From Ruminococcus flavefaciens AE3010 (lineage in GTDB: Bacteria > Bacillota > Clostridia > Oscillospirales > Ruminococcaceae), in assembly GCF_000526795.1 (NCBI RefSeq), contig NZ_JAGT01000001.1, positions 3,144,501 to 3,208,500 of the forward strand: 64,000 nt of DNA. Reading direction: 5' to 3'. This document shows positions 1 to 64,000 of the stretch, one piece after another. The position numbers were made by a program, and so were the translations under genes. Under the pieces are notes generated by a model. It made no database searches. It was given only the letters and a program-made list of their open reading frames with translations, and was not told the origin of the DNA. How positions within the stretch are numbered: position 1 is the stretch's first letter; each line of letters starts with the position of its first letter.

Positions 1-2
1 TC

Positions 3-107
3 TACACAGGCGGAACTCTCAGCGGTTCGACATACTTCCAGCAGCTTGACCAGACACAGCTCGCTGCATACGGCGGTACGCTGTCAGGCGGTACTGCTAT
101 CCAATAA
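3..107 (+). CDS. C-terminal end of an unidentified protein (partial)
   Basis: An open frame enters from the left edge and stops at TAA 105-107, giving 34 residues rich in Gly, Thr, Ser and Gln. It ends GGTLSGGTAIQ, with a related GGTLSGST stretch earlier, so the tail carries an imperfect repeat. Too little remains to name the family; a secreted or surface protein would fit the composition but is a guess. Confidence 0.45.
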   Translation, partial: YTGGTLSGSTYFQQLDQTQLAAYGGTLSGGTAIQ

Positions 108-194
108 CGGGGCAATATGAGAAATGCCGTCTTACGGCAAAGAAAGTATTGCTATAAGCCGGCTTCCGGATCATTCTGATCCTTTTCTCAAAAA

Positions 195-232
195 GCGCCA
201 CAGTATCCCAAATACTGCGGCGCATTTCCCTT
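195..232 (-). terminator. Intrinsic terminator downstream of comF
   Basis: A 12-bp stem with one mismatch (195-206 with 212-223) and a 5-nt loop is followed, on the minus strand, by a T run at 191-194. It lies just past the comF stop and may also serve the convergent partial gene. Confidence 0.6.
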
Positions 233-244
233 TATAGGGGTATT

Positions 245-913
245 TCATATTTCTGATTCGTATTTGCGTGACAGAGTTTTGCAGCAGCATGCACAGTGTA
301 CAGAAGCTGCTCCTGCCTGTTTCAGTGCCGCGGTTATCTCGCGGAGAGTGCTGCCTGTTGTGCAGATATCGTCAATGAGCAGCACATTCTTCCCCTTGAT
401 TTCGGGTGAAGCTGTAAAGGCGCTTTTCAGGTTGACGGCTCTGCTCACGCGGCTCAGCTCCTTTTGGGAGTGAGTGTGACGGGACTTCACCACGGACTTT
501 GTATCAACAGGCAGTCCGAGGACCCTGCCGACTTCACTGGCGATAAGCACTGACTGATTGAAGCCGCGCCTGAGTATATCCTTTTTATGCATGGGAGCAG
601 GTATTATCACATCGACCTTTGAGGTGATACCGTCGGCTTTGAGCCTGTCTGCAAGAGCTCCGCCCAGTGCATAGGAGGCATTGCCGTCCGTTCCGTTTTT
701 CAGCAGGAATACGGCAGGCTTGACGTTCTCGTTGTAGTTGAAAGCAGCCGTGAAGCTGTCTGCGCCGTCTATTTTGAAGCTGCCGCTGTAAACGCCGAGC
801 TTGGCTGTACATTCCGCGCAGAAGCGCTCCATAGCGCCTATGAGTTCGCCGCAGACGGGACATCGTGTAGGAAAGAAAAGGTGCAGGATCCGCCTTTTCA
901 AAGTATATCTCAT
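245..913 (-). CDS. comF: ComF-family phosphoribosyltransferase-like protein
   Basis: A 222-residue cytoplasmic protein. The N-terminus has a zinc-finger-like pair, CPVCG at about residue 18 and CAEC at about 32. The C-terminal half is a PRTase fold with the PRPP-binding loop LLIDDICTTGST at about 178-189. ComF proteins are linked to uptake of transforming DNA; the exact reaction is not established. The start is chosen at the ATG with AGGTGAT 5 nt upstream. It is the last gene of a minus-strand run after the class A PBP and the RNA methyltransferase, but a hairpin-rich 300-bp spacer separates it from them. Family assignment is firm; a role in competence here is inference. Confidence 0.85.
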   Translation of the reverse strand: MRYTLKRRILHLFFPTRCPVCGELIGAMERFCAECTAKLGVYSGSFKIDGADSFTAAFNYNENVKPAVFLLKNGTDGNASYALGGALADRLKADGITSKVDVIIPAPMHKKDILRRGFNQSVLIASEVGRVLGLPVDTKSVVKSRHTHSQKELSRVSRAVNLKSAFTASPEIKGKNVLLIDDICTTGSTLREITAALKQAGAASVHCACCCKTLSRKYESEI

Positions 914-964
914 ATTATCACCTAAATTTAAAGCTCCGCATAAACGGAGCTTTTGTTTTATGTT

Positions 965-1200
965 TTATCAGGGACGCCCTCCCTTGCAGGGCGTCCCTCT
1001 TTCAAAAACAGTCCACCGGACTGTTTTTGAAATTCACCCTTGCGGAGCGCCTGACGAATTCGGGGCGCTGCCCCGAACCCTGCAAGGGCTGTCCCCCTAA
1101 TCGGGTCCGTCCCCTCTGTCGCATTGCGACATCTCCCCACCCTGTGGGGAGTAACCCTTGACCTGACCAAAGGGTTGTGAACCCTTTGGAATCCCTTTGT
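965..1200. repeat. Hairpin-dense intergenic element
   Basis: The 308-bp gap between comF and the methyltransferase gene holds no convincing gene. It holds several inverted repeats: an 11-bp perfect stem (970-980/988-998), a 14-bp perfect stem with a 3-nt loop (1001-1014/1018-1031), CGGGGC/GCCCCG (1059-1075), and shorter GTCGCA/TGCGAC and CCCCAC/GTGGGG stems up to about 1152. This looks like a dispersed palindromic (REP-like) element and could terminate or attenuate readthrough toward comF. Confidence 0.55.
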
Positions 1201-1222
1201 TGGTTTATTGCTGCTTAACTTA

Positions 1223-2338
1223 TCAGAAATACATATACAGCTGGCATTTTATCATGCCGTTGTAGAGCTTTCTGCGTTTGTGGGCTTCTGCACCGAAGAA
1301 CTTCTCAAACTCCTCATGGGGGGAGATGATGTAGCTCTGTCTGCTGCCGCCCTTTCCGAGAACTCTGCCCATTTTGCGGTAGATGTCCTCAGCCTCTCTC
1401 AGCTCAAGAAGTCTCTCGCCGTAGGGAGGATTGCAGATAACGATAGAATTTTCGGGCTGGACGAACTTGGTTATATCCGCCTGTTCAATAGTGAGTCTGG
1501 ACTTTATCCCTGCCTTGTGAGCATTATCCAGCGTCAGTGCAACGGCTGCGTCGTCGATATCAGCGCCTATGCCGTGAAACTCAGCGCTGCGGTCAACGCT
1601 GTCGATAGCTCTTTTGCGCTCCTCCTGCCAGATACGGGAGTCAAATGAGCTCCATTTCTCGGCGGCAAAGCGCCTGTTGATACCCGGAGCTATTTTCAGC
1701 GCTTTCAGAGCAGCTTCGATAAGGAGAGTACCGCTTCCGCAGAATGGGTCGCATACAACTGTATCGGGACGAACTCTTGCGAGATCGACTATTCCTGCCG
1801 CAAGGGTCTCCTTGATAGGAGCTGCATTGGAATTGCGCCTGTAGCCGCGCTTGTGGAGCCCAACGCCGCTGGTGTCAAGGTAAAGGGAAACAACGTCCTT
1901 GAGGATATTGAACTTTATCTGTACTGTGGGACCTGTCTCGTCGAACCAGTTTATGTTGTACTTGGATTTAAGGCGTTCCACCGCAGCCTTTTTGATTATG
2001 GACTGACAGTCGGGAACGCTGTGGAGTGCCGAGTTGAGCGACGAGCCCTTGACGGGGAATGCGTCTGTGGGAGCTATATAGCGTTCCAGCTCCACGGCTC
2101 TTACGCCCTGAAAGAGCTCCTCAAAGGTAGTAGCCCTGAACTCGATGAGCTCGATAAGTACTCTCTCGGCTGTGGACAGGCAAAGATTAGCACGGGCGAG
2201 AATATTCTCGTCGCCCGTGAAGCTTATCTTACCGTCGCTGACTTTAAGGTCAGTGCCGCCTATTTTTTGTATTTCGTATTTCAGTACGCTTTCCAGACCA
2301 AAGTGGCATGGACAGCATAATCTTATATTACTGCTCAA
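1223..2338 (-). CDS. THUMP-domain class I rRNA methyltransferase (RlmL/YpsC type)
   Basis: A 371-residue SAM-dependent RNA methyltransferase. The N-terminal ~160 residues match the THUMP RNA-binding region. The catalytic Rossmann fold has the SAM motif DPFCGSG at about 197-203 and the catalytic ICNPPYGE motif of N2-guanine enzymes near residue 303. In the RlmL/YpsC family the product is m2G in 23S rRNA. The start is a TTG codon preceded by AGGTGATAAT, the same ribosome-binding arrangement as comF. It lies 14 bp after the PBP stop codon, so the two are probably co-transcribed. The exact modified base is not deducible. Confidence 0.85.
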   Translation of the reverse strand: MSSNIRLCCPCHFGLESVLKYEIQKIGGTDLKVSDGKISFTGDENILARANLCLSTAERVLIELIEFRATTFEELFQGVRAVELERYIAPTDAFPVKGSSLNSALHSVPDCQSIIKKAAVERLKSKYNINWFDETGPTVQIKFNILKDVVSLYLDTSGVGLHKRGYRRNSNAAPIKETLAAGIVDLARVRPDTVVCDPFCGSGTLLIEAALKALKIAPGINRRFAAEKWSSFDSRIWQEERKRAIDSVDRSAEFHGIGADIDDAAVALTLDNAHKAGIKSRLTIEQADITKFVQPENSIVICNPPYGERLLELREAEDIYRKMGRVLGKGGSRQSYIISPHEEFEKFFGAEAHKRRKLYNGMIKCQLYMYF

Positions 2339-2352
2339 ATTATCACCTGATA

Positions 2353-4809
2353 TTAGTATTCGAGGGCTCCGCCTGCAGCTATACCTGCGTCGCCGCCGCC
2401 TGCGCCTGCATCACCGCCGCCGCTTACGTCACCGCCGCCTGCTGCACCGCCGCCGCTTACATCGCCGCCGCCTGCTGCACCGCCGCCGCTTACGTCGCCG
2501 CCGCCTGCTGTACCGCCGCCGCTTACATTACCGCCGCCTGCTGCTGCACCGCCGCCAGCTGCGCCCGAGTTATCGGAAGCCTGTGTTGTTGTCTGTGTAG
2601 ATGAAGATGAACCGCCGTGAGCACCGTTACAGTACGGAGGTGAGTAGTCTTCTGTAGTCTCCGACTTCCAGTAGCCTGTTACGCCTCTGCCGCAGTTAGG
2701 TCCTGCGATGCCGCCTGTAGATGAACACATAGGAGCTTCGATAACGGAGCTTACCTTCTCAAAGTAAGGAGACGTATCGGCATACTCTGTAGTAATGTAG
2801 TCACCGATGATATTTTTCCATATCTGAGCGGATACGATTCCTTTAAGGTAGAGGTTATCGTTATTGTACTTATAACCCATGGTCATACCGCTGACAAAAT
2901 CGGGAGTAAGTCCGACGAATACTTCGTCGTGCCAGTCCTGAGTAGTACCTGTCTTACCGCATACTTCCTTATTGTAAAGCTTGGCGGCAGTACCTGTACC
3001 GTTGTCGATAACGTTTTTGAGAAGTCTGTTCATTACCCATGCAGTCTCGTCTGATACAGCTTGTCTCGGGTTGCCGTTGTTCTCATAGATTATCTGCTGG
3101 CTGCTGTCCTCTATCCTTGTGATGATGTGAGCCTCGTTGTAGATGCCCTGATTGCCGTATGGGATATATGCGTTTACAAGATTTTCAAGGGTGATACCAA
3201 CGTCAAGAGCTCCCAGTGTCATAGGAGAGTAGTTCTTATCGTATGCACGGAAGTCTACTCCCAGCTTTTCAGTGGAGAACTTGAATACTTCTTCCAGACC
3301 GAATTTATAAATGAGCTGTGCGGGGGCAGTATTGTATGACTGCTGGAGTGCATAGTACAGCTTGAGAGGCTGACCGTTACCGCCTGAGCCCTCGTAGTTG
3401 TTAGGCCATGGCTGTCCGTTATCACCTGTGATCTCAGTTGTGGGAAGCTTTGAATCGTATATGGTGGAGCCCCAGTGTACCTGACCTGACTCGATACCGT
3501 AGCCGTATGCTGTGATAGGCTTTACAGTAGAACCGATCTGTCTCTTGTCGCGGACAGCATAGTTTGTACCAAGTGAACCTACCTTTGGTCCGATATCGCC
3601 TACGGCGCAGAGTATCTCGCCGTCGTAGTTCATAGCCACGAATGCGATATGTGGGAGGTATTCCTCAGCCTGTCCGTCGCCGTCTATATCAGCCCATTTT
3701 TTGACATAGGATTCGCCGACCATATTATTGATGTCAAGGAGCCTGTTTTCAACGTACTCCTGCATCTTTTCATCGTAGGTAGTATAGATCTTGAAGCCGC
3801 CCTTGTTGATCTTTTCGAGAGCGTCCCACTCGTCAACAAGGTTGTACTTCTCCTGGATTATGCGCATAGCCTCGAAGTAAGCTGCGTCAAGTATCCATGT
3901 GTTCTGCTTCTGCTTTTCGATCTCTTCCTCGGCAGTGAGCTCGGGGTGAGCTGCAAGGTACTCGGGATCGTCTGTGTATATAAGGGGAGTCTTGATGTAC
4001 TCCTGATACTCATCGTAGGTTATAGCACCGTTCTCGTAAAGCTTATAGAGAACGTATTCCTGACGGGGCTTGTTGTTTGCGCGTCCGTCACTGACAAGGG
4101 GCTTGGTGAGGTCGTCGTCCTGATGGTAGTAAGCAAAGGGACCGTAATCCTCAGGGCTCTTGGGGATAGCTGCAAGTACAGCTGCCTCGGGGACAGTGAG
4201 CTTGTCCACGTCCTTGCCGAAGTATTTGAGGGAAGCGAGCTGGATACCGTTATAAGCGCCGCCGAAAGCGATATAGTTCAGGTACTCCTCCAGTATCTCG
4301 TCCTTGGAGTAGCTCTTTTCCAGCTGCATAGCTGCGAAGATCTCACGTATCTTACGCTGGGGAGTTTGTCTGTCGTCGCCTGACAGGTTCTTGATAAGCT
4401 GCTGAGTGATAGTGGAACCACCCTGCTTGGTATCATAGAAGTGCAGGAACATGTTGAGGAAAGCGGAGAATGTACGCTTGTAGTCAACACCGTCGTGTAC
4501 GTAGAAACGCTCGTCCTCGGTATAAACGAAGCAGTTGCGGACATGCTGAGGTATCTTGTCTATGCTGACAGGGATACGCTGGAAGTCGTTCTGTACACGG
4601 TGCATGACTTTGAGCTCAGACTCGCCTTCATCGTTCATTATCTCGTGGTAGAAGTAGGTATCGCTTCCCGATTCAAGCTGCTGAAGGGTCACGCTGGTGG
4701 CGTCGTCCATGAAGTTGAGGACGTAAACGGTCAGCGCGGTACTTACGATAGTACCCGTGATGATTATGACCAGAAGCAGCGAAAGAAGTGTGGTAGCGAT
4801 GACGGTCAT
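2353..4809 (-). CDS. Class A penicillin-binding protein (bifunctional peptidoglycan synthase)
   Basis: Builds and cross-links peptidoglycan outside the membrane. A membrane segment (residues 3-30) is followed by a GT51 glycosyltransferase domain with EDERFY (about 97) and GGSTITQQLIKN (about 130). The transpeptidase domain has the active-site STVK (about 430), SYN (about 490) and KTGTT (about 620). The C-terminus is a Gly-rich repeat tail ending GGALEY. This open frame begins at an ATG with no ribosome-binding site. A typical Lys-rich cytoplasmic N-terminal tail lies directly upstream in a different frame (4810-4933), so the true protein probably spans 4933 to 2353 across a frameshift. It is the first gene of an operon with the downstream methyltransferase. 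Confidence 0.9.
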   Translation of the reverse strand: MTVIATTLLSLLLVIIITGTIVSTALTVYVLNFMDDATSVTLQQLESGSDTYFYHEIMNDEGESELKVMHRVQNDFQRIPVSIDKIPQHVRNCFVYTEDERFYVHDGVDYKRTFSAFLNMFLHFYDTKQGGSTITQQLIKNLSGDDRQTPQRKIREIFAAMQLEKSYSKDEILEEYLNYIAFGGAYNGIQLASLKYFGKDVDKLTVPEAAVLAAIPKSPEDYGPFAYYHQDDDLTKPLVSDGRANNKPRQEYVLYKLYENGAITYDEYQEYIKTPLIYTDDPEYLAAHPELTAEEEIEKQKQNTWILDAAYFEAMRIIQEKYNLVDEWDALEKINKGGFKIYTTYDEKMQEYVENRLLDINNMVGESYVKKWADIDGDGQAEEYLPHIAFVAMNYDGEILCAVGDIGPKVGSLGTNYAVRDKRQIGSTVKPITAYGYGIESGQVHWGSTIYDSKLPTTEITGDNGQPWPNNYEGSGGNGQPLKLYYALQQSYNTAPAQLIYKFGLEEVFKFSTEKLGVDFRAYDKNYSPMTLGALDVGITLENLVNAYIPYGNQGIYNEAHIITRIEDSSQQIIYENNGNPRQAVSDETAWVMNRLLKNVIDNGTGTAAKLYNKEVCGKTGTTQDWHDEVFVGLTPDFVSGMTMGYKYNNDNLYLKGIVSAQIWKNIIGDYITTEYADTSPYFEKVSSVIEAPMCSSTGGIAGPNCGRGVTGYWKSETTEDYSPPYCNGAHGGSSSSTQTTTQASDNSGAAGGGAAAGGGNVSGGGTAGGGDVSGGGAAGGGDVSGGGAAGGGDVSGGGDAGAGGGDAGIAAGGALEY
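2400..2545 (-). repeat. 33-bp tandem repeat coding the Gly-rich tail of the PBP
   Basis: About three full 33-bp units encode SGGGxAGGGDV repeats (residues ~763-795), flanked by degenerate copies. It is low-complexity GC-rich DNA, prone to length change. Confidence 0.75.
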
Positions 4810-4933
4810 TATCTTTTTGAAGATGATAAAGCCTTTACTGTGTTTTTTTCTTTTTCTTCTTGGGCGGATTTCTGCGCAGTTCGTCGTCGGCAGGGACGAG
4901 CTGTGCGGAAGCCTTTCTTTTTTTATCGTTCAT
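4810..4933 (-). other. Out-of-frame N-terminal tail of the PBP (frameshift at an A7 run)
   Basis: An ATG at 4933 opens a frame reading MNDKKRKASAQLVP, then NPP and a Lys run, and stops at TAA just past AAAAAAA (minus strand). Removing one A would continue as HSKGFIIFKKIMTVIA, straight into the PBP membrane segment. This is the usual architecture of such PBPs. It is a real frameshift, a slippage site, or a homopolymer sequencing error. Confidence 0.7.
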
Positions 4934-5007
4934 TTTGTCAGAATGGACCGCTTTTTTAGCGGTAAGCTCCTTTCAAATATATTTTTACGTATAAATATAC
5001 ATCATAT

Positions 5008-5036
5008 ATTATATCACTTTGAGCGTGAAATGTTAA
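5008..5036 (-). promoter_or_regulatory. SigmaA-type promoter of the PBP operon
   Basis: On the minus strand TTAACA is separated by 17 nt from TATAAT, about 75 nt upstream of the ATG at 4933. An AAAGGAG motif and a small hairpin (ACCGCT/AGCGGT) lie in the leader. Confidence 0.6.
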
Positions 5037-5122
5037 GACTTTTCCGAAAAAATCGGCGATTTGTATAATATAGAAAAATCGGGCGATAATATTTACGGAT
5101 ATTTCGGCAAGGGAGTGATAAA

Positions 5123-5464
5123 ATGACGCTGAAAAACGCAAAAAAAATCTATTTTACCCTCATAGCGGCGGTGACTGTATCGGGCTTTCTTACGGTCTGT
5201 ACGCTGGGTCAGGCTGTCCGCAGGAAAAAGCTGGAGACGCGGCTTGCGGCAGCTGCCACAGAGCATGAAGAAACGCCGCTTTTCACGGTAAGGGAAAGCG
5301 GCGGACGTGCAGTGGTTTTCCGCAGCGGCGAGGATAAGCCCTATCTGCTCATAGACATCGACACGGCTCTGCTGTCGGACTGCGACAGGGCGCAGCTTGC
5401 GGAGGGGATATATTTTACTTCTGAGAGCACTCTTCGGCAGTATATCGAGGATATCTCATCGTGA
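5123..5464 (+). CDS. Membrane-anchored protein with BofC C-terminal-like domain
   Basis: A 113-residue protein with one N-terminal membrane segment (about residues 10-30) and a short extracytoplasmic region. The stretch from about residue 54 follows the pattern of BofC C-terminal-like proteins of Clostridia: GRAVVF, then KPYLLIDIDTALLSDCD, then a C-terminal LRQYIEDISS. The function of these small proteins is not established. The start has GGGAGTG 6 nt upstream. Its last codons overlap the end of the convergent flavin reductase gene by 9 bp. Confidence 0.6.
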   Translation: MTLKNAKKIYFTLIAAVTVSGFLTVCTLGQAVRRKKLETRLAAAATEHEETPLFTVRESGGRAVVFRSGEDKPYLLIDIDTALLSDCDRAQLAEGIYFTSESTLRQYIEDISS

Positions 5465-6046
5465 GCCCTGCTTGGGTCTGTGCTTTTTCTTTTTTCGGAC
5501 AGAGAAGCCGAAATCGCCCAGCTTTCTGCCGAGGGTGAAGTACTCTCCGTGGGCGAAAGCCATGAGCCCGCACTGCTGGAGATTCAGCTTGCCCTTGCTG
5601 TCGATGTACTTCTCGTCGGCGTCTATGCCGACTATCTCCGCAAGGAACATGGTGTGGGAGCCGAGAAGCTTTTCGTCCACTACCCTACACTCAAGGCTCA
5701 GGGGACACTCCTCGATAAGGGGCGGAGCTACCTTTTGCGCGGGCACTGTATGGAAGCCGCAGGCGCTGAACTTGTCCGTGTTCTTTCCGCTTTTTACGCC
5801 GCAGAAGTCAGTCTCGCGGCACATAGCCGAGGTGGTAAGGTTTATGACGAACTCTCCCGATGCCTTGATGATGTCGTGGGAGTAGCGCTCGGGGCGAACG
5901 GATATGTATGTCATGGGCGGACGGGTGCAGACTATGCCTGTCCAGCCGATAGTGAGCACGTTGGGCTGCTCAATGGTGCCGCATGTGACAAGGGCGGCAG
6001 GTACGGGAGCCAGCAGAGTGCTGCCCTTCCAGAATTGTTTTGCCAT
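5456..6046 (-). CDS. Flavin reductase-like (FMN-binding split barrel) protein
   Basis: A 196-residue cytoplasmic protein of the flavin reductase-like domain family. The N-terminal LLAPVPAALVTCG is followed by NVLTIGWTGIVCT and RPPMTYISVRPERYSHDII, a typical FMN-binding split-barrel order. Such proteins bind FMN and pass electrons from NAD(P)H or a partner ferredoxin. It ends in a basic KKKKHRPKQGSR tail. It lies 47 bp after an EFR1-type flavodoxin-ferredoxin gene on the same strand, which suggests a shared electron-transfer role. The substrate is unknown. Confidence 0.85.
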   Translation of the reverse strand: MAKQFWKGSTLLAPVPAALVTCGTIEQPNVLTIGWTGIVCTRPPMTYISVRPERYSHDIIKASGEFVINLTTSAMCRETDFCGVKSGKNTDKFSACGFHTVPAQKVAPPLIEECPLSLECRVVDEKLLGSHTMFLAEIVGIDADEKYIDSKGKLNLQQCGLMAFAHGEYFTLGRKLGDFGFSVRKKKKHRPKQGSR

Positions 6047-6093
6047 ATTTTCTCCTTTTCATGGGAATGGGGCTGCTGTGCAGCCCCGAAGCT

Positions 6094-6870
6094 TTATCTT
6101 ATCTCATTGAGGAAATGCCTGTATTCCTCGAAGTTGTACTTGCCCTTTTCACGGGTGACTGTGCCGTACTCTATGGCGTTGGTGGGGCAGTTGCCTATGC
6201 ACGCCATGCAGTGTGAGCAGCTGTCTCCCCATGAGGGCTTATCCTCTCTGAGAGTGATGTTGCTGAGGGGACAGACCTCCTCACATTTTCCGCAGCCTAT
6301 GCACTTGTCAAGAACGGAAAAGTCCTTGGCGTTTATCTTGTGCTTGCAGAAGTAGGAGTTGATAGGAAGTGTTATGAGCTTCTCGACAAGGAGTACATGT
6401 CTTGTCTTGAGCTTTTCGCAGTTCTGTATGCTGTTGGATATCTCGTCGATCTTGTCAAAGGCTTTGAACAGACGATCCTTTATCTCGTCGTCTGTCTGTC
6501 CCTTGTAATGGCTGATATAGTAGTTATTGGGCATTACAGGCTCTGCGCAGCCCATGAACTCCATATCCTTTTTCTTGAAAAGCTTTTTTGCCTGCCATGC
6601 GGTTATGCCTGCATAGCCTGCGTTGTCGGCGATGAAGTATACAGCTCTGCTGCCTGTGAAGCTTGTGTTTTTCAGATAGTCGTATACGAACCGCGGCATT
6701 TCGCTCATATAAACAGGTGCACAGACGATGAACGGCTTGTCGGAGTGGAGCTCCGAATAGTCGTTTTTTCTTATCCTGCCAAGAAGGTCTATACACTGGT
6801 CGTCAAGTTTTTTTGCAAGCTCCGTGGCAATGAACTTTGTGTTGCCCGTAGCTGAATAGTAAAGGATCAT
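6094..6870 (-). CDS. EFR1-type flavodoxin/4Fe-4S ferredoxin fusion
   Basis: A 258-residue protein with an N-terminal flavodoxin-like domain (YYSATGNTKF at residue 4, an FMN phosphate loop). The C-terminal bacterial ferredoxin domain carries two 4Fe-4S motifs, CIGCGKCEEVCP and CSHCMACIGNCP. Proteins of this build are annotated as the EFR1 family. It follows the purine permease gene by 48 bp and precedes the flavin reductase gene, so the three may share a transcript. A role in intracellular electron transfer is inferred from the domains; no partner enzyme is evident. Confidence 0.85.
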   Translation of the reverse strand: MILYYSATGNTKFIATELAKKLDDQCIDLLGRIRKNDYSELHSDKPFIVCAPVYMSEMPRFVYDYLKNTSFTGSRAVYFIADNAGYAGITAWQAKKLFKKKDMEFMGCAEPVMPNNYYISHYKGQTDDEIKDRLFKAFDKIDEISNSIQNCEKLKTRHVLLVEKLITLPINSYFCKHKINAKDFSVLDKCIGCGKCEEVCPLSNITLREDKPSWGDSCSHCMACIGNCPTNAIEYGTVTREKGKYNFEEYRHFLNEIR

Positions 6871-6918
6871 AAAACTCCCCCTAAGATAGTATTTGCTTAT
6901 GGCGCATGGCGCCGAGGA

Positions 6919-8280
6919 TCACAGGAAAATATATTTGAGTACAAAGAGTACTGCGAGTACATACATGATAGGATTTATCTCCCTGCGCTTGCCGCAGATG
7001 AGATTTATCACCACGTAGGAGATAACGCCGATGGCGATACCCTCGGATATGCTGTAGAACAGCGGCATTGCTATGACGCAGAGGTAAGCGGGGATAGCCG
7101 AGGCGTAGTTTTTCTCGTCAACTTTTATCTCCGATACCGTGCAGAACATGAGGAAGCCTACCAGAATAAGGGCTGGGGCTGTTGCAAATGCGGGTATAGC
7201 AATGAATATAGGTGCAAGGAACATTGACAGCAGGAACAGTACAGCCGTAGTCAGGGCTGTGAGACCTGTTCTTCCGCCTGCTGCAACGCCTGCGGAGGAC
7301 TCAACAAAGGTGGTGGTGGTAGATGTACCGAGCACAGCGCCTGCGGTAGTAGCCACGGCATCTGCCATGAGGGCGGGACGTATTGCAGGAAGTTTGCCCT
7401 CTTTGTCGAGGAGCCCTGCCTTTGTGCTGACGCCTATGAGAGTGCCAAGTGTGTCGAAGAGGTCAACGAAGAGGAATGAGAATATAACAACGATGAAGTT
7501 GAATATTCCCACAGCGTCGAAGTCCACGCTGAAGCACTGTCCGAATGTGTCGCCCAGCTTTGTGAAGTCGGTCATGGTGAATGAGGGGATAAGTGAGAAT
7601 GCTTCAAGCTCAGGGGCGGGAGTATATATTCCCGTGACCTCGCAGATGATGCCCAGTATCCATGTGGCTATTATGCCTATGAGGATAGCGCCCTTTACTC
7701 TTTTGATGTAAAGCACGGACATGATGAGCAGTCCTATAAGTGCAAGGAGTGCGCATATGCCTGCGGTATGGAAATCCTCGCGGAAGTCCCTCAGCTGTAC
7801 AAGAGTTGCGGAGTCAACTGCAAGACCTGAGTTCTGGAGTCCGATGAATGCGATGAACAGACCGATACCCACGGATACCGCCCGTTTCAGCGAAAGGGGT
7901 ATGGCGTCGAATATGGCTTCTCTGACTTTGGTGAGAGACAGGACGATAAATATGATACCCTCGATGAACACCGCAAGGAGAGCCACCTGCCACGGATAGC
8001 CCAGATTACCGCAGACCGTGTACGCCATGTAGGCGTTGAGTCCCATGCCTGCCGAAAGAGCAAAGGGCAGATTTGCCATGAAAGCCATGCACACAGTTCC
8101 TATGAACGAAGCGATACATGTGGCAAGGAGCACCGCTGTGGGGTCCATGCCTGTCTTTGACAGGACGTTGGGGTTTACGGCGAGGATATACGCCATTGTC
8201 ATAAATGTGGTTATACCTGCGGCTATCTCAGTCTTGGTGTTGGTGCCGCGCTCTTTAAGTTTGAACAGCTTTTCAAGCAT
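6919..8280 (-). CDS. NCS2-family (AzgA-like) purine permease
   Basis: A polytopic membrane protein of about 453 residues with at least ten hydrophobic segments. It has NCS2/AzgA signatures: TEIAAGITTFMTMAYILAVNP near the N-terminus, then SAGMGLNAYMAYTV and GTSTTTTFVESSAGVAAGGRTGL. It would import purine bases by proton symport. The ATG at 8280 is preferred over the one at 8301 because GAGGCGGGG precedes it and the longer form overlaps hpt. It follows hpt by 10 bp. Together they form a purine salvage unit: import of the base, then conversion to the nucleotide. Confidence 0.9.
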   Translation of the reverse strand: MLEKLFKLKERGTNTKTEIAAGITTFMTMAYILAVNPNVLSKTGMDPTAVLLATCIASFIGTVCMAFMANLPFALSAGMGLNAYMAYTVCGNLGYPWQVALLAVFIEGIIFIVLSLTKVREAIFDAIPLSLKRAVSVGIGLFIAFIGLQNSGLAVDSATLVQLRDFREDFHTAGICALLALIGLLIMSVLYIKRVKGAILIGIIATWILGIICEVTGIYTPAPELEAFSLIPSFTMTDFTKLGDTFGQCFSVDFDAVGIFNFIVVIFSFLFVDLFDTLGTLIGVSTKAGLLDKEGKLPAIRPALMADAVATTAGAVLGTSTTTTFVESSAGVAAGGRTGLTALTTAVLFLLSMFLAPIFIAIPAFATAPALILVGFLMFCTVSEIKVDEKNYASAIPAYLCVIAMPLFYSISEGIAIGVISYVVINLICGKRREINPIMYVLAVLFVLKYIFL

Positions 8281-8290
8281 CTGCCCCGCC

Positions 8291-8839
8291 TCACTCTTCA
8301 AATTCCGCTATGTAAGGCAGATTGCGGTAGAACTCGCCGTAGTCCAGGCCATAGCCGATAACGAAGTAGTCGGGTATGGTGAACAGTGAGTAGTCCGCTT
8401 TAAGGTCTACCACGCGGCGGTCGGGCTTGTCGAGGAGGGTTATCACTCTCAGGGACAGGGGATTGCGGACGTTGAGTATCTTGATTATCTCATTGAGTGT
8501 GCGTCCAGTGTCGATGATGTCCTCGATTATGACTATGTGATACTTGCTGATGTCGTGCTTGAGGTCCATGGTTATCTCAACGTGACCTGTGGACACCGTA
8601 CCCTCGAAGTAGCTCTTTGCCGCCATGAATGCTATCTCACATGGGACCGTCACTTCACGGCATATATCAGCCATGAACACAAAGGAGCCTTTGAGTATGC
8701 TGACCAGCAGTATGGGAGAGCCGTCGTATATGGAGTTTATCATGGCTCCCGCTTTTTTTATTTCTTCGCGTATCTGCTCCTCTGAGATGATAACGCGCTT
8801 TATTTTGCTTTTCCACTGTTCTGTGCTGTCAAAATTCAT
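8291..8839 (-). CDS. hpt: Hypoxanthine phosphoribosyltransferase
   Basis: A 182-residue enzyme converting hypoxanthine or guanine plus PRPP to IMP or GMP. It shows SILKGSFVFMADICR and the PRPP loop IIEDIIDTGRTLNEI at about residue 100, plus FVIGYGLDYGEFYRNLPYI near the end, a hallmark of the family. The start is supported by GGAGGAG 7 nt upstream. It is the first gene of a minus-strand run with the purine permease. The length is normal for a bacterial Hpt. Confidence 0.93.
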   Translation of the reverse strand: MNFDSTEQWKSKIKRVIISEEQIREEIKKAGAMINSIYDGSPILLVSILKGSFVFMADICREVTVPCEIAFMAAKSYFEGTVSTGHVEITMDLKHDISKYHIVIIEDIIDTGRTLNEIIKILNVRNPLSLRVITLLDKPDRRVVDLKADYSLFTIPDYFVIGYGLDYGEFYRNLPYIAEFEE

Positions 8840-8884
8840 AATAAACTCCTCCTATGCTGCTGCGAAATGTTCTGTATATAATTA

Positions 8885-8913
8885 ATTATATCATTAATAT
8901 ATGAACTTTTCAA
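8885..8913 (-). promoter_or_regulatory. SigmaA-type promoter for hpt
   Basis: On the minus strand TTGAAA, a 17-nt spacer and TATAAT lie about 45 nt before the hpt start. Confidence 0.6.
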
Positions 8914-8995
8914 TATTTTTTTGAATTTAGAATTGAAAAGCGCAATGGAAATTTTAAGCAAACGGGCTGTTTCGACAATATATTACTCATGTCAG

Positions 8996-9004
8996 TGGTA
9001 TAAT
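8996..9004 (+). promoter_or_regulatory. Extended -10 upstream of the sigF operon
   Basis: TGGTATAAT is an extended -10 box, 45 nt before spoIIAA. No good -35 lies 17 nt upstream. The operon is usually read by SigH or SigA; which one cannot be told here. Confidence 0.4.
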
Positions 9005-9049
9005 ATTCCATGAAAAGGCTGTCAGTGGCAGCAAAAAGGAGGCAAAGCA

Positions 9050-9355
9050 ATGAAAATAGACATAAAAAACGACAACGGAGCGGCTGTTGCAAGGCTCAGC
9101 GGTGAAATTGACCACCATAACGCCAAAGAGCTCCGCGCAGAGATAGACCGCTTTATAGTTACGGTGCAGCCCCGCGAGCTGGCAATAGACCTCGGCGGCA
9201 TAACCTTTATGGACAGCTCGGGCATCGGGCTCATAATGGGCAGGAGCAAGCTTATGAAGGAGTGCGGCGGCAGGCTGGAGGTGCTGAACCCACAGCCCTA
9301 TATCAGGCGTGTACTGCGGCTGGCAGGTATGGAGCGCATCGTCAAAATAAGATAA
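9050..9355 (+). CDS. spoIIAA: Anti-sigma F factor antagonist (STAS domain)
   Basis: A 101-residue single STAS-domain protein. The phosphorylatable serine lies in ITFMDSSGIGLIMGR (about residues 52-66). In the sporulation pathway, unphosphorylated SpoIIAA binds SpoIIAB and frees sigma F in the forespore. The start has AGGAGG 8 nt upstream. It heads a three-gene operon, with spoIIAB 12 bp downstream and the sigF start overlapping the spoIIAB end. The gene order is the standard one. Confidence 0.92.
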   Translation: MKIDIKNDNGAAVARLSGEIDHHNAKELRAEIDRFIVTVQPRELAIDLGGITFMDSSGIGLIMGRSKLMKECGGRLEVLNPQPYIRRVLRLAGMERIVKIR

Positions 9356-9367
9356 AGGAGAAGAAAA

Positions 9368-9805
9368 ATGGAAATACTCAACGAGATAAAATTCACAATG
9401 CCGTCCCTGTCGGTGAACGAGGGGGCGGCAAGAGCGGTGGTGTCCTCATTTCTCATACAGGCTGACCCCACCGTGGAGGAGCTGTCCGACATACGCACGG
9501 CGGTATCCGAGGCTGTCACCAATGCCGTGGTACACGGCTACAGGCACAAAAAGGGCAATATCGAGCTGACGGTGAGACTGCTGCCCGACAGGGTCATATA
9601 CATACGTGTCAAGGACAAGGGCTGCGGAATTGCCGACGTGGAGCAGGCTATGGAGCCGTTGTTCACTACGGCTCCCGAGGAGGAGCGCTCGGGTCTGGGC
9701 TTTTCCGTTATGCAGTCCTTTATGGACAAGCTGAAGGTGAAAAGCGCTCCCGACAAGGGCACTACCGTTACCATGAGAAAGAGGCTCTCTGCTCATGGAA
9801 ACTGA
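9368..9805 (+). CDS. spoIIAB: Anti-sigma F factor, serine kinase
   Basis: A 145-residue GHKL-type ATPase. It has SEAVTNAVVHGY (N box), KDKGCGIADVEQAM (G1 box) and RSGLGFSVMQSF (G2 box), and phosphorylates SpoIIAA while holding sigma F inactive. AAGGAGAAG precedes the ATG. It ends 11 bp inside the sigF reading frame, consistent with translational coupling that keeps anti-sigma and sigma factor levels matched. Confidence 0.92.
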   Translation: MEILNEIKFTMPSLSVNEGAARAVVSSFLIQADPTVEELSDIRTAVSEAVTNAVVHGYRHKKGNIELTVRLLPDRVIYIRVKDKGCGIADVEQAMEPLFTTAPEEERSGLGFSVMQSFMDKLKVKSAPDKGTTVTMRKRLSAHGN

Positions 9806-10454
9806 GGTAAAGAAGCCTGCCGCAGAGGATAATCTGGGACTGGTGCATCTCTGCGCCAACCGTTTCCGCGGGCGGGGCATCGAGTACGACGACCTTTACT
9901 CCGCAGGCTGTATCGGGCTCCTCAAAGCCGTGAAAGCCTTTGACAGCGGCAGGGGAGTGAAGTTTTCCACTTACGCCGTGCCTGTCATACTTGGTGAGAT
10001 TAAGCGGCTTTTCCGCGACGGGGGAGCTATAAGAGTGAGCCGCAGCCTGAAAGAGCTGTCCATGCGTCTGCAAAGGCTGTGCGAGGACTTCCGACAGCGT
10101 GAGATGAGAGAGCCTACTATTGCTGAGCTGTCCCTGCTCTCGGGAGAGAGCGAAGCCGACGTTTCCGAGGCACTTTGCGTAAGTCAGCCCCTGCTGTCGC
10201 TTACCTCGGGAGATGATGACGAGGGACAGACAGATATCCCCACGGAGTCTCCCGACGAGAGCATAACAGACCTTCTCGCCCTGCGGCAGATAATGGCGCA
10301 GCTTGACTCCAACGACCGAGCGCTGCTGGAGCTCCGCTATTTCAAGGGGCTCACCCAGTCAAAGACCGCAAGAGCTCTTGGAATGACGCAGGTACAGGTT
10401 TCACGGCGCGAAAAAAAGCTCCTCACCTATATGAGGGAGGAGCTTCTGAGATAG
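9795..10454 (+). CDS. sigF: RNA polymerase sigma factor F (forespore)
   Basis: A 219-residue sigma-70-family factor of the sporulation group. Region 2 includes YDDLYSAGCIGLLKAVKAFD and FSTYAVPVILGEIKR; region 3 follows with IRVSRSLKELS. Region 4 ends with GLTQSKTARALGMTQVQVSRREKKLL. It directs forespore-specific transcription after release from SpoIIAB. It is the last gene of the operon and lies tail to tail, 3 bp away, with the dockerin gene on the other strand, with no terminator visible between them. Also known as spoIIAC. Confidence 0.92.
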   Translation: METEVKKPAAEDNLGLVHLCANRFRGRGIEYDDLYSAGCIGLLKAVKAFDSGRGVKFSTYAVPVILGEIKRLFRDGGAIRVSRSLKELSMRLQRLCEDFRQREMREPTIAELSLLSGESEADVSEALCVSQPLLSLTSGDDDEGQTDIPTESPDESITDLLALRQIMAQLDSNDRALLELRYFKGLTQSKTARALGMTQVQVSRREKKLLTYMREELLR

Positions 10455-10457
10455 TAA

Positions 10458-12602
10458 TTACAGCGCCATTCTCAGCATTTCGTCCAGAGAGAGGTCGCTG
10501 TCGGGATTTGTAGCTTTATAAGCATAGTAGGTGAGCACCATTGATGCGTCAACAGCGTTTACCGCGCCGTTCTTGTCAATGTCGCCAGCCTTGGTCTGAG
10601 CTGCATTGAACTGCGGAGCCTTGTTGGTGGATACAAGAGCGTACTCGGCGAGTATCATTGATGCATCGACTGCGTTTACTGCGCCGTTGTTGTCAACATC
10701 TCCCGTGGGCAGACCCGGTTCGTCGCTGAGAGCCTCGAATTGCAGATGGTACTTTGCGGCATACGCCTCGGCAGTTGAGCCCTTGTAGCCCTTGATGACT
10801 CCGCTGTAGACGTATTCCTGAGTCGTGCCGTCAAAGCTGTTGGAGATGGTGTATGACGAGCCGAAATAAGCAGGATTGTCGATAATGGCTTCGGGATCAA
10901 GGATAGTAACGGACTTTAGGCTGGGACAGAGTGCTGCCGCGCCGTTGTAGATGCAGTCAACATTTTCGGGGAATACTATCTCCTCGATGTTTTCGTTGTA
11001 TGCAAAGGCTTGTGCCAATACGGTGTCAACATTCTTGCTGATAACGACCTTCTTGTCAGTCTTGCCTGTGGGGTACTTAACGAGAGTTCCCATGAAATCA
11101 CTGTAGATTATGCCGTCATTGCAGAATAATGATGCAGTGTTATTGGGGGAGATAAAGGAGGTTAGAGACGGGCAGTTTATGAACGCCTTGCTGCCTATGG
11201 TTTGCAGACTTGGACCGATGTCCACGGTTTTAAGGCTTTTTGCTCCTCTGAATGCGTCGGCAGCAACTGTTGTGATATTCTTGCCGAATGTGATCTCTTC
11301 AAGGCCGCAGTCCCTGAGAGCTTCCACGCCTATGGTGGTCACGGGAAGATCGTTTATCTCGTCGGGGATATGCAGAGTTTTGGTATCCTTCTCAACGCCT
11401 GTCAGTGTATAGTGATCCATGGCGTATCTGTAAACAGCTCCCATATCCGAATAGGTAAGCCCGTTGACAGCGGTTTTTCTGCCGAGTATCTTCAGCTTGA
11501 AGCCGCTGTACTGCTCATGGGCAAGCTCATAGGTCTCCTTTGAGACTTCAATATCGTTGACCTTGTAGTAGACCTCCTCGATATCGGAGTTGGCAGAGTT
11601 GTCTTCAAAGGTGTTTTCAAGGGTGGCGCCGGTTCCGTCAAAGCGGTAGTACTTTTCATAGGTATAGCCCATATGGGTGTCGTAGTAAACGATATAGGGA
11701 GCTCCCTCAGCTATATCCACATAACCGTAAGCGCCTGTTTCAAGTATCTCATTGCAGGAGCCGTTGTATGTGAATATCTTACAGCCGTAGGGACGGGCGT
11801 CGCTCTGGGATACGAACAGCTCGGGGACACCGTTGCCGTCAACGTCGTAAAGCTCATATCTTGAACCGTCTTCCTTGAGGTTGAAGCTGTATTTGCCTGT
11901 GCTTTCAAGGGAGCGCAGCTGCGCACTGTAAGCCTCCTGCCATGTTCCGTAGACAGGGGTGATATATCTGTTTATGGCCTCGGTTATGTCATTGACATTG
12001 GATATGCCGTTGGCTCTGCCGTGAGCGAGGAGCTCAAAGTGGTCGTATTTTTCCTTTTCTGAGGTGAATTCCGTCTCCGAGACCTCTTTTCCGTCCATTT
12101 TATAGAAGTGTGGTGTGGCATCTTCATTTAGAAAGTTGGAGAAGAATGACCTTTCCAGTGTGAATACGCCCTTATCCAGCTTGTAGTATGCAAGACTCAG
12201 GTCGCCCATGTGGGTATCATAGTGAACTACATAGTGTGCGTTTGGATCGCAGAAGGCATTGCCGTAGGTGCCCACCTCCAGCGGGTCTGAGAGCTTATTG
12301 TTGAAGAAGCTGTACACCAGACAGGTGTCGGGGCGGATACCGCCCTTTGACATGAAAAGCTCGGGAGTGCCGTCCTTGTCCACGTCGTAGAGCTCAAATT
12401 TTGATTCAAGCCCCTCCTTGCTGCCGAAATCAAAGTCGGGATTAACGGCAAAGCCGTCTTCGAGCAGATGCTTGTAGGCTGCCTGCCATGAATCAAAGGC
12501 AGAGGGATCAACGCTGTCTGCCGTGACATGAGCTGCAGCGGGCATAGCCGATACCAGAACAGCTGCTGCTGAAAGTGCTGAGATGATTTTTTTTGTTTTC
12601 AT
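10458..12602 (-). CDS. Secreted BspA-like leucine-rich-repeat protein with dockerin
   Basis: A 714-residue exported protein. A signal peptide (residues 1 to about 29) is followed by two copies of a module containing YELYDVDGNGVPELF-type motifs (about 70-100 and 245-270). Then come BspA-like LRR_5 repeats (LEEITFGKNITTVAADAF and related, about 425-560). A C-terminal type I dockerin (about 630-714) has two Ca-binding repeats, GDVDNNGAVNAVDASMIL and GDIDKNGAVNAVDASMVL. The dockerin would tether it to a cohesin scaffold. No catalytic domain is recognisable, so a binding or adhesion role is more likely than an enzyme. Confidence 0.85.
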   Translation of the reverse strand: MKTKKIISALSAAAVLVSAMPAAAHVTADSVDPSAFDSWQAAYKHLLEDGFAVNPDFDFGSKEGLESKFELYDVDKDGTPELFMSKGGIRPDTCLVYSFFNNKLSDPLEVGTYGNAFCDPNAHYVVHYDTHMGDLSLAYYKLDKGVFTLERSFFSNFLNEDATPHFYKMDGKEVSETEFTSEKEKYDHFELLAHGRANGISNVNDITEAINRYITPVYGTWQEAYSAQLRSLESTGKYSFNLKEDGSRYELYDVDGNGVPELFVSQSDARPYGCKIFTYNGSCNEILETGAYGYVDIAEGAPYIVYYDTHMGYTYEKYYRFDGTGATLENTFEDNSANSDIEEVYYKVNDIEVSKETYELAHEQYSGFKLKILGRKTAVNGLTYSDMGAVYRYAMDHYTLTGVEKDTKTLHIPDEINDLPVTTIGVEALRDCGLEEITFGKNITTVAADAFRGAKSLKTVDIGPSLQTIGSKAFINCPSLTSFISPNNTASLFCNDGIIYSDFMGTLVKYPTGKTDKKVVISKNVDTVLAQAFAYNENIEEIVFPENVDCIYNGAAALCPSLKSVTILDPEAIIDNPAYFGSSYTISNSFDGTTQEYVYSGVIKGYKGSTAEAYAAKYHLQFEALSDEPGLPTGDVDNNGAVNAVDASMILAEYALVSTNKAPQFNAAQTKAGDIDKNGAVNAVDASMVLTYYAYKATNPDSDLSLDEMLRMAL

Positions 12603-12660
12603 AGAAAGTCCTCCTTTTGTTTACTGCTTTATCTGTAACTAAAACAGCCCCTTGGATAAA

Positions 12661-12689
12661 ATTATAGCATAAGATAACAAAAAATGCAA
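12661..12689 (-). promoter_or_regulatory. SigmaA-type promoter of the LRR-dockerin gene
   Basis: On the minus strand TTGCAT, 17 nt, TATAAT, about 60 nt before the ATG, which itself has AAAGGAGG. It sits in the 319-bp divergent gap shared with the cellulase gene. Confidence 0.6.
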
Positions 12690-12851
12690 GGTGAATCAAC
12701 AAAAACTGTGAAATATCAACTTTAAGATTGTGCATATTCGGAAATATCAGCTTTTGGACATGGGGCGAAGTCTGCTTTTGGTTTTTACTTTTTCCCTCTA
12801 TCGTGAAATGATATTTTAAAGATCAAAAAATGCGGAAACAGGCAAATATCG

Positions 12852-12880
12852 TTGACATTTCCGAAAAAAAGGATTATAAT
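12852..12880 (+). promoter_or_regulatory. Consensus sigmaA promoter of the GH5 gene
   Basis: TTGACA (12852-12857), a 17-nt spacer and TATAAT (12875-12880) are a perfect consensus, 41 nt before the start codon. Confidence 0.8.
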
Positions 12881-12921
12881 GGACTTACCAATATTTTTGA
12901 GAAAAGAGAGGGAAAAACACT

Positions 12922-14838
12922 ATGGCAACATCATTTTTCAAAAAGCTGCTCGCCGCTGTTTCAGCTGCGGCAGTAGTGCTCGTGCCTGCTTCAGAGCCGC
13001 TGCCCGAAAAAAGCACTGCGGTGGCTGCTGCCGACGACTGCCACGATGACTGGCTCCACGTTAACGATAAAGCACAGATCGTTGACAAGGACGGCAAAGA
13101 GGTATGGCTCACAGGCGTAAACTGGTTCGGCTACAATGCAGGACGTCAGGTATTCGACGGCGTATGGTCCAAGAATATGCACAGCATGCTCAACCAGATC
13201 GCAGACCACGGCTTCAATCTTCTCCGTGTGCCTATGTCCACACAGATCATTCTCCAGTGGAAGAATAAGGGCTCGGATAAGGGCAATGGCGTTGGCGAGG
13301 TCAACATGATGGTCAACGCTTACGAGAACCCAGAGCTGACTCTTGAGGGCGGCGTAAGCGGCGAAGGTCAGTACACTCTTATGTACAGCTTCGACATCTG
13401 GAACAAGGCTGTTGAGTGGTGCAAGGAAAACGGTATGAAGATCATGATCGACATTCACAGCGCTACCTCAGCTTCAATGGGCCATCAGAAGCCGCTCTGG
13501 TACGATGACAACTTCTCGGAGGACGACTGGCTGGAGGCTCTTGAATGGTTCACCGAGTATTACAAGGACGATGATACCATCATCGCTATCGACCTGAAGA
13601 ACGAGCCCCACGGCAAGCCCGAGGAGGGTACATTTGCAAAGTGGGACGACTCCAAGGACGCTAACAACTGGAAGTATGCAGCAGAAAAGGGCGCAATGGC
13701 TTGTCTCAAGCACAACCCCAATCTGCTTATCATGATCGAGGGTACAGAGTGCTACCCTGACTTTGAAAAGGGCGCAGACTGGAACACTCCTGCTGTTGAC
13801 TACGCTCATTACGACGAGCCTTCACTGATATTCGGCGCATGGTGGGGCGGAAACCTCCGCGGCGTAAAGGATCACCCCGTTGATATCGGCGAGTACAACA
13901 AGCAGATAGTTTACTCACCTCACGATTACGGTCCGCTGGTATGGAAGCAGAGCTGGTTCTATATGGACGACGACTCCAAGACCTTTGACCGCCAGTCTCT
14001 CCTTGATGATTACTGGTACGATACATGGGCTTATCTGGTTGAGGAGCAGAAGTATCCGCTTCTCATTGGCGAGTGGGGCGGCTTCATCGACAAGGAGCAC
14101 GATCCTACAGGCGAGAACAAGCACTGGATGCAGGAGCTCCGCGACTATATGATCGACAAGCACATCAACCATACCTTCTGGTGCTTCAATGAGAACTCGG
14201 GCGATACAGGCGGACTTGTATACGACGACTTCGGCAAGTGGGACGAGGAGAAGTACGAATTCGTAAAGCCTTCACTCTGGCAGACAGACGGCGGCAAGTT
14301 CATCGGTCTCGACCACTCTATCCCGCTGGGACAGGCAGGCAACGGTATCTCACTCAGCGATTACTATTCGGGTAATACCAATCCTACACCAAGAACTACA
14401 ACAGCTACAACTACAAAGGTAACAACTACTACAACGACCACAAAGGACGTTACAACTACAACTACTACTGCGACCACTACTGCTCCGAAGAAGGATACCA
14501 CTACAACAACTACTGCAACAACTACAGCTCCGAAGCAGGAGACAACGACTACAGTCACAACAACTTACCCACTTGTCCCCGGTACTAAGGACAATACAGT
14601 ATGGGGCGACGCTAACGACGACGGCAGCGTTGATATGTCGGACGTGGTACTTATAATGCAGAGCCTTGCGAACCCGAATAAGTACGGTCTCAGCGGTACT
14701 GACAAGAACCATATAACAAGCAATGGACTTCTGAATGCTTCCGTTATAAAGAGAAACGGCAGTGTTACTACAGAGGACGCTTTACAGATACAGCTCTTCC
14801 TCCTCGGAAAGGTGACTGATCTGGGTCCTGTTTCATAA
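12922..14838 (+). CDS. GH5 endoglucanase (cellulase) with dockerin
   Basis: A 638-residue secreted glycoside hydrolase of family 5. A signal peptide (about 1-30) leads to the catalytic barrel: WLTGVNWFGYNAG near residue 62, the acid/base Glu in IDLKNEPHG (about 228) and the nucleophile Glu in LIGEWGGF (about 384). A Thr-rich linker (about 490-550) joins a type I dockerin with GDANDDGSVDMSDVVLIM and a second, degenerate repeat. It would cleave internal beta-1,4-glucan bonds, attached to a cohesin scaffold. It has its own consensus promoter and terminator, so it is monocistronic. The subfamily is not certain; GH5_1-like is a guess. Confidence 0.92.
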   Translation: MATSFFKKLLAAVSAAAVVLVPASEPLPEKSTAVAAADDCHDDWLHVNDKAQIVDKDGKEVWLTGVNWFGYNAGRQVFDGVWSKNMHSMLNQIADHGFNLLRVPMSTQIILQWKNKGSDKGNGVGEVNMMVNAYENPELTLEGGVSGEGQYTLMYSFDIWNKAVEWCKENGMKIMIDIHSATSASMGHQKPLWYDDNFSEDDWLEALEWFTEYYKDDDTIIAIDLKNEPHGKPEEGTFAKWDDSKDANNWKYAAEKGAMACLKHNPNLLIMIEGTECYPDFEKGADWNTPAVDYAHYDEPSLIFGAWWGGNLRGVKDHPVDIGEYNKQIVYSPHDYGPLVWKQSWFYMDDDSKTFDRQSLLDDYWYDTWAYLVEEQKYPLLIGEWGGFIDKEHDPTGENKHWMQELRDYMIDKHINHTFWCFNENSGDTGGLVYDDFGKWDEEKYEFVKPSLWQTDGGKFIGLDHSIPLGQAGNGISLSDYYSGNTNPTPRTTTATTTKVTTTTTTTKDVTTTTTTATTTAPKKDTTTTTTATTTAPKQETTTTVTTTYPLVPGTKDNTVWGDANDDGSVDMSDVVLIMQSLANPNKYGLSGTDKNHITSNGLLNASVIKRNGSVTTEDALQIQLFLLGKVTDLGPVS

Positions 14839-14860
14839 CAGGCTGAACAGATGATATTAT

Positions 14861-14890
14861 CGGCACGGTCTTTACCGTGCCGATTTTTGT
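14861..14890 (+). terminator. Intrinsic terminator of the GH5 gene
   Basis: A 9-bp perfect stem (14861-14869/14874-14882) with a 4-nt loop and a T run, 22 bp after the stop codon. Confidence 0.8.
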
Positions 14891-14940
14891 ACATTCTTGT
14901 TGATTTATGCTCATTTTTTTATGCAATTTCAAAAAAACAC

Positions 14941-14969
14941 TTGACAAGCGGCAACAGCTGTGTTATAAT
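14941..14969 (+). promoter_or_regulatory. Consensus sigmaA promoter
   Basis: TTGACA, 17-nt spacer and TATAAT, a perfect match, 93 nt upstream of the peptidoglycan-binding-domain gene. Confidence 0.8.
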
Positions 14970-15062
14970 AACACTGTAAATTGGTGCACTAAATTTTACA
15001 AGATATGTTAAAAATAATCAGTTAAAAATAATCAAACAATTATCAAAAAAGAGGTTTTACTA

Positions 15063-15476
15063 ATGAATATTATTAAAAGAACATTTGTTGTTGCATCAGC
15101 AGCAGTAATGTGTGCACTTCCTCTTGCATCATCAATTGCAGATAAGGGCACATTCTTCAGCAGCAATTCTATCACAGCATCAGCAGCATATAAGACACCT
15201 AATGTTTATAACTTAAATAATGGCAGATCTTATTATTGCAAAAACAATGACCAGTGGACAAGGTATGAAGATGTACTTTGGATCCAGGATAAGTATATGA
15301 AGGCAAGAGCTTCTCAGAGCTATTATGTTCAGAAGTATGCTTTCCCTGCAATCACAGTTGACGGCTATTATGGTCCGAATACTGAAAAGGCAATCAGACA
15401 GTTCCAGGCTTGGTATGGACTGAAGGTTGATGGATATGCCGGCGTAGAAACAATTACAGCATTAAAATACGTATAA
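15063..15476 (+). CDS. Secreted protein with a peptidoglycan-binding (PG_binding_1) domain
   Basis: A 137-residue exported protein with a signal peptide (about 1-28, ending in an Ala-rich stretch). The C-terminal half matches the PG_binding_1 fold: LWIQDKYMKA, then VDGYYGPNTEKAIRQFQAWY and KVDGYAGVETITALK. No catalytic domain is attached, so it would only bind cell-wall polymer. It has its own consensus promoter and strong terminator. The start ATG follows AAAAGAGG. Its physiological role is unknown. Confidence 0.8.
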   Translation: MNIIKRTFVVASAAVMCALPLASSIADKGTFFSSNSITASAAYKTPNVYNLNNGRSYYCKNNDQWTRYEDVLWIQDKYMKARASQSYYVQKYAFPAITVDGYYGPNTEKAIRQFQAWYGLKVDGYAGVETITALKYV

Positions 15477-15495
15477 TTAAGAGTATGATCAAATT

Positions 15496-15530
15496 AAAAG
15501 CACTTCTGTTTTGCAGAAGTGCTTTTTTAT
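15496..15530 (+). terminator. Intrinsic terminator
   Basis: The stem GCACTTCT/AGAAGTGC, extended by A-T pairs, is followed by a T6 run, 24 bp after the stop codon. Confidence 0.8.
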
Positions 15531-15552
15531 TTTCGGCGTGTTTAAAAAACTC

Positions 15553-15581
15553 TTTACAAACTGCGGCGTTTCTGGTATAAT
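15553..15581 (+). promoter_or_regulatory. SigmaA promoter of the first lipoprotein gene
   Basis: TTTACA, 17 nt, TATAAT, 35 nt before the ATG at 15617. A closely similar promoter (CTCTTTACAA core) precedes lepA. Confidence 0.75.
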
Positions 15582-15616
15582 AATTTTTATAAAAAATCTT
15601 ACTGAAAGGCGATATT

Positions 15617-16330
15617 ATGAAAAAAACACTGCTTCTCGCTATACTTTGTGCCGCAGCTCTTACTGCCTGTGCAGAGAAGAAAACCGACAACGCTCACGAA
15701 ACAGAACCGACAACCGAGATAACGACTATTGTAACTACAGAAGCTGTAACAACAGCTGTCAAGGCGACAACAACAACTGCTAAAACTACCACTGCAACAA
15801 CTGCAACTACAGTTACAACGACCACAACGGTAAATTCGGCTGACAAAAAAATTGGACCTGAGCTTGGACAAATCACCACACATATGTTTGATGAGTTTGA
15901 ATTTAATACCCTTGAATACTACAACGGACGCACTTATGACAGTACTACCGAGGAAGAAAGAAATTCTTCAAACTCTCCGTTTTATGATACGCTTGAAGGT
16001 GAGCTGACAGACGAGCACAAGCAAATGCTTTATGATTATTTTATCGGTCATGAATTTGAAGAAGTGGACTATAATGAAGTCCATTATTTGTGGGATTGTG
16101 GTCTGCCTCATGACAAGACACCCGAAAAAAGCCTGATATGGCTTCCCATGACGGATAAAAAGGAGTGGCTCGAAAGCGGACATACACCTCATCTCGGGGA
16201 CTGTCTTGAAATCATCTTCTCTTATGACAAACAATATTTTGCCATAAGGCAAGGTACGAGCGGGCACTTTTATACGTATAAAACAGCAGCTCCCGAGGAG
16301 CTTCAATTCCTGTATGACCTTGTCCCATAA
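15617..16330 (+). CDS. Lipoprotein of unknown function with Thr-rich linker
   Basis: A 237-residue predicted lipoprotein. The signal peptide ends in the lipobox LTAC (Cys about 18), so it is anchored on the outer face of the membrane. A long Thr/Val/Ala-rich spacer (about 28-75) leads to a C-terminal domain with no family I recognise. That domain is rich in aromatic and acidic residues and ends YLQ-like before LVP. The next gene is a shorter paralogue with the same leader, linker and C-terminal 'FLYDL/PLYDL' type ending, so the pair arose by duplication. Confidence 0.7.
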   Translation: MKKTLLLAILCAAALTACAEKKTDNAHETEPTTEITTIVTTEAVTTAVKATTTTAKTTTATTATTVTTTTTVNSADKKIGPELGQITTHMFDEFEFNTLEYYNGRTYDSTTEEERNSSNSPFYDTLEGELTDEHKQMLYDYFIGHEFEEVDYNEVHYLWDCGLPHDKTPEKSLIWLPMTDKKEWLESGHTPHLGDCLEIIFSYDKQYFAIRQGTSGHFYTYKTAAPEELQFLYDLVP

Positions 16331-16349
16331 AATGAAAGAAGGATTTTAT

Positions 16350-16949
16350 ATGAAACATAGGATATTTATAGCATTGCTCTGCGCGGCAGCTCTTACTGCC
16401 TGCGCCGAAAAGGGCGATAAGAAGAGCTCAGAGGTCTCTGAGCCCACAACAGCTGCTGAAACTGTGACTACAACTGCCGAAGCAACAACGACTTCGACAA
16501 CGACGACCACAACAGTTACTACCACTGCCGAGACTACTACAACTGTGCAGGTGACAACTGCTCCGCCAACAGAGCCGCCCCGTGCTACATCTCAGGAATA
16601 TTTTGATAAAATACTCAGCGGCGGAAGTACAGGGGATATAATCTTCCTTAAAAGCAATGAGGGCGGAGACAGCAACCTTAAATGGGGTACCGAGCTCGAT
16701 GACAACTGCAAACAGATAGTCTGGGACTATCTTGCGAGCCATACTCTGAAAGAAGCGGATACTCCCGATGATTTCACAATGGATTCGTTCCTCTTTGCCG
16801 TTAAGATAAACGGCGGAGGCGATATACCGTCAAGACTGCTGTTTTCGGAGGATATGGCGTATATGGGTATTGCAGACGGCAATATCTGCTATGTCTTTGA
16901 TCTGGAGGACGCATATCAGTTCCAGCCCTTATATGACCTTTGCTGGTAA
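16350..16949 (+). CDS. Lipoprotein paralogue of unknown function
   Basis: A 199-residue predicted lipoprotein with the lipobox LTAC (Cys about 17) and a Thr-rich linker (about 30-75). The C-terminal domain resembles the one in the gene just upstream (paired ISG/ILFS-type beta strands and a YDLC end). The start at 16350 is chosen because AAGAAGGA lies 7 nt upstream; the frame is open further back but overlaps the upstream gene. It lies 19 bp after that gene and is followed by a terminator, so the two form a short operon. Function unknown. Confidence 0.7.
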
Positions 16950-16954
16950 TAGTA

Positions 16955-16991
16955 CGGACTCTCTGCGGCAGCACAGGGAGTTCGTTTTTTT
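16955..16991 (+). terminator. Terminator with G-U pairs
   Basis: A 10-bp stem with wobble pairs (16955-16964 with 16975-16984) is followed by T7, just after the second lipoprotein gene. Confidence 0.6.
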
Positions 16992-17005
16992 GCCGTAAAA
17001 AACTC

Positions 17006-17034
17006 TTTACAAGCTATGCTTTTTCTGCTATAAT
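17006..17034 (+). promoter_or_regulatory. SigmaA promoter of lepA
   Basis: TTTACA, 17 nt, TATAAT, 37 nt before the TTG start of lepA. Its position excludes the longer upstream starts for lepA. Confidence 0.75.
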
Positions 17035-17071
17035 TATCATGAGTAATTATGTTTTGAAAAGAGGTAAAACA

Positions 17072-18874
17072 TTGGCTAACGATAAGATCAGAAATTTCTG
17101 TATCATTGCGCATATAGATCACGGCAAGTCCACACTTGCCGACCGTATCCTCGAAAAGACCGAGACTGTTGCTATCCGCGACATGGAGGATCAGCTCCTC
17201 GATAATATGGACATCGAGCGTGAGCGCGGCATAACCATAAAAGCCCGTGCGGTACGTCTGAAATATACCGCTCAGGACGGCGAGGACTACATCTTCAACC
17301 TCATTGATACTCCGGGTCACGTTGACTTCAACTATGAGGTATCACGTTCTCTTGCAGCCTGTGAGGGAGCTATCCTTGTGGTGGACGCTTCACAGGGAAT
17401 AGAGGCACAGACCCTTGCAAACACCTATCTTGCTATCGAGCACGACCTTGAAGTAGTTCCCGTTGTCAACAAGATAGACCTGCCCTCGGCAGACCCCGAG
17501 AGAGTCTGCAACGAGGTGGAAAGCGTCATCGGTATCCCCGCTATGGACGCCCCCCGTATCTCTGCGAAAATGGGTACAAACATCGAGGAAGTCCTCGAAA
17601 GGATAGTCACCGATATCCCTGCACCCAAGGGCGATACGGAGAAGCCCCTTAAAGCCCTTATCTTCGACAGCTATTATGACTCCTACAAGGGCGTTATCAT
17701 ATACGTCCGCGTAAAAGAGGGCAAGGTCAAGGTAGGGGACAATATCCGCCTTATGGCTACGGGAGCTGTTTTCAACGTTGTTGAGGCAGGCTTCATGGAC
17801 GCTTCCAACCTTGTGAACAACGGCAGCCTTGAAGCAGGCGAGGTAGGCTACATTGCCGCTTCTATCAAGAGCATCGGCGATACTCAGGTGGGCGATACCG
17901 TCACTAATGACGATGACCCCTGCGACGAGCCCCTCCCCGGATACCGCAAGGTAAACCCAATGGTTTTCTCGGGTATCTATCCTGCTGACGGAGCCAAGTA
18001 CGGCGACCTCCGCGACGCCCTTGAAAAGCTTCAGCTCAACGACGCTTCACTGTCATTTGAGCCGGAGACCTCTATCGCTTTAGGCTTCGGATTCCGCTGC
18101 GGATTCCTTGGACTTCTCCACATGGAGATAATTCAGGAGCGTCTTGAACGCGAATACAATCTTGACCTCATAACCACCGCGCCCTCTGTTATTTATAAGG
18201 TAACACTTACCAACGGCGAGGTGCAGTATATCGACAATCCTACCAACTACCCCGACCCTGCTCTCATACAGGTGGCAGAGGAGCCTATGGTAAAGGCAAG
18301 TATCCTTTCGCCATCGGAGTACGTTGGCAATATCATGGAGCTTTGTCAGGACAGACGCGGAGTATTCAAGGATATGAAGTACCTTGACGATACCCGTGTG
18401 GAGCTCCACTATGAGCTGCCGCTGAACGAGATAGTGTACGACTTCTTCGACGTACTGAAATCCCGTACAAAGGGCTATGCTTCATTCGATTATGAGATGC
18501 TGGGCTACGTTCCCAGCAAGCTTGTTAAGCTGGATATACTCCTCAACGGCGACGTGGTGGACGCTCTCAGCTTTATTATCCATACGGACAAGGCTTACGG
18601 CAGAGCCCGTAAGATAGCCGAAAAGCTCAAGGATAACATTCCGCGCCAGATGTTTGAGGTACCGATACAGGCGGCTATCGGAGGAAAGATAATTGCCCGT
18701 GAGACTGTCAAGGCAATGCGCAAGGACGTTCTTGCAAAGTGCTACGGCGGTGATATCTCACGTAAGAAGAAGCTGCTTGAAAAGCAGAAGGAAGGTAAGA
18801 AGCGTATGCGCCAGCTGGGTACTGTAGAGGTTCCTCAGGAGGCGTTCATGAGCGTTCTGAAGCTTGACAGCTGA
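17072..18874 (+). CDS. lepA: Elongation factor 4 (LepA) GTPase
   Basis: A 600-residue translational GTPase that acts on stalled or mistranslocated ribosomes. The G1 motif AHIDHGKST is at about residue 12, DTPGHVDF (G3) and [10 protein letters not shown] (G4) follow, and the C-terminal LepA-specific domain ends [20 protein letters not shown]. The start is the TTG at 17072, with GAGGT 8 nt upstream. The longer frame back to 16940 overlaps the promoter and the preceding terminator. The length fits LepA exactly. Two small membrane-protein genes and hemW follow on the same strand, probably in the same transcript. Confidence 0.95.
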
Positions 18875-18889
18875 GAACAGGAGAATACT

Positions 18890-19318
18890 ATGATAAATTA
18901 TATCATTCTCACAGTGCTTGCGGCAGTCTGCCTTGCAAGCATAATAACAGTGGGCGCCGAGCCCTTTGTGCCGAAAAATACAGATGCGGGACGTGTTTTC
19001 CGCGCAGTAAGGATAAGGCTCCGGGAGAAGTCGCGTACAAGCTTCTGCGTATCTGCTGCGGTCATACTTATTTTCGGACTTGCGGCAGGAGACGATGAAA
19101 AGACAAAGCTTCTGGCTGCCCTTGCCATAATGCTGCTGACGCTGATAGTTCTCCACCCCGAGGACTTCCTCAGTGTTTTCAGACACCGCAGAAAGAAAAA
19201 GAAAGCAGTACGTCTGGGACTTACTCCACGTCTTGCGGGAGAGGTGCCAATGGCAAAGCTTGCAAAGGAGCTTGAACCTGTGCAGGTGCAGGCTGATAAC
19301 GAGGAAGGAAAGGAATAA
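18890..19318 (+). CDS. Small membrane protein of unknown function
   Basis: A 142-residue protein with hydrophobic segments at about 1-20, 55-65 and 75-92. A basic stretch (FRHRRKKKKAVRLG, about 99-112) would lie in the cytoplasm, and the tail is acidic. No family recognised. It starts 15 bp after lepA with AGGAGA upstream and is followed at once by another small membrane protein, so it belongs to the lepA-hemW gene run. Confidence 0.65.
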   Translation: MINYIILTVLAAVCLASIITVGAEPFVPKNTDAGRVFRAVRIRLREKSRTSFCVSAAVILIFGLAAGDDEKTKLLAALAIMLLTLIVLHPEDFLSVFRHRRKKKKAVRLGLTPRLAGEVPMAKLAKELEPVQVQADNEEGKE

Positions 19319-19319
19319 T

Positions 19320-19658
19320 ATGAGTATATATAAGTGTCCGCACTGCGGAGAAAAGAGCTTCAACCCAATAAGCAAGGCGATGTCGGGAACTATGAAGTCC
19401 AAGGGCAAGCCCTGTCCCAAGTGCGGAAAGCTCTGCGTAAACGGAAAGGGTGCTACCATATTCAGCGCCATATACTGCCTTATAGCATTTATTTTTGTAG
19501 TATATATCTTTGTTCACGGTATTGACACCGAGTGGATGTTTTTCCACGAAGCTCCTATGGTAATAGGACTTATACTTTCAATGTTTATCGTTCCGATGAT
19601 AGCAAATGCGTTTTTCTTCAAGATGATGCCCTCTATCCGTATTGATTTAAACTCATGA
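19320..19658 (+). CDS. Zinc-ribbon membrane protein of unknown function
   Basis: A 112-residue protein. The N-terminus holds two CxxC pairs, CPHCGEKS and CPKCGKLC (about 6-40), a typical zinc ribbon. Two hydrophobic segments follow (about 48-68 and 80-105). The start at 19320 is preferred to the longer open frame because GGAAAGGA precedes it and the longer form overlaps the upstream gene. Its stop overlaps the hemW start (ATGA). Function unknown. Confidence 0.7.
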   Translation: MSIYKCPHCGEKSFNPISKAMSGTMKSKGKPCPKCGKLCVNGKGATIFSAIYCLIAFIFVVYIFVHGIDTEWMFFHEAPMVIGLILSMFIVPMIANAFFFKMMPSIRIDLNS

Positions 19659-20749
19659 ATACACTGGGTATCTATATACATGTACCGTTCTGCGGCAGGA
19701 AGTGCGATTACTGCGATTTCTATTCCGTGAACTGGTCAAGCTCGGCAGCCGTGGACTACACCGCGGCTGTTCTGCGTAATATACGCCATTACAGCGATAC
19801 GGCGCGGACTGTTGATACGGTATATTTCGGCGGCGGTACTCCGTCGCTGCTTACTGCAGAGCAGACAGGCAGTATCATCTCAGAGATACGAAGCTGCTTT
19901 GACCTTGACAGCAATGCGGAGATAACTCTTGAAGCCAATCCCTGCACCCTTAACGCCGTGAAGCTGAAAGAGCTCCGCAGTATAGGCGTGAACCGCCTGT
20001 CCATAGGGGTTCAGTCCATGATAGACGAGGAGCTGAAAATGCTGGGGCGGCTTCATACTGCCCGACGTGCGGAGCAGGCTGTGCTTGAAGCGGCAGAAGC
20101 AGGCTTTGAGAATATCTCCTGCGACCTTATGATAGCTCTGCCCGACCAGAAAACAGAAAGTATGCGGTATTCCGCAGAGAAGCTGGCTGCTCTGCCAATA
20201 CAGCATATCTCCGCCTATATCCTCAACACCGAGAACGGCACTCCCTTTGATTGTGCGGAGATACGGGACAGGCTCCCCGACGAGGACGATACTGCGGAGC
20301 TGTATCTTGGAATGGTGGAGCTTCTGGAGAAGCGGGGCTTCATGCAGTATGAGGTGTCAAACTTCGCAAAAAAGGGCTTTGAGAGCAGGCATAACTGCCG
20401 CTACTGGAAGTGCATGGACTACCTCGGTATAGGACCTGCGGCCCACTCCTGCTATGAGGGGAAGCGCTTTGCAGTGGAGCGTGATATCGCGGCATTTATT
20501 GCAGATGATGTTCAGCAGGTCACTGTTACTGACGAAGCTCCCTGCGGCTTTGAGGAGTTCTCAATGCTCCGTTTAAGGCTGAAAGAGGGACTGCTCCTTG
20601 ATGATGTAGAGGAGCATAAGGCGGATATACTGAGGAAGCTGCCGCCCCTTATAAATGACGGTTACGCAGAAACAGACGGTGAGAGGATATGGCTGACGCC
20701 AAAGGGCTTTCTCATGTCAAATTCGGTCATAGAGTATCTTGTATTTTGA
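19655..20749 (+). CDS. hemW: Radical SAM heme chaperone HemW
   Basis: A 364-residue radical SAM protein. The cluster motif is CGRKCDYC within HVPFCGRKCDYCDFYSV (CxxxCxxC), followed by the SAM motif VYFGGGTPSLL. The HemW-type motif HNCRYWKCMDYLGIGPAAHS lies at about residue 247. HemW inserts heme into target enzymes; it resembles coproporphyrinogen III dehydrogenase but is not one. The ATG overlaps the upstream stop (ATGA), so it is translationally coupled to the zinc-ribbon gene. Confidence 0.92.
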   Translation: MNTLGIYIHVPFCGRKCDYCDFYSVNWSSSAAVDYTAAVLRNIRHYSDTARTVDTVYFGGGTPSLLTAEQTGSIISEIRSCFDLDSNAEITLEANPCTLNAVKLKELRSIGVNRLSIGVQSMIDEELKMLGRLHTARRAEQAVLEAAEAGFENISCDLMIALPDQKTESMRYSAEKLAALPIQHISAYILNTENGTPFDCAEIRDRLPDEDDTAELYLGMVELLEKRGFMQYEVSNFAKKGFESRHNCRYWKCMDYLGIGPAAHSCYEGKRFAVERDIAAFIADDVQQVTVTDEAPCGFEEFSMLRLRLKEGLLLDDVEEHKADILRKLPPLINDGYAETDGERIWLTPKGFLMSNSVIEYLVF

Positions 20750-20830
20750 TCATTGCAACACTTTGGGTATGAGCTCCGTATGTGTATATAGAAAAGGGAT
20801 ATCCCTGTCATATACGAAAGGAGTGTTACT

Positions 20831-21631
20831 ATGAAAAATATCAAAACTGTTATTGCTGCGGCATTGTGCGCAGGACTGGGACTCAGCTTCGCCGCTGTGA
20901 CTGTGAATGCAGGTGCTGTGGAGACTGAGGAGAGCTCCGTGACTGAGGAGTATACGGGGACATTGCCTGCGGAAGCGACTGCTGTTACTACAACTACTGC
21001 TGTGACCGATAACGAAAAGGAGCTTCAGAAGCTCAGAGAAAAGGGCGAAAGAATGGTGGGTGAGTACACCCGACAGGAGAAGGTACTGCTGGGGGAGCTT
21101 GATGCTGATACACCCAGGATAACTCTTGAAGAAGCCGAGAATATCATTGAAGAATGCGGAAGCTTTAGAGAAATTATGAAAAAGGTCATGGATATCTGCA
21201 AATATCCCGACTACAACGGCGGAAGCGGTCTTTCTATTACTGAGTTCTGGCTGAATGATTCGGGAAGCAGCAAGCTCATGTTTGTTGTGGGCAATTTTGA
21301 GCAGATAGTTTATGTTGACCGCTCATACCTCGGCAATACCAAGGAGTTTAAATACCTCTACAATTCAAGGGATACCAAGGCTGAGGTACCTGTGAACAGC
21401 GGCTTGCTCACGTATAAGGTGTACAACGATATCCTGCCGGGTGATGTGAACGGCGACGGTGATCTCAATGTGGCAGACGTGGTAATGCTCCAGAGATGGG
21501 TGATCGGAGCTTCGGACGACCTTACAGACTGGCAGCTGGGCAATGTAGTTGAGGACGACAGGCTGGATACATTTGACCTTTGTGTGCTTAAACGCATGGT
21601 AGTCGAGTACATGAGAGATCGTGATCAATAG
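20831..21631 (+). CDS. Secreted dockerin-containing protein
   Basis: A 266-residue exported protein with a signal peptide (about 1-28). A Thr-rich stretch (about 50-60) precedes a central region of unknown fold (about 65-190). The C-terminal type I dockerin has GDVNGDGDLNVADVVMLQRW (about 201-220) and a second repeat, VEDDRLDTFDLCVLKRM. The dockerin suggests attachment to a cellulosome-type scaffold. The central region has no motif I recognise and no evident catalytic residues. GGAGTG precedes the start. It is the third dockerin protein in 11 kb. Confidence 0.8.
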   Translation: MKNIKTVIAAALCAGLGLSFAAVTVNAGAVETEESSVTEEYTGTLPAEATAVTTTTAVTDNEKELQKLREKGERMVGEYTRQEKVLLGELDADTPRITLEEAENIIEECGSFREIMKKVMDICKYPDYNGGSGLSITEFWLNDSGSSKLMFVVGNFEQIVYVDRSYLGNTKEFKYLYNSRDTKAEVPVNSGLLTYKVYNDILPGDVNGDGDLNVADVVMLQRWVIGASDDLTDWQLGNVVEDDRLDTFDLCVLKRMVVEYMRDRDQ

Positions 21632-21650
21632 CTGAAAAACAGTAATACAG

Positions 21651-21669
21651 GGGCGGATATTATCCGCCC
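21651..21669 (+). terminator. Weak terminator-like hairpin
   Basis: An 8-bp GC-rich stem (GGGCGGAT/ATCCGCCC) lies 20 bp after the dockerin gene, but no T run follows, so it may only stabilise the 3' end. Confidence 0.35.
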
Positions 21670-21698
21670 TTACAATATAATGCAGTAAGGAATTAGCT

Positions 21699-22589
21699 AT
21701 GATAGTTATAAAAGAATTCAGTGCTGATATGCAGGAAGCGGCAGTCCGTTTCCTGACTGAGGTTTTCCCAGAGTCGGGGAAGAGCTTCGAGCTGGGTGGC
21801 AGGCACTCTGCTTATGCAGATATAAAGCAGAATTTTATGGGCTTCTGGTGCCTGCTGGACGATAACAGGATAATCGGGACTGCGGCAGTGAAAAAGCTCG
21901 GCGATAAGGTCTGTGAGCTCAAATGCATGTACCTGTACAGGGAGTACCAAGGACAGGGGCTGGGACGCAGACTTGCGGAAACTGCCATGAGCTTCGCAAG
22001 GGAGAAGGGCTTTGAGAAAATGGTTCTTGATACAGTATCGACTTATGAAAAAGCCCTGAGATTATATGAAAATCTGGGGTTCAGACCAATTGAAAGATAC
22101 AACGACAATGAAAAGGCTGATGTGTTTATGATGAAAGAGCTTGATGCGGGGACGGTTGTACGTGAGATAACAGATAAGGATTTCGAGGGACTCATGCGCC
22201 TGTATATGGAGCTCCACGACAATCTGTTCCCCGAAAAGGACGATAGGGTAATGTCCATATGGGAGCGAATAGTCTCGGATAAAGATCACCATATCATAGT
22301 TGCCGAGGTGGACGGACGCATAGCGGCTTCATGTGTCTGCGTAATAATCCCCAATCTTACCCGCGGACAGCGTCCTTATGCCTTTATCGAGAATGTGGTC
22401 ACGTCTGCTAAGTATCGTAGAAATGGGCTGGCTACTGCTTGCCTTGATTACGCTCGTGAGCTGGCGCGGAAAGAGAACTGCTATAAAATGATGCTGATGA
22501 CAGGCTCAAAGGACAGTGGAGTTCTTGATTTTTACGAAAAAGCAGGCTATAACAGCAGCGATAAAACTGCGTTTATCCAATGGCTGTGA
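21699..22589 (+). CDS. Tandem GNAT acetyltransferase
   Basis: A 296-residue protein with two GNAT domains. The first (about 1-150) has the acetyl-CoA loop YREYQGQGLGRRLAE and the C-terminal LRLYENLGF motif. The second (about 152-296) has KYRRNGLATACLDYA and VLDFYEKAGY. Such enzymes move an acetyl group from acetyl-CoA to an amine; the substrate cannot be read. It lies 10 bp before a third GNAT gene, a likely two-gene unit. Confidence 0.88.
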   Translation: MIVIKEFSADMQEAAVRFLTEVFPESGKSFELGGRHSAYADIKQNFMGFWCLLDDNRIIGTAAVKKLGDKVCELKCMYLYREYQGQGLGRRLAETAMSFAREKGFEKMVLDTVSTYEKALRLYENLGFRPIERYNDNEKADVFMMKELDAGTVVREITDKDFEGLMRLYMELHDNLFPEKDDRVMSIWERIVSDKDHHIIVAEVDGRIAASCVCVIIPNLTRGQRPYAFIENVVTSAKYRRNGLATACLDYARELARKENCYKMMLMTGSKDSGVLDFYEKAGYNSSDKTAFIQWL

Positions 22590-22599
22590 GGAGGAGTCC

Positions 22600-23100
22600 A
22601 TGATACTGAGAAAATTTGAAGCAGCTGACGGATCTGCTATCCTCAGCTGGATAAAAAACGAAAGAGAGTTCAGAATGTGGAGCGCCGATCGATTCGAGGA
22701 CTATCCCATAACTCCCGATGAGCTTGCTGTTCACTATGACAACTGCGAAAAAACGGGGCTTTTCTTTCCGTTTTCTGCTGCCGATGATTCGGGAAGTGTG
22801 GTCGGACATATGATAATTTGCTATACCGACAGCACGAAAGCAGAGGCGAGGTTTGGATTTGTTATCGTTGACAGTTCCCTTCGCGGACAGGGCATAGGCA
22901 GGGAAATGCTGGGACTTGCAAAGGAGTATGCTGCGAATGTTCTGCGTGTAAAACGAGTTTCGCTCGGAGTATTTGAGAATAATACTGCCGCGATGAATTG
23001 CTATAAGGCAGCAGGATTTATGGAATGCGCAGGTGCTGATGAATTCTTTGATGTTCTTGGCGAGCACTGGAAATGCATAGAAATGGCGCTGGATATCTGA
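22600..23100 (+). CDS. GNAT acetyltransferase
   Basis: A 166-residue single-domain GNAT protein with the acetyl-CoA loop SSLRGQGIGREMLGLAKEYA and the RVSLGVFENNTAAMNCYKAAGF motif, a RimJ/RimL-like arrangement. The start at 22600 is chosen for GGAGGAG 5 nt upstream; the frame is open further back into the preceding gene. Substrate unknown. It is the last chromosomal gene before the tRNA-fMet integration site. Confidence 0.88.
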   Translation: MILRKFEAADGSAILSWIKNEREFRMWSADRFEDYPITPDELAVHYDNCEKTGLFFPFSAADDSGSVVGHMIICYTDSTKAEARFGFVIVDSSLRGQGIGREMLGLAKEYAANVLRVKRVSLGVFENNTAAMNCYKAAGFMECAGADEFFDVLGEHWKCIEMALDI

Positions 23101-23157
23101 CATCTTTTATGATGTGACCAGCGGTATTGTTAAAACAAAAAAATATATCAGCTTTGG

Positions 23158-23186
23158 TTGACTTTTGTGACTGGCTGTGATATAAT
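23158..23186 (+). promoter_or_regulatory. Promoter of tRNA-fMet
   Basis: TTGACT, a 17-nt spacer and TATAAT end 32 nt before the mature tRNA 5' end. Confidence 0.7.
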
Positions 23187-23218
23187 AATATAGTCGCAGA
23201 TGATGTGATACTATATAT

Positions 23219-23297
<79 letters not shown>

Positions 23298-23301
23298 AAA
23301 C

Positions 23302-23338
23302 ACCCCAATGCTTGCTTGAGCATTGGGGTTATTTATTT
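23302..23338 (+). terminator. Terminator of tRNA-fMet
   Basis: An 11-bp perfect stem (23302-23312/23319-23329) with a 6-nt loop is followed by TATTTATTT. Each of the three att copies is followed by a different terminator hairpin. Confidence 0.7.
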
Positions 23339-23400
23339 GTATATAGCCAAAAATCACTCATTTTGTCACACGGAAATCTTTAGGTTCACATTGGCGGTTG

Positions 23401-23468
23401 TTCGTCGGCGAATCCGTCGGCAAGTATAGTTTTGCTGCTATACGTCGTCGGTAAGTCGTCAGATTCGA
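23401..23468. promoter_or_regulatory. Cluster of TCGTCGG motifs near attL (candidate integrase/Xis sites)
   Basis: The region holds several TCGTCGG/GTCGTC motifs about 100 bp inside attL. The 12-mer TCGTCGGCGAAT (23402-23413) and the 9-mer TACGTCGTC (23441-23449) recur near attR at 46548-46559 and 46536-46544. A small inverted repeat, GTATAG/CTATAC, lies between them. The rest of the 23339-24050 gap holds no convincing gene. Confidence 0.5.
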
Positions 23469-23885
23469 CTTGGATATTTGGCTATTTTTCGAGAAAAGAA
23501 CAGAATGCCAAGATTTTTTTGCTGTCGTCAGAAAGTTTTTGGGTGCAGAACCCTAAGATTCCTTACCAATTCTGTTTACTTAGGTTAATAGTTTGAAGCC
23601 GCTTTTCCACAAAACAGACAAAAGATCTTGTTTCCTCGGTAAACAAACTGAAATCAAAAAAATGAAGCATATCACAGTCATCAATTTATATGGTGGCATT
23701 TGTGGTATGCTTTTTCTTTTTCTATGTGTAATATCGACTTGTGGAAGGAGTCTTCCTGCCGACGACATTGACGACGGTGATTCATTGCGGTGGGGGGAAT
23801 GGCATATTTTGTGTAAAGTAATCTTTCTTTGAGTTGTGGTAAAAGTGATGAACTATTATAAAATTTCTATATTGCTTTTTTAGAA

Positions 23886-23914
23886 TTGACTATTCTTTTT
23901 AGGAAAGCTATAAT
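23886..23914 (+). promoter_or_regulatory. Promoter of the first element-1 gene
   Basis: TTGACT, a 17-nt spacer and TATAAT, about 137 nt before the start at 24051. Confidence 0.65.
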
Positions 23915-24050
23915 TATATGTAGTAATAGAACCATTTGACCTAATAGATCAACATAAAAAAGTGTGATATATTTAGACATTATTGGACTGAATAAGATGA
24001 TTTTCACTTATTGAATCGAAAATAAGCTTCCCAAAAAGGAGAGGAAAAAT

Positions 24051-25550
24051 ATGGATGAAAACAAAGCAGCTTCTTCAAAAGAAGGCGAAGAGAACATTGG
24101 AAAAGAAAAAAAAGCTAAAGAATATGTGGGTGTCATTTCAGATGTAATTACTAGAAGGAAAAGGTTTATAAAAGCTGAATCTCAATGTTTTGATTATTCA
24201 TATTCAGTGATCATAGAGGTACTTATTGAAAAGGATGATGAATTTATAAAGGATATAATCACATTTGAGCGACGTGATCATACCAAAGGTATAAACGAGT
24301 TTCGAGATTTTATTATCGGTTCTGGAGCATTTCAATATAACGAAATTGGCAAGCTGGAACCTGATCTGGAAAAATTGTTAGGTAGGACATGTATAGTTGA
24401 ATTAGTTGAAGACAAAGTTAAAAACACACAAATAGTTGATGAAGACGAAGTGCCAATAAAGAGATTAGATATAGATATTAATGGCAGAAAAGTATACATG
24501 ATAAATGAAATTAATTCAAAACTCCATATTAAGATTGAAGATATATATATCAGCAATTCAATGCTAAATAAAATAATAATATCCCTCTGTAGCAATATTA
24601 CAACTCAAGGCGACTCTGCTGGTTTTTCTGATCATATAACAAATGTTAACAAGAAAAAGAAAAGATTTTTAAAATCGATAGGCTTAAGTAACGATAGTAT
24701 TTGTATAACGCTTAATGGAAAAAAATGTTACCAATTAGATACGGCTGCGATATTAATTGCGTACTTTCTATTTCCGCCGAGAACGAAAGACTCGTTTCCT
24801 ATGAAGGTGATGAATGGTGAATTCAAAGATATAACCGGAAATCAATTGCTGGCTTTTTTAGATAAAGCAAGTGATGTCTCAAGAATACTTATATTATCAG
24901 CAAAATACTGTTATAGCAATCTTGACTTGTCTGATGATTACTATATCGTGAATGTTGAAAAAAAAATTAGAAAGCTATCTTCTGTGTACAAAGAAGTAGA
25001 TCATGATAATTATAATGTAAATTCATTTACAAATTATTGCTATGATTATAACTCCGACAAATTCAATGAACTTGTTATGTATGCAAACATAAAAGCGCAA
25101 CAAGAAGAACTCATTGACGATGTTTCAGAATTGGTAAATGGCTTTCTAAAGGAACATATTACAGAAAGAAACGATAGAAGTCAAGCAGATGATATATTTG
25201 ATGCGTTGAGACCTATTGACATTCCGAAAGGAACAAATGAAGTTGATGTTCATACTATGATTTGTTTATATCGTGATATGGTTAATGATTTTTCTAAAAA
25301 GATAATAGATGCAACGATTACTATGAAGAAGTTTGTTCGTGAAAAAATATATAGGGATTTATTTAATGAAAAAGCAGATATTTTTAAGATAATTTTAAAA
25401 TGTTTTGATGAATTAAATGATAAAGGCGAAAATGTTTACAAGAGCATAAAGAGATCTTGCGGTGAGAAGTACCTGGATGGTCTATATGAATATGTAAAAA
25501 AGTCTTGTTTTTCATACTCTTTTGAGAATAAAGATGATGACAAAGGATGA
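24051..25550 (+). CDS. Unidentified element-1 protein
   Basis: A 499-residue soluble protein, rich in Lys, Asp and Ile, with a charged N-terminus (K/E-rich to about residue 25). I recognise no family. There is no signal peptide or membrane segment. A hydrophobic AAILIAYFLFPPR lies near residue 230, and the C-terminal 130 residues look helical. It has its own promoter, a good ribosome-binding site (AAAAGGAGAGG) and a strong terminator, so it is a separate transcription unit at the attL end. This position often holds regulators or cargo, but no DNA-binding motif is clear. Confidence 0.6.
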   Translation: MDENKAASSKEGEENIGKEKKAKEYVGVISDVITRRKRFIKAESQCFDYSYSVIIEVLIEKDDEFIKDIITFERRDHTKGINEFRDFIIGSGAFQYNEIGKLEPDLEKLLGRTCIVELVEDKVKNTQIVDEDEVPIKRLDIDINGRKVYMINEINSKLHIKIEDIYISNSMLNKIIISLCSNITTQGDSAGFSDHITNVNKKKKRFLKSIGLSNDSICITLNGKKCYQLDTAAILIAYFLFPPRTKDSFPMKVMNGEFKDITGNQLLAFLDKASDVSRILILSAKYCYSNLDLSDDYYIVNVEKKIRKLSSVYKEVDHDNYNVNSFTNYCYDYNSDKFNELVMYANIKAQQEELIDDVSELVNGFLKEHITERNDRSQADDIFDALRPIDIPKGTNEVDVHTMICLYRDMVNDFSKKIIDATITMKKFVREKIYRDLFNEKADIFKIILKCFDELNDKGENVYKSIKRSCGEKYLDGLYEYVKKSCFSYSFENKDDDKG

Positions 25551-25560
25551 TATTATTTTT

Positions 25561-25597
25561 CCGGAATTCTGAAAAGAATTCCGGCTTTTTGTTTTTT
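25561..25597 (+). terminator. Intrinsic terminator
   Basis: A perfect 10-bp stem CCGGAATTCT/AGAATTCCGG with a GAAA loop, followed by T-rich sequence. Confidence 0.85.
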
Positions 25598-25716
25598 ATG
25601 CTAACAGGTATTTGAATTGTTTTCAAATACCATTTTTTTATGCAGTTTAATATGGTAGAATCTATGTAGAGTTGAAAGACAACTCTTCGGTACCGATACG
25701 ATAATAATAATTAATT

Positions 25717-25763
25717 CTCTCATCTTGCTTGCAAAGTCTGCAGTACTGCAAGTAAGATGAGAG
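25717..25763 (+). promoter_or_regulatory. Large inverted repeat before ssb (operator or leader hairpin)
   Basis: A 17-bp stem with one mismatch (25717-25733/25747-25763) and a 13-nt loop ends 15 nt before the ssb start, just ahead of GGAAAGG. It could be a repressor operator for the replication module or an mRNA hairpin controlling ssb translation. There is no T run, so termination is unlikely. Confidence 0.5.
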
Positions 25764-25778
25764 GGAAAGGAAATATAT

Positions 25779-26123
25779 ATGATAATAATAAATGCTCTGG
25801 TCCGTATAGTTGCTATGAACGCAATTACTGAATTAAGTACGGGCTCAAAAGTTATTAACTTCACTGTTGTAAACAACCGCTATTGCGGCGGAGAAGCAAC
25901 GACAGACACTTTCAGCGTGACTGCTTTCGGCAATACCGCAGAATTCATCGGTAAAAACTTCAAAGTTGGTCAACTCATAATGATCAACGGCACCCTTATT
26001 AACAACCACTACAAGGACAAGAACGGCAATATGCAGTATTCAGAAAAAATCGTAGCAAATGCTGTTGATTTTGCTGGCTATAACAAATCAGATATTACAC
26101 AGGAGGAAAAAGAAAATGAATGA
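25779..26123 (+). CDS. ssb: Single-stranded DNA-binding protein (element-encoded)
   Basis: A 114-residue OB-fold protein of the SSB type. It shows the TGSKVINFTVVNNR strand, then FSVTAFGNTAEFIGKNFKVGQLIMINGTL, with a short acidic tail (EEKENE) in place of a long linker. It would coat single-stranded DNA during replication of the element. It overlaps the primase-helicase start by 8 bp (ATGAATGA), so the two are translationally coupled. It is shorter than chromosomal SSB, as is common in mobile elements. Confidence 0.82.
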   Translation: MIIINALVRIVAMNAITELSTGSKVINFTVVNNRYCGGEATTDTFSVTAFGNTAEFIGKNFKVGQLIMINGTLINNHYKDKNGNMQYSEKIVANAVDFAGYNKSDITQEEKENE

Positions 26124-28743
26124 ATTTAATAATTATGAGATGGACGCTCTTTCGGGAGTATCAATGGCTGAGTTAAATGCTGCTCTTGCAGCAAGTAACA
26201 TGGAGGAACAGGTAGCAATGCCTGTTCCTGTAGAACTCACCTGTAACTGGGAAGAGGTACGTAAGTTTGTTGCTGCTATGATTCCAAAGGGAAACTTATT
26301 TGAGATAAGAAGCCTTCCGAAGTCAGGTGATCCAAGCTGGCGTGTATGCGTAATGAACACGCCGGAAGGTCTTGATGCTGCTTTTAGCGGATTGGCAGCT
26401 AAGGGATTGGATAAGTCACCGTTATATATGACGTTACAGGCGGTTCAGCAGGATGCTCAGTGCCTTCACAACTACGGCAAGGTAATTCCAAACAAGAGCT
26501 GTGTTAAGGATGCAGATATTGATCATTATCAGTGGCTGTACATTGATACTGATCCTAACCATCCTTCTGGAACGCAGGCAACAGATGAAGAAATGTCGCA
26601 CGCTGAGGCAGTCGCTGAACAGGTCATGAAGTATCTTAGCGGCAAAGGTTTCCCTAAGCCAGTTTACGCATTCACAGGCAATGGACGTGCTATATATTAT
26701 AAAATCGATATGCCTGCTGATACAGAGCATAAGCAGTTGATAAGTCGCTTCCTAAAGGCACTTAGCAAGAAATATAGCACCGTCGACGCTGAGATTGATA
26801 CATCGGTATGTAATCCAGCTCGTATCACGAAGCTGATAGGCTGTCCTTCTTGCAAGGGTGAGAATACACCGGAGCGTCCGTATCGTATGAGTGAGTTACT
26901 AAGCGTACCTAACGAAGTAGGAGAAGTATCTGCTGAACAATTCCAGGCTGTAATTGATGAACTTGCACCTAAAAAAGAGTCTAAGAAGGCTATAAAGGCA
27001 AGAGAGGCTGCCGAGCAGCAGAAGACAGCAATGATAGTTGATGTTAAGGCATGGCTCGATAGCTATGACCTCGTATACAGAGAGTCCGAATTTGAAAATG
27101 ACGGAAAGACCATTTACAAGTATGAGCTTGAAGATTGTCCTTTTGCTGAGCATGATAACAGTTATTGCTCCGCTGTTTTCTGGGAGTCAAGTGGTAAGAC
27201 GGCATTCCACTGCTTTCATAATAGCTGTAGCGGACATACAATTCATGATATGCTTGCTAAATATCCGTTAATTGAGCAGTTACCCCTTATACTCGGCGAG
27301 AACGATAAGATAAAAATCTACAATAGTGTAGCAAGTGAGATAAGCTTAATCCTCTCCAACGACAACAGAAAATACGTTCTAAATAATAAGACAAAGGAAG
27401 TCCTCGCTTTCGATGGTATGGACTTTGATAACCTTATTATTCAAAAGGCTCAGCAGCAAGGCCTAATTATCTCAAATACTGCTGTTACAACACTTAAAGG
27501 CAACTTTAGAAGCAACTACGGTAAATACTCTATCCGTAGACCTGTTTCACGTCGTATAGCATATAGGGATAAAAACCTATACTATGCTATTAGCAGAGAA
27601 AATATTATTTCAATTTCCACAGAGAAGATTGAAAAATATAATGGTGAAGACGTTCTGTTCTATTACGGTGAGAATTATGTAGATCAGACCGTACCTGACC
27701 TTACATCGCCTGCATCAGCACTACCGGATTTGGTAAAGCAGTGCTTTAATATAAGTGATGAATATCTACTATGCTTCTTGGCACATCTCTGTACTTTATA
27801 CATGCCTAATGTAAATAGTCCTATCCTTTTGCTATCCGGTGGTCAAGGAACAAGCAAGAGTACAACAGCTAAGAAAATCAAATCGCTTGTAGATCCAACT
27901 CACACAGATGTTATGAGTATGCCGGAGAAAGAGTCGGATTTGTATGCTTCTCTCTCAAGCGGATACCTCATAGCATATGACAATATAGCGGAAATCTCAA
28001 ATTCTTTTTCAGACATATTATGTATTGCAGTTACAGGTGGTGTGGCTACAAAACGTCGCCTTTTTACAGATAATGACCTAGTTGAAGTCTCACTACATAC
28101 AAACGTGATCCTCAACGGAATTGATAATGATATTGTTAAAAAGACTGATCTGGCGGAGAGATGCAATACTATCTACCTTGAGCGCATAAGACATCGCCTA
28201 ACAGATAAGCAAGTATGGAATAATTTCGAATTAATAAAGCCGAAACTATTGGGATCCATCTTAAATACTATAAAGATCGGCTTGTCTTACGTCGATGAAA
28301 TGATTGATACAATAGATGAATTGCCTCGAATGGCTGATTTCGCAGTATATGGTGCTGCAATGATCAAGGCTATGGGACAGAATTATAATGAGTTCCTATC
28401 CCAGTATATGCACAGCACTAACGAAATGCTTAGTGATCGTGCAGAATTAGACGATTTTGTAGTATTGATTAAACGATTCCTTAATTCAAATAGCGGATAC
28501 TGGTGTAGTGGAGCTGAGGAGCTACTTAAGGAACTTCAAGCTTTTGCAGAGAGTAAACGTCTGTATATAGGCAAGTTTACATCAAATACGCTATCAAGGA
28601 AATTGAACTCTATGTACACAAGTTTAACGGCAGCTGGTATATCATTTGAGAGAGGCAGAGGAAGTGATAGGTATATTAAACTAACCAAGGAGGTTGAAAA
28701 ACTTTCTTCACCTACGCTTGAGGAGTTGCTTGCTGACGATTGA
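26116..28743 (+). CDS. Primase-helicase replication protein
   Basis: An 875-residue two-part protein. The N-terminal half looks like an archaeo-eukaryotic-type primase: WLYIDTDPNHPSG near residue 140, then YAFTGNGRAIYYKID and VCNPARITKLIGCPS. The C-terminal half is an SF3/D5-like helicase with Walker A LSGGQGTSKSTTAK (about 572-585) and YLIAYDNIAEIS (Walker B region). Such fusions replicate phage satellites and islands. The start at 26116 has AGGAGG 11 nt upstream and overlaps ssb. With ssb and the repeat cluster downstream it forms a replication module. Confidence 0.8.
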   Translation: MNEFNNYEMDALSGVSMAELNAALAASNMEEQVAMPVPVELTCNWEEVRKFVAAMIPKGNLFEIRSLPKSGDPSWRVCVMNTPEGLDAAFSGLAAKGLDKSPLYMTLQAVQQDAQCLHNYGKVIPNKSCVKDADIDHYQWLYIDTDPNHPSGTQATDEEMSHAEAVAEQVMKYLSGKGFPKPVYAFTGNGRAIYYKIDMPADTEHKQLISRFLKALSKKYSTVDAEIDTSVCNPARITKLIGCPSCKGENTPERPYRMSELLSVPNEVGEVSAEQFQAVIDELAPKKESKKAIKAREAAEQQKTAMIVDVKAWLDSYDLVYRESEFENDGKTIYKYELEDCPFAEHDNSYCSAVFWESSGKTAFHCFHNSCSGHTIHDMLAKYPLIEQLPLILGENDKIKIYNSVASEISLILSNDNRKYVLNNKTKEVLAFDGMDFDNLIIQKAQQQGLIISNTAVTTLKGNFRSNYGKYSIRRPVSRRIAYRDKNLYYAISRENIISISTEKIEKYNGEDVLFYYGENYVDQTVPDLTSPASALPDLVKQCFNISDEYLLCFLAHLCTLYMPNVNSPILLLSGGQGTSKSTTAKKIKSLVDPTHTDVMSMPEKESDLYASLSSGYLIAYDNIAEISNSFSDILCIAVTGGVATKRRLFTDNDLVEVSLHTNVILNGIDNDIVKKTDLAERCNTIYLERIRHRLTDKQVWNNFELIKPKLLGSILNTIKIGLSYVDEMIDTIDELPRMADFAVYGAAMIKAMGQNYNEFLSQYMHSTNEMLSDRAELDDFVVLIKRFLNSNSGYWCSGAEELLKELQAFAESKRLYIGKFTSNTLSRKLNSMYTSLTAAGISFERGRGSDRYIKLTKEVEKLSSPTLEELLADD

Positions 28744-28812
28744 ATCTGCAGTATGAATTTCTGTGCTAATTGAATTGATGGGTTAATTTTTCTGAAGGCA
28801 TACTGCGAAAAG

Positions 28813-28850
28813 AACCGGAACTTCCTGATTATGGAAGTTCCGGTTTTTTT
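28813..28850 (+). terminator. Terminator of the replication operon
   Basis: A 13-bp perfect stem (28813-28825/28833-28845) with a 7-nt loop is followed by a T7 run. Confidence 0.88.
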
Positions 28851-28865
28851 GTGACACAATATGGA

Positions 28866-29107
28866 ATACCGTCGATATCGTCGGTGATACGACGGTAAAT
28901 TTGAATTACTGTCGCCAGATTTTTCGTATATTCAACCTAATGATTTCAGATGCGACGACAGTAACGACGGTAATTTTAGAAAAAATGACGTCAAAAATAT
29001 TGCAAGATTTATTGTCAAAGAAGAAATTAATGCTATAATTTTTAGTGTTATTACTGATGATTGCGACGATGTTGAAAAATCAATTTGGAATTAGGAATTT
29101 ACTGTCG
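28866..29107. repeat. Iteron-like TTAC(C/T)GTCG repeats, candidate replication origin
   Basis: The 490-bp gap after the primase gene holds six copies of TTACYGTCG: + strand at 28866 (one mismatch), 28906 and 29099; minus strand at 28890-28898, 28956-28964 and 28965-28973. They sit among AT-rich DNA, in both orientations, directly next to the replication genes. This is the usual setting of an element origin or of a master-regulator binding region. No gene is visible here. Confidence 0.5.
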
Positions 29108-29234
29108 TCAATATCGTCGCTATTATTGTCGTAAAAAATGTAGCCGTACCAATCGTAACTTTCAGATATGTATTATTATTCTGATAGAGCGACTTCCTGC
29201 TTTATTGAAAATTACATATACTGGAGGTTTTGAA

Positions 29235-30326
29235 ATGGAAGAAAATGTAAGAGTCTGCGACATTTGCGGACGAGAGATCAAAGAGGAGGATGGTACATGG
29301 GTAGATGATCAGTTTCTATGTCAGGAATGCGTGGACGAGCATTGTACTACCTGCGACCACTGTGATGAAACTATCTGGATATCCGATACAGTGCAGGACG
29401 ATGATATTACCCTTTGTCCAACTTGTTATGATGATCACTATCACCGCTGTGAATGCTGTGGAAGAATCATTCACGACAATAACACAAATTGGCATGGTGA
29501 CTATCCTTACTGTGATAGTTGTTACGATGAATTCAATGACGAGATAGAAGAGTACAGCTATAAGCCTGAGCCTATATTCTATGGTGACGGTAAACGCTAT
29601 CTTGGAGTAGAGCTTGAAGTTGACTGCGGCGGTAAAGACGACAATAATGCTGAGACTATCAAGGAAACTGCAAACACAAGACATGGGCATATATATATCA
29701 AGAGCGATGGAAGCCTTGACGACGGCTTTGAGATAGTGTCGCATCCTATGACTCTTGAATATCATATGAATGATATGGACTGGGAGTCTGTTATGCATGA
29801 AGCTATCAAAATGGGCTATCGTTCACACCAGACATCTACCTGCGGTCTGCATATACACGTTAACAGAAACGCTTTCGGAGATAATCAGTCTGAGCAGGAA
29901 GAAGTCATCGGAAAGATACTGTTCTTGATTGAAAAGCACTGGAATGAGATATTCACATTCTCACGCCGCAGCTCCTACAACATGAATCGTTGGTCGGCAA
30001 GATACGGCTACGAAAAGACAGGACAGGAGATTCTGAAAAAGGCTAAGTGCAGCGATCACGGCAGATACAGCGCAGTCAACCTTTGCAATTACAGTACAAT
30101 TGAGTTTCGCCTATTCAGAGGTACATTAAAATACAACACATTTATAGCCACATTACAGTTTGTCGATACGATCTGTGATGTGGCTCTTTCTATGTCCCAA
30201 GTCGAGTTAGAAGAACTGTCATGGTCGGAACTTGTAAGTAACATTACATATCCCGAACTGATACAGTACCTTAAAGAGCGTAGACTGTACATCAATGATG
30301 AAGTTAATGCAGAGGAGGATATGTGA
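29235..30326 (+). CDS. Amidoligase-family protein with N-terminal zinc ribbons
   Basis: A 363-residue protein. The first ~100 residues hold many CxxC pairs (CDICG, CQEC, CDHC, CPTC, CECCG, CDSC), probably several zinc-binding units. The rest matches the glutamine-synthetase-like amidoligase family: RYLGVELEVDCGG, then IKSDGSLDDGFEIVSHPMT, CGLHIHVNR and TIEFRLFRGTL. Family members join an amine to a carboxyl group using ATP. The next-but-one gene is a class II glutamine amidotransferase, a known partner that supplies ammonia. The start has TGGAGG 8 nt upstream. The substrate is unknown. Confidence 0.8.
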   Translation: MEENVRVCDICGREIKEEDGTWVDDQFLCQECVDEHCTTCDHCDETIWISDTVQDDDITLCPTCYDDHYHRCECCGRIIHDNNTNWHGDYPYCDSCYDEFNDEIEEYSYKPEPIFYGDGKRYLGVELEVDCGGKDDNNAETIKETANTRHGHIYIKSDGSLDDGFEIVSHPMTLEYHMNDMDWESVMHEAIKMGYRSHQTSTCGLHIHVNRNAFGDNQSEQEEVIGKILFLIEKHWNEIFTFSRRSSYNMNRWSARYGYEKTGQEILKKAKCSDHGRYSAVNLCNYSTIEFRLFRGTLKYNTFIATLQFVDTICDVALSMSQVELEELSWSELVSNITYPELIQYLKERRLYINDEVNAEEDM

Positions 30327-30327
30327 T

Positions 30328-30549
30328 ATGAACAAAGTTGAATACTACAAGAAGGCTTACCCTGTCGGTACACAAATCCGCCTGATACATATGGACGATC
30401 CATATTCTCCCGTGCCTGATGGAATGACTGGAACAGTTGCTTACGTTGACGATATGGGAACACTGCATATGAAATGGGACAATGGAAGAAGTCTCGGTAT
30501 CTGTCCTGATGCAGACAGCTTTGAGGTTATTGGAAAGGAGACTGAGTGA
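30328..30549 (+). CDS. DUF4314-like small protein
   Basis: A 73-residue protein with YPVGTQIRLIHMDDPYSPVP, then GMTGTVAYVDDMGTLHMKWDNGRSL, the pattern I associate with DUF4314. The compact all-beta (SH3-like) build is inference. It starts 1 bp after the amidoligase stop, with GAGGAGG upstream, and ends 1 bp before the amidotransferase start, so the three are tightly coupled. Function unknown. Confidence 0.7.
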   Translation: MNKVEYYKKAYPVGTQIRLIHMDDPYSPVPDGMTGTVAYVDDMGTLHMKWDNGRSLGICPDADSFEVIGKETE

Positions 30550-30550
30550 A

Positions 30551-31513
30551 ATGTGTGCAATTTTCGGATTTTTGGACTACGGAAAGAAAGTATCAGCAGG
30601 CACTCTGAAAAGACTTCTCAGGGCATTGTCGGTAGCAGCAGAAAGCAGAGGGATGGATGCAACAGGTATAAGCTATGTCAACAACGGAAACATTGTTACA
30701 TTCAAGAAAGCCAAGCCTGCACATAAGGTCAAACTGTACTTTCCGAAGGACACAACGGCAGTCATAGGTCATACGAGATTCACCACACAGGGCAGCGAAA
30801 AGAATAACTACAACAATCATCCTTTTGAGGGTACAACGACTGACCACACATTTGCACTTGCTCATAACGGCGTTCTGTATAACGACAGGGAGCTTCGCAG
30901 GGAAAGAGCCTTGCCGGAAACAAAGATTGAGACAGATACATATATCGCCGTTCAGCTTCTCGAAAAGGAAAACATCGTTGACTGTAACAGCATAAAAGCT
31001 ATGGCAGAGTCAGTAACAGGCAGCTTTGTCTTTACGATACTTCGGGACGATAACACTCTTTTTCTCGTCAAGGGCGATAATCCAATAACACTGCTTCACT
31101 TCCCTGAGTACGGACTGTATGTATATGCGTCAACAACAGCGATACTCAACGCCGCTATGAAAGCTGTAAAGTTTGCAGGAGTATGTGAGGAAGTGCCGGT
31201 TAATGACGGTGACATTATCCGCATCGACAGCGACGGCAAGCTTTCTGTAAGTACCTTTGAGCATATTCAGCTACATTACAACTTCGGCAGTTATCGTCTT
31301 TATGATTGGTATGATTTGTACGGCATTGAAAAAACTGACAAGGAGTATGAGAATGATCTTCTCATGATTTGCGGATGCTATGGCGTAGACGGAGAAGATG
31401 TTGAATTACTCTTTGAGTTTGGTTACAGCAGTGATGAAGTCGAAGAAATGTTAATGGATCATGACCTGTTTGAACAGGCTATGGAAGAGATCAAGACGCT
31501 GTATCAGCGTTAA
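30551..31513 (+). CDS. Class II glutamine amidotransferase
   Basis: A 320-residue protein starting MCAIFGF, with Cys2 as the N-terminal nucleophile once Met is removed. AESRGMDATGIS, IGHTRFTTQGS and LAHNGVLYND follow, as in Ntn-type glutaminases. It releases ammonia from glutamine. The C-terminal ~90 residues (from about 230) are an acidic tail of unknown role, with no synthase domain attached. It therefore probably hands ammonia to the amidoligase encoded two genes upstream. The start at 30551 is fixed by the catalytic Cys and by GGAAAGGAG upstream. Confidence 0.85.
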   Translation: MCAIFGFLDYGKKVSAGTLKRLLRALSVAAESRGMDATGISYVNNGNIVTFKKAKPAHKVKLYFPKDTTAVIGHTRFTTQGSEKNNYNNHPFEGTTTDHTFALAHNGVLYNDRELRRERALPETKIETDTYIAVQLLEKENIVDCNSIKAMAESVTGSFVFTILRDDNTLFLVKGDNPITLLHFPEYGLYVYASTTAILNAAMKAVKFAGVCEEVPVNDGDIIRIDSDGKLSVSTFEHIQLHYNFGSYRLYDWYDLYGIEKTDKEYENDLLMICGCYGVDGEDVELLFEFGYSSDEVEEMLMDHDLFEQAMEEIKTLYQR

Positions 31514-31532
31514 AATAAAGGAGGAAAATATT

Positions 31533-31628
31533 ATGGAATACTTTGTTGCAGGACTTATTATGACACTTGTTGTCGGAGGAGTTGCAATAGCACTTGAATA
31601 CTATAATGGGAGAGCGAGAACTATATGA
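31533..31628 (+). CDS. 31-residue single-pass membrane peptide
   Basis: MEYFVAGLIMTLVVGGVAIA starts a 31-residue peptide with one hydrophobic helix and a basic tail (NGRARTI). AAAGGAGGA lies 7 nt upstream of the ATG, and it follows the amidotransferase gene by 19 bp. Its stop overlaps the next small frame (ATGA). The good ribosome-binding site and operon position support translation; function unknown. Confidence 0.5.
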   Translation: MEYFVAGLIMTLVVGGVAIALEYYNGRARTI

Positions 31629-31705
31629 ATGCTGCAATTGATCTGTTTCTAAGAGGCGTTTCATGTGCAATGGATATTCTCGCACTGTTTAAAAGGAGGA
31701 GGTAA
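31625..31705 (+). CDS. 26-residue small frame in the amidoligase operon
   Basis: A 26-codon frame beginning [11 protein letters not shown] and ending LFKRRR, amphipathic and basic. Its ATG overlaps the preceding stop and it ends 1 bp before the next start. Only the tight packing supports it; no ribosome-binding site of its own. Confidence 0.3.
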
Positions 31706-31706
31706 A

Positions 31707-32027
31707 ATGGTCAGGATAGATTCATTGGATGCACTTAAAAACATTGAAATATCGACAAATCTTAAAGATTATCTTACAGAGAAAGTTACTAATATTATCA
31801 AAGAATATAGTCTTGGTGATTTTAGTGATGTGTTTTCTGTAAGACTTCTTTCTGAGAGTGAATATGATTACTTTAACGAAAAGTATCTTGAATTCTTTGA
31901 AGAAATATTACTTGATAATGCAATATGGATTCATACAGTATGGGCGGCTTCCGACGGCTACAGTGAGGATATATACATACCTTATAGTGACGATGCAAAG
32001 GCTGCTATAGAAAAGAGGTGTCTGTGA
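31707..32027 (+). CDS. Small acidic protein of unknown function
   Basis: A 106-residue acidic protein, mostly helical by composition, with [13 protein letters not shown] and [18 protein letters not shown] stretches and no motif I recognise. AAAGGAGGAGG precedes the ATG. Its stop TGA overlaps the next ATG (TGATG). It belongs to the run of small genes between the amidotransferase and the terminator at 32343. Confidence 0.55.
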
Positions 32028-32332
32028 TGTTTGAAGGAGACAAGTATATGACCAGAGGCGTACATGAAAGCATTCCTACAGAGCTGCAATTGTTCATCTG
32101 GGAGGCTGTCACAAATATGCCTGCTCCTAAAGATTATTTCCAGGTCTTTGATTTGAAAATAGAAAACAGTATGCAGGTGATACATCATTATTCTGAGCAG
32201 CCTGAGTATGACAAAACCTACGTTCTTACCGTCGTCGAAAGACCAATAACTGCCAAAATTTATGTTATTGATGATTACTTTGAGGACGAGGATAAGCACA
32301 TCGCCACCATGCTTTTAGCTGAGGAATACTGA
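32027..32332 (+). CDS. DUF960-like small protein
   Basis: A 101-residue protein. YMTRGVHESIPTELQLFIW near the N-terminus, KDYFQVFDL in the middle and AKIYVIDDYF then MLLAEEY at the end follow the DUF960 pattern known from Gram-positive mobile elements. Function unknown. The start is the ATG at 32027, which overlaps the preceding stop; AAAGAGGTG is 6 nt upstream. It is the last gene before a strong terminator. Confidence 0.65.
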   Translation: MFEGDKYMTRGVHESIPTELQLFIWEAVTNMPAPKDYFQVFDLKIENSMQVIHHYSEQPEYDKTYVLTVVERPITAKIYVIDDYFEDEDKHIATMLLAEEY

Positions 32333-32342
32333 TGAAAAAATG

Positions 32343-32379
32343 ATTCGGGAACAGTAAATTTTGTTCCCGAATTTTTTTA
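32343..32379 (+). terminator. Terminator of the amidoligase operon
   Basis: An 11-bp perfect stem (32343-32353/32362-32372) and a T7 run, 10 bp after the DUF960-like gene. Confidence 0.85.
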
Positions 32380-32430
32380 TAATGGCACGCCGAACATTAT
32401 GTTATAGATTATTATAAAGGAGGCTATATT

Positions 32431-33573
32431 ATGCCATTTACAGCACATTTAAGAAAGAGAGAAGCAAAGTCTGGTATTACTACATATCAGATAGTAGCAG
32501 AGGAAGAAGCAGGGTACTCTACAGGAAAACGCAAGCGCTTTTACAGGACGGTTAAAGGCAGTAAGAAGGAAGCTGAGAAAGCTATGCATAACTTCATTAA
32601 CGAGCTTGAAAATCGTACCTTTACCAAGGATAGTAAAATTACCGTAAAGGATTTTATTCATCAATGGATTGAACTGTATATTAAAGATCAGCTTTCTCCT
32701 ACTACTGTTCAGCATTATGTTGTCCAGACTGAGAACTATATTATTCCGGTATTTGGTGATATGTATTTGCAGCAGGTTAAGAACATTGATGTTCAGAAGT
32801 GGGTATTCTCTTTGCAGAAGAAGTCTCCACTTACTGGTAACCCGATGGCTCCGAAGACTATAAAGAATATATTCCTGAATTTATCAGCAGCTATGAAGAA
32901 GGCAGTAATGTTGGAGCTAATACCTAAGAATCCTTGCGACAATATTACTATGCCGAAGCTTGAAAGATTTCATCCTGATGTATACAGTATAGAGGAGGTT
33001 GAGCATATGTTGGACTGCGCTAAAGGTACAAGTATGTATCTTCCGCTTATGATAGAGATATGTATAGGACTGCGCCGTGGCGAACTGCTTGCTCTGAAAT
33101 GGAAGCATATTGACTTTGAAAATGGCTATCTCTCAGTTGAAGAGAACCTTGTTACTGTGAATAACGAGAGAATCACAAAAGCTCCAAAGACTCAGAGTGG
33201 TAAGAGGTCTATACAGATACCTGCTACGCTTCTTGCTCTGCTAAAGGATACCAAGGCAGAAAGAAAAGCTAATGGTAATGACTATATTATATGCCAGAAG
33301 GATGGTTCTCCATACAAAAGCGACTCCTTTACACAAAAGTTCCGCCGTTTCCTTGAAACTCAGGGTTTAAAGCATCTGAGATTCCATGATCTGCGTCATA
33401 TTAACGCTACAATTATGCTATCTTTAGGCATTTCTCCGAAAGTTGCACAGGAGCGTTTAGGACACTCAAGTTATCAGGTCACTATGGATATCTACAGCCA
33501 TGTACTGAAAAAAGTTGAGAAGGAAGCTGCTGAGAAACTGGATGAAGCTTTGTTTGAGAAACCATCGGCTTAA
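32431..33573 (+). CDS. int: Tyrosine recombinase (element 1 integrase)
   Basis: A 380-residue phage-type integrase. An N-terminal arm-binding region (about 1-55) and a SAM-like core-binding domain (about 62-150) precede the catalytic domain. Catalytic residues are Arg in GLRRGELLAL (about 214), HDLRH (about 319-323), LGHSS (about 344) and the Tyr nucleophile in TMDIYSHV (about 356). It would catalyse exchange at the tRNA-fMet 3' end. It lies 9 kb from attL and 13 kb from attR rather than next to an att site, which suggests cargo was gained between it and attR. AAAGGAGG precedes the start. Confidence 0.93.
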   Translation: MPFTAHLRKREAKSGITTYQIVAEEEAGYSTGKRKRFYRTVKGSKKEAEKAMHNFINELENRTFTKDSKITVKDFIHQWIELYIKDQLSPTTVQHYVVQTENYIIPVFGDMYLQQVKNIDVQKWVFSLQKKSPLTGNPMAPKTIKNIFLNLSAAMKKAVMLELIPKNPCDNITMPKLERFHPDVYSIEEVEHMLDCAKGTSMYLPLMIEICIGLRRGELLALKWKHIDFENGYLSVEENLVTVNNERITKAPKTQSGKRSIQIPATLLALLKDTKAERKANGNDYIICQKDGSPYKSDSFTQKFRRFLETQGLKHLRFHDLRHINATIMLSLGISPKVAQERLGHSSYQVTMDIYSHVLKKVEKEAAEKLDEALFEKPSA

Positions 33574-33576
33574 AGG

Positions 33577-33616
33577 ATATTCCCATTAATCATATCGTAT
33601 TGATTAATGGGAATAT
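33577..33616 (+). terminator. Perfect 16-bp hairpin after the integrase
   Basis: The stem 33577-33592/33601-33616 is perfect with an 8-nt loop. No clear T run follows, so it may protect the 3' end or bind a protein. Confidence 0.45.
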
Positions 33617-33642
33617 AAATTATTTAATAATAATATAGACTG

Positions 33643-33671
33643 TTGACACCTTGCGTTCTTTACAGTATAAT
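33643..33671 (+). promoter_or_regulatory. Consensus promoter of the methyltransferase gene
   Basis: TTGACA, 17 nt, TATAAT, 33 nt before the start. Confidence 0.8.
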
Positions 33672-33704
33672 AAAATAGTAATAATATAGTGATAGGTGAT
33701 AATA

Positions 33705-34730
33705 ATGACTAAACACCAGATAATTACCTCAAATAGTAATAGGTTGGATTTTATAGACAGTGGAAGTGTGAATTTGATAGTTACATCTCCTCCGTATCCT
33801 ATGATTGAAATGTGGGATGACTTGTTTATTAGTCAGGACAGTACAATCAAAAAGGATTTTGAAGAAGGTAATGGATATTCTTCTTTTCTTAAGATGCACG
33901 CTCTTTTAAATGAAACATGGAAAGAGTGTGACAGGGTACTTGCCGATCACGGTTTTATATGTATTAATATAGGTGATGCTACAAGAACTTTAGGCGGAGA
34001 ATTCCAGCTTTACTCCAATCATTCAAAAATCATAGAATTCTTTTCTTCACTTGGATACAGTGTTATGCCCGATATTCTGTGGAGAAAGCCATCTAACTCA
34101 CCTAATAAATTTATGGGGTCTGGAATGTATCCTGCAGGTGCATATGTAACTTACGAACACGAATATATTTTGATATTCCGTAAAGGTGGAAAACGCACTT
34201 TTAAGGGTAAAGAAAAGGAGTACAGACAAAAAAGTGCTTACTTTTGGGAAGAACGAAATGTTTGGTTCTCTGATCTTTGGGAAGTAAAAGGAACTTCACA
34301 AGTTTTGAACAGTTCAACTGCTCGGAACAGAAATGCTTCTTTTCCTTTTGAAATACCATATAGACTTGTCAATATGTACTCTGCTGAAAACGATACAGTT
34401 TTAGATCCGTTTTGCGGTCTTGGTACAACTAATCTTGCTTGCATGGCTGCTCACCGAAATAGCATAGGTGTAGAAATTGACGAGGAGATCGCAAAAATGG
34501 CTCGTGAAAGGTTGAATATTTCTGCAACCGAGCTTAACAAGATCATAAATAACCGTATTTCGGCACACTTGAGTTTTATTGCTTCTCTTCCTGAAGAAAA
34601 GAAAGAGAAGTGTTATCATAATGAGTTACATAGATTCCCAGTTAAAACAAAACAAGAAACCGCAATATACATTTCAACTGTTTCAAATCTGGTATATAGC
34701 GATGATTTAGTTACTTGTGAATACATATAA
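33705..34730 (+). CDS. DNA methyltransferase of a MjaI-type restriction-modification system
   Basis: A 341-residue DNA methyltransferase. Motif IV is TSPPYPMIEMWDD at about residue 26, before the SAM motif DPFCGLGTTN at about 233, an order of the beta class. SPPY is typical of N4-cytosine enzymes. The convergent gene beyond the IS is a MjaI-family endonuclease, whose prototype recognises CTAG; a CTAG target here is inference. It has its own consensus promoter. The start at 33705 (AGGTGAT just upstream) is preferred to the GTG nine bases earlier. The protein is intact, so host DNA would stay protected even if the nuclease is dead. Confidence 0.85.
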   Translation: MTKHQIITSNSNRLDFIDSGSVNLIVTSPPYPMIEMWDDLFISQDSTIKKDFEEGNGYSSFLKMHALLNETWKECDRVLADHGFICINIGDATRTLGGEFQLYSNHSKIIEFFSSLGYSVMPDILWRKPSNSPNKFMGSGMYPAGAYVTYEHEYILIFRKGGKRTFKGKEKEYRQKSAYFWEERNVWFSDLWEVKGTSQVLNSSTARNRNASFPFEIPYRLVNMYSAENDTVLDPFCGLGTTNLACMAAHRNSIGVEIDEEIAKMARERLNISATELNKIINNRISAHLSFIASLPEEKKEKCYHNELHRFPVKTKQETAIYISTVSNLVYSDDLVTCEYI

Positions 34731-34736
34731 TAAGAA

Positions 34737-34772
34737 TGGACTGCTACTCGTATAGAATAGCAGTCCACTTTT
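34737..34772. terminator. Bidirectional terminator between methyltransferase and nuclease genes
   Basis: A 9-bp stem TGGACTGCT/AGCAGTCCA followed by CTTTTATT. Before the IS insertion the nuclease gene ended at 34771, directly opposite. Confidence 0.7.
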
Positions 34773-34805
34773 ATTCTTCAATTTCGACTGTAATACCTGT
34801 TTTCT

Positions 34806-36254
34806 GAGTCAATCCCAAATTCTGTGTAAACGCAAAATAGTGCAATAGAATGGTGTATGATGAGACCGATTGTGAAAGCATTCGGTCTTATCTGCATATT
34901 AGCACATGATTATTTGATTGTCAAGATAAAAGTGTTATTCCGGGATCCTGTCGCCGTAATAGATCACAAGCTGAGCATAGATCTGGCTCCAGTCCTGACG
35001 GCGGCCTGTCCATTTTTTTGTGATGTCCTTCATAGCCAGATACAGCATCTTGAAAAGGCTGTCATCTGTCGGAAATACGGACTTGGCCTTAGTCACTTTC
35101 TTCAGCTGACGGTTGAACCCTTCTATGGTGTTGGTCGTATAGATCAGCTTTCTGAGTTCCTGAGGGAACTTGAAATATGTACTGAGATTAGGCCAGTTTT
35201 CATACCAGGACTTTGAGATCTTTGGATATTTGCTGTCCCAGGCAGCTGCAAAGGAATCAAGAGCATCCAGAGCAGCTTCCTCGTCAACTGCAGTATAGAC
35301 CTTTTTCAGATCTGCCATAAGAGCCTTGATATCCTTGTAAGAGACATATTTGCTCGAATTTCTGAGCTGATGAATTATGCAGTTCTGGATATCAGTTTTC
35401 GGAAATACAGCCTCTATGGCCTGAGAGAAGCCTGTCAGGTTATCGGTGCAGGCGATAAGAATATCATCAACGCCTCTGTTACGCAGGCTATTAAGTACGC
35501 CTGCCCAGAACTTGGCGCTCTCATTTTCACCTACCCACATACCGAGAACGTCCTTCCTGCCGTCCATATTAACACCTATGGCTATGTATACAGCCTTCTT
35601 GATGATCTGTCCCTCGCTGCGGACATGATAGTGTATAGCGTCGAGAAATACAACTGCGTATACGTTTTCAAGCGGTCTCTGCTGCCATTCTTTGGCTACA
35701 GGGAGCACTTTATCTGTGATACGGCTGACGGTAGTATCGGATATTTCCAGACCGTAAATATCACGGATATGATCTTCGATATCGGACGTGGACATACCCT
35801 TGGCGTACATGGAAATTATCTTGTTCTCCATATCCTGAGATATGCTTGTCTGATTCTTAGGCAGTATCTTTGGTTCAAATTCGCCGTTTCTGTCACGAGG
35901 CACTTCGATATCCACCTTGCCCACACTGGTGCGAAGAGTCTTCTTGCTGTGACCGTTACGGCTATTATCAGTTTCCTTGTTCTTAACGTCATACGGCTCG
36001 TAACCGAGCTCAGAATCAAGCTCTGATTCAAGGCTCCCTTCCATAAATCCAGCAAGTGCTTCCTTGAACAGTTCCTGAATATCATCCATGCTCTGGATAT
36101 TCGCTGCCGACAGAAAATCGCTTATCAGCTCTCTTCTTGCACGCTGCTCTTCTGTTTCATTTCTTCGTCTTCTGCTCATAATTAAAACCTCCGAAGTAGT
36201 GTCTCTTCTATTATACACTACTTCAGAGGTTTACACAAATTTTAGGATAGACTC
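34806..36254 (-). mobile_element. IS256-family insertion sequence, copy 1
   Basis: 1449 bp with imperfect 26-bp inverted ends (GAGTCTATCC.. and GAGTCAATCC..) and a perfect 8-bp target duplication TGTTTTCT at 34798-34805 and 36255-36262. The transposase is identical in sequence to that of copy 2 at 45063, which lies in the opposite orientation. It is inserted in the 3' end of the restriction endonuclease gene. Confidence 0.95.
34935..36179 (-). CDS. IS256-family (Mutator-type) transposase, copy 1
   Basis: A 414-residue DDE transposase. YAVVFLDAIHYHVRSEGQI holds the first Asp, ILIACTDNLTGFSQAI the second, and YTTNTIEGFNRQLKKVTKAK is the signature region with the Glu. The start at 36179 (CGGAGG 7 nt upstream) is used rather than the longer open frame. 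Identical to the copy at 45138, which implies recent movement. It appears functional. Confidence 0.95.
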   Translation of the reverse strand: MSRRRRNETEEQRARRELISDFLSAANIQSMDDIQELFKEALAGFMEGSLESELDSELGYEPYDVKNKETDNSRNGHSKKTLRTSVGKVDIEVPRDRNGEFEPKILPKNQTSISQDMENKIISMYAKGMSTSDIEDHIRDIYGLEISDTTVSRITDKVLPVAKEWQQRPLENVYAVVFLDAIHYHVRSEGQIIKKAVYIAIGVNMDGRKDVLGMWVGENESAKFWAGVLNSLRNRGVDDILIACTDNLTGFSQAIEAVFPKTDIQNCIIHQLRNSSKYVSYKDIKALMADLKKVYTAVDEEAALDALDSFAAAWDSKYPKISKSWYENWPNLSTYFKFPQELRKLIYTTNTIEGFNRQLKKVTKAKSVFPTDDSLFKMLYLAMKDITKKWTGRRQDWSQIYAQLVIYYGDRIPE

Positions 36255-36824
36255 TGTTTTCTTTTTGGTATAATAGATCATTTTCACATTTATGTCATCA
36301 GATATACTACGTGCATTTGTTGATTTAAAAGTATCTGGCTTTACAGAATAGGCAGTATCTCCGACAAATCCATCTATACCTTTAGATTCTTCTTCTGCCG
36401 TTGCAAGACGATAAGGAAGTCCAAGTATTGTGGAAAGTCGTTCAAGAATTGCTTGTTGGAAGTATAACCCGTTGTACGTTTTGGTGATAACCAAATCCTC
36501 CACCCAATTCTTTACCATATCTTTATCAATAAGTACTATGGCATTCTTGAGGTTTTCAATTTGTTTCCAAATCTTATCGGTGGCATCATTTACAGCATTA
36601 GGATATTTTGATAAATACCATTCTTCCCATTTTTCAATTGTTACTTCGTCGGTTCCGTTTTCAAACTCTGGAAATAGGTCGGATAATTTACCTACAACTT
36701 TAGGACGAGTACCCTGGGCGTTTTGATTTGCCCAGTTTATTAACTGAGAAGTATATTTTGGAAATTCAGGAGAGTCAGCTCCATTTAACGCTAAGAGCTC
36801 TTCGTTCTTTATATTAATAATCAT
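36231..36824 (-). pseudogene. MjaI-type restriction endonuclease, C-terminus replaced by IS256
   Basis: A 197-residue frame with MjaI-family features: NWANQNAQGTRPKVVGKLSDL near residue 30, KTYNGLYFQQAIL near 113, and EEESKGIDGFVGDTAYSVKP near 147. The present end, TESILKFV, is read from IS sequence. Removing the IS and one target copy restores TKKKTGITVEIEE and a TAA at 34771, so only the last eight residues are replaced, by seven. The family ends in a similar GLxIE-like strand, so activity may be reduced or lost. The gene overlaps the upstream winged-helix gene by 4 bp and converges on its methyltransferase. Confidence 0.82.
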
Positions 36825-37123
36825 TTTTTATCTCCCTTATAGTTTTGGGTGATTATATCTTTCCTTTTATTAATCCCTTCAATGCGCTTGTCTAACGAAG
36901 TCATATACTCTTCATATTCAGTATCATTGGATATTAAATAATATCCTCGATTGCTGGCGGCTAAAGGTAATCCATATGTTTCAGCTGCTTGTAACAATAA
37001 ATCACGTGTAAAAACATGAGTATCGTCTTCAGAAACACCGATAATGTCAGCAATTTTAGCGGATGATATTGCGTTCTTTTTTCCAACGTGTTCTTCTAAG
37101 ATTTTTTTGATCTTGTCTATCAT
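36821..37123 (-). CDS. Small winged-helix-like protein of the restriction system
   Basis: A 100-residue protein. NAISSAKIADIIGVSEDDTHVFTR looks like a helix-turn-helix, and YGLPLAASNRGYYLISND looks like a wing, followed by a coiled tail. The stop overlaps the endonuclease start by 4 bp (ATGA), so both are made together. A control protein of the restriction system, or a DNA-binding subunit of the nuclease, are both possible. GGGAG lies 7 nt before the start, and a TATAAT at 37155-37160 (minus strand) could be the -10. Confidence 0.6.
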   Translation of the reverse strand: MIDKIKKILEEHVGKKNAISSAKIADIIGVSEDDTHVFTRDLLLQAAETYGLPLAASNRGYYLISNDTEYEEYMTSLDKRIEGINKRKDIITQNYKGDKK

Positions 37124-37329
37124 TTTTTTCTCCCATCTACTATTTAGATATTGTATTATAGTTTGATATTATTAAATAACATCATCTATGTGAATAAATG
37201 ACTATAATCATATATATATTATACGCTGTTGTATATGAAAAAGCAAGGACATTTTAAATGATATGATTAATATATTATATTTAACATAGATGGTGCGTTG
37301 CAAAAATTGGCGATATTTCTTTCGGAGTA

Positions 37330-37358
37330 TTGAAATTGATTTGAATATGATATATAAT
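37330..37358 (+). promoter_or_regulatory. Promoter of the 1177-residue gene
   Basis: TTGAAA, a 17-nt spacer and TATAAT within the divergent 368-bp gap (37124-37491), which otherwise holds only AT-rich sequence. A 5' leader of about 127 nt follows. Confidence 0.55.
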
Positions 37359-37491
37359 ATGAGCAAAGAGATTTGTATAAGCAATTAGTAGTCAAGTTAA
37401 CGATGACCAAGTTATTAGATTGAGTGCTTATAATTATTTTGTATAGCAGTATATAGGGAAACTAATTTATAAATACTATTTTGGGAGAAGA

Positions 37492-40400
37492 ATGATGGAA
37501 GTAATAACAGCAAGCAAATTAGAAAGTTTGAGCGTTGAACAAAAACGAAAGTTTCAGGGATTACTTCCTGAATTGGTTAAGAGACTTATAATCGATAGTG
37601 TATCGGATTTGTCATATATAAGGATTCCTGGATGCGATGATATTTGGACTCCTGGGTTTGATGGAATAGTCGAATGTAAGCAAGGTTCTTTATATGTTAA
37701 CGCTGGGAAAAGTATTTGGGAATTTGGAAACGTCGGTGATTCTTTATCCAAAGTTAATTCTGACTATGAGAAACGTACAAAGAATTCTTTAGGACTTGAC
37801 AAAAAAGAGACTAATTACTACGCAGTTATACCTAAAATATGGGCATTTGATAATCAAAAGTGCTCCATTACGCAATGGAAAGCAGATAAGAATGATTGGA
37901 AAGAAGTAAAAGTCTATGATGCAATAGTATTATGTGAATGGATCAATAAAAGTCCAACAGTATTAGCTTGGCTTTTTGAGAAATTATATGAAGGAGAAAG
38001 CTTAGATTTTACTACAGTAAGTAAGGCATGGGAAATATTTTCCAGAAAAACAGAACCTCCATTTTCTAAAAGCCTGTTTACAAATGGCAGAGATAATAAA
38101 AAGAGAGATTTTTATCAGCTTCTATGTGAGAACGAGATTATTAAAGTGAAAAGTAAAACCAGTATGGATTCATTTGGATTTTGTCTTGCAAGTATAATGG
38201 CATCAGATGATCTGAAAAATAGCGTGATTGTTGTTAATGATGTTAATTCCTATAAGAAAGTGAGCGAAGTTTGTAAAAATAAGATTATTCTTTTAAAGCC
38301 TATGGAGATTGAGAGTTTTATCGAAGGCAATAAAACTATTATGTGCTATAATAACATGGCAACAAGTATTGAACCAGATGTATTATTAGCGCCTTTAAAG
38401 ATAAAAGAGTATCTTTCTGCCCTGAAAGATATGAAGATTAATGAAAATGAGTTAGAAGATTATTATTATCATACACATGGTGAATTATTTGCTCTTGTTA
38501 GAAAAATTCCAGGATTAAGCAATCAATATGCTCCGAAATGGAGCAGCGATATAGATGTAAAACTCCTTTATCCATTATTATTTCTAAGAAATATCGATAT
38601 TAGAAGCGAAGTAGATAAACACTTATGTGAACTGTTAAGTGGTGAAAAATTTGAGAGGATTCTTTCAAAATATGGCGATTTTTATAAGCTTGACGATTCA
38701 CCAATCAAAAAAATTGAAAATATATATTCTATTGTGAGTTATGAAGAAACATGGAATGTGTTATCGCCTGATGTTTATGGTAATGAAATAAAGAAACTTA
38801 CAGAGATCTTGTTAAAAATTACAGATATCTGTTCTGGTAAGGATAATGACGAATTTCAAATGAAGTATAGTGCGAAAAAGTATATTTATAACATATCGCT
38901 AAATTACCTGTATTATTCATATTCTTATTCAGATAGTGATACGCTTAAAGGTTACATTGATAGTATTCTTAAAAAAATCTGGGATACAGATGAATTGTTA
39001 TCGTTTTTAAGGATATATGCTGAGGCGGAACCAGAATTAGTTTTGAATATACTTGAGGAAGATTATAAATCTGAGAATAGCCACATTAAAAGGATTTTCA
39101 GCTATACTGGATACGGAAGTAATTATATTCATATTTTAAGTGCTATAAATATTCTTGTATCATCAAAAAAATGTCGAATAAGGGCGTGCAACCTTTTGTT
39201 TGAACTATGTAAGATAAAGACTGATTACTTTTGGAACAGTAAGCCTATGGAATCACTTTTAGATGCGCTTTGGCTGCTGAATAATGAAGGCTATCTTACC
39301 TTGAGCGAAAAGAAAAGACTAACTTTAAAGTATCTTGAAGACGAGAACATTGGGATTGAGTTAGCCTTTGAGCTTTTAAAAAAGAGAGACTCGATTAGAC
39401 ATATAAGAATTGGAAGCCCAAAAGTACAAACACAGGATATAAATATTAAAGAGTATTACGAAGCCGTTCATGCGATTTCTTCAGCTTTAGTAAGAAAAAT
39501 AGTAGTAAAGAAGGATATTGATTATATTATAAAAACTATAAGTTGCTCTTTTTATTTCCCAATTGAGGCAATACAGATGATTCTTAATGAAGTTATAAAT
39601 GCTGAATATGAATTTATTGATAAATTAAAAATACTCTATGCCATCAGATACAAAATATATATGTTTAGAAAACTCAAAAAAAATGAGTATGCTGATTATA
39701 TTAAACTATACGAAGAGTTTATTGAAGAAAGCGAAAGAAGAAAATGGGATGAAGATAAGATGTATTTGTACTACGAGCATCATTATGATTGTCCCATACT
39801 TGAGTCGCCATATCTGAATGATGATATTAAATACCGTGAAAGAGAAGAGTATAACTACAAATATAGAATTACTGCCTTAAATACAATGTATCCTAAAGAT
39901 AAAGGAGAAAGGATAAATACAGCGATTCAGCTAATGGCAAATGAACCTATATGGGGGAATCTTATAGCAGAATCAAATTATAAGAATAGCTATGAAATTG
40001 TAATTCGAAGTGCAATTGAGAATGAAAAATACTGTTTGTTAAGCGGATTTCTTGATAATATTGAGCCACAAATAGCATATAGCAAAATAAAAGGATTGTC
40101 TAAGAAAGTGAAAAAAACAATCTTATCAAATATGCATAATAAAGAAATAGCTTTATTATTAGAAGATGAAGAGTTAGAATCATTTTATTGGTCAGGTAAG
40201 GTTATGAGAGATTATTCTGATTATGAATTTGAGCAGTTAATGAAATATAATCCTGAAGGATTGTTATGGTATTATATATGTGTTGAAAGAAGAAATGCAA
40301 TTGAAAACAAGGATACTATTTTCAATATACTATCTGCGATAATTGAATTGAATAAGAATAATGGAAAACTTGTTTTAGAAGAACAAGATTTGATAAAAAA

Positions 40401-41025
40401 GTTTTTTACTGAACTGGATAATTATTCTTTTTATTCTGTAGAATATGCGATCATATGCCTTAGGTTATCAAAGTATAATTATAATAATAGAATATTTGAA
40501 TGTGTAAAGAAATACTACTACGATTATCCAGAGAATATATGTCAAATTATTAATGAAAGATCAGACGAGTATTTTGAAGATTATGAATTCGAAAGATACT
40601 ATGAATTACCTGTATGCGCGTTTGATAGCTATGAGGATTTAAGATCATTCATTCAGTTTATAATTGATAACGTTAATGATGATTGCAAATCTTTAGCCTA
40701 TGAGCTGATTGGAAAAATACTGTCAAGAGCGTTAGATGAAGGCGTTACTACAAAGAATAATACTATTTTCAAATATATAGATAACCATAGTAATAGAAAT
40801 ATTGATACAGGGTTTGTTTTGGGATATGATTCGTTGAATCTTGTTAGAACAGTTGAAGACGGATCTGATCAGAAAAGAATATATGATACTATAAATAGTG
40901 TAGCTGAGGATATTGATTTTGAATTTCCACATTCAGCTTCGTTATTGCGAGAAATCTCAAAACAGTATCTTTTTAATTCTAAGACTGATTTTATTACGTC
41001 AGAGTTAGGTTATGAAGTTTTATGA
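37492..41025 (+). CDS. Large putative defence protein (nuclease-like N-terminus)
   Basis: A 1177-residue soluble protein. The first ~170 residues resemble restriction-endonuclease-like domains of large defence proteins: IPGCDDIWTPGFDGIVECKQG, then GKSIWEFGNVGDSLSKVNSDYEKR, with acidic and Lys residues suited to a PD-(D/E)xK site. A segment near residue 220 (VKSKTSMDSFGFCLAS) sits where an NTPase loop might be, but lacks a Walker A motif. The remaining ~900 residues are helical and repeat-like. It starts a plus-strand group with a HEPN-like protein and a dGTPase. A sensor-nuclease of the Avs/STAND kind that has lost its NTPase is a possibility; this is inference. Confidence 0.6.
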   Translation: MMEVITASKLESLSVEQKRKFQGLLPELVKRLIIDSVSDLSYIRIPGCDDIWTPGFDGIVECKQGSLYVNAGKSIWEFGNVGDSLSKVNSDYEKRTKNSLGLDKKETNYYAVIPKIWAFDNQKCSITQWKADKNDWKEVKVYDAIVLCEWINKSPTVLAWLFEKLYEGESLDFTTVSKAWEIFSRKTEPPFSKSLFTNGRDNKKRDFYQLLCENEIIKVKSKTSMDSFGFCLASIMASDDLKNSVIVVNDVNSYKKVSEVCKNKIILLKPMEIESFIEGNKTIMCYNNMATSIEPDVLLAPLKIKEYLSALKDMKINENELEDYYYHTHGELFALVRKIPGLSNQYAPKWSSDIDVKLLYPLLFLRNIDIRSEVDKHLCELLSGEKFERILSKYGDFYKLDDSPIKKIENIYSIVSYEETWNVLSPDVYGNEIKKLTEILLKITDICSGKDNDEFQMKYSAKKYIYNISLNYLYYSYSYSDSDTLKGYIDSILKKIWDTDELLSFLRIYAEAEPELVLNILEEDYKSENSHIKRIFSYTGYGSNYIHILSAINILVSSKKCRIRACNLLFELCKIKTDYFWNSKPMESLLDALWLLNNEGYLTLSEKKRLTLKYLEDENIGIELAFELLKKRDSIRHIRIGSPKVQTQDINIKEYYEAVHAISSALVRKIVVKKDIDYIIKTISCSFYFPIEAIQMILNEVINAEYEFIDKLKILYAIRYKIYMFRKLKKNEYADYIKLYEEFIEESERRKWDEDKMYLYYEHHYDCPILESPYLNDDIKYREREEYNYKYRITALNTMYPKDKGERINTAIQLMANEPIWGNLIAESNYKNSYEIVIRSAIENEKYCLLSGFLDNIEPQIAYSKIKGLSKKVKKTILSNMHNKEIALLLEDEELESFYWSGKVMRDYSDYEFEQLMKYNPEGLLWYYICVERRNAIENKDTIFNILSAIIELNKNNGKLVLEEQDLIKKFFTELDNYSFYSVEYAIICLRLSKYNYNNRIFECVKKYYYDYPENICQIINERSDEYFEDYEFERYYELPVCAFDSYEDLRSFIQFIIDNVNDDCKSLAYELIGKILSRALDEGVTTKNNTIFKYIDNHSNRNIDTGFVLGYDSLNLVRTVEDGSDQKRIYDTINSVAEDIDFEFPHSASLLREISKQYLFNSKTDFITSELGYEVL

Positions 41026-41113
41026 TAGAAATGATTTGAAGACTGTTATTTTTGAAAGAGAGTTTGAAGATGATAGTTATTACAAGTGGTATCTTAACGT
41101 TAATTTGCTGTAA
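41012..41113 (+). CDS. 33-residue frame overlapping the large gene
   Basis: A 34-codon frame (MKFYDRNDLKTVIFERE to LNVNLL) overlaps the end of the 1177-residue gene by 14 bp, with no clear ribosome-binding site. It may be a remnant of a longer gene; the 80 bp after it hold nothing recognisable. Confidence 0.22.
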   Translation: MKFYDRNDLKTVIFEREFEDDSYYKWYLNVNLL

Positions 41114-41192
41114 TAGGTGGGACAATTTAAACTGCGATGAAGTGAAGAAACTGATCCTTACTTAAAACTATACATAAAAGGAGATTGTTTGT

Positions 41193-42209
41193 ATGTTTCC
41201 GTTCTATCTACCGAAAAAAAGATATTTATATGCTCATAATCCTTCGCAAGATAGAGAGTTTTACTTTCCTTTAACGGGCATAGATATTTCACAACCGTTA
41301 AAAATAGGTAAATGTGAAATAATTCCAGTTTCAATGCTTAAAGAGACAATTAACTTTCCTCAATTAATGACATCTCATATATCATGCATAGCTAAAACGA
41401 TTGTAGATGTTTCAGAAAAATGGGAAAGTGCCTGTGATAATTATTCGATAGCATTACAATTGACTAAGCAAAGTATCGGCGCTTTATACCTTGCATTTTA
41501 TAATTCGAAGAATAGATGCGATTATAGCAGAAGAATAGTTATTAGTAATATTGGTAAACACGAATTAGATGAAGGGCTTGTTATCTACAAAACTGAAAGA
41601 TTACTAAATAACTATTCTGACATTTCGAAGACACTCTGTTTTAACAACGATGACCAGACTGATTTATTTTCAAGTAGTATAAAAGTAATTGATTCAAAAA
41701 TGGATAGCTTTTATTCTCAGGACTGTGAATACGGAAATAAAATATTAAAAGCATTAGAAATTCTGTATTGTATAAACAATGAGATCTATTCTAATGAACG
41801 AATTTTAAAAATATGTGCAGCAATTAATATGCTCTTTAAAGATAATTCTGGAAAGGAAATTGATTCAAATTGGATTGCATCTCAATTGAATCAATTGTTT
41901 AATTATTTTGGCATAGATATAAAAGGGAAAGTACCTGACGAACTGATAGATGATTATTTTTCCAAAACTAAGTATACCGCTTTATTTGTTGATGAGTATA
42001 AAAAAATAAGAAATAACTTTATGCACGGTATAATTGAATTATACAAAGAATTTACAGTTATAAATTCTGTTGACTATTTTTTCTATATTATATCTCTGTA
42101 TGAGTTGATAAACATTATGATTGGCAAAGCAGAATTCCAATCTTTGACTAATACTGATGAGTTTATTCAAACACTTATAAGCAATAATAAGAATCATTCG
42201 AATAAGTAA
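41193..42209 (+). CDS. HEPN-like protein of unknown function
   Basis: A 338-residue protein with no family I can name. Near residue 272 it has KIRNNFMHG, a R-x4-H motif within a helical C-terminal region, as in HEPN ribonucleases. The helices before it (SNERILKICAAINMLF, DYFSKTKYTALFVDEY) fit the HEPN pattern seen in phage-defence proteins. The N-terminal ~180 residues look like a beta-rich sensor domain. AAAGGAG precedes the start. It lies between the large nuclease-like gene and the dGTPase gene, on the same strand. RNase activity is inference. Confidence 0.55.
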   Translation: MFPFYLPKKRYLYAHNPSQDREFYFPLTGIDISQPLKIGKCEIIPVSMLKETINFPQLMTSHISCIAKTIVDVSEKWESACDNYSIALQLTKQSIGALYLAFYNSKNRCDYSRRIVISNIGKHELDEGLVIYKTERLLNNYSDISKTLCFNNDDQTDLFSSSIKVIDSKMDSFYSQDCEYGNKILKALEILYCINNEIYSNERILKICAAINMLFKDNSGKEIDSNWIASQLNQLFNYFGIDIKGKVPDELIDDYFSKTKYTALFVDEYKKIRNNFMHGIIELYKEFTVINSVDYFFYIISLYELINIMIGKAEFQSLTNTDEFIQTLISNNKNHSNK

Positions 42210-42235
42210 TCTCAATGAAGAGGAGTGAATAGCAT

Positions 42236-43468
42236 ATGATTGAAGGAAAATTTAAAGGCATTGCTTCTTATCCAGGTAATCCAAACTGGGATAAGCATAT
42301 TGAACGTCAACAGGAACTATATCAAAGAGAAAATGATATTCGTACTGAATATGAGAGAGATTACACGCGTATACTTCACTCTCTTGCTTATAGAAGACTT
42401 AAACATAAAACACAGGTTTTCTTCAATATAGACAACGATCATATCTGTACAAGAATGGAGCATGTTCAGCATGTTGAATCGGTTAGCTCAACGATAGCAT
42501 CATATTTAGGGCTGAATACAGAGTTAACCCGCGCAATTGCTATGGGGCATGATTTAGGTCATGCCCCGTTTGGGCACGAAGGAGAGGTTGAACTTACAAA
42601 TATTAGGAAACAATTCTCTTTAGGAAAATTCTGGCATGAACAGAACGGACTTCATATGGTAGATGATATAGAACTTTTGGAAGATAATAATTATTGCTCA
42701 AGAAATCTTAACCTTACATATGCTGTAAGAGATGGAATAATCTCACACTGTGGCGAAGTGGATGAAAACGGTATTTTTCCGAGAGAAGAAACTATTGATC
42801 TGACAGATTTTAAAAGTCCAGGTCAGTATCAAGCGTACACATGGGAAGGATGTGTGGTTAAAATTGCTGATAAGATAGCTTATCTTGGAAGAGACATCGA
42901 GGATGCAATTCGAATGAAGTTCTTAAGTCGAAAGGAACTCTTAAAACTCGCTAATATTTCTAAAAAGTACAATGAAAAGGTTATTAATACAACTGTAATA
43001 ATGCATAATTTCATAATAAGTATATGTGAGAATAGTTCACCTGAATGTGGTATTCGGTTAAGTGAACAGCATAATAAAATGCTTAAAGAAATCAAGGACT
43101 TTAACTACAAATACATCTATCTAAATAAGCGTTTTGAAGTATACAGAAACTATACAGCATTGATAATAAGAAGTATATTTGATGTACTGTTTAATGCTTA
43201 CAGTAAGGAGAAAACTATTGAAAATTTGTATAAGCTGAAAAAGACTTATCCAACAATTGTAGGGGATTTTCTGAATCATATAAATCAGTATATTCATTTA
43301 GAGATGATAAGAAGTAAAGATCAGAAAAGATACACCAGACATATCAATAATAAAATATACTATGATATAGGAAATGAAATAGTATATGTGCAAGCTATTA
43401 TAGATTTCATTTCTGGTATGACCGACAGATATGCGATTTCAGCTTTTAATGAGCTTATAAAATACTGA
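42236..43468 (+). CDS. dgt: dGTPase-like HD-domain triphosphohydrolase
   Basis: A 410-residue HD-superfamily enzyme. YTRILHSLAYRRLKHKTQVF, RMEHVQHVESVSS (metal His) and AMGHDLGHAPFGHEGE (HD motif at about 105) match the dGTPase family, which splits dGTP to deoxyguanosine and triphosphate. Enzymes of this family have been shown to protect bacteria by draining dNTPs during phage infection, and the surroundings here are defence genes. It lies 26 bp after the HEPN-like gene, with GAGGAG 9 nt upstream of the start. The basal housekeeping form is usually similar, so the defence role is inferred from context. Confidence 0.85.
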   Translation: MIEGKFKGIASYPGNPNWDKHIERQQELYQRENDIRTEYERDYTRILHSLAYRRLKHKTQVFFNIDNDHICTRMEHVQHVESVSSTIASYLGLNTELTRAIAMGHDLGHAPFGHEGEVELTNIRKQFSLGKFWHEQNGLHMVDDIELLEDNNYCSRNLNLTYAVRDGIISHCGEVDENGIFPREETIDLTDFKSPGQYQAYTWEGCVVKIADKIAYLGRDIEDAIRMKFLSRKELLKLANISKKYNEKVINTTVIMHNFIISICENSSPECGIRLSEQHNKMLKEIKDFNYKYIYLNKRFEVYRNYTALIIRSIFDVLFNAYSKEKTIENLYKLKKTYPTIVGDFLNHINQYIHLEMIRSKDQKRYTRHINNKIYYDIGNEIVYVQAIIDFISGMTDRYAISAFNELIKY

Positions 43469-43530
43469 CTTGTATTAATAGTGGTATTGGTATTTTAAAT
43501 TTCTCTAATTATAATAAAACTAAGATTATG

Positions 43531-43558
43531 TTGACTTTTTGAATCCATGTGCTATAAT
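43531..43558 (+). promoter_or_regulatory. Promoter of the 394-residue gene
   Basis: TTGACT, a 16-nt spacer and TATAAT, about 97 nt before the start. Confidence 0.6.
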
Positions 43559-43655
43559 AGTAGTATCAATAATGAAATTTAATTTCTGATATGTTTTTTC
43601 TTTGTATTAATATGTCAGGCTGTTAACACAGCACTTATTAATGGAGGTTTAAACT

Positions 43656-44840
43656 ATGGATAAGAAAAAACAAATTGAAGAAACATTAAATTTTGTGGAT
43701 GTAATGATTGAGCATGCTGATAATGGTGTATCTGGGTTCTGGACTGATGACTTTGAAGGGTGTGGTAATCCTGATATTTATCCTGAGTTTGAAAAAGGAC
43801 TGATATCTCATGGATATTACATAAAAAAGGAGCATTATCGCTGCCCTTGGGAAAAAACTATACTTTTTGGTGGAAAGCTTAATAGTATTGGGTGTTTTTA
43901 TCACTGTGCGATAAGAGAAGCGAAGTATTTGTCTCCTGAGATGATAAGAAATGCACTAAAACGGTTTAAAAAGAATCTTATTTCCGGTAAGTACGATTAT
44001 GAGAATAAAGAATATCTAAAACCTCTTATTGCTGAGAGCGAGATCAAATATATCGAAAAACAAAAGGTAGCAGAAAAAAGAAGGATAGAATCTGAGGAAA
44101 AGGAAAAAGAAAAGAGCCTAAAACAATTTGCGTCATCCTGGCTGAGCAAATATTTGAAGTATTATAAAGAAGATAAAGAATATATAAAAAATGTAATTGC
44201 TAAGCATTATAAGCAGGATACAGTTTTTTACTGTGAAGATGGTGTTATTTATTTCTCACCTGATGATATGAAAAAAGTTGAAGGTACCGAGAATATGTCA
44301 TACGACGAATACCTTCATATACAGTTTCAGAATCATAGTAAAAGAAAATCTTTTCTTAGTTGTTACCTTAATTCCCCGAGTGAGTTTAAAGGATGTATCG
44401 AAAAATTAAACGATAAGTTTATCTGTTTTAAAAGAATATTTGTCACAGGAATGTACTTAGATGATTGCTCTTTTTTTGACGGAAAAGAAGATCATGTATG
44501 GATTCCCAAAGAAGGTTTTGAAAATTATAATGTTGGTGATTGTGTTTGTTTTGAAGCAGATGTTTACAGGTACATAAAAAAAGGAAATGGCAAATTGTTG
44601 GAATACGGATTGAAAAAACCTACAAATATTAAGAAAATAGAATCATATCGATTGCCCTCAGATAAAGAACTTGCTGTTCAGAATGTTGATTATATTATTT
44701 GTGACTCCTGCTATCTAAATGAGCAATGTAACGGAATGAGACTGAACTTCTGTATGATGCCACCTAAAGAAATAAAAGCTTTAAAAAGGTTGCTGAGTAA
44801 TGCTATAATCTCAAATCTTGATGATAAAAAAGAAAGATAA
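43656..44840 (+). CDS. Unidentified cargo protein with a C-terminal Cys cluster
   Basis: A 394-residue protein. The N-terminal ~100 residues include CFYHCAIREAKYLS; a Lys/Glu-rich coiled-coil region spans about 125-160. The end holds CDSCYLNEQCNGMRLNFC (about 350-367), a possible metal site. I recognise no family. It has its own promoter and a TGGAGG start site. It is the last cargo gene before the second IS256 copy and attR. A function in defence is only suggested by its neighbours. Confidence 0.55.
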   Translation: MDKKKQIEETLNFVDVMIEHADNGVSGFWTDDFEGCGNPDIYPEFEKGLISHGYYIKKEHYRCPWEKTILFGGKLNSIGCFYHCAIREAKYLSPEMIRNALKRFKKNLISGKYDYENKEYLKPLIAESEIKYIEKQKVAEKRRIESEEKEKEKSLKQFASSWLSKYLKYYKEDKEYIKNVIAKHYKQDTVFYCEDGVIYFSPDDMKKVEGTENMSYDEYLHIQFQNHSKRKSFLSCYLNSPSEFKGCIEKLNDKFICFKRIFVTGMYLDDCSFFDGKEDHVWIPKEGFENYNVGDCVCFEADVYRYIKKGNGKLLEYGLKKPTNIKKIESYRLPSDKELAVQNVDYIICDSCYLNEQCNGMRLNFCMMPPKEIKALKRLLSNAIISNLDDKKER

Positions 44841-44858
44841 TCACTGCAAAATAAAAAA

Positions 44859-44896
44859 TGTCGACAATACCGACGTTTCCGTCGAAATTGTCGACA
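44859..44896. repeat. Inverted repeat with GTCGACAAT arms
   Basis: The perfect 10-bp arms TGTCGACAAT/ATTGTCGACA are separated by 18 nt that contain CCGACG and CCGTCG. It resembles the GTCG-rich clusters at the element ends and in the replication region. Confidence 0.5.
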
Positions 44897-45062
44897 TATA
44901 AATCTTTAAAAATATCACCGATGCCATCAAAAAAATCCAAAGGAGTATTATTGTAAAAGCACATCACCTTTATCACTCAAAAAGGTGAAAAGGATTTGTA
45001 AAATGCATACCACTAATATCACACTTAACAGAGCTTTTTTTGTGAAGAATCTTTCCTAAAAA

Positions 45063-46511
45063 GAGTCTATCCTAAAATTTGTGTAAACCTCTGAAGTAGT
45101 GTATAATAGAAGAGACACTACTTCGGAGGTTTTAATTATGAGCAGAAGACGAAGAAATGAAACAGAAGAGCAGCGTGCAAGAAGAGAGCTGATAAGCGAT
45201 TTTCTGTCGGCAGCGAATATCCAGAGCATGGATGATATTCAGGAACTGTTCAAGGAAGCACTTGCTGGATTTATGGAAGGGAGCCTTGAATCAGAGCTTG
45301 ATTCTGAGCTCGGTTACGAGCCGTATGACGTTAAGAACAAGGAAACTGATAATAGCCGTAACGGTCACAGCAAGAAGACTCTTCGCACCAGTGTGGGCAA
45401 GGTGGATATCGAAGTGCCTCGTGACAGAAACGGCGAATTTGAACCAAAGATACTGCCTAAGAATCAGACAAGCATATCTCAGGATATGGAGAACAAGATA
45501 ATTTCCATGTACGCCAAGGGTATGTCCACGTCCGATATCGAAGATCATATCCGTGATATTTACGGTCTGGAAATATCCGATACTACCGTCAGCCGTATCA
45601 CAGATAAAGTGCTCCCTGTAGCCAAAGAATGGCAGCAGAGACCGCTTGAAAACGTATACGCAGTTGTATTTCTCGACGCTATACACTATCATGTCCGCAG
45701 CGAGGGACAGATCATCAAGAAGGCTGTATACATAGCCATAGGTGTTAATATGGACGGCAGGAAGGACGTTCTCGGTATGTGGGTAGGTGAAAATGAGAGC
45801 GCCAAGTTCTGGGCAGGCGTACTTAATAGCCTGCGTAACAGAGGCGTTGATGATATTCTTATCGCCTGCACCGATAACCTGACAGGCTTCTCTCAGGCCA
45901 TAGAGGCTGTATTTCCGAAAACTGATATCCAGAACTGCATAATTCATCAGCTCAGAAATTCGAGCAAATATGTCTCTTACAAGGATATCAAGGCTCTTAT
46001 GGCAGATCTGAAAAAGGTCTATACTGCAGTTGACGAGGAAGCTGCTCTGGATGCTCTTGATTCCTTTGCAGCTGCCTGGGACAGCAAATATCCAAAGATC
46101 TCAAAGTCCTGGTATGAAAACTGGCCTAATCTCAGTACATATTTCAAGTTCCCTCAGGAACTCAGAAAGCTGATCTATACGACCAACACCATAGAAGGGT
46201 TCAACCGTCAGCTGAAGAAAGTGACTAAGGCCAAGTCCGTATTTCCGACAGATGACAGCCTTTTCAAGATGCTGTATCTGGCTATGAAGGACATCACAAA
46301 AAAATGGACAGGCCGCCGTCAGGACTGGAGCCAGATCTATGCTCAGCTTGTGATCTATTACGGCGACAGGATCCCGGAATAACACTTTTATCTTGACAAT
46401 CAAATAATCATGTGCTAATATGCAGATAAGACCGAATGCTTTCACAATCGGTCTCATCATACACCATTCTATTGCACTATTTTGCGTTTACACAGAATTT
46501 GGGATTGACTC
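45063..46511 (+). mobile_element. IS256-family insertion sequence, copy 2
   Basis: 1449 bp, same ends as copy 1, with the 8-bp target duplication CCTAAAAA at 45055-45062 and 46512-46519. It is inserted in non-coding sequence about 110 bp inside attR, in opposite orientation to copy 1. Confidence 0.95.
45138..46382 (+). CDS. IS256-family transposase, copy 2
   Basis: A 414-residue transposase with the same protein sequence as the copy on the other strand at 34935-36179. The ATG at 45138 has CGGAGG 7 nt upstream. All DDE-region motifs are intact, so this copy should be active. Confidence 0.95.
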   Translation: MSRRRRNETEEQRARRELISDFLSAANIQSMDDIQELFKEALAGFMEGSLESELDSELGYEPYDVKNKETDNSRNGHSKKTLRTSVGKVDIEVPRDRNGEFEPKILPKNQTSISQDMENKIISMYAKGMSTSDIEDHIRDIYGLEISDTTVSRITDKVLPVAKEWQQRPLENVYAVVFLDAIHYHVRSEGQIIKKAVYIAIGVNMDGRKDVLGMWVGENESAKFWAGVLNSLRNRGVDDILIACTDNLTGFSQAIEAVFPKTDIQNCIIHQLRNSSKYVSYKDIKALMADLKKVYTAVDEEAALDALDSFAAAWDSKYPKISKSWYENWPNLSTYFKFPQELRKLIYTTNTIEGFNRQLKKVTKAKSVFPTDDSLFKMLYLAMKDITKKWTGRRQDWSQIYAQLVIYYGDRIPE

Positions 46512-46523
46512 CCTAAAAATGTA

Positions 46524-46559
46524 TTCGTCGGTTGCTACGTCGTCACCTCGTCGGCGAAT
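46524..46559. promoter_or_regulatory. TCGTCGG motif cluster near attR (candidate integrase/Xis sites)
   Basis: TTCGTCGG, TACGTCGTC and TCGTCGGCGAAT recur here in the same orientation as at 23401-23449 near attL, about 60 bp inside attR. Confidence 0.5.
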
Positions 46560-46619
46560 GCGGTTTATGAGTGATACTTTTTATTGATATTACGTTGTTT
46601 TGGCAGTTTCAATAGAGCT

Positions 46620-46667
46620 GCTCATAACCCGAAGGTCGTTGGTTCAAATCCAGCCGCCGCAACCAGA
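46620..46667 (+). repeat. attR of element 1 / attL of element 2 (48-bp tRNA-fMet repeat)
   Basis: Identical to 23250-23297. It contains only the anticodon-loop-to-CCA part, so it is not a working tRNA gene. It is the junction between the two tandem elements. Confidence 0.9.
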
Positions 46668-46672
46668 CTTTT

Positions 46673-46708
46673 GGCACTATATTGCAAAATATAGTGCCTT
46701 TTAATTTT
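46673..46708 (+). terminator. Terminator after the att repeat
   Basis: A perfect 11-bp stem (46673-46683/46688-46698) with a GCAA loop and a T-rich tail. Confidence 0.75.
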
Positions 46709-46740
46709 GCCTGAATATAGGCTTATATTGATTATAAAGA

Positions 46741-46792
46741 ACTGCTCGTAGGATTGATTTTGTATCATCTTGTGAGCAGTTTTATTTTTTGA
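46741..46792 (+). terminator. Second hairpin beyond the att repeat
   Basis: AACTGCTC pairs with GAGCAGTT across a 27-nt loop, and T-rich sequence follows. The remaining sequence to 46989 holds no gene, only the TACATCAATT repeats and AT-rich DNA. Confidence 0.4.
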
Positions 46793-46815
46793 TTATATGT
46801 CAAAAAATGGTTTTA

Positions 46816-46836
46816 TACATCAATTATACATCAATT
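46816..46836. promoter_or_regulatory. TACATCAATT doublet near the left end of element 2
   Basis: Two copies of TACATCAATT 11 bp apart, about 150 bp inside the att repeat. A matching doublet lies near the right end at 53608-53629. Candidate arm-type sites for the missing integrase of element 2. Confidence 0.45.
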
Positions 46837-46989
46837 GTGTTATTTTTTCCCTATTCTACCGCCTAATATCAAGGTGTGTTTTTCAGTATTATAGAATCCT
46901 TTGTTAACCTTGGTTAACAATTCTTAAAAAGCAACGTAAATTAGCCAAATACCTCAGCCTTATGGCTGCGGTAAAATGTTTTATTTATC

Positions 46990-49686
46990 TTAAATGGGAT
47001 AATCGTCTATATCAATCTCTGTCATACCATGTTCTTTAGGATCAAAATCGTGGGGGAATAATGTGGTGAAGAACATTTGCGAGCAATATCTTGCATCTGT
47101 GAGATCAGCATCTTCCAAGTATTCAACTGTACTTAAATTAGTAGCAATTAAATCAGTTCCTGATAATGAAGCATAGAAAAAACAAGAACCTTCGAAAGAA
47201 GTGTAATACAGATTTGCGTTATGTAAATTTGCACCTCTAAAATCTGAATTAGCAATTGTAGCATAATTTAGTCGTGCGTCCATTAGATCTGCATTTATAA
47301 AATTAGAGTTTTTAATTGATGAATGGGAAAGATTAGTATGTAATAATTTAGCTCCTTCCAGATTAGTATTATCTAAATGCACGCTTCTCATGTTTGAACC
47401 AGTTAATTCCGCTTCAAATAAATTCGCAGAAGTAAATTTCCACTTGTGGAAATTTGCAGGATTATCTGCACTACTCAATAATTTTCCGACTTCCACACTT
47501 TCGAGTGCATTCTGATTGTTCGTAAAGCCGTGTCCTGTCAAGAACCAAGTTAAATTGGCATATGAGCGGCTAATTTGCACATTTAGTGAATTCAGCATCC
47601 ATGGATTGTCAAATCCCTTACAATTGGGATTATGGATTTGTGGAGGATATATGTATTCTTCAATAGCAGGTTCTATTCCGATTTTTGCAAACAAATGCTG
47701 CTTCATACCTTCAATATATCCCAGTATAAAACCTTCAGAATCAAAGCTTTGAGTAGTTTTTTCGGAAACTCCATTAAAAGTAGCATAGTCCATTGTATAT
47801 AGGAAACGGAAAACAGCCTCAGGGATTGCCTTATAGCGGAATGCTTCGATGGAGGCTTTTATAACCTCTGATGGTGCTTCCTTTTGATGATTTTCAAAAT
47901 AATCTTTGGTGAACTTTGCAAAATAATCTTCATAAAGCTTGACCGCCGTAAAATACTCATATACGGTCTTGTGTGCGAATGTTATGCCGCCTTTTTCATT
48001 TTCCTTTGCAAAGGGGCAAACGGCAAGTTCTCTTTTCAATTCAAGATTTGGTGTTTCGATTTTATATTCTTCTTTGAGAATATCCTTAGTACGTTTTTTT
48101 GCATTGCGAAAACCGATAGCTCGCCAGTCGTTTGAAATATTGTCATCAACAAGATCAAGTGTAGTAAGCAAAAACATCTGATACGCAAGCTCTTTGGCGA
48201 ACTGCCATGCTGTCAAATTTGCTTCTTTGTCTGCTTCTTTAAATTCGGATATATTAGATTGACCTCTTAAATGCTTTCTCAGAAGTATTTTAGTGAACGC
48301 ATCTCGATAGATTGAACCAATACTGTTATGATCTTCAATATCGGTTTCGCTTGTGCCGCAGATATACAGTATTATAGGTACGGCAAAAACTTCACGTCGT
48401 TCATCGTCATCTTCAAGTGAACTGAACTTTTTAAAAAAATTATCGCACCAATTCTCTTTATCCGGCTTCTTTGCTTTGTAAAGATCGAGCCAGTTTTTTA
48501 TCTGTTTTTCTTCCCAGACTAAACGCTCTGTTTTTAATCCTGCTTTATCATCCGGTTCTGTAAAATAACCTTCAGATTCACGCGATGTTACAAGCACATG
48601 AAAACCATATTCGAGTTTCGAGAGTTTTTCTATAAATTTTTTTCCCTCAAACCCACGCTTCAACACACAAAGCTCGTCAAGCCCGTCTAGGATGATAAGC
48701 TTGTCCTGTAGTTTCATAACGTCGTCACAGTTAAACAGCGTTTTTAGAATTTCTTCTGGTTTTAGTTGGTTATTTATCTTACCAGTGTGATTTCGCAGAG
48801 CAACAGCCATAACTTTGCTGCTATCGATATTAAATTCTACTTTGATTTTTTCGTTTCCTCCGTTAGCATCTGCAAGAATTTTAGATACAAAGCTGGATTT
48901 TCCCACACCTGCATTACCATATAACAGCATACAAGGTTTTGTCTTTGAATCTCTATACCATTTGATGATACAATCAGAAGCTTTTACATCATTATTTTTT
49001 ATGCTTGGCGAGATATACATATCAGCGAGCGATATGACATTCTTGTCTTTCTCTTCATCTTCAAGGAAAAGAGGATTTGAAAAAGCATCTAGGTAGGCTT
49101 GATTATCGTTATTGGGTGAATCACATTCAGGTTGTATAGTAGGAGAAGCTAATGAGGCAAATGACTCATTAAGTTCATTTTTCAAATCTTGTAATTCTTT
49201 TTTTATGCTGTCAGCATTTTGATTTGACACTTCTTTATACGCTTTTATTAATATGCCAACTTGAATTCTTTGCTCTTTTGATAAAAGGGACTCAATGTTG
49301 GTTTCAACTATACTAAAACATCTATCGATGATACGCCTTACACTTTCCTCTGATTCTTGCGTATTAGCATTCGTGTCGCGTATACATTCCTTGCGAATAA
49401 GCTCTTTTTTGTTTTCAAGACTATCATGTTCAAAATATGCGTATATATATGATTCGATGAAACTTTCATTGTCGAATTCTTTTAAAAGATCAATTAGCCC
49501 TTGGAAGTCATATTCGCCATTTTTACCTGTATTTTCAAAAACAGATAGTTCTTTTCTTATTAGTTCATCGATGTGTTCTTTTAGTATCCTTTTTTGAGAT
49601 AATTCGCGAACTTTAGAGATTACAGAATCAAATCCCTTTTCTGAACCGTAGCCACATAATATATCTATTATTATATCTATCTTCAT
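46990..49686 (-). CDS. NACHT-type STAND NTPase with pentapeptide repeats
   Basis: An 898-residue protein. An N-terminal helical region (about 1-225) is followed by a NACHT-like NTPase with Walker A LLYGNAGVGKSSFV (about 255) and Walker B LIILDGLDEL (about 327), then VLVTSRESEG as sensor. The C-terminal ~140 residues are pentapeptide repeats (ANLFEAELTGSNMRSV, NLEGAKLLHTNL and so on). STAND proteins of this kind act as phage sensors that trigger cell suicide or dormancy. The N-terminal effector domain has no motif I can name. A single gene with its own start; no partner nearby. Confidence 0.82.
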   Translation of the reverse strand: MKIDIIIDILCGYGSEKGFDSVISKVRELSQKRILKEHIDELIRKELSVFENTGKNGEYDFQGLIDLLKEFDNESFIESYIYAYFEHDSLENKKELIRKECIRDTNANTQESEESVRRIIDRCFSIVETNIESLLSKEQRIQVGILIKAYKEVSNQNADSIKKELQDLKNELNESFASLASPTIQPECDSPNNDNQAYLDAFSNPLFLEDEEKDKNVISLADMYISPSIKNNDVKASDCIIKWYRDSKTKPCMLLYGNAGVGKSSFVSKILADANGGNEKIKVEFNIDSSKVMAVALRNHTGKINNQLKPEEILKTLFNCDDVMKLQDKLIILDGLDELCVLKRGFEGKKFIEKLSKLEYGFHVLVTSRESEGYFTEPDDKAGLKTERLVWEEKQIKNWLDLYKAKKPDKENWCDNFFKKFSSLEDDDERREVFAVPIILYICGTSETDIEDHNSIGSIYRDAFTKILLRKHLRGQSNISEFKEADKEANLTAWQFAKELAYQMFLLTTLDLVDDNISNDWRAIGFRNAKKRTKDILKEEYKIETPNLELKRELAVCPFAKENEKGGITFAHKTVYEYFTAVKLYEDYFAKFTKDYFENHQKEAPSEVIKASIEAFRYKAIPEAVFRFLYTMDYATFNGVSEKTTQSFDSEGFILGYIEGMKQHLFAKIGIEPAIEEYIYPPQIHNPNCKGFDNPWMLNSLNVQISRSYANLTWFLTGHGFTNNQNALESVEVGKLLSSADNPANFHKWKFTSANLFEAELTGSNMRSVHLDNTNLEGAKLLHTNLSHSSIKNSNFINADLMDARLNYATIANSDFRGANLHNANLYYTSFEGSCFFYASLSGTDLIATNLSTVEYLEDADLTDARYCSQMFFTTLFPHDFDPKEHGMTEIDIDDYPI

Positions 49687-49848
49687 AAGTTTACTTTCTC
49701 CCGTTGCATATTTTTCGCTGGCACTTAGTACTTAATTAAAATATACTTATATTATATCATATAGGCACTCGATTTTGCAAGATATATGTAGAAATATGAT
49801 ATTTGTAATTAATAATAAAATATAAAAAAAATGAGGCAGCCACAGGCT

Positions 49849-51462
49849 TAATGTCATTAAGCTAATCAAATACGAAAAAGAACAGGAGTATGTTTGGAAT
49901 ATGACCAGACATACTCCTGCTGTTACATTCGCAAAAAATGCATGACGAAAAGACAGATCCGAGATCTGCCTGAAAAAAGATTGACATAATCGAAGAATTA
50001 TGATAGTCTGTAGTTGAAGGGAATAGCAGAATGATATCGAGTTTTCCTATCAGCAATACGATCAGGTCTGACAGGGCACTTGTTTCTTGCTATCAGCTCT
50101 TCCAAAAGAAAAGGATTTGCGTGTGCAGAGCGAAAGAATTTGATGCAGATATGTATAGCAAAAGCATAATTGATTTTATAGCGGTAATCATTATGCTTAT
50201 CGTCATCTATGGTGATATTTTCGGTAATCAGCATAGATAAGTTATACATGATAAGACTTGCAAAGATTTCCTGTATCACGCAGTCCTTTTTCTTTGAATG
50301 GAAAGCAATAAGACCAACCTGGTACTTCAGTTCTCTGAATGAAGTCTCGATCCCCCAGCGCATTTTGTATATCATCTTTATATCTTCGGCAGAGAACTCA
50401 TCATCACAGAGATTGGTAACAATGGTTTCATAGTTATCTTCAGATATCTTGAGCCTTATTATCCTGAATTTAAGAGGATATGTATCTTTCGATTCTTTCG
50501 GAAGGAAGTCGAAATTTGAAGAGTGCGGAAGATAACGATAAAGTTCAGGATTAGCCTTAACTTCATTAGTTTGTCTTCTTGTAATAATAATATTTGCAGC
50601 AAAATCAGCTTCCTCATTATGGGGAATGTTGAATTTATGAGCAATTCCACCGCTTGTCTTGATGCGCATCACATATTTCAAGCCGTTATTTTCAAGATGA
50701 GCGATCGTGTTGTAGGATTCATATCCTCTATCCGCAACGATAATGGACTCATGTCCGATATTTTCAAGCATACTTATGAGAGCAGAATGCTCATTTTCAT
50801 TGCGACTGTCCTGTAATACAGCATCGATATATCTACGGTTCATAATGTCATACAAAGCATTCAGATGCATGAGGTTATAGCCTTTTACATCATTATTTGC
50901 ACGATAAAAAGTATCCTTATCATCAGGATCAGTAGGAATATGTATATCAGAACCGTCCACAGCATAAAGCCTGTAGCCGTGAAAGAAATTGGTTTGAGAA
51001 AATGTTTCATTGAATTTATGGAACAGATACTGAAAAGCAGCAGGAAGTATTTTAGCTCTTCTCTGAACGATAGCAGACACAGATACCATTTTTGAATCAT
51101 AATCATAGAATTCTACAAGCTCCTTGCCAAGTGTCTGGCTGCCCATTCCGAGAATGAATCTCAATGTTTTTGAGAAAGATAGCTCACTTTTACGAACAAA
51201 ATCTCTCTTAGGATCAACTACGAAATCAGAGTTATTTTTCTCCATGTTGCTGATAAGAGTATTAAGCTTGTTTTTGACGATATTACAGTATTTTTGCACG
51301 GTAAAACCTCCAATCAGATGTGTATATCTGATTAGCTGCGCCGCACATTTTTGGCTTTTTGTCAATACCTTTTTGCAAAAATTTACATTATATACATAAA
51401 AAATAATCACAGGATCTTTGATTCCTGTGATTATTTTACTTTTCCTTAGCTTAATGACATTA
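49849..51462 (-). mobile_element. IS4-family insertion sequence
   Basis: 1614 bp with 17-bp perfect inverted ends TAATGTCATTAAGCTAA and a 10-bp target duplication GCCACAGGCT at 49839-49848 and 51463-51472. Rejoining the flanks gives AGGCAGCC-ACA-GGCTGCCT, a terminator-like hairpin, so the target was a palindrome. Confidence 0.92.
49998..51299 (-). CDS. IS4-family transposase
   Basis: A 433-residue DDE transposase. LYAVDGSDIHIPTD holds the first Asp, IIVADRGYESYNTIAHLE the second, and IYKMRWGIETSFRELKYQ the YREK-type signature with the Glu. The GTG at 51299 is chosen because TGGAGG lies 7 nt upstream; the longer frame back to 51467 would run out of the IS. It appears intact. Confidence 0.92.
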   Translation of the reverse strand: MQKYCNIVKNKLNTLISNMEKNNSDFVVDPKRDFVRKSELSFSKTLRFILGMGSQTLGKELVEFYDYDSKMVSVSAIVQRRAKILPAAFQYLFHKFNETFSQTNFFHGYRLYAVDGSDIHIPTDPDDKDTFYRANNDVKGYNLMHLNALYDIMNRRYIDAVLQDSRNENEHSALISMLENIGHESIIVADRGYESYNTIAHLENNGLKYVMRIKTSGGIAHKFNIPHNEEADFAANIIITRRQTNEVKANPELYRYLPHSSNFDFLPKESKDTYPLKFRIIRLKISEDNYETIVTNLCDDEFSAEDIKMIYKMRWGIETSFRELKYQVGLIAFHSKKKDCVIQEIFASLIMYNLSMLITENITIDDDKHNDYRYKINYAFAIHICIKFFRSAHANPFLLEELIARNKCPVRPDRIADRKTRYHSAIPFNYRLS

Positions 51463-51577
51463 GCCACAGGCTGCCTTTCAGTTTGTATTTTTTTGAGTTA
51501 TTTGAACATCATCTGAGCCCAAAAGACTCTGTATAGTATTTTTCCTTCTCCAGTTCATTGTATGCTGTCTTGGTTAT

Positions 51578-52153
51578 TTATTCATCGTTAGCTTTTTGGC
51601 AGAATGGACATTCATTGTCATATGCAACGTTGTTTAATGTGTATTCTACAGCTGATTCTATTTTGGTTTTATCCTTTAAGGCTGTGTATATTGGATTGCG
51701 TATAAATTCTTTTAATACTTCGTCTAATATTTCCTCGTCTGAGAATCTTCCAGTATTATACCAAAAATCGTCATGAGCGTCACAATGTGCAATAGCACCG
51801 ATATCCGCTATGATTTCATGTACTATGTCTCTATATTGTTCAATGGATTTGGCTCCTGTTTCAGGAATGACCAAATATGGTAGTATTCTATTCATCTTAT
51901 CAATAAAATCAGGAGTGAGGACGGGCATTATTCTTTCCACTTCTGACATAGGCGTGTTTCCATATTTTGCTAGCAATTCATCAACCGCTGTCATAGTTGC
52001 ACTGGTAGCTTTAACTGGTTCATAGCCATGATACATTGTATTGGTATTGCTCTGATGTTCGGATTTGGAAATGCTTTTGATACGGTAGTATCTTATCTTG
52101 CATATCGTTATTTCCTTAAAAAGGAAAATATCCATATATGTGATAATAAACAA
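51578..52153 (-). CDS. Unidentified protein with a C-terminal CxxC
   Basis: A frame of up to 191 residues with no family I recognise. The clear part begins around MYHGYEPVKAT (residue 40), and the C-terminus holds YDNECPFCQKANDE. No start has a good ribosome-binding site. A TAAGGA motif at the 5' end instead precedes a short out-of-frame ORF (MQDKILPYQKHFQ), so the 5' end may be rearranged. It could be a partial gene. Confidence 0.4.
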   Translation of the reverse strand: MFIITYMDIFLFKEITICKIRYYRIKSISKSEHQSNTNTMYHGYEPVKATSATMTAVDELLAKYGNTPMSEVERIMPVLTPDFIDKMNRILPYLVIPETGAKSIEQYRDIVHEIIADIGAIAHCDAHDDFWYNTGRFSDEEILDEVLKEFIRNPIYTALKDKTKIESAVEYTLNNVAYDNECPFCQKANDE

Positions 52154-52393
52154 TAATAGGTATTATTATAATATACTATTTTGATATTAGATGTAAGCTG
52201 TACCGCCCAACGGCGGTACTTTCTTTTTACTTGCTTCAATAGATTAGAATGAGATAGGTGCAAAAAAACGCCGCAGCATAAGCTGCGGAATTTATATTTA
52301 GAGGGATAGTTAACTTAATCCGGAGCGGCTACAGCCTCATAAAGTGATATTGTAAACTTATCTTCTACGCTTTTTATGTAGCGTTAAAGTATG

Positions 52394-52672
52394 TTAAATT
52401 AAGTATTTTTTCTTCCAATTCTTTTTAAACTGATAAGTACCTTCAGACAGGTTTGTATAATCATAATCTACGTGCATCTTACCTTCCTTTGATACTACCA
52501 TGGTCATATTTGACCAAAGCTCATTTTTTATCTTTTTGCGTTCTATTGATATAGTTGTATTAATCTTCTCAAATGAAACAGAAAGCTCCTCTTCTGATAC
52601 ATTTGATAGGTCATAGCATTTTATATATTTCCCATTTTCATTTACATAAAACGAAAAAGAATTGGTGCGATT
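52394..52672 (-). pseudogene. Fragment of a YezG-like (DUF600) immunity protein
   Basis: A frame without a start codon, ending at TAA 52394-52396. It reads SFSFYVNENGKYIKCYDLS at the N side and MHVDYDYTNLSEG then WKKKYLI at the end. The latter matches the C-terminus of YezG-family antitoxins of toxin-immunity pairs. The N-terminal half is missing and the break lies where the Mrr fragment begins. No cognate toxin is visible. Confidence 0.55.
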
Positions 52673-52870
52673 GGCGAACGTAATAAGGGAGTATTTATTA
52701 CAACATCTTCCTTTACTGACAGCGCAATTAAAAAGGCGAGCAGCTCTTCAAAAAACATAATATTGATTGATGGGGACAAGCTGACAGATTTAATGCTTGT
52801 CTATGGAGCTGGAGCAACAGTTACTGAACAAATATCAATCTATAAGATAGATGAGGACTATTTTAATTGA
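52661..52870 (+). pseudogene. C-terminal fragment of an Mrr-type restriction endonuclease
   Basis: A start-less frame ending at TGA 52868-52870. It contains RNKGVFITTSSFTDSAI, IILIDGDKLTDLMLVYGAG and KIDEDYFN, the characteristic end of Mrr catalytic domains. The N-terminal part and catalytic core are gone. It abuts the opposite-strand YezG-like fragment, so a deletion fused two former defence genes end to end. Confidence 0.72.
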
Positions 52871-52877
52871 TACAAAT

Positions 52878-53147
52878 ATGAAGCATTATAAATTAATAGG
52901 TGTAGATGGAAAAGAATATTCTGCTGATAGCCCAGGAACAATTGGTGGACATAGAAAATTGAAGATATATGGCAGACTTGATTGTCCATCTGCTCTTAGA
53001 CATATTACCAAAGGAGAATATGTTAAATATAGGGTGTTTTTTGCCGATGAAGAAACCGCTATCGCTGCTGGATATCGTCCATGTGGTATATGTATGAAGG
53101 AAGAATACCGAAAATGGAAGAAAAAACAAAATAGTTTAAAGGAGTAA
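52878..53147 (+). CDS. Ada-like zinc-binding domain protein
   Basis: An 89-residue stand-alone domain resembling the N-terminal metal-binding domain of Ada. GRLDCPSALRHITKGEYVKYRVFF is followed by AGYRPCGICMKEEYRKWK; Cys residues at about 44, 77 and 80 could bind zinc. In Ada this domain repairs methylphosphotriesters; a lone domain may only bind DNA. No clear ribosome-binding site. It starts 7 bp after the Mrr fragment and is followed 4 bp later by a pyrophosphohydrolase-like gene. Confidence 0.6.
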   Translation: MKHYKLIGVDGKEYSADSPGTIGGHRKLKIYGRLDCPSALRHITKGEYVKYRVFFADEETAIAAGYRPCGICMKEEYRKWKKKQNSLKE

Positions 53148-53151
53148 AAAT

Positions 53152-53469
53152 ATGATTGTACACAATAAACTTGTTCGCGATAAGATACCAGATATAATAG
53201 AACGGGCAGGCAAAAAGCCTGTAACGCATATTCTTTCCGATGAAGAGTTTTATTTAGAACTTGAAAGCAAGCTGAATGAGGAATTTGCCGAATATCAGGC
53301 AGACAAGAGTATTGAGGAGCTTGCAGATATGATCGAAGTTATATACGCTATTACCGAAGCAAGGGGATGGTCTGTATCTGAACTTGAAACTACTCGTAAA
53401 AAAAAGGCTGAAAAGAGGGGCAGTTTTAAAGCTAAGATATATCTTGAATGTGTGGAAGATGGCAATTAA
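53152..53469 (+). CDS. MazG-like nucleoside triphosphate pyrophosphohydrolase
   Basis: A 105-residue all-helical protein. MIVHNKLVRDKIPDIIE at the start and KLNEEFAEYQADKSIEELADMIEVIYA in the middle carry the ExxE..ExxD-type metal residues of MazG/phosphoribosyl-ATP pyrophosphohydrolase-like enzymes. It would hydrolyse a nucleotide to monophosphate and pyrophosphate; the substrate is unknown. AAAGGAG lies 8 nt upstream of the ATG. Such genes are common in phage-related islands. Confidence 0.82.
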   Translation: MIVHNKLVRDKIPDIIERAGKKPVTHILSDEEFYLELESKLNEEFAEYQADKSIEELADMIEVIYAITEARGWSVSELETTRKKKAEKRGSFKAKIYLECVEDGN

Positions 53470-53476
53470 TATAAAT

Positions 53477-53501
53477 ACATCAGGGCGTTACGCCCTGATG
53501 T
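53477..53501 (+). terminator. Terminator-like hairpin
   Basis: A perfect 11-bp stem ACATCAGGGCG/CGCCCTGATGT with a 3-nt loop, 8 bp after the pyrophosphohydrolase gene; T-rich sequence follows. Confidence 0.65.
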
Positions 53502-53607
53502 GTTGATTGATTTTATACTTGCATTTTGGATGGCTTTATGGTATACTATTCATGCTTTAATATACTTGGTATAGAGTGATGAGAAAATGCGCTGAATTTA
53601 ATAGCTG

Positions 53608-53636
53608 TACATCAATTTATACATCAATTTTGATGT
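53608..53636. promoter_or_regulatory. TACATCAATT doublet near the right end of element 2
   Basis: TACATCAATT at 53608-53617 and 53620-53629, the second forming the palindrome ACATCAATTTTGATGT. It matches the doublet at 46816-46836 and lies about 100 bp from the distal att copy. Confidence 0.45.
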
Positions 53637-53735
53637 TTTACCAAGTGATATTACGTATCGTATAGTGACAAAAATAGCTATATTTGGACTGGATGGCATT
53701 TAATGATATTCTATAATATACTCAGAGTATAGCTA

Positions 53736-53777
53736 ATAACCCGAAGGTCGTTGGTTCAAATCCAGCCGCCGCAACCA
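53736..53777 (+). repeat. Distal att copy (42-bp tRNA-fMet repeat)
   Basis: Identical over 42 bp to the tRNA-fMet 3' part; the anticodon-loop end has diverged by a few bases. It marks the right end of element 2. Confidence 0.85.
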
Positions 53778-53783
53778 AATTAT

Positions 53784-53827
53784 AAACCGCTTGAATTCGA
53801 GAAAACCCCGATTTCAAGCGGTTTTCT
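53784..53827 (+). terminator. Terminator after the distal att copy
   Basis: A 12-bp stem (53784-53795/53813-53824) with a 17-nt loop and a T-rich end. It may be the original terminator of tRNA-fMet. The sequence from 53828 to 54261 holds no gene I can support. Confidence 0.65.
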
Positions 53828-54261
53828 TGTATTCTGATTGCATTTATAAATTCCATATTTGCACTCAGAAAGGTAGTAAAAACACAAGTATTTCTAAGAA
53901 AATCACACGGACTGTCACACGAATAATAATTTGTTAAGAATGCGGAAAGTGATGCAAAACTAAAAGAAATGTATTCCGATAAAAAGCAGAAAACAACGGA
54001 ATATAGCCGAATACATAAAGCCTCGTATCAGCGATCATCTGATCTAAGCTCAGACAGTATATCTGCATACATACCGTTATTCTGCTCATATGATGATTAA
54101 AGTAATGATGCCGATGATTTCGACTTTTTATATGATTAATATTTTGAGGATTAATTTGTATATGATGGTGATATGAGGGGAGCATGTCCTGCATATTTTA
54201 TAAATAGTATTTTTGAGATATTTAGCTGCCTGTGTTAAAAATGGATTATATTTTCAAAGGC

Positions 54262-54290
54262 TTGACTTCTTCGTTACTGTATGATAGAAT
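54262..54290 (+). promoter_or_regulatory. Promoter upstream of the 170-residue gene
   Basis: TTGACT, a 17-nt spacer and TAGAAT, about 236 nt before the start at 54526. Confidence 0.6.
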
Positions 54291-54307
54291 GTTGTTAACA
54301 TAAAATG

Positions 54308-54396
54308 AAGGGAGTGGCTGTCTGAGTTTGAATGAATATTGGTACGTTTTTTAGGGGCGTACTATGTCCATTCGACTCAGGCAGCCGCTTTTTGTT
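54308..54396 (+). promoter_or_regulatory. Structured leader with long hairpin (attenuator candidate)
   Basis: A stem of about 20 bp with G-U pairs (54312-54333 with 54372-54392) encloses an inner GTACG/CGTAC stem and ends in a T5 run. It would fold soon after the promoter and could terminate transcription before the gene at 54526. Confidence 0.5.
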
Positions 54397-54525
54397 ATAT
54401 CTGAGACTTTTCCACTCAGGTCTGCGGAGCGCAAAGAGATGCTGCTTATCATAAGTATCGGAAATAAGGAATATCATTCCGTACAGCTGTACCCTCACAT
54501 TACAGAGGGAGATAGGAGAAGTTTT

Positions 54526-55038
54526 ATGGATAACAAAAACGCAATCACAGGCAGAAACATTATTGTCAGCGACTTTGAGGTCGCACCGTATGATCCTGAT
54601 GAGTATGAGTATATGGGCGATCAGAAGTGTCACGGTCAGCTCATCGTTAACAAACAGGAGAAAACTATCACGTTCAGGCATATATCAGGCACTTGCCCCA
54701 TATTTCACGCTGTTCTGGCTGCTATGTCCATCAATAAGAATTGGTTCAGAATATTTGATGCTATCGAATGTGAAGCAAAGTACAAAGACTATATGCTTCT
54801 TATCAGAGACTGGCCTGCTGCATATTACGTTGCGCATGTCGGAGAAAACGGACTGCCCGTAGTCGAGAAACAGATCAAAAACGTTCCGTATTTTTCCGAG
54901 GCTAAAGAGCTGACGTTGAACGAACTGGAGTTTTATCTTCTGGCTGAATTCAAGACTATGCTTCAATTTAATAATGGCGGCAGAAAAAGGGCACAGAATC
55001 TATTTATGAAAGTATGGGAATTCAGGTACATCAGATAA
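54526..55038 (+). CDS. Unidentified protein next to the CRISPR arrays
   Basis: A 170-residue protein with no family I recognise. It is acidic at the start (DFEVAPYDPDEYEYMGDQ), and the C-terminus is basic (NNGGRKRAQNLFMKVWEFRYIR). There is no membrane segment. The start has AGGAGA 6 nt upstream; the frame is open further back through the structured leader. It is separated from the CRISPR units by a terminator, so the link to them is only positional. Confidence 0.5.
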   Translation: MDNKNAITGRNIIVSDFEVAPYDPDEYEYMGDQKCHGQLIVNKQEKTITFRHISGTCPIFHAVLAAMSINKNWFRIFDAIECEAKYKDYMLLIRDWPAAYYVAHVGENGLPVVEKQIKNVPYFSEAKELTLNELEFYLLAEFKTMLQFNNGGRKRAQNLFMKVWEFRYIR

Positions 55039-55074
55039 TTGCAATTGGTTCCTTCCAAAAAATTAATTATAAAA

Positions 55075-55102
55075 GTCCCGAAAAAATTTTCGGGATTTTT
55101 TA
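55075..55102 (+). terminator. Terminator before CRISPR unit A
   Basis: TCCCGAAAA/TTTTCGGGA with a T run. The same terminator type (CCCGAAAA.. then T7) precedes unit B (56292-56320) and the cas unit (57447-57475). Confidence 0.8.
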
Positions 55103-55109
55103 TTTATCA

Positions 55110-55138
55110 CTTAATTCTGTGTTTTCTCGTTCTATTAA
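55110..55138 (+). promoter_or_regulatory. Non-consensus promoter A (CTTAAT-17-TATTAA)
   Basis: CTTAAT, a 17-nt spacer and TATTAA directly after the terminator. The same pair, with the same spacing, occurs at 56329-56357 and 57482-57510. The -35 differs from the TTGACA seen in the other promoters of this window. Confidence 0.5.
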
Positions 55139-55153
55139 ATAACAGAAGGGGAT

Positions 55154-55185
55154 AGAGCTCACCCGAAAGGGAGGCAAAGAGCTCT
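55154..55185 (+). ncRNA. GNRA-capped leader hairpin, unit A
   Basis: AGAGCTC/GAGCTCT encloses CCC-GAAA-GGG, a GNRA tetraloop. A related element occurs at the same place in unit B (56373-56404). It lies just after promoter A and before the small gene. Confidence 0.45.
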
Positions 55186-55236
55186 GACTCTTACATTCGT
55201 GTGCAACTTCACGGCTATTAAAAAGGAGGAATTCAA

Positions 55237-55335
55237 ATGAAAACATCAATCATGGTCCCAAATCCCCAGCTGCCTGGCCCATCATCTCTTGTAGAAAAAA
55301 TCATCGAAATCATACTGCAAATTATTATAAAATAA
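55237..55335 (+). CDS. 32-residue peptide in CRISPR unit A
   Basis: MKTSIMVPNPQLPGP, then LVEKIIEIILQIIIK: an amphipathic helix at the C-terminus. AAAGGAGGA lies 7 nt before the ATG, the strongest site nearby. It takes the place that the 68-residue gene has in unit B but is not similar to it. Function unknown; a toxin-like membrane peptide is possible. Confidence 0.45.
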   Translation: MKTSIMVPNPQLPGPSSLVEKIIEIILQIIIK

Positions 55336-55354
55336 TCTTCTCAACACGATTTAC

Positions 55355-55410
55355 ATGGTCAGGAGCTCAAAAACGCAGGCAGGAGCTCCTGACCATAGCA
55401 ACCGCCTGCG
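55355..55410 (+). ncRNA. H-type pseudoknot RNA, unit A
   Basis: A perfect 14-bp stem (55355-55368/55383-55396) has a 14-nt loop whose CGCAGGC (55374-55380) pairs with GCCTGCG at 55404-55410. The same fold recurs in unit B with one compensated base pair. Confidence 0.6.
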
Positions 55411-55443
55411 AAAGATAAATTGGACAAATTATTAGCAAACCAC

Positions 55444-55472
55444 TTGACAATTTTGTGAATATATGCTATCAT
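55444..55472 (+). promoter_or_regulatory. CRISPR leader promoter, array 1
   Basis: TTGACA, 17 nt, TATCAT. The same promoter lies before array 2 at 57032-57060. Transcription would start just before the leader hairpin. Confidence 0.75.
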
Positions 55473-55474
55473 AA

Positions 55475-55534
55475 AGGTGCGAACCTATGAAAAGTGAGCT
55501 GCAAAATGGCATTAAAAAAAGGAGGTTCGCACCT
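55475..55534 (+). promoter_or_regulatory. CRISPR leader hairpin, array 1
   Basis: The 12-bp perfect arms AGGTGCGAACCT (55475-55486) and AGGTTCGCACCT (55523-55534) enclose 36 nt. The arms are identical in the second leader (57062-57073/57110-57121). Confidence 0.65.
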
Positions 55535-55564
55535 CAAAAGCGGCTGTTTATGAATAAGTTGTGA
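55487..55564 (+). CDS. 25-residue leader reading frame, array 1
   Basis: A frame beginning MKSELQNGIKK and ending LFMNKL lies inside the CRISPR leader. The array 2 leader has the same frame. Of six codons that differ, five differ only at a synonymous third position, and there is no indel. The ATG follows AAAGGTG by 8 nt, but the predicted transcript start is very close, so translation is uncertain. Confidence 0.35.
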   Translation: MKSELQNGIKKRRFAPQKRLFMNKL

Positions 55565-55649
55565 ACAAGACTGCGATTTTTGAGCTTGAATTTATTAATG
55601 CAACAGTAAGATAATGAACTGTTTTGCACAAAAGCAGTAATTTCTTGCA

Positions 55650-56252
55650 GTTGCAACTCACACCCCTCACGGGGACGGAAACTTCATCGGAAGCCATTAC
55701 TGTATCATTTATATTGGCTAGTTGCAACTCACACCCCTCACGGGGACGGAAACTTTTCCATTGTGATTTTCATAAACTTTTCCTTTCTACCCGTTGCAAC
55801 TCACACCCCTCACGGGGACGGAAACTTCGCTCTTCAGTTTTGGCAAGTTTTCTTGCTCCTGAAGTTGCAACTCACACCCCTCACGGGGACGGAAACACGG
55901 GTGGTAATACAACAGTTGCTATGACTCGTATAGTTGGTTGCAACTCACACCCCTCACGGGGACGGAAACATCAACGACGGGATTGAAGACGCTGCTCAGG
56001 TTGTCCCTGTTGCAACTCACACCCCTCACGGGGACGGAAACATTTTTATTGCTGCAAACTCGTCTAAAGACATTTCTTCGTTGCAACTCACACCCCTCAC
56101 GGGGACGGAAACAAGTCTCCAGTCTGTAAGAGCATCCTCTGTTGTGTAGTTGCAACTCACACCCCTCACGGGGACGGAAACCCCTTGAGTCCTACGTTCC
56201 ATTTCCAGATTTTCATAATGTTGCAACTCACACCCCTCACGGGGACTGAACA
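55650..56252 (+). CRISPR. CRISPR array 1 (9 repeats, 8 spacers)
   Basis: The 33-bp repeat begins GTTGCAACTCAC, has CCCCTCACGGGG in the middle (a short hairpin) and ends GACGGAAAC. Starts are at 55650, 55721, 55793, 55864, 55937, 56009, 56080, 56149 and 56220. Spacers are 36-40 nt. The last repeat is degenerate (ends GACTGAAC), which places the leader on the left. The spacers are all different. Transcribed with the leader at 55444. Confidence 0.97.
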
Positions 56253-56258
56253 AAACAA

Positions 56259-56320
56259 AAAGACTAAGCTTCGGCTTAGTCTTTTTTCTTTATCCCGAAA
56301 AATTTTTTCGGGATTTTTTT
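56259..56320 (+). terminator. Double terminator after array 1
   Basis: AAGACTAAGC-TTCG-GCTTAGTCTT with T6, then a CCCGAAAA/TTTTCGGG hairpin with T7. The first hairpin is repeated exactly after array 2. Confidence 0.88.
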
Positions 56321-56328
56321 ATTTATCA

Positions 56329-56357
56329 CTTAATTCTGTGTTTTTCCGTTCTATTAT
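56329..56357 (+). promoter_or_regulatory. Non-consensus promoter B (CTTAAT-17-TATTAT)
   Basis: Second of the three conserved promoters, at the head of CRISPR unit B. Confidence 0.5.
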
Positions 56358-56372
56358 ATAACAGAAGGGCAC

Positions 56373-56404
56373 GGAGCTCACCCGAAAGGATGCTTAAAAG
56401 CTCT
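56373..56404 (+). ncRNA. GNRA-capped leader hairpin, unit B
   Basis: GGAGCT/AGCTCT with one G-U pair encloses CC-CGAAAG-G type sequence, as in unit A. Confidence 0.4.
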
Positions 56405-56450
56405 CTGCCGCACACATACATCAACCTACAACCTTTAAGGAGGAAATGCC

Positions 56451-56657
56451 ATGAGCAAGTTAGTTTCAACCACCACCGAGAAGCCTGATTCATCCAAGTC
56501 CTCATCCAACGCTGTTATATTTGTCATCAAAGTCGTAATTTACATCTTAAACCTTATACTTTCAGGCAAATCAGAAACAGAAGCAATCAGGACAGCATCA
56601 GTAAAGCACAATATCCCCGTCAGCAAAGTCAAGGACATCTGGAAAAACCACAAGTAA
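56451..56657 (+). CDS. 68-residue membrane protein in CRISPR unit B
   Basis: A short charged N-terminus is followed by one membrane helix (NAVIFVIKVVIYILNLIL, about 20-37) and a cytoplasmic tail, SETEAIRTASVKHNIPVSKVKDIW, that looks like a helix-turn-helix. AAGGAGGA lies 6 nt before the start. A membrane-tethered DNA-binding protein would fit. No family recognised. It shares a transcript with the pseudoknot and the 96-residue gene. Confidence 0.55.
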   Translation: MSKLVSTTTEKPDSSKSSSNAVIFVIKVVIYILNLILSGKSETEAIRTASVKHNIPVSKVKDIWKNHK

Positions 56658-56674
56658 GATGACACACTCAGCAT

Positions 56675-56728
56675 GGACAGGAGCTCAAATAACGCAGGCA
56701 TGAGCTCCTGTCCGAAACTATCGCCTGC
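56675..56728 (+). ncRNA. H-type pseudoknot RNA, unit B
   Basis: A 12-bp stem (56675-56686/56702-56713) with loop GCAGGC (56694-56699) pairing with GCCTGC (56723-56728). Compared with unit A, one T-A pair is A-T (positions 56677/56711). It ends 3 nt before CGGAGG of the next gene, a riboswitch-like position. Confidence 0.6.
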
Positions 56729-56744
56729 AAACGGAGGTAAAAAC

Positions 56745-57035
56745 ATGAAAAAAAGCGTGATCTTCTGCTGTGACAGCAATACCAGGGGCATGATAGACTT
56801 CTATGTAAAAACAGGTAAGGAAAGCATATATCTCTTCAGTCAGAAATACCGCAAAAGCACATTCATGCACTATAAAGACGGATTGATACTTGACGAGGCA
56901 CTCAGCTACAAAAAGGCACATCGCGATCAGGCAATAATGAATGTAATAAAAAGACTTCCTGCCAATATAAGCTATATCGAAAAAGAATGCGGCATCTCTA
57001 TATTAAATCGAACAATTTCTCTGCAAACCGCTTGA
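56745..57035 (+). CDS. 96-residue protein in CRISPR unit B
   Basis: A small protein with no family I recognise: KKSVIFCCDSNTRGMIDFYV, then SIYLFSQKYRKSTFMHYKDG and DQAIMNVIKRLPANISYIEKE. The start at 56745 has CGGAGGT 7 nt upstream, directly after the pseudoknot. Its last codons overlap the -35 of the array 2 leader. Unit A has a deletion at the matching place: only the 3' trace (AATTGGACAAATT, then GCAAACC) remains, so the gene was lost there. Confidence 0.6.
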   Translation: MKKSVIFCCDSNTRGMIDFYVKTGKESIYLFSQKYRKSTFMHYKDGLILDEALSYKKAHRDQAIMNVIKRLPANISYIEKECGISILNRTISLQTA

Positions 57036-57060
57036 CATTTTTGTGAATATGTGATATCAT
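57032..57060 (+). promoter_or_regulatory. CRISPR leader promoter, array 2
   Basis: TTGACA, 17 nt, TATCAT, as in array 1; it overlaps the stop of the 96-residue gene. Confidence 0.75.
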
Positions 57061-57074
57061 AAAGGTGCGAACCT

Positions 57075-57152
57075 ATGAAAAGTGAGCTGCAAAACGGCAT
57101 TAAAAAAAGGAGGTTCGCACCTCAAAAACGACTGTTTATGAACAAACCGTGA
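57075..57152 (+). CDS. 25-residue leader reading frame, array 2
   Basis: The same frame as at 55487-55564, ending MNKP instead of MNKL. The other codon differences are AAT/AAC twice, AAG/AAA twice and CGG/CGA, all synonymous. It lies within the 12-bp leader hairpin. Confidence 0.35.
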   Translation: MKSELQNGIKKRRFAPQKRLFMNKP

Positions 57153-57236
57153 ACAAAACTGCGGTTTTTGAGCTTGAATTATTAATGCAACAGTAAGATA
57201 ATGAACTGCTTTGTACAAAAACAGTAATTTCTTGCA

Positions 57237-57406
57237 GTTGCAACTCACACCCCTAACGGGGACGGAAACCCGTGCGAATCTCCATCAAATATCGTTGGAA
57301 TGTATGATGTTGCAACTCACACCCCTAACGGGGACGGAAACATCTCGAAATACGGATTTGGTGCGATATTAAAATGTTGCAACTCCCCCCCTCATGGGGA
57401 CTGAAC
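57237..57406 (+). CRISPR. CRISPR array 2 (3 repeats, 2 spacers)
   Basis: Repeats at 57237, 57309 and 57376; spacers of 39 and 34 nt. The repeat differs from array 1 by one base (CCCCTAACGGGG instead of CCCCTCACGGGG) in both intact copies. The last repeat is degenerate and has CTCATGGGG. The leader and downstream terminator are near copies of those of array 1. Confidence 0.95.
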
Positions 57407-57414
57407 AAAACAAA

Positions 57415-57475
57415 AAGACTAAGCTTCGGCTTAGTCTTTTTTCTTTATCCCGAAAATTTTTGGGGATTTTTTTAT
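57415..57475 (+). terminator. Double terminator after array 2
   Basis: The same AAGACTAAGC-TTCG hairpin as after array 1, then a CCCGAAAA/TTTTGGGG hairpin with T7. Confidence 0.88.
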
Positions 57476-57481
57476 TTATCA

Positions 57482-57510
57482 CTTAATTTTACTCCTGACC
57501 AGTCTATTAT
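57482..57510 (+). promoter_or_regulatory. Non-consensus promoter C (CTTAAT-17-TATTAT)
   Basis: Third conserved promoter, directly after the array 2 terminator, facing the cas genes. The sequence between it and 57600 holds GAAAGGAGGA but no convincing gene. Confidence 0.5.
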
Positions 57511-57562
57511 ATAGTGAAAGGAGGAAGCACATAGGCAAATATAACAAAATATATGTATTATA

Positions 57563-57591
57563 TTGACAATTAATGTTAAATATGGTAAAAT
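57563..57591 (+). promoter_or_regulatory. SigmaA-type promoter of the cas genes
   Basis: TTGACA, a 17-nt spacer and TAAAAT. Transcription would begin near 57598, so the ATG at 57597 could not serve transcripts from this promoter. Confidence 0.65.
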
Positions 57592-57614
57592 AATAAATGA
57601 TCGGAGGGATAATT

Positions 57615-57965
57615 ATAAAAAAGATATTATGGGTATCACGCCATTCGATGACTTCTGAACAAAAAGCAGACCTTGAAAGGATATACGGCGCTGTTGAACT
57701 TATCCAGCATGACGAGACACTTAACGATATTACTCCGCTGCTTGAATATGACGTTGATGTTTATGCCGTAGTACTGCCCATTGATCTCATTGCCTTGCTC
57801 AAAAGAAATACGGCTGCCGATATAATCCAGCCTGTCTCAGGACGTGTAAAGACCGACAGACGTATCATCAACGGCGCAACAGGCAAATACGAAAACGAAT
57901 ATGTTTACAAGCATCTTTACTGGCAGCTTATAAAAAAATGCGAACTCGAAACAGAAAGGCTGTGA
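57615..57965 (+). CDS. Small type III CRISPR-associated protein
   Basis: About 116 residues beginning KKILWVSRHSMTSEQKADL, then VDVYAVVLPIDLIALL. It resembles small Rossmann-like proteins found beside type III CRISPR genes; a ring nuclease or Csx-type role is a guess. The start is odd. The in-frame ATG at 57597 has no ribosome-binding site and sits at the predicted transcript start. GGAGGG (57603-57608) points to the ATA codon at 57615, where the conserved-looking sequence begins. It is followed 4 bp later by the CARF-HEPN gene. Confidence 0.6.
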   Translation: MKKILWVSRHSMTSEQKADLERIYGAVELIQHDETLNDITPLLEYDVDVYAVVLPIDLIALLKRNTAADIIQPVSGRVKTDRRIINGATGKYENEYVYKHLYWQLIKKCELETERL

Positions 57966-57968
57966 ACT

Positions 57969-59651
57969 ATGAGAAATATTATTATTACAAACATAAGCGC
58001 ACTCCCTCAAAAAGAACCTCAAATCAATTCGTATACGTCTGACATAGGAGAATTTACAGGAAAATATACCAATGAAGCTCCGATAAAATACCTTATGTCA
58101 TACCTGAACAATAAGAGAGAAAAAGCTGATATCATCATAGCAGTCAGAACGGCGGAAGCTAATTCAGCATATACCCTTTTTGAAGAGGCAGTCAGGGCTT
58201 ATGCTGATGAAATATCCTCTTCCAGACCTGAAATGATCCCGATCGATACTTCCGAAACCGAACTTGAAAAAACTATTGATGCGATAATCAGCCATGTAAA
58301 TGAAAACGACAAGGTTCTGATAGATACGACGGGAGGTTTCAGAAACTCAAGCTATCTTCTCATGGCAGTTGTAAGATTCCTTGAATATGCAGGTATCGGA
58401 CTTACAAAAGCAATCTATGCCAAATTTCATGATGAAAGAAAAATCATCGACATAACCGATACTTACAGAATGTTCGATCTTATCAATGCAGTAAACACCT
58501 TCTCAATAATGGGTAATTCCCGTGAACTTGAAAGTTACTTCGCCAATCAGGATAACGAAGTGGTTAAACAGACTATAGCTGCAATGAACAGCTTTTCCGA
58601 TGAGATCTCTCTTTGCCGCACTTCTAAACTTGATACTGTTCTGAAAACACTTAATGATCGGTTAAATGAGCTTTCAGAACTCCATACCGATTCCAAAGAT
58701 GTGATACTGCTGAAAAGTCTTTCGGAGAAAATAAGGAATAAATTCGGCTGTAATAATAAGATTGAGTATCCAGACGTTGTGAAATGGTGTCTTGATAACC
58801 GCCTGATACAACAAGCTGTTACAATTTATGTTGAAAAGATGCCGGAATATCTATTTAGCACGAAAGTGCTGTCATATGATCCTAAAAATATTAACACGGG
58901 CTCTTTTCAAAAGAATTTTGATATATACTACAATTTACTTTATAACGGATTATTGAGACTTACAAGCAGTATAACTTTTTCGCAATACCCTGTTGGAAAT
59001 CTGCTTTTAAGATTGAAAAGGGATAATTCTACTGTTTATCGTGAAATATGCACTGTAAATAACATAAACGACCTGAGTATAAAGAATCAGCTGACTCAGG
59101 ACGAACGAAGAGGAATCTTAAACCTGATCCGTGTTAAGAATGCTATATTCTCAGAACCAAATGTCAGGCGAACAGTGGATGATATTGAGAGTAAAAAGCA
59201 GAATACCAAGCTGCGGGATTTTGCGGACACTGATATCTTTGAGATTATGGCTACCACCACTGAAGCATTTGTCAATGTACTGCTAAAAGAGAAAGAGTAT
59301 ATACGCTTGTTACAAGGAGAATTCACGCCTTATGCCCCAAGAGTATGGACTGCCGCAGATATAAACGTGGTTGAACATCTGGAACGTGTTTTGAGCGAGA
59401 ACAAGGATATGTATTCATTTAGCTCTGAAATCGACTACAATTACATTAAAGAGTTACTAAGGCATCTTATTTATGTCAAGCGATACGTCAGGAATGCTTT
59501 AAACCATGCAAGCGAGGAAAGACACGTAACAGATGAATATGATGAATACTTCAGAGGGATGGGATATAATGTCTCTGCTGAACTATCTGTCACGGAAATA
59601 GAGCCTTTTTTACGAAAAGCCGTAGACCTTATAATAAAAATCACATATTAA
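57969..59651 (+). CDS. CARF-HEPN ribonuclease (Csx1/Csm6-like)
   Basis: A 560-residue effector of type III CRISPR. The N-terminal CARF domain (about 1-180) has the ligand loop VLIDTTGGFRNSSYLLM (about 116-132). The C-terminal HEPN domain has RYVRNALNHASEE (about 505), with R-x4-H as the RNase active site. On binding cyclic oligoadenylate made by Cas10 it would cut RNA non-specifically. A long helical linker joins the two. The ATG lies 4 bp after the previous stop. Family level is solid; the subgroup (TM1812/Csx2-like) is inferred. Confidence 0.85.
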   Translation: MRNIIITNISALPQKEPQINSYTSDIGEFTGKYTNEAPIKYLMSYLNNKREKADIIIAVRTAEANSAYTLFEEAVRAYADEISSSRPEMIPIDTSETELEKTIDAIISHVNENDKVLIDTTGGFRNSSYLLMAVVRFLEYAGIGLTKAIYAKFHDERKIIDITDTYRMFDLINAVNTFSIMGNSRELESYFANQDNEVVKQTIAAMNSFSDEISLCRTSKLDTVLKTLNDRLNELSELHTDSKDVILLKSLSEKIRNKFGCNNKIEYPDVVKWCLDNRLIQQAVTIYVEKMPEYLFSTKVLSYDPKNINTGSFQKNFDIYYNLLYNGLLRLTSSITFSQYPVGNLLLRLKRDNSTVYREICTVNNINDLSIKNQLTQDERRGILNLIRVKNAIFSEPNVRRTVDDIESKKQNTKLRDFADTDIFEIMATTTEAFVNVLLKEKEYIRLLQGEFTPYAPRVWTAADINVVEHLERVLSENKDMYSFSSEIDYNYIKELLRHLIYVKRYVRNALNHASEERHVTDEYDEYFRGMGYNVSAELSVTEIEPFLRKAVDLIIKITY

Positions 59652-59664
59652 AAGGAGAATTTGT

Positions 59665-60279
59665 ATGAAAAAATTTATTTGTGTTACACCTTTCCAGAAT
59701 CCCGATTATCTAAAATCTGTGATCTATACTCCGGCTAACAATCCCAGTCTCGGATATGACAAGGAAACAAGATTTCCCATTATTCCAACCATAAACGCCT
59801 ATACTGAGAATGGCGAGGAGATAGAGTTAATCAATATTTTCTGCAATCACGAAAATGCTAAAATAAATTATGTTCCCATGAAAAAAGAAATAGATTGTAT
59901 TTCTGAAGAGAAAAATCTGAAAATAGTTGAGCGGACTATAGACGTACCGTTTAACAGCAGTCTTGAAATCCAGTTCAAAATCTTTTCCGAGCTTATATCT
60001 TTTACAAATGATAACGATATGCTTTTCTGTGATATAACCTACGGAACAAAAGTTATGAATCAGGTGCTTACTATGGCCATCAATTATGGTTACACTATCC
60101 ACAATGATGTCACAATAGGCTGCATGGTTTACGGAGAATACGATTTCGTTAAGAAAATTCCAATAATTTACGATATAACTTCCCTGATCTATCTCAATGA
60201 GATCGTAAAAATACTGGCTGATAACAAGGTCAGCGATCCGGAAAAGAAAATAAAAGCCTTTCTTAATTGGGAGGATTAG
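59665..60279 (+). CDS. Stand-alone CARF-like protein (TM1812 type)
   Basis: A 204-residue protein with only a CARF-like fold. MLFCDITYGTKVMNQVLTMA (about 118-137) matches the D-I-T-x-G loop of TM1812-type CRISPR proteins, and VYGEYDFVKKIPIIYDIT follows. No HEPN or nuclease domain is attached. It could be a ring nuclease that destroys cyclic oligoadenylate or a ligand-responsive regulator. It ends 2 bp before the sigma-like gene, so the two are made together. Confidence 0.7.
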   Translation: MKKFICVTPFQNPDYLKSVIYTPANNPSLGYDKETRFPIIPTINAYTENGEEIELINIFCNHENAKINYVPMKKEIDCISEEKNLKIVERTIDVPFNSSLEIQFKIFSELISFTNDNDMLFCDITYGTKVMNQVLTMAINYGYTIHNDVTIGCMVYGEYDFVKKIPIIYDITSLIYLNEIVKILADNKVSDPEKKIKAFLNWED

Positions 60280-60281
60280 TT

Positions 60282-61250
60282 ATGATTAATGATGAAAAGA
60301 ACAGGAATTTATCAGAAGATGAGATAAACGAAATTGCAAGGAAATACTCTGAAGCAAAAAAAGTCGGTGATAAGAATCTCGAAAAAAACTATATGGTTCA
60401 GCTGTACAATTTTCTGTATGCGCCCACAGTATTGCACAAAAAACTTTGCAAACAGCTGAATGCGTCCCAAGATAAACTAAACCATGGTGATGACGAACTT
60501 TCAGATTTCTTTATGGAGTATGTCCTGAAATATGATTTTGAAAAGAATAAAGACTTCGTAGCATATTGCTGCACCTACATGGATTTCTATTTGAAGAATA
60601 AATTCAAAAAGCAATACAAAAAAATAAACGCCAAAGCCTCTCAAGAGAAAAAAACTTATAATTCAGAAGAAGTCACAAATGAAGGAAACGAAAAAAAATG
60701 GAAGAAAAGAGAAGAATTTGGAGATGATATAAAAGGCTTTGATACAGATAATTACGAAGATACTGATGACTCTTATGCCAATTTTGAGATTATGTACATT
60801 GTCCGTACTCGGTTGCCGTCTGTTATCATAAATTTCTATAAGCACAATATAGGTAAAGCCGCAAATGAAAAAAGATTAAGTTATTACAGAATCTTTTTTA
60901 CCGAGGATATTATAACGCTTATATCAGAATCAGGACATACGAAGTATTTTAACAAGAGTGAGACCTATGAATGCTCCGACAAAAACTACGTCAAATTCAT
61001 ATCTTATTCTAAATATGATAAATTGGAGGATATACTCTCATTAAGATACAAAAAGTATTCAGACGTTTTCGAGAACTATTCCGGTAATGATAAAGAACTG
61101 AAAGTTCCGTGCGAAGAAAAAGTCATAAGTGAATACAGATTTCGCAGCGGACTTGATAAAAAGAAAAAGCCAGTATCAAAGGAAGCTGTCTCACAGCAAA
61201 AAGGTTTTTATAAAAAGCAGTTGAGTTGGATAATGAGTGATATCAAGTAA
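60282..61250 (+). CDS. Sigma-70-region-2-like protein in the type III operon
   Basis: A 323-residue protein. Residues about 73-115 (DDELSDFFMEYVLKYDFEK, then FVAYCCTYMDFYLKNKFKK) follow the pattern of sigma-70 region 2. A charged linker follows, and the end, KKKPVSKEAVSQQKGFYKK, looks like the recognition helix of region 4. The middle (about 170-270) is an insertion of unknown fold. It is not a known Cas protein. The start at 60282 has GGGAGGA upstream, 2 bp after the CARF-like gene. A CARF-controlled transcription factor is the inference; weak similarity is all that can be claimed. Confidence 0.5.
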   Translation: MINDEKNRNLSEDEINEIARKYSEAKKVGDKNLEKNYMVQLYNFLYAPTVLHKKLCKQLNASQDKLNHGDDELSDFFMEYVLKYDFEKNKDFVAYCCTYMDFYLKNKFKKQYKKINAKASQEKKTYNSEEVTNEGNEKKWKKREEFGDDIKGFDTDNYEDTDDSYANFEIMYIVRTRLPSVIINFYKHNIGKAANEKRLSYYRIFFTEDIITLISESGHTKYFNKSETYECSDKNYVKFISYSKYDKLEDILSLRYKKYSDVFENYSGNDKELKVPCEEKVISEYRFRSGLDKKKKPVSKEAVSQQKGFYKKQLSWIMSDIK

Positions 61251-61290
61251 AGTAATGACTTAATATAATATGTCAAAGAGGTGAACATAC

Positions 61291-62772
61291 ATGAGTGAAG
61301 TCTTAGCACTATATGACTGCCGCAGCAAGCAGGAATATATCTATCGCACGAACAAAGTTAAGGAAATAGCAGGAGCTTCTGCTCTGCTTACTGATCTGTT
61401 CAAGAGCTTTTTCAGGTCAACGGAGCACGGATTCAAATTTAACTACGATTGGGAGAATATGATCGCGCCCGACGATTATTTTGAGTATTTCCGAAACTCC
61501 GGATGCGACGGCGAGATAGTATACGAGGGCGGGGGCAATCTCTGCGTTATTTTCCGAGACGAAAAAAAACATCAAGATGTGAACAAAGCTTTGTCGCTTC
61601 ACGTTCTTAAATCTACCTATTCTGTCGGTCTTGTCGCATCTGCCGTTAAAATTGAAAAAATAGACGATAAATACAGTTTTGTTAAAGACAGGGAAAACTT
61701 GTATATTGAAAACTCTATCAAAAAAAATCTTGGCTCTTATTACTCAGCTTGCAATGTACTACCGTTCACTCTTACAGACCGTCTGACACATCAGCCTATC
61801 ATTTGTAAAAAAGGTGAAAATCAGTATACTGCCGAAAGTAAACTTAAAATGAAAAAATATGAAGAGCTTTATGATACTAGCAAAAAAGCGATTGAAACCG
61901 AAGCTGTGATCGAGACCGAATTTGATAAAATGGTTGATAAAGGTAATGAAAGCCTTCTTGCCATTATCTATATCGACGGCAACAGTATGGGCGAAAAGCT
62001 CAAGAATATGACTCGTGGCGCCGATTCTTATGCCTCAGGTATTAACGCGCTCAGAGAATTCTCAAAGAAGACCAACGAGGATTTCGTTATATCGCCGATA
62101 AACGCTATCCAAAACAAGCTCTATTCAAAATATAAAGAGAATATAGAAAGCCCTATTAGGAACAGATTTCTATATCGTCCCATTATCAGTGGCGGAGATG
62201 AGATAACGCTCGTTTGCAACGCAAGAGCTGTTCCACTCATTCTTGAAACATATTTTGATACGCTGAAACAGAGCGGCGAAAATACCGCCTGTGCGGGAGT
62301 AGCTATTTTCCATAGCCACGCTCCTTTTTCTGATGTTTATGAGATAGCAGAGCAATGCTGTGAAAGCGGAAAGAGAAAAGCCCATAAGGAACAATCGCAA
62401 AACAAGAACTTTATTGATTTTCACTATTGCCATTCTGGAATTATCAATTCTCTCGATGCTATTCGTGAACGTCAGGAAGCCGCTTATACAAATCGTCCAT
62501 ATGAGTACTCGACTTCGTGGAAAGAGTTCCAACAGCTTGGAATTCGTATTGCAGAAGAAGAAATGAAGCTTGATCGTTCCAATCTTAAGGAGCTTAGTCG
62601 TGCAATGACAGAAGGTAATTCATACTATCAGGAAGAACTCAAACGTATCGCTTCTCGTCAGAAATCAGAGGAGTTCAAAAAGACTATTATCAACGGCGGA
62701 AGTGAAATTATGAAAATGCTTTATGATATTTCTATTGTATACGATCTTTGGTTTATGAAGGAAGGTGAATGA
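61291..62772 (+). CDS. cas10: Cas10 (HD-less, GGDE Palm)
   Basis: A 493-residue Cas10-type subunit. It begins with the first Palm-like domain (LALYDCRSKQEYIYRTNKV; EGGGNLCVIF at about 80) and has no N-terminal HD nuclease. The second Palm has IYIDGNSMGEKLK (about 226) and ISGGDEITLVC (about 299), with GGDE in place of the usual GGDD. It would make cyclic oligoadenylate on target RNA binding; the CARF proteins in the operon support this. No DNA cleavage by an HD domain is expected. The length fits compact III-D or Cmr2-like forms. AGAGGTG precedes the start. Confidence 0.85.
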   Translation: MSEVLALYDCRSKQEYIYRTNKVKEIAGASALLTDLFKSFFRSTEHGFKFNYDWENMIAPDDYFEYFRNSGCDGEIVYEGGGNLCVIFRDEKKHQDVNKALSLHVLKSTYSVGLVASAVKIEKIDDKYSFVKDRENLYIENSIKKNLGSYYSACNVLPFTLTDRLTHQPIICKKGENQYTAESKLKMKKYEELYDTSKKAIETEAVIETEFDKMVDKGNESLLAIIYIDGNSMGEKLKNMTRGADSYASGINALREFSKKTNEDFVISPINAIQNKLYSKYKENIESPIRNRFLYRPIISGGDEITLVCNARAVPLILETYFDTLKQSGENTACAGVAIFHSHAPFSDVYEIAEQCCESGKRKAHKEQSQNKNFIDFHYCHSGIINSLDAIRERQEAAYTNRPYEYSTSWKEFQQLGIRIAEEEMKLDRSNLKELSRAMTEGNSYYQEELKRIASRQKSEEFKKTIINGGSEIMKMLYDISIVYDLWFMKEGE

Positions 62773-62773
62773 A

Positions 62774-64000
62774 TTGGGCAAAATCTTTATCACCTTGAAA
62801 TCAGATCTTTGTTCAGCAAGCGGCGACGGTTTTTCTTCAATTATAGATACAGATGTATGCTATGATAAGTATGGTTTCCCATATATAGGAGGCAGAAGGC
62901 TGAAGGGCTGCCTGCGAGCTGCTGCCGAACTTATTGGTTCTCCTTATATAGATGAGATATTCGGTAAAAGTGGCTCCTCTAACCGCGGTTCTTTGTTTAT
63001 ATCAGATGCAAGATTGCCTGACATTGAGGAACTACATGCTGAAGCAAAGTGCCTTGATTCAGAAAATGTTCTTGGGCTTTTCACTTATATACGCGCATCA
63101 ACAGCGATTGAAAATGATACCGCAAAATACAATTCTCTTCGTTTTACAAGAGTTATCAAGCATTATTCTCCTTTCGACGGCAACGAACTTGTATTCTGTG
63201 CTAATGTAGAGATTAACAAGGATTATGAGCCAGAGTTTTCTGATATTTGCAAGGCACTAAGAAATATCGGATATAAACGTAACCGAGGATATGGTGCGGT
63301 TAAATGCGAATATGTTCATGGAACTGGGAAAGCTGCAACAGCTTTTGAAAGCGTATCCAAAGATGAATTGGAGATAAGATATACGCTTCGTCTCGATTCA
63401 AATCTGATGATCCCTGGACAGACCTCTGATGAGACCTCAGATCATATTCTGGGAACAGCAATGCTTGGTTTCCTCGCCGGAGAGTATCTGAAATTGTATC
63501 CGGCTGACAGTGAATTTGAGGAGATATTCCTTAAAAATAATGTTCGTTTTTCTAATCTCATTATCTCAGACCGCGCTGGTACTGAATACTTTCCTGTTCC
63601 GACTATTGTCGGCAAAATTAAAGGTGAGAGCGGTTATTTCAATATTCTCGAATCAGGGAATGAAGAGGAACGAATCATAAAACCTCTCAAAAAAGGATAT
63701 TGCAGCACTGATCTGAGCGTTGTTTCTCCGCTTACAGAAACGATTTATCATCACAGTACAGGCAAAGAAGGTACGCTTTATACGCAGACATGCCTTTGTT
63801 CAGATCAATATTTCCGAGGTTCGATAAGCGGAAAAGCTGAATTCATTCATAAACTATATCCTTTGCTGGTTTCCGGCAGTATTCATATCGGAAGAAGCAA
63901 GTCCGCTCAGTATTCATCATGCTCGCTCCATGATATAAGCCTGAATGAGGCAAAGCGCAATGAGTTTGTGATCAATCCCGACAAAACGTTTATTGTTATC
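62774..64000 (+). CDS. RAMP protein, Csx10-like (partial, runs off the window)
   Basis: An open frame of 409 residues with no stop before the edge. It starts at a TTG with GAAGGTGA 5 nt upstream, 1 bp after the cas10 stop. The first RAMP domain has LKSDLCSASGDGFSS and YDKYGFPYIGGRRLKGCLR. A second has HILGTAMLGFLAGEYL and VRFSNLIISD. Two RAMP domains in one chain next to an HD-less Cas10 suggest Csx10 and a III-D-like system. It would be part of the crRNA-binding backbone. Confidence 0.65.
   Translation, partial: MGKIFITLKSDLCSASGDGFSSIIDTDVCYDKYGFPYIGGRRLKGCLRAAAELIGSPYIDEIFGKSGSSNRGSLFISDARLPDIEELHAEAKCLDSENVLGLFTYIRASTAIENDTAKYNSLRFTRVIKHYSPFDGNELVFCANVEINKDYEPEFSDICKALRNIGYKRNRGYGAVKCEYVHGTGKAATAFESVSKDELEIRYTLRLDSNLMIPGQTSDETSDHILGTAMLGFLAGEYLKLYPADSEFEEIFLKNNVRFSNLIISDRAGTEYFPVPTIVGKIKGESGYFNILESGNEEERIIKPLKKGYCSTDLSVVSPLTETIYHHSTGKEGTLYTQTCLCSDQYFRGSISGKAEFIHKLYPLLVSGSIHIGRSKSAQYSSCSLHDISLNEAKRNEFVINPDKTFIVI

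Follow-up and report, generated by a model that had tools for sequence, protein, structure and literature searches.

What does a CARF gene without an effector domain do directly ahead of a sigma-factor-like gene in a type III CRISPR operon of Ruminococcus flavefaciens AE3010? The preliminary description of the window, by which we mean the whole stretch of 64,000 nucleotides analyzed here, saw in these two genes a possible transcriptional branch of type III immunity. Type III CRISPR is mostly viewed as a toxin trigger; if the CARF protein directly gates a sigma factor, type III would also run a programme of gene expression whose regulon could be identified, and the pair would provide a small, protease-free and ligand-inducible transcription tool.

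The gene pair in its type III-D operon

Genes 57597-64000 of the window and their continuation in the genome (locus L011) are assigned by sequence to a type III-D CRISPR-Cas operon, with Cas10d, Cas5/Cas7 of type III-D, Cas6 and a CRISPR array all present (PADLOC, repeat search). The type III operon announced in the preliminary description is thus recovered through Cas10d, the RAMP/Cas5-III-D protein, a CARF-HEPN protein, a weak Csx20-like match and CRISPR repeats. The CRISPR arrays sit directly upstream of the operon, and the features are arranged as follows.

55643..56255, + strand, CRISPR array 1: 9 copies of the repeat GTTGCAACTCACACCCCTCACGGGGACGGAAAC, the last one degenerate at its end, spacing 69-73 (repeat search)
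57230..57344, + strand, CRISPR array 2: 2 full repeats, then a degenerate copy at 57388 (repeat search D1, D6)
57597..57965, + strand, Csx20-like small protein, candidate cA4 ring nuclease (PADLOC Csx20, E 0.001, weak)
57969..59651, + strand, CARF-HEPN ribonuclease of the Csx1/Csm6 type (PADLOC Csx1/Csm6, E 2.7e-43; HEPN motif RNALNH, residues 508-513)
59665..60279, + strand, stand-alone CARF protein, putative sensor half of the pair (PADLOC CARF2--CARF, E 2.3e-84)
60282..61250, + strand, sigma-70-related protein of 322 aa, putative output half of the pair (profile tests, recurrence)
60300..60617, + strand, sigma-2-like N-terminal domain of the latter, residues 7-112 (fold match, modest)
60777..61247, + strand, C-terminal domain peculiar to this family, residues 166-322 (Y-R-I-F-F-T-E-D motif, HTH-like segment at the end; AlphaFold pLDDT 91)
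61291..62772, + strand, Cas10 of type III-D (PADLOC Cas10d, E 2.5e-88; GGDE at residue 301; Pfam, palm domain only)
62765..64000, + strand, RAMP protein Cas7/Cas5 III-D (PADLOC Cas5_IIId, E 3.6e-81; 640 aa, leaving the window and ending at 6188 of L011)

The RAMP genes are separate and of the Cas5/Cas7 type (PADLOC, Pfam), the Cas6 gene lies on the opposite strand in the continuation, and no HD domain is found among the domain matches of the window Cas10 (Pfam, PADLOC). As the preliminary description had it, no protease is visible: the scanned operon genes of the window and L011 gave no match to a protease or SAVED family (Pfam, NCBIfam, PADLOC).

At 55081-57513, both arrays are surrounded by leader-like and terminator-like segments that occur in duplicate (D3-D6), and a small ORF (56673-57035) lies between the arrays. 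Just past the cas operon, L011 11628-14596 encodes two GTPases (IIGP/AIG1/MMR_HSR1 matches) and, after them, a radical SAM protein, which are possibly further defence genes. On the minus strand at 46990-49686 of the window, near transposase-like genes, a NACHT-type NTPase with pentapeptide repeats (NACHT below its cut-off) looks like a defence protein.

The CARF ORF (59665-60279) starts with ATG and encodes 204 aa, of which residues 1-202 are covered by PADLOC model PDLC01821, so that a CARF-like protein with no effector domain, as first described, is indeed what is found, and one that falls by its profile into an already catalogued class (CARF2--CARF). Membership of the CARF superfamily follows from the profile match across the whole protein and from the conserved motif D-I-T-Y-G-T-K, which we take to be the ligand-pocket motif. 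In an alignment of 23 CARFs, residues G127, K129, Y156 and D170 are invariant, G127 and K129 being kept in 23/23. Two bp separate the CARF stop from the ATG at 60282, as had been noted, and a GGGAGG ribosome-binding-like stretch lies within the end of the CARF gene ahead of that ATG. The second ORF ends with its stop at 61250.

Recurrence and co-inheritance of the two genes

Sequence searches with the 322-aa protein recovered few relatives, 4 others at E 0.001 and 8 aligned proteins when the query is counted, and a contig scan with this protein alone gave 94 pattern matches and 0 relatives. The CARF protein was therefore taken as bait and the neighbouring gene inspected. Genus-search rows in G015, G002, G098 and G042 (39-43% over 40-49 residues; L005-L010) were dropped as chance matches lying in ORFs of 637-685 aa, presumably NAD-synthase-like, and two short matches in G023 of the same identity and length were likewise left out of the relatives.

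Stand-alone CARF loci were found in the genus sample (6 in 125 genomes), the family sample (20 more in 396), the order sample (6 more in 394) and the class sample (2 more in 391). The 34 loci of this genome search and 38 of 49 from a contig search, the other 11 being the same contigs, make 72. CARF matches in open frames of at least 396 aa, the size of CARF-HEPN proteins, were excluded before counting (G002:C33, G053:C21, G427, G193, G303, G298, the window CARF-HEPN and class-level rows of 411-670 aa), and G1023:C27, a partial CARF match in a 229 aa frame (E 4e-4), was left out of the count. The titles of the 38 contigs include Ruminococcus, Oscillospiraceae, Lachnospiraceae, Faecalibacterium and Flavonifractor, as well as Coriobacteriaceae, Atopobiaceae, Treponema, Synergistales and Endomicrobium; most of the contigs come from metagenome-assembled genomes, so single taxonomic placements may be wrong. 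Viral contigs searched with the CARF protein yielded 53 pattern matches and 0 relatives.

Among the 72 loci inspected, 70 have downstream sequence (L061 and L201 end before any downstream gene), and in 68/70 the CARF gene is followed by a sigma-like gene on the same strand. Sixty-six of these genes are full length and 2 are cut by the contig end (L027 and L183, judged by eye). The later searches used the CARF bait alone and thus did not select for pairing; the first CARF set, however, came from paired loci. Recurrence of the pair in other genomes, which the preliminary description had proposed to look for, is therefore borne out. The two genes are tightly packed, with a median intergenic distance of 0 bp (range -106 to +19) in 31 genome-search pairs, the longest ORF being used except for the window.

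The 2/70 exceptions (L067 and L068) belong to one genus and have a membrane protein after CARF instead of a sigma-like gene. There (L067 3401-4589, L068 9413-10616), CARF is followed by a membrane protein of ~195 aa and then by a multi-pass membrane protein, which we take to be intramembrane-protease-like; the membrane proteins are possibly a different output for the same CARF sensor.

Furthermore, the distance matrices of the CARF and sigma-like proteins are correlated (r 0.76, n=66; 0/2000 permutations reach r). At the 20 loci with Cas10, the correlation is 0.75 for CARF-sigma, 0.45 for CARF-Cas10 and 0.44 for sigma-Cas10, and the partial CARF-sigma correlation given Cas10 is 0.68. Between Cas10 lineages the pair moves as a single unit. 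Neighbouring genes are co-inherited with or without contact between their products, so this co-variation could be explained by physical linkage alone and is no proof of CARF-sigma binding. The genes for the CARF and the sigma-70-related protein form a unit that is co-inherited and widely recurrent.

Relation of the second protein to sigma-70 factors

Taken alone, the 322-aa protein gave no match at E 1 in NCBIfam and PADLOC, none up to E 10 among PDB sequences, and nothing above noise in Pfam (DUF6335, 0.17) and PHROGs (0.29). Sigma identity is not callable from the window protein alone, while the family is callable, and profile comparison places the protein in a diverse family homologous to sigma-70 factors. 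The profile test was run on 66 family proteins, namely the full-length neighbours picked by their position next to CARF and not by similarity, on 797 decoy ORFs (>=200 aa, from the same loci) and on 22 sigma factors of the same genome. This genome (G000) is rich in sigma factors, with 51 Sigma70_r4 matches at E 0.001, 44 of them over the cut-off and mostly ECF-sized; from these 51 matches 30 loci were fetched, of which those with a plausible sigma ORF were retained and 8 left out.

At E 1e-3, the profile built from the five proteins of the window's own clade found 33/66 family members, 2/22 sigma factors and 0/797 decoys. Both sigma factors are ECF-sized (L095, E 4e-5; L106, 8e-4), the best decoy standing at 0.44. 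When the profile was iterated by feeding back family members alone and never sigma factors, it took in 64/66 relatives and 6 sigma factors, with the primary one, L077, among them (1.7e-7), and still 0 decoys. The number of members that joined was 64 with seeds Q1 and Q5 and 66 with seed Q4, L070 and L197 being the hardest, and the best decoy across all rounds reached E 0.0013 (seed Q4, round 5). The matches of the clade profile span region 2, at window residues ~73-115, plus part of what comes after, and the resemblance of these residues to the sigma-70 region 2 pattern, first seen by eye in the letters, is upheld by the alignment to the sigma factors of the own genome. Homology to region 2, the part that binds core RNA polymerase and recognises the -10 element, is thus supported by this profile (E 4e-5, 0/797 decoys at 1e-3), with modest support from the fold.

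Profile-profile comparison (hhalign) links the window clade to the family clades Q5 (98.4%), Q2 (97.8%), Q1b (94.4%) and Q3 (89.4%, C-terminal part). Against four own-genome factors of SigA/SigF size, Q3 reached 91.0% over 140 columns and Q4 94.2% over 180, with 8 Cas proteins as controls at <=1.5%. The window clade itself scored low against ECF sigma factors (29.7%), the SigA-size set (1.2%) and clade Q4 (0.8%), and Q1b, Q2 and Q5 gave <=30.7% against either sigma set.

The 66 members were also searched against NCBIfam and Pfam. At E 0.01, 28 NCBIfam models were matched, sigma factors accounting for 22 among the 25 listed, the commonest in 8/66 members. SigI models matched L139 (1.4e-5) and L138 (4.1e-5) below cut-off, and TIGR02937 (sigma70-ECF) matched L076 at 2.8e-7, below the model's own cut-off. 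In Pfam at E 0.1, few members matched a sigma region: Sigma70_r3 was matched by 7 members, r2 by 3 (L138 at 0.0032) and r4 by 1, besides HTH_Crp_2 (5) and HTH_23 (4). The best NCBIfam matches of the family include SigI-type and SigB/F/G-type sigma-70 factors (SigI in L139 and L138, SigBFG in others); the family differs from them in that no member was seen over a curated NCBIfam cut-off where cut-offs were compared, and in its extra or replaced C-terminal domain and CARF neighbour.

Structure prediction of 60282-61250, which the preliminary description had recommended, divides the protein into two halves. The N-terminal domain is modestly sigma-2-like by fold in the predicted model, whereas the C-terminal domain (residues 166-322), although confidently modelled, gave in fold searches no convincing solved fold and no sigma-4, which leaves promoter recognition unsupported for this half. 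For the suggestion that the end of the protein looks like region 4, the HTH for -35 recognition, the evidence is mixed. The last ~45 residues contain an HTH-like segment (VS..AVSQQ...YKK) conserved in the family, and the relative L076, the 1/66 members with this match at E 0.1, lies over the Pfam Sigma70_r4 cut-off (25.0 versus 24.1 bits); as the C-terminal domain matches no solved fold, region 4 is nevertheless unproven for the window protein.

Possible modes of action, with and without Cas10

The conserved pair beside a type III system suggests a direct switch in gene expression upon infection. A Cas10 with GGDE and a co-encoded CARF-HEPN protein indicate cOA signalling; GGDE is listed among the Cas10 motif variants in loci with effectors, and type III-D is said to act primarily via cOA signalling, in the parts of Hoikkala et al. 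(PMC11229360) that concern them. Csx20 is described as a cA4-specific ring nuclease (PMC12830947, section on this enzyme).

We lean, by a small measure, towards a two-protein, ligand-gated CARF-sigma switch that works without a protease. The type III-D complex would recognise foreign RNA and Cas10 would then make cyclic oligoadenylate, most likely cA4 because of the Csx20-like gene in the operon, itself a weak assignment. The CARF protein would bind this ligand as a dimer, like other CARFs, and the ligand would alter its grip on the sigma-like protein with no protease involved. Given that no protease family was matched by the scanned operon genes, the simplest view makes CARF itself the inhibitor that responds to the ligand: ligand-free CARF would most likely hold sigma from RNA polymerase, and the ligand would free sigma to steer the polymerase to a small defence regulon. 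CARF would most likely dock on the family-specific C-terminal domain, which may also read the -35.

Several known systems resemble this arrangement. The type III CalpL-CalpT-CalpS system (SAVED-Lon protease, anti-sigma, sigma) likewise passes a cOA signal on to a sigma factor and so evokes a transcriptional response, as described in the relevant sections of PMC11229360 and PMC12751052, but here the sensor is a CARF protein, the scanned operon genes include no SAVED-Lon protease gene, no separate anti-sigma gene is recognised, and a C-terminal domain of its own distinguishes the sigma-like protein. In type III-E, an RNA-triggered CRISPR complex with Csx29 and Csx30 frees the ECF-like CASP-sigma from its inhibitor by RNA-activated proteolysis (PMC10028731, as summarised there), and Cas10 is given as absent (PMC12669027, in its overview); in contrast, a nucleotide messenger and CARF are implied here, and instead of gRAMP/Cas7-11 and TPR-CHAT Csx29 without Cas10, Cas10d is present and the RAMP genes are separate. 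Csa3 of Saccharolobus, a CARF fused to a winged HTH with cA4 as ligand, also controls transcription through a CARF sensor (PMC8844856, in its account of this factor); it is a one-protein DNA-binding factor, whereas the window CARF is the CARF domain alone and the output is a second, sigma-related protein. Finally, RtcR, in which a CARF is fused to an AAA ATPase for sigma-54, provides CARF input to a sigma-dependent transcription step as presented in PMC4012209; it is a sigma-54-dependent activator, and the window output is a sigma-70 relative.

The sign of the control could be the opposite, with ligand-bound CARF acting as a co-activator whose binding would enable the sigma-like protein to engage RNA polymerase or promoter DNA. 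Pairing and co-variation are compatible with either sign, a C-terminal domain that is not a normal sigma-4 would need outside help at the promoter, and Csa3, which stays a dimer with its ligand, is discussed as needing a partner (PMC8844856, in that discussion). We nonetheless regard co-activation as unlikely, since CalpS and CASP-sigma, the two known type III sigma branches, both work by relief of inhibition through proteolysis of CalpT and Csx30, respectively, in the sections concerned of PMC11229360, PMC12751052 and PMC10028731.

Rather less probable still is that the sigma-like protein is itself the effector, freed by CARF to occupy core RNA polymerase via its sigma-2 domain and to stop host and phage transcription. 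Such a blocker would fit a window protein in which the sigma-2 part alone is recognisable, the rest being family-specific, and type III effectors are most often growth-arresting nucleases (PMC12669027, in its survey of effectors). A blocker has no need, however, of the regions 2 and 3 and the terminal HTH that some relatives keep, as L076 with its Sigma70_r4 match, nor of the alignment of clade Q4 to own-genome sigma factors over 180 columns.

The switch favoured above calls for a ligand, and the settings of the 72 loci bear on its source. A type III core gene (Cas10 or RAMP) lies in the fetched stretch at 29 loci and Csm6/Cas6/Csx-type genes alone at 10; at 8, at least two of vWA, PP2C and Ser/Thr kinase genes are present, and 25 have neither, some of them on short contigs. 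The Cas10 palm profile PF22335 was matched in 19 of 28 CARF genomes at E 0.001 (16 over cut-off) and in 50 of a family sample of 197 (25 over cut-off), which contains several of the 28; these 28 exclude the window's own genome and include G375 and G126, where the pair is unchecked. Doubtful cases were decided with the Cas10d profile, which found Cas10 in 4/16 genomes. Several PF22335 rows, whose matches begin only at about position 50, were read as GGDEF cyclases, as was the match in G200, over the cut-off yet confined to positions 53-132 in a 346-aa frame. By these two profiles, convincing Cas10 is absent in ten paired genomes of 83-99% completeness (G200, G289, G404, G395, G438, G154, G342, G565, G756 and G805), so Cas10-made cOA cannot be the ligand everywhere. 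A CBASS-type SMODS cyclase, considered as an alternative source, occurs in 2/11 genomes and is thus no general answer.

Stand-alone CARF ring nucleases such as Crn1 exist, so the CARF protein could also be an enzyme. That it degrades cOA, or regulates independently, while the sigma-like protein acts separately, e.g., on the cas operon promoter, is improbable: pairs persist in the genomes that lack a convincing Cas10 and would thus hold no Cas10-made cOA to degrade, CARF distances track the sigma-like protein (0.75) more than Cas10 (0.45), and the operon already has a weakly assigned Csx20-like gene for a cA4 ring nuclease (PMC12830947, as characterised there).

The proposed transcriptional branch of type III immunity is therefore supported in part, by the recurring pair, the sigma-70-related family and the sigma-2-like fold, and qualified by the unproven region 4 and the ten paired genomes. 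Nearly as likely as its opposite, in our estimation, is that the pair forms a portable sigma switch, gated by nucleotides and working without a protease, that predates type III CRISPR or reaches beyond it; this switch would serve Cas10 in III-D and, in Cas10-free genomes, another nucleotide signal, often beside vWA/PP2C/Ser-Thr-kinase genes. Should this hold, CRISPR-type second messengers would have a third route to the control of a sigma factor, and a so far unrecognised synthase of CARF ligands would be implied; the Cas10-free pairs raise the question of what besides Cas10 makes ligands for CARF domains. The open full-text papers searched in PMC gave no earlier description of a CARF paired with a sigma-70-like protein, and an earlier mention, for instance in a subscription paper or a preprint, is possible.

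Genes for vWA, PP2C and Ser/Thr kinase-like proteins lie within ~10 kb of the pair at L069, L072-L075, L141, L143 and L188, a set that we take to resemble the TerY-P triads of the tellurite and stress-response literature. Pfam confirms vWA, PP2C and kinase at L141, PP2C and kinase at L143, vWA and PP2C at L069, and vWA at L074. Pfam gives no match for the large kinase-like proteins at L069 and L074, which are linked by similarity alone. A Sel1-repeat protein is also found near the pair at L069 and L072-L075. At L070, the gene after the pair (6010-8433) codes for a Sel1-repeat protein with an N-terminal match to sigma-70 region 1.1 (PF03979, E 7.4e-7), by which it is another sigma-related piece adjoining a CARF-sigma pair.
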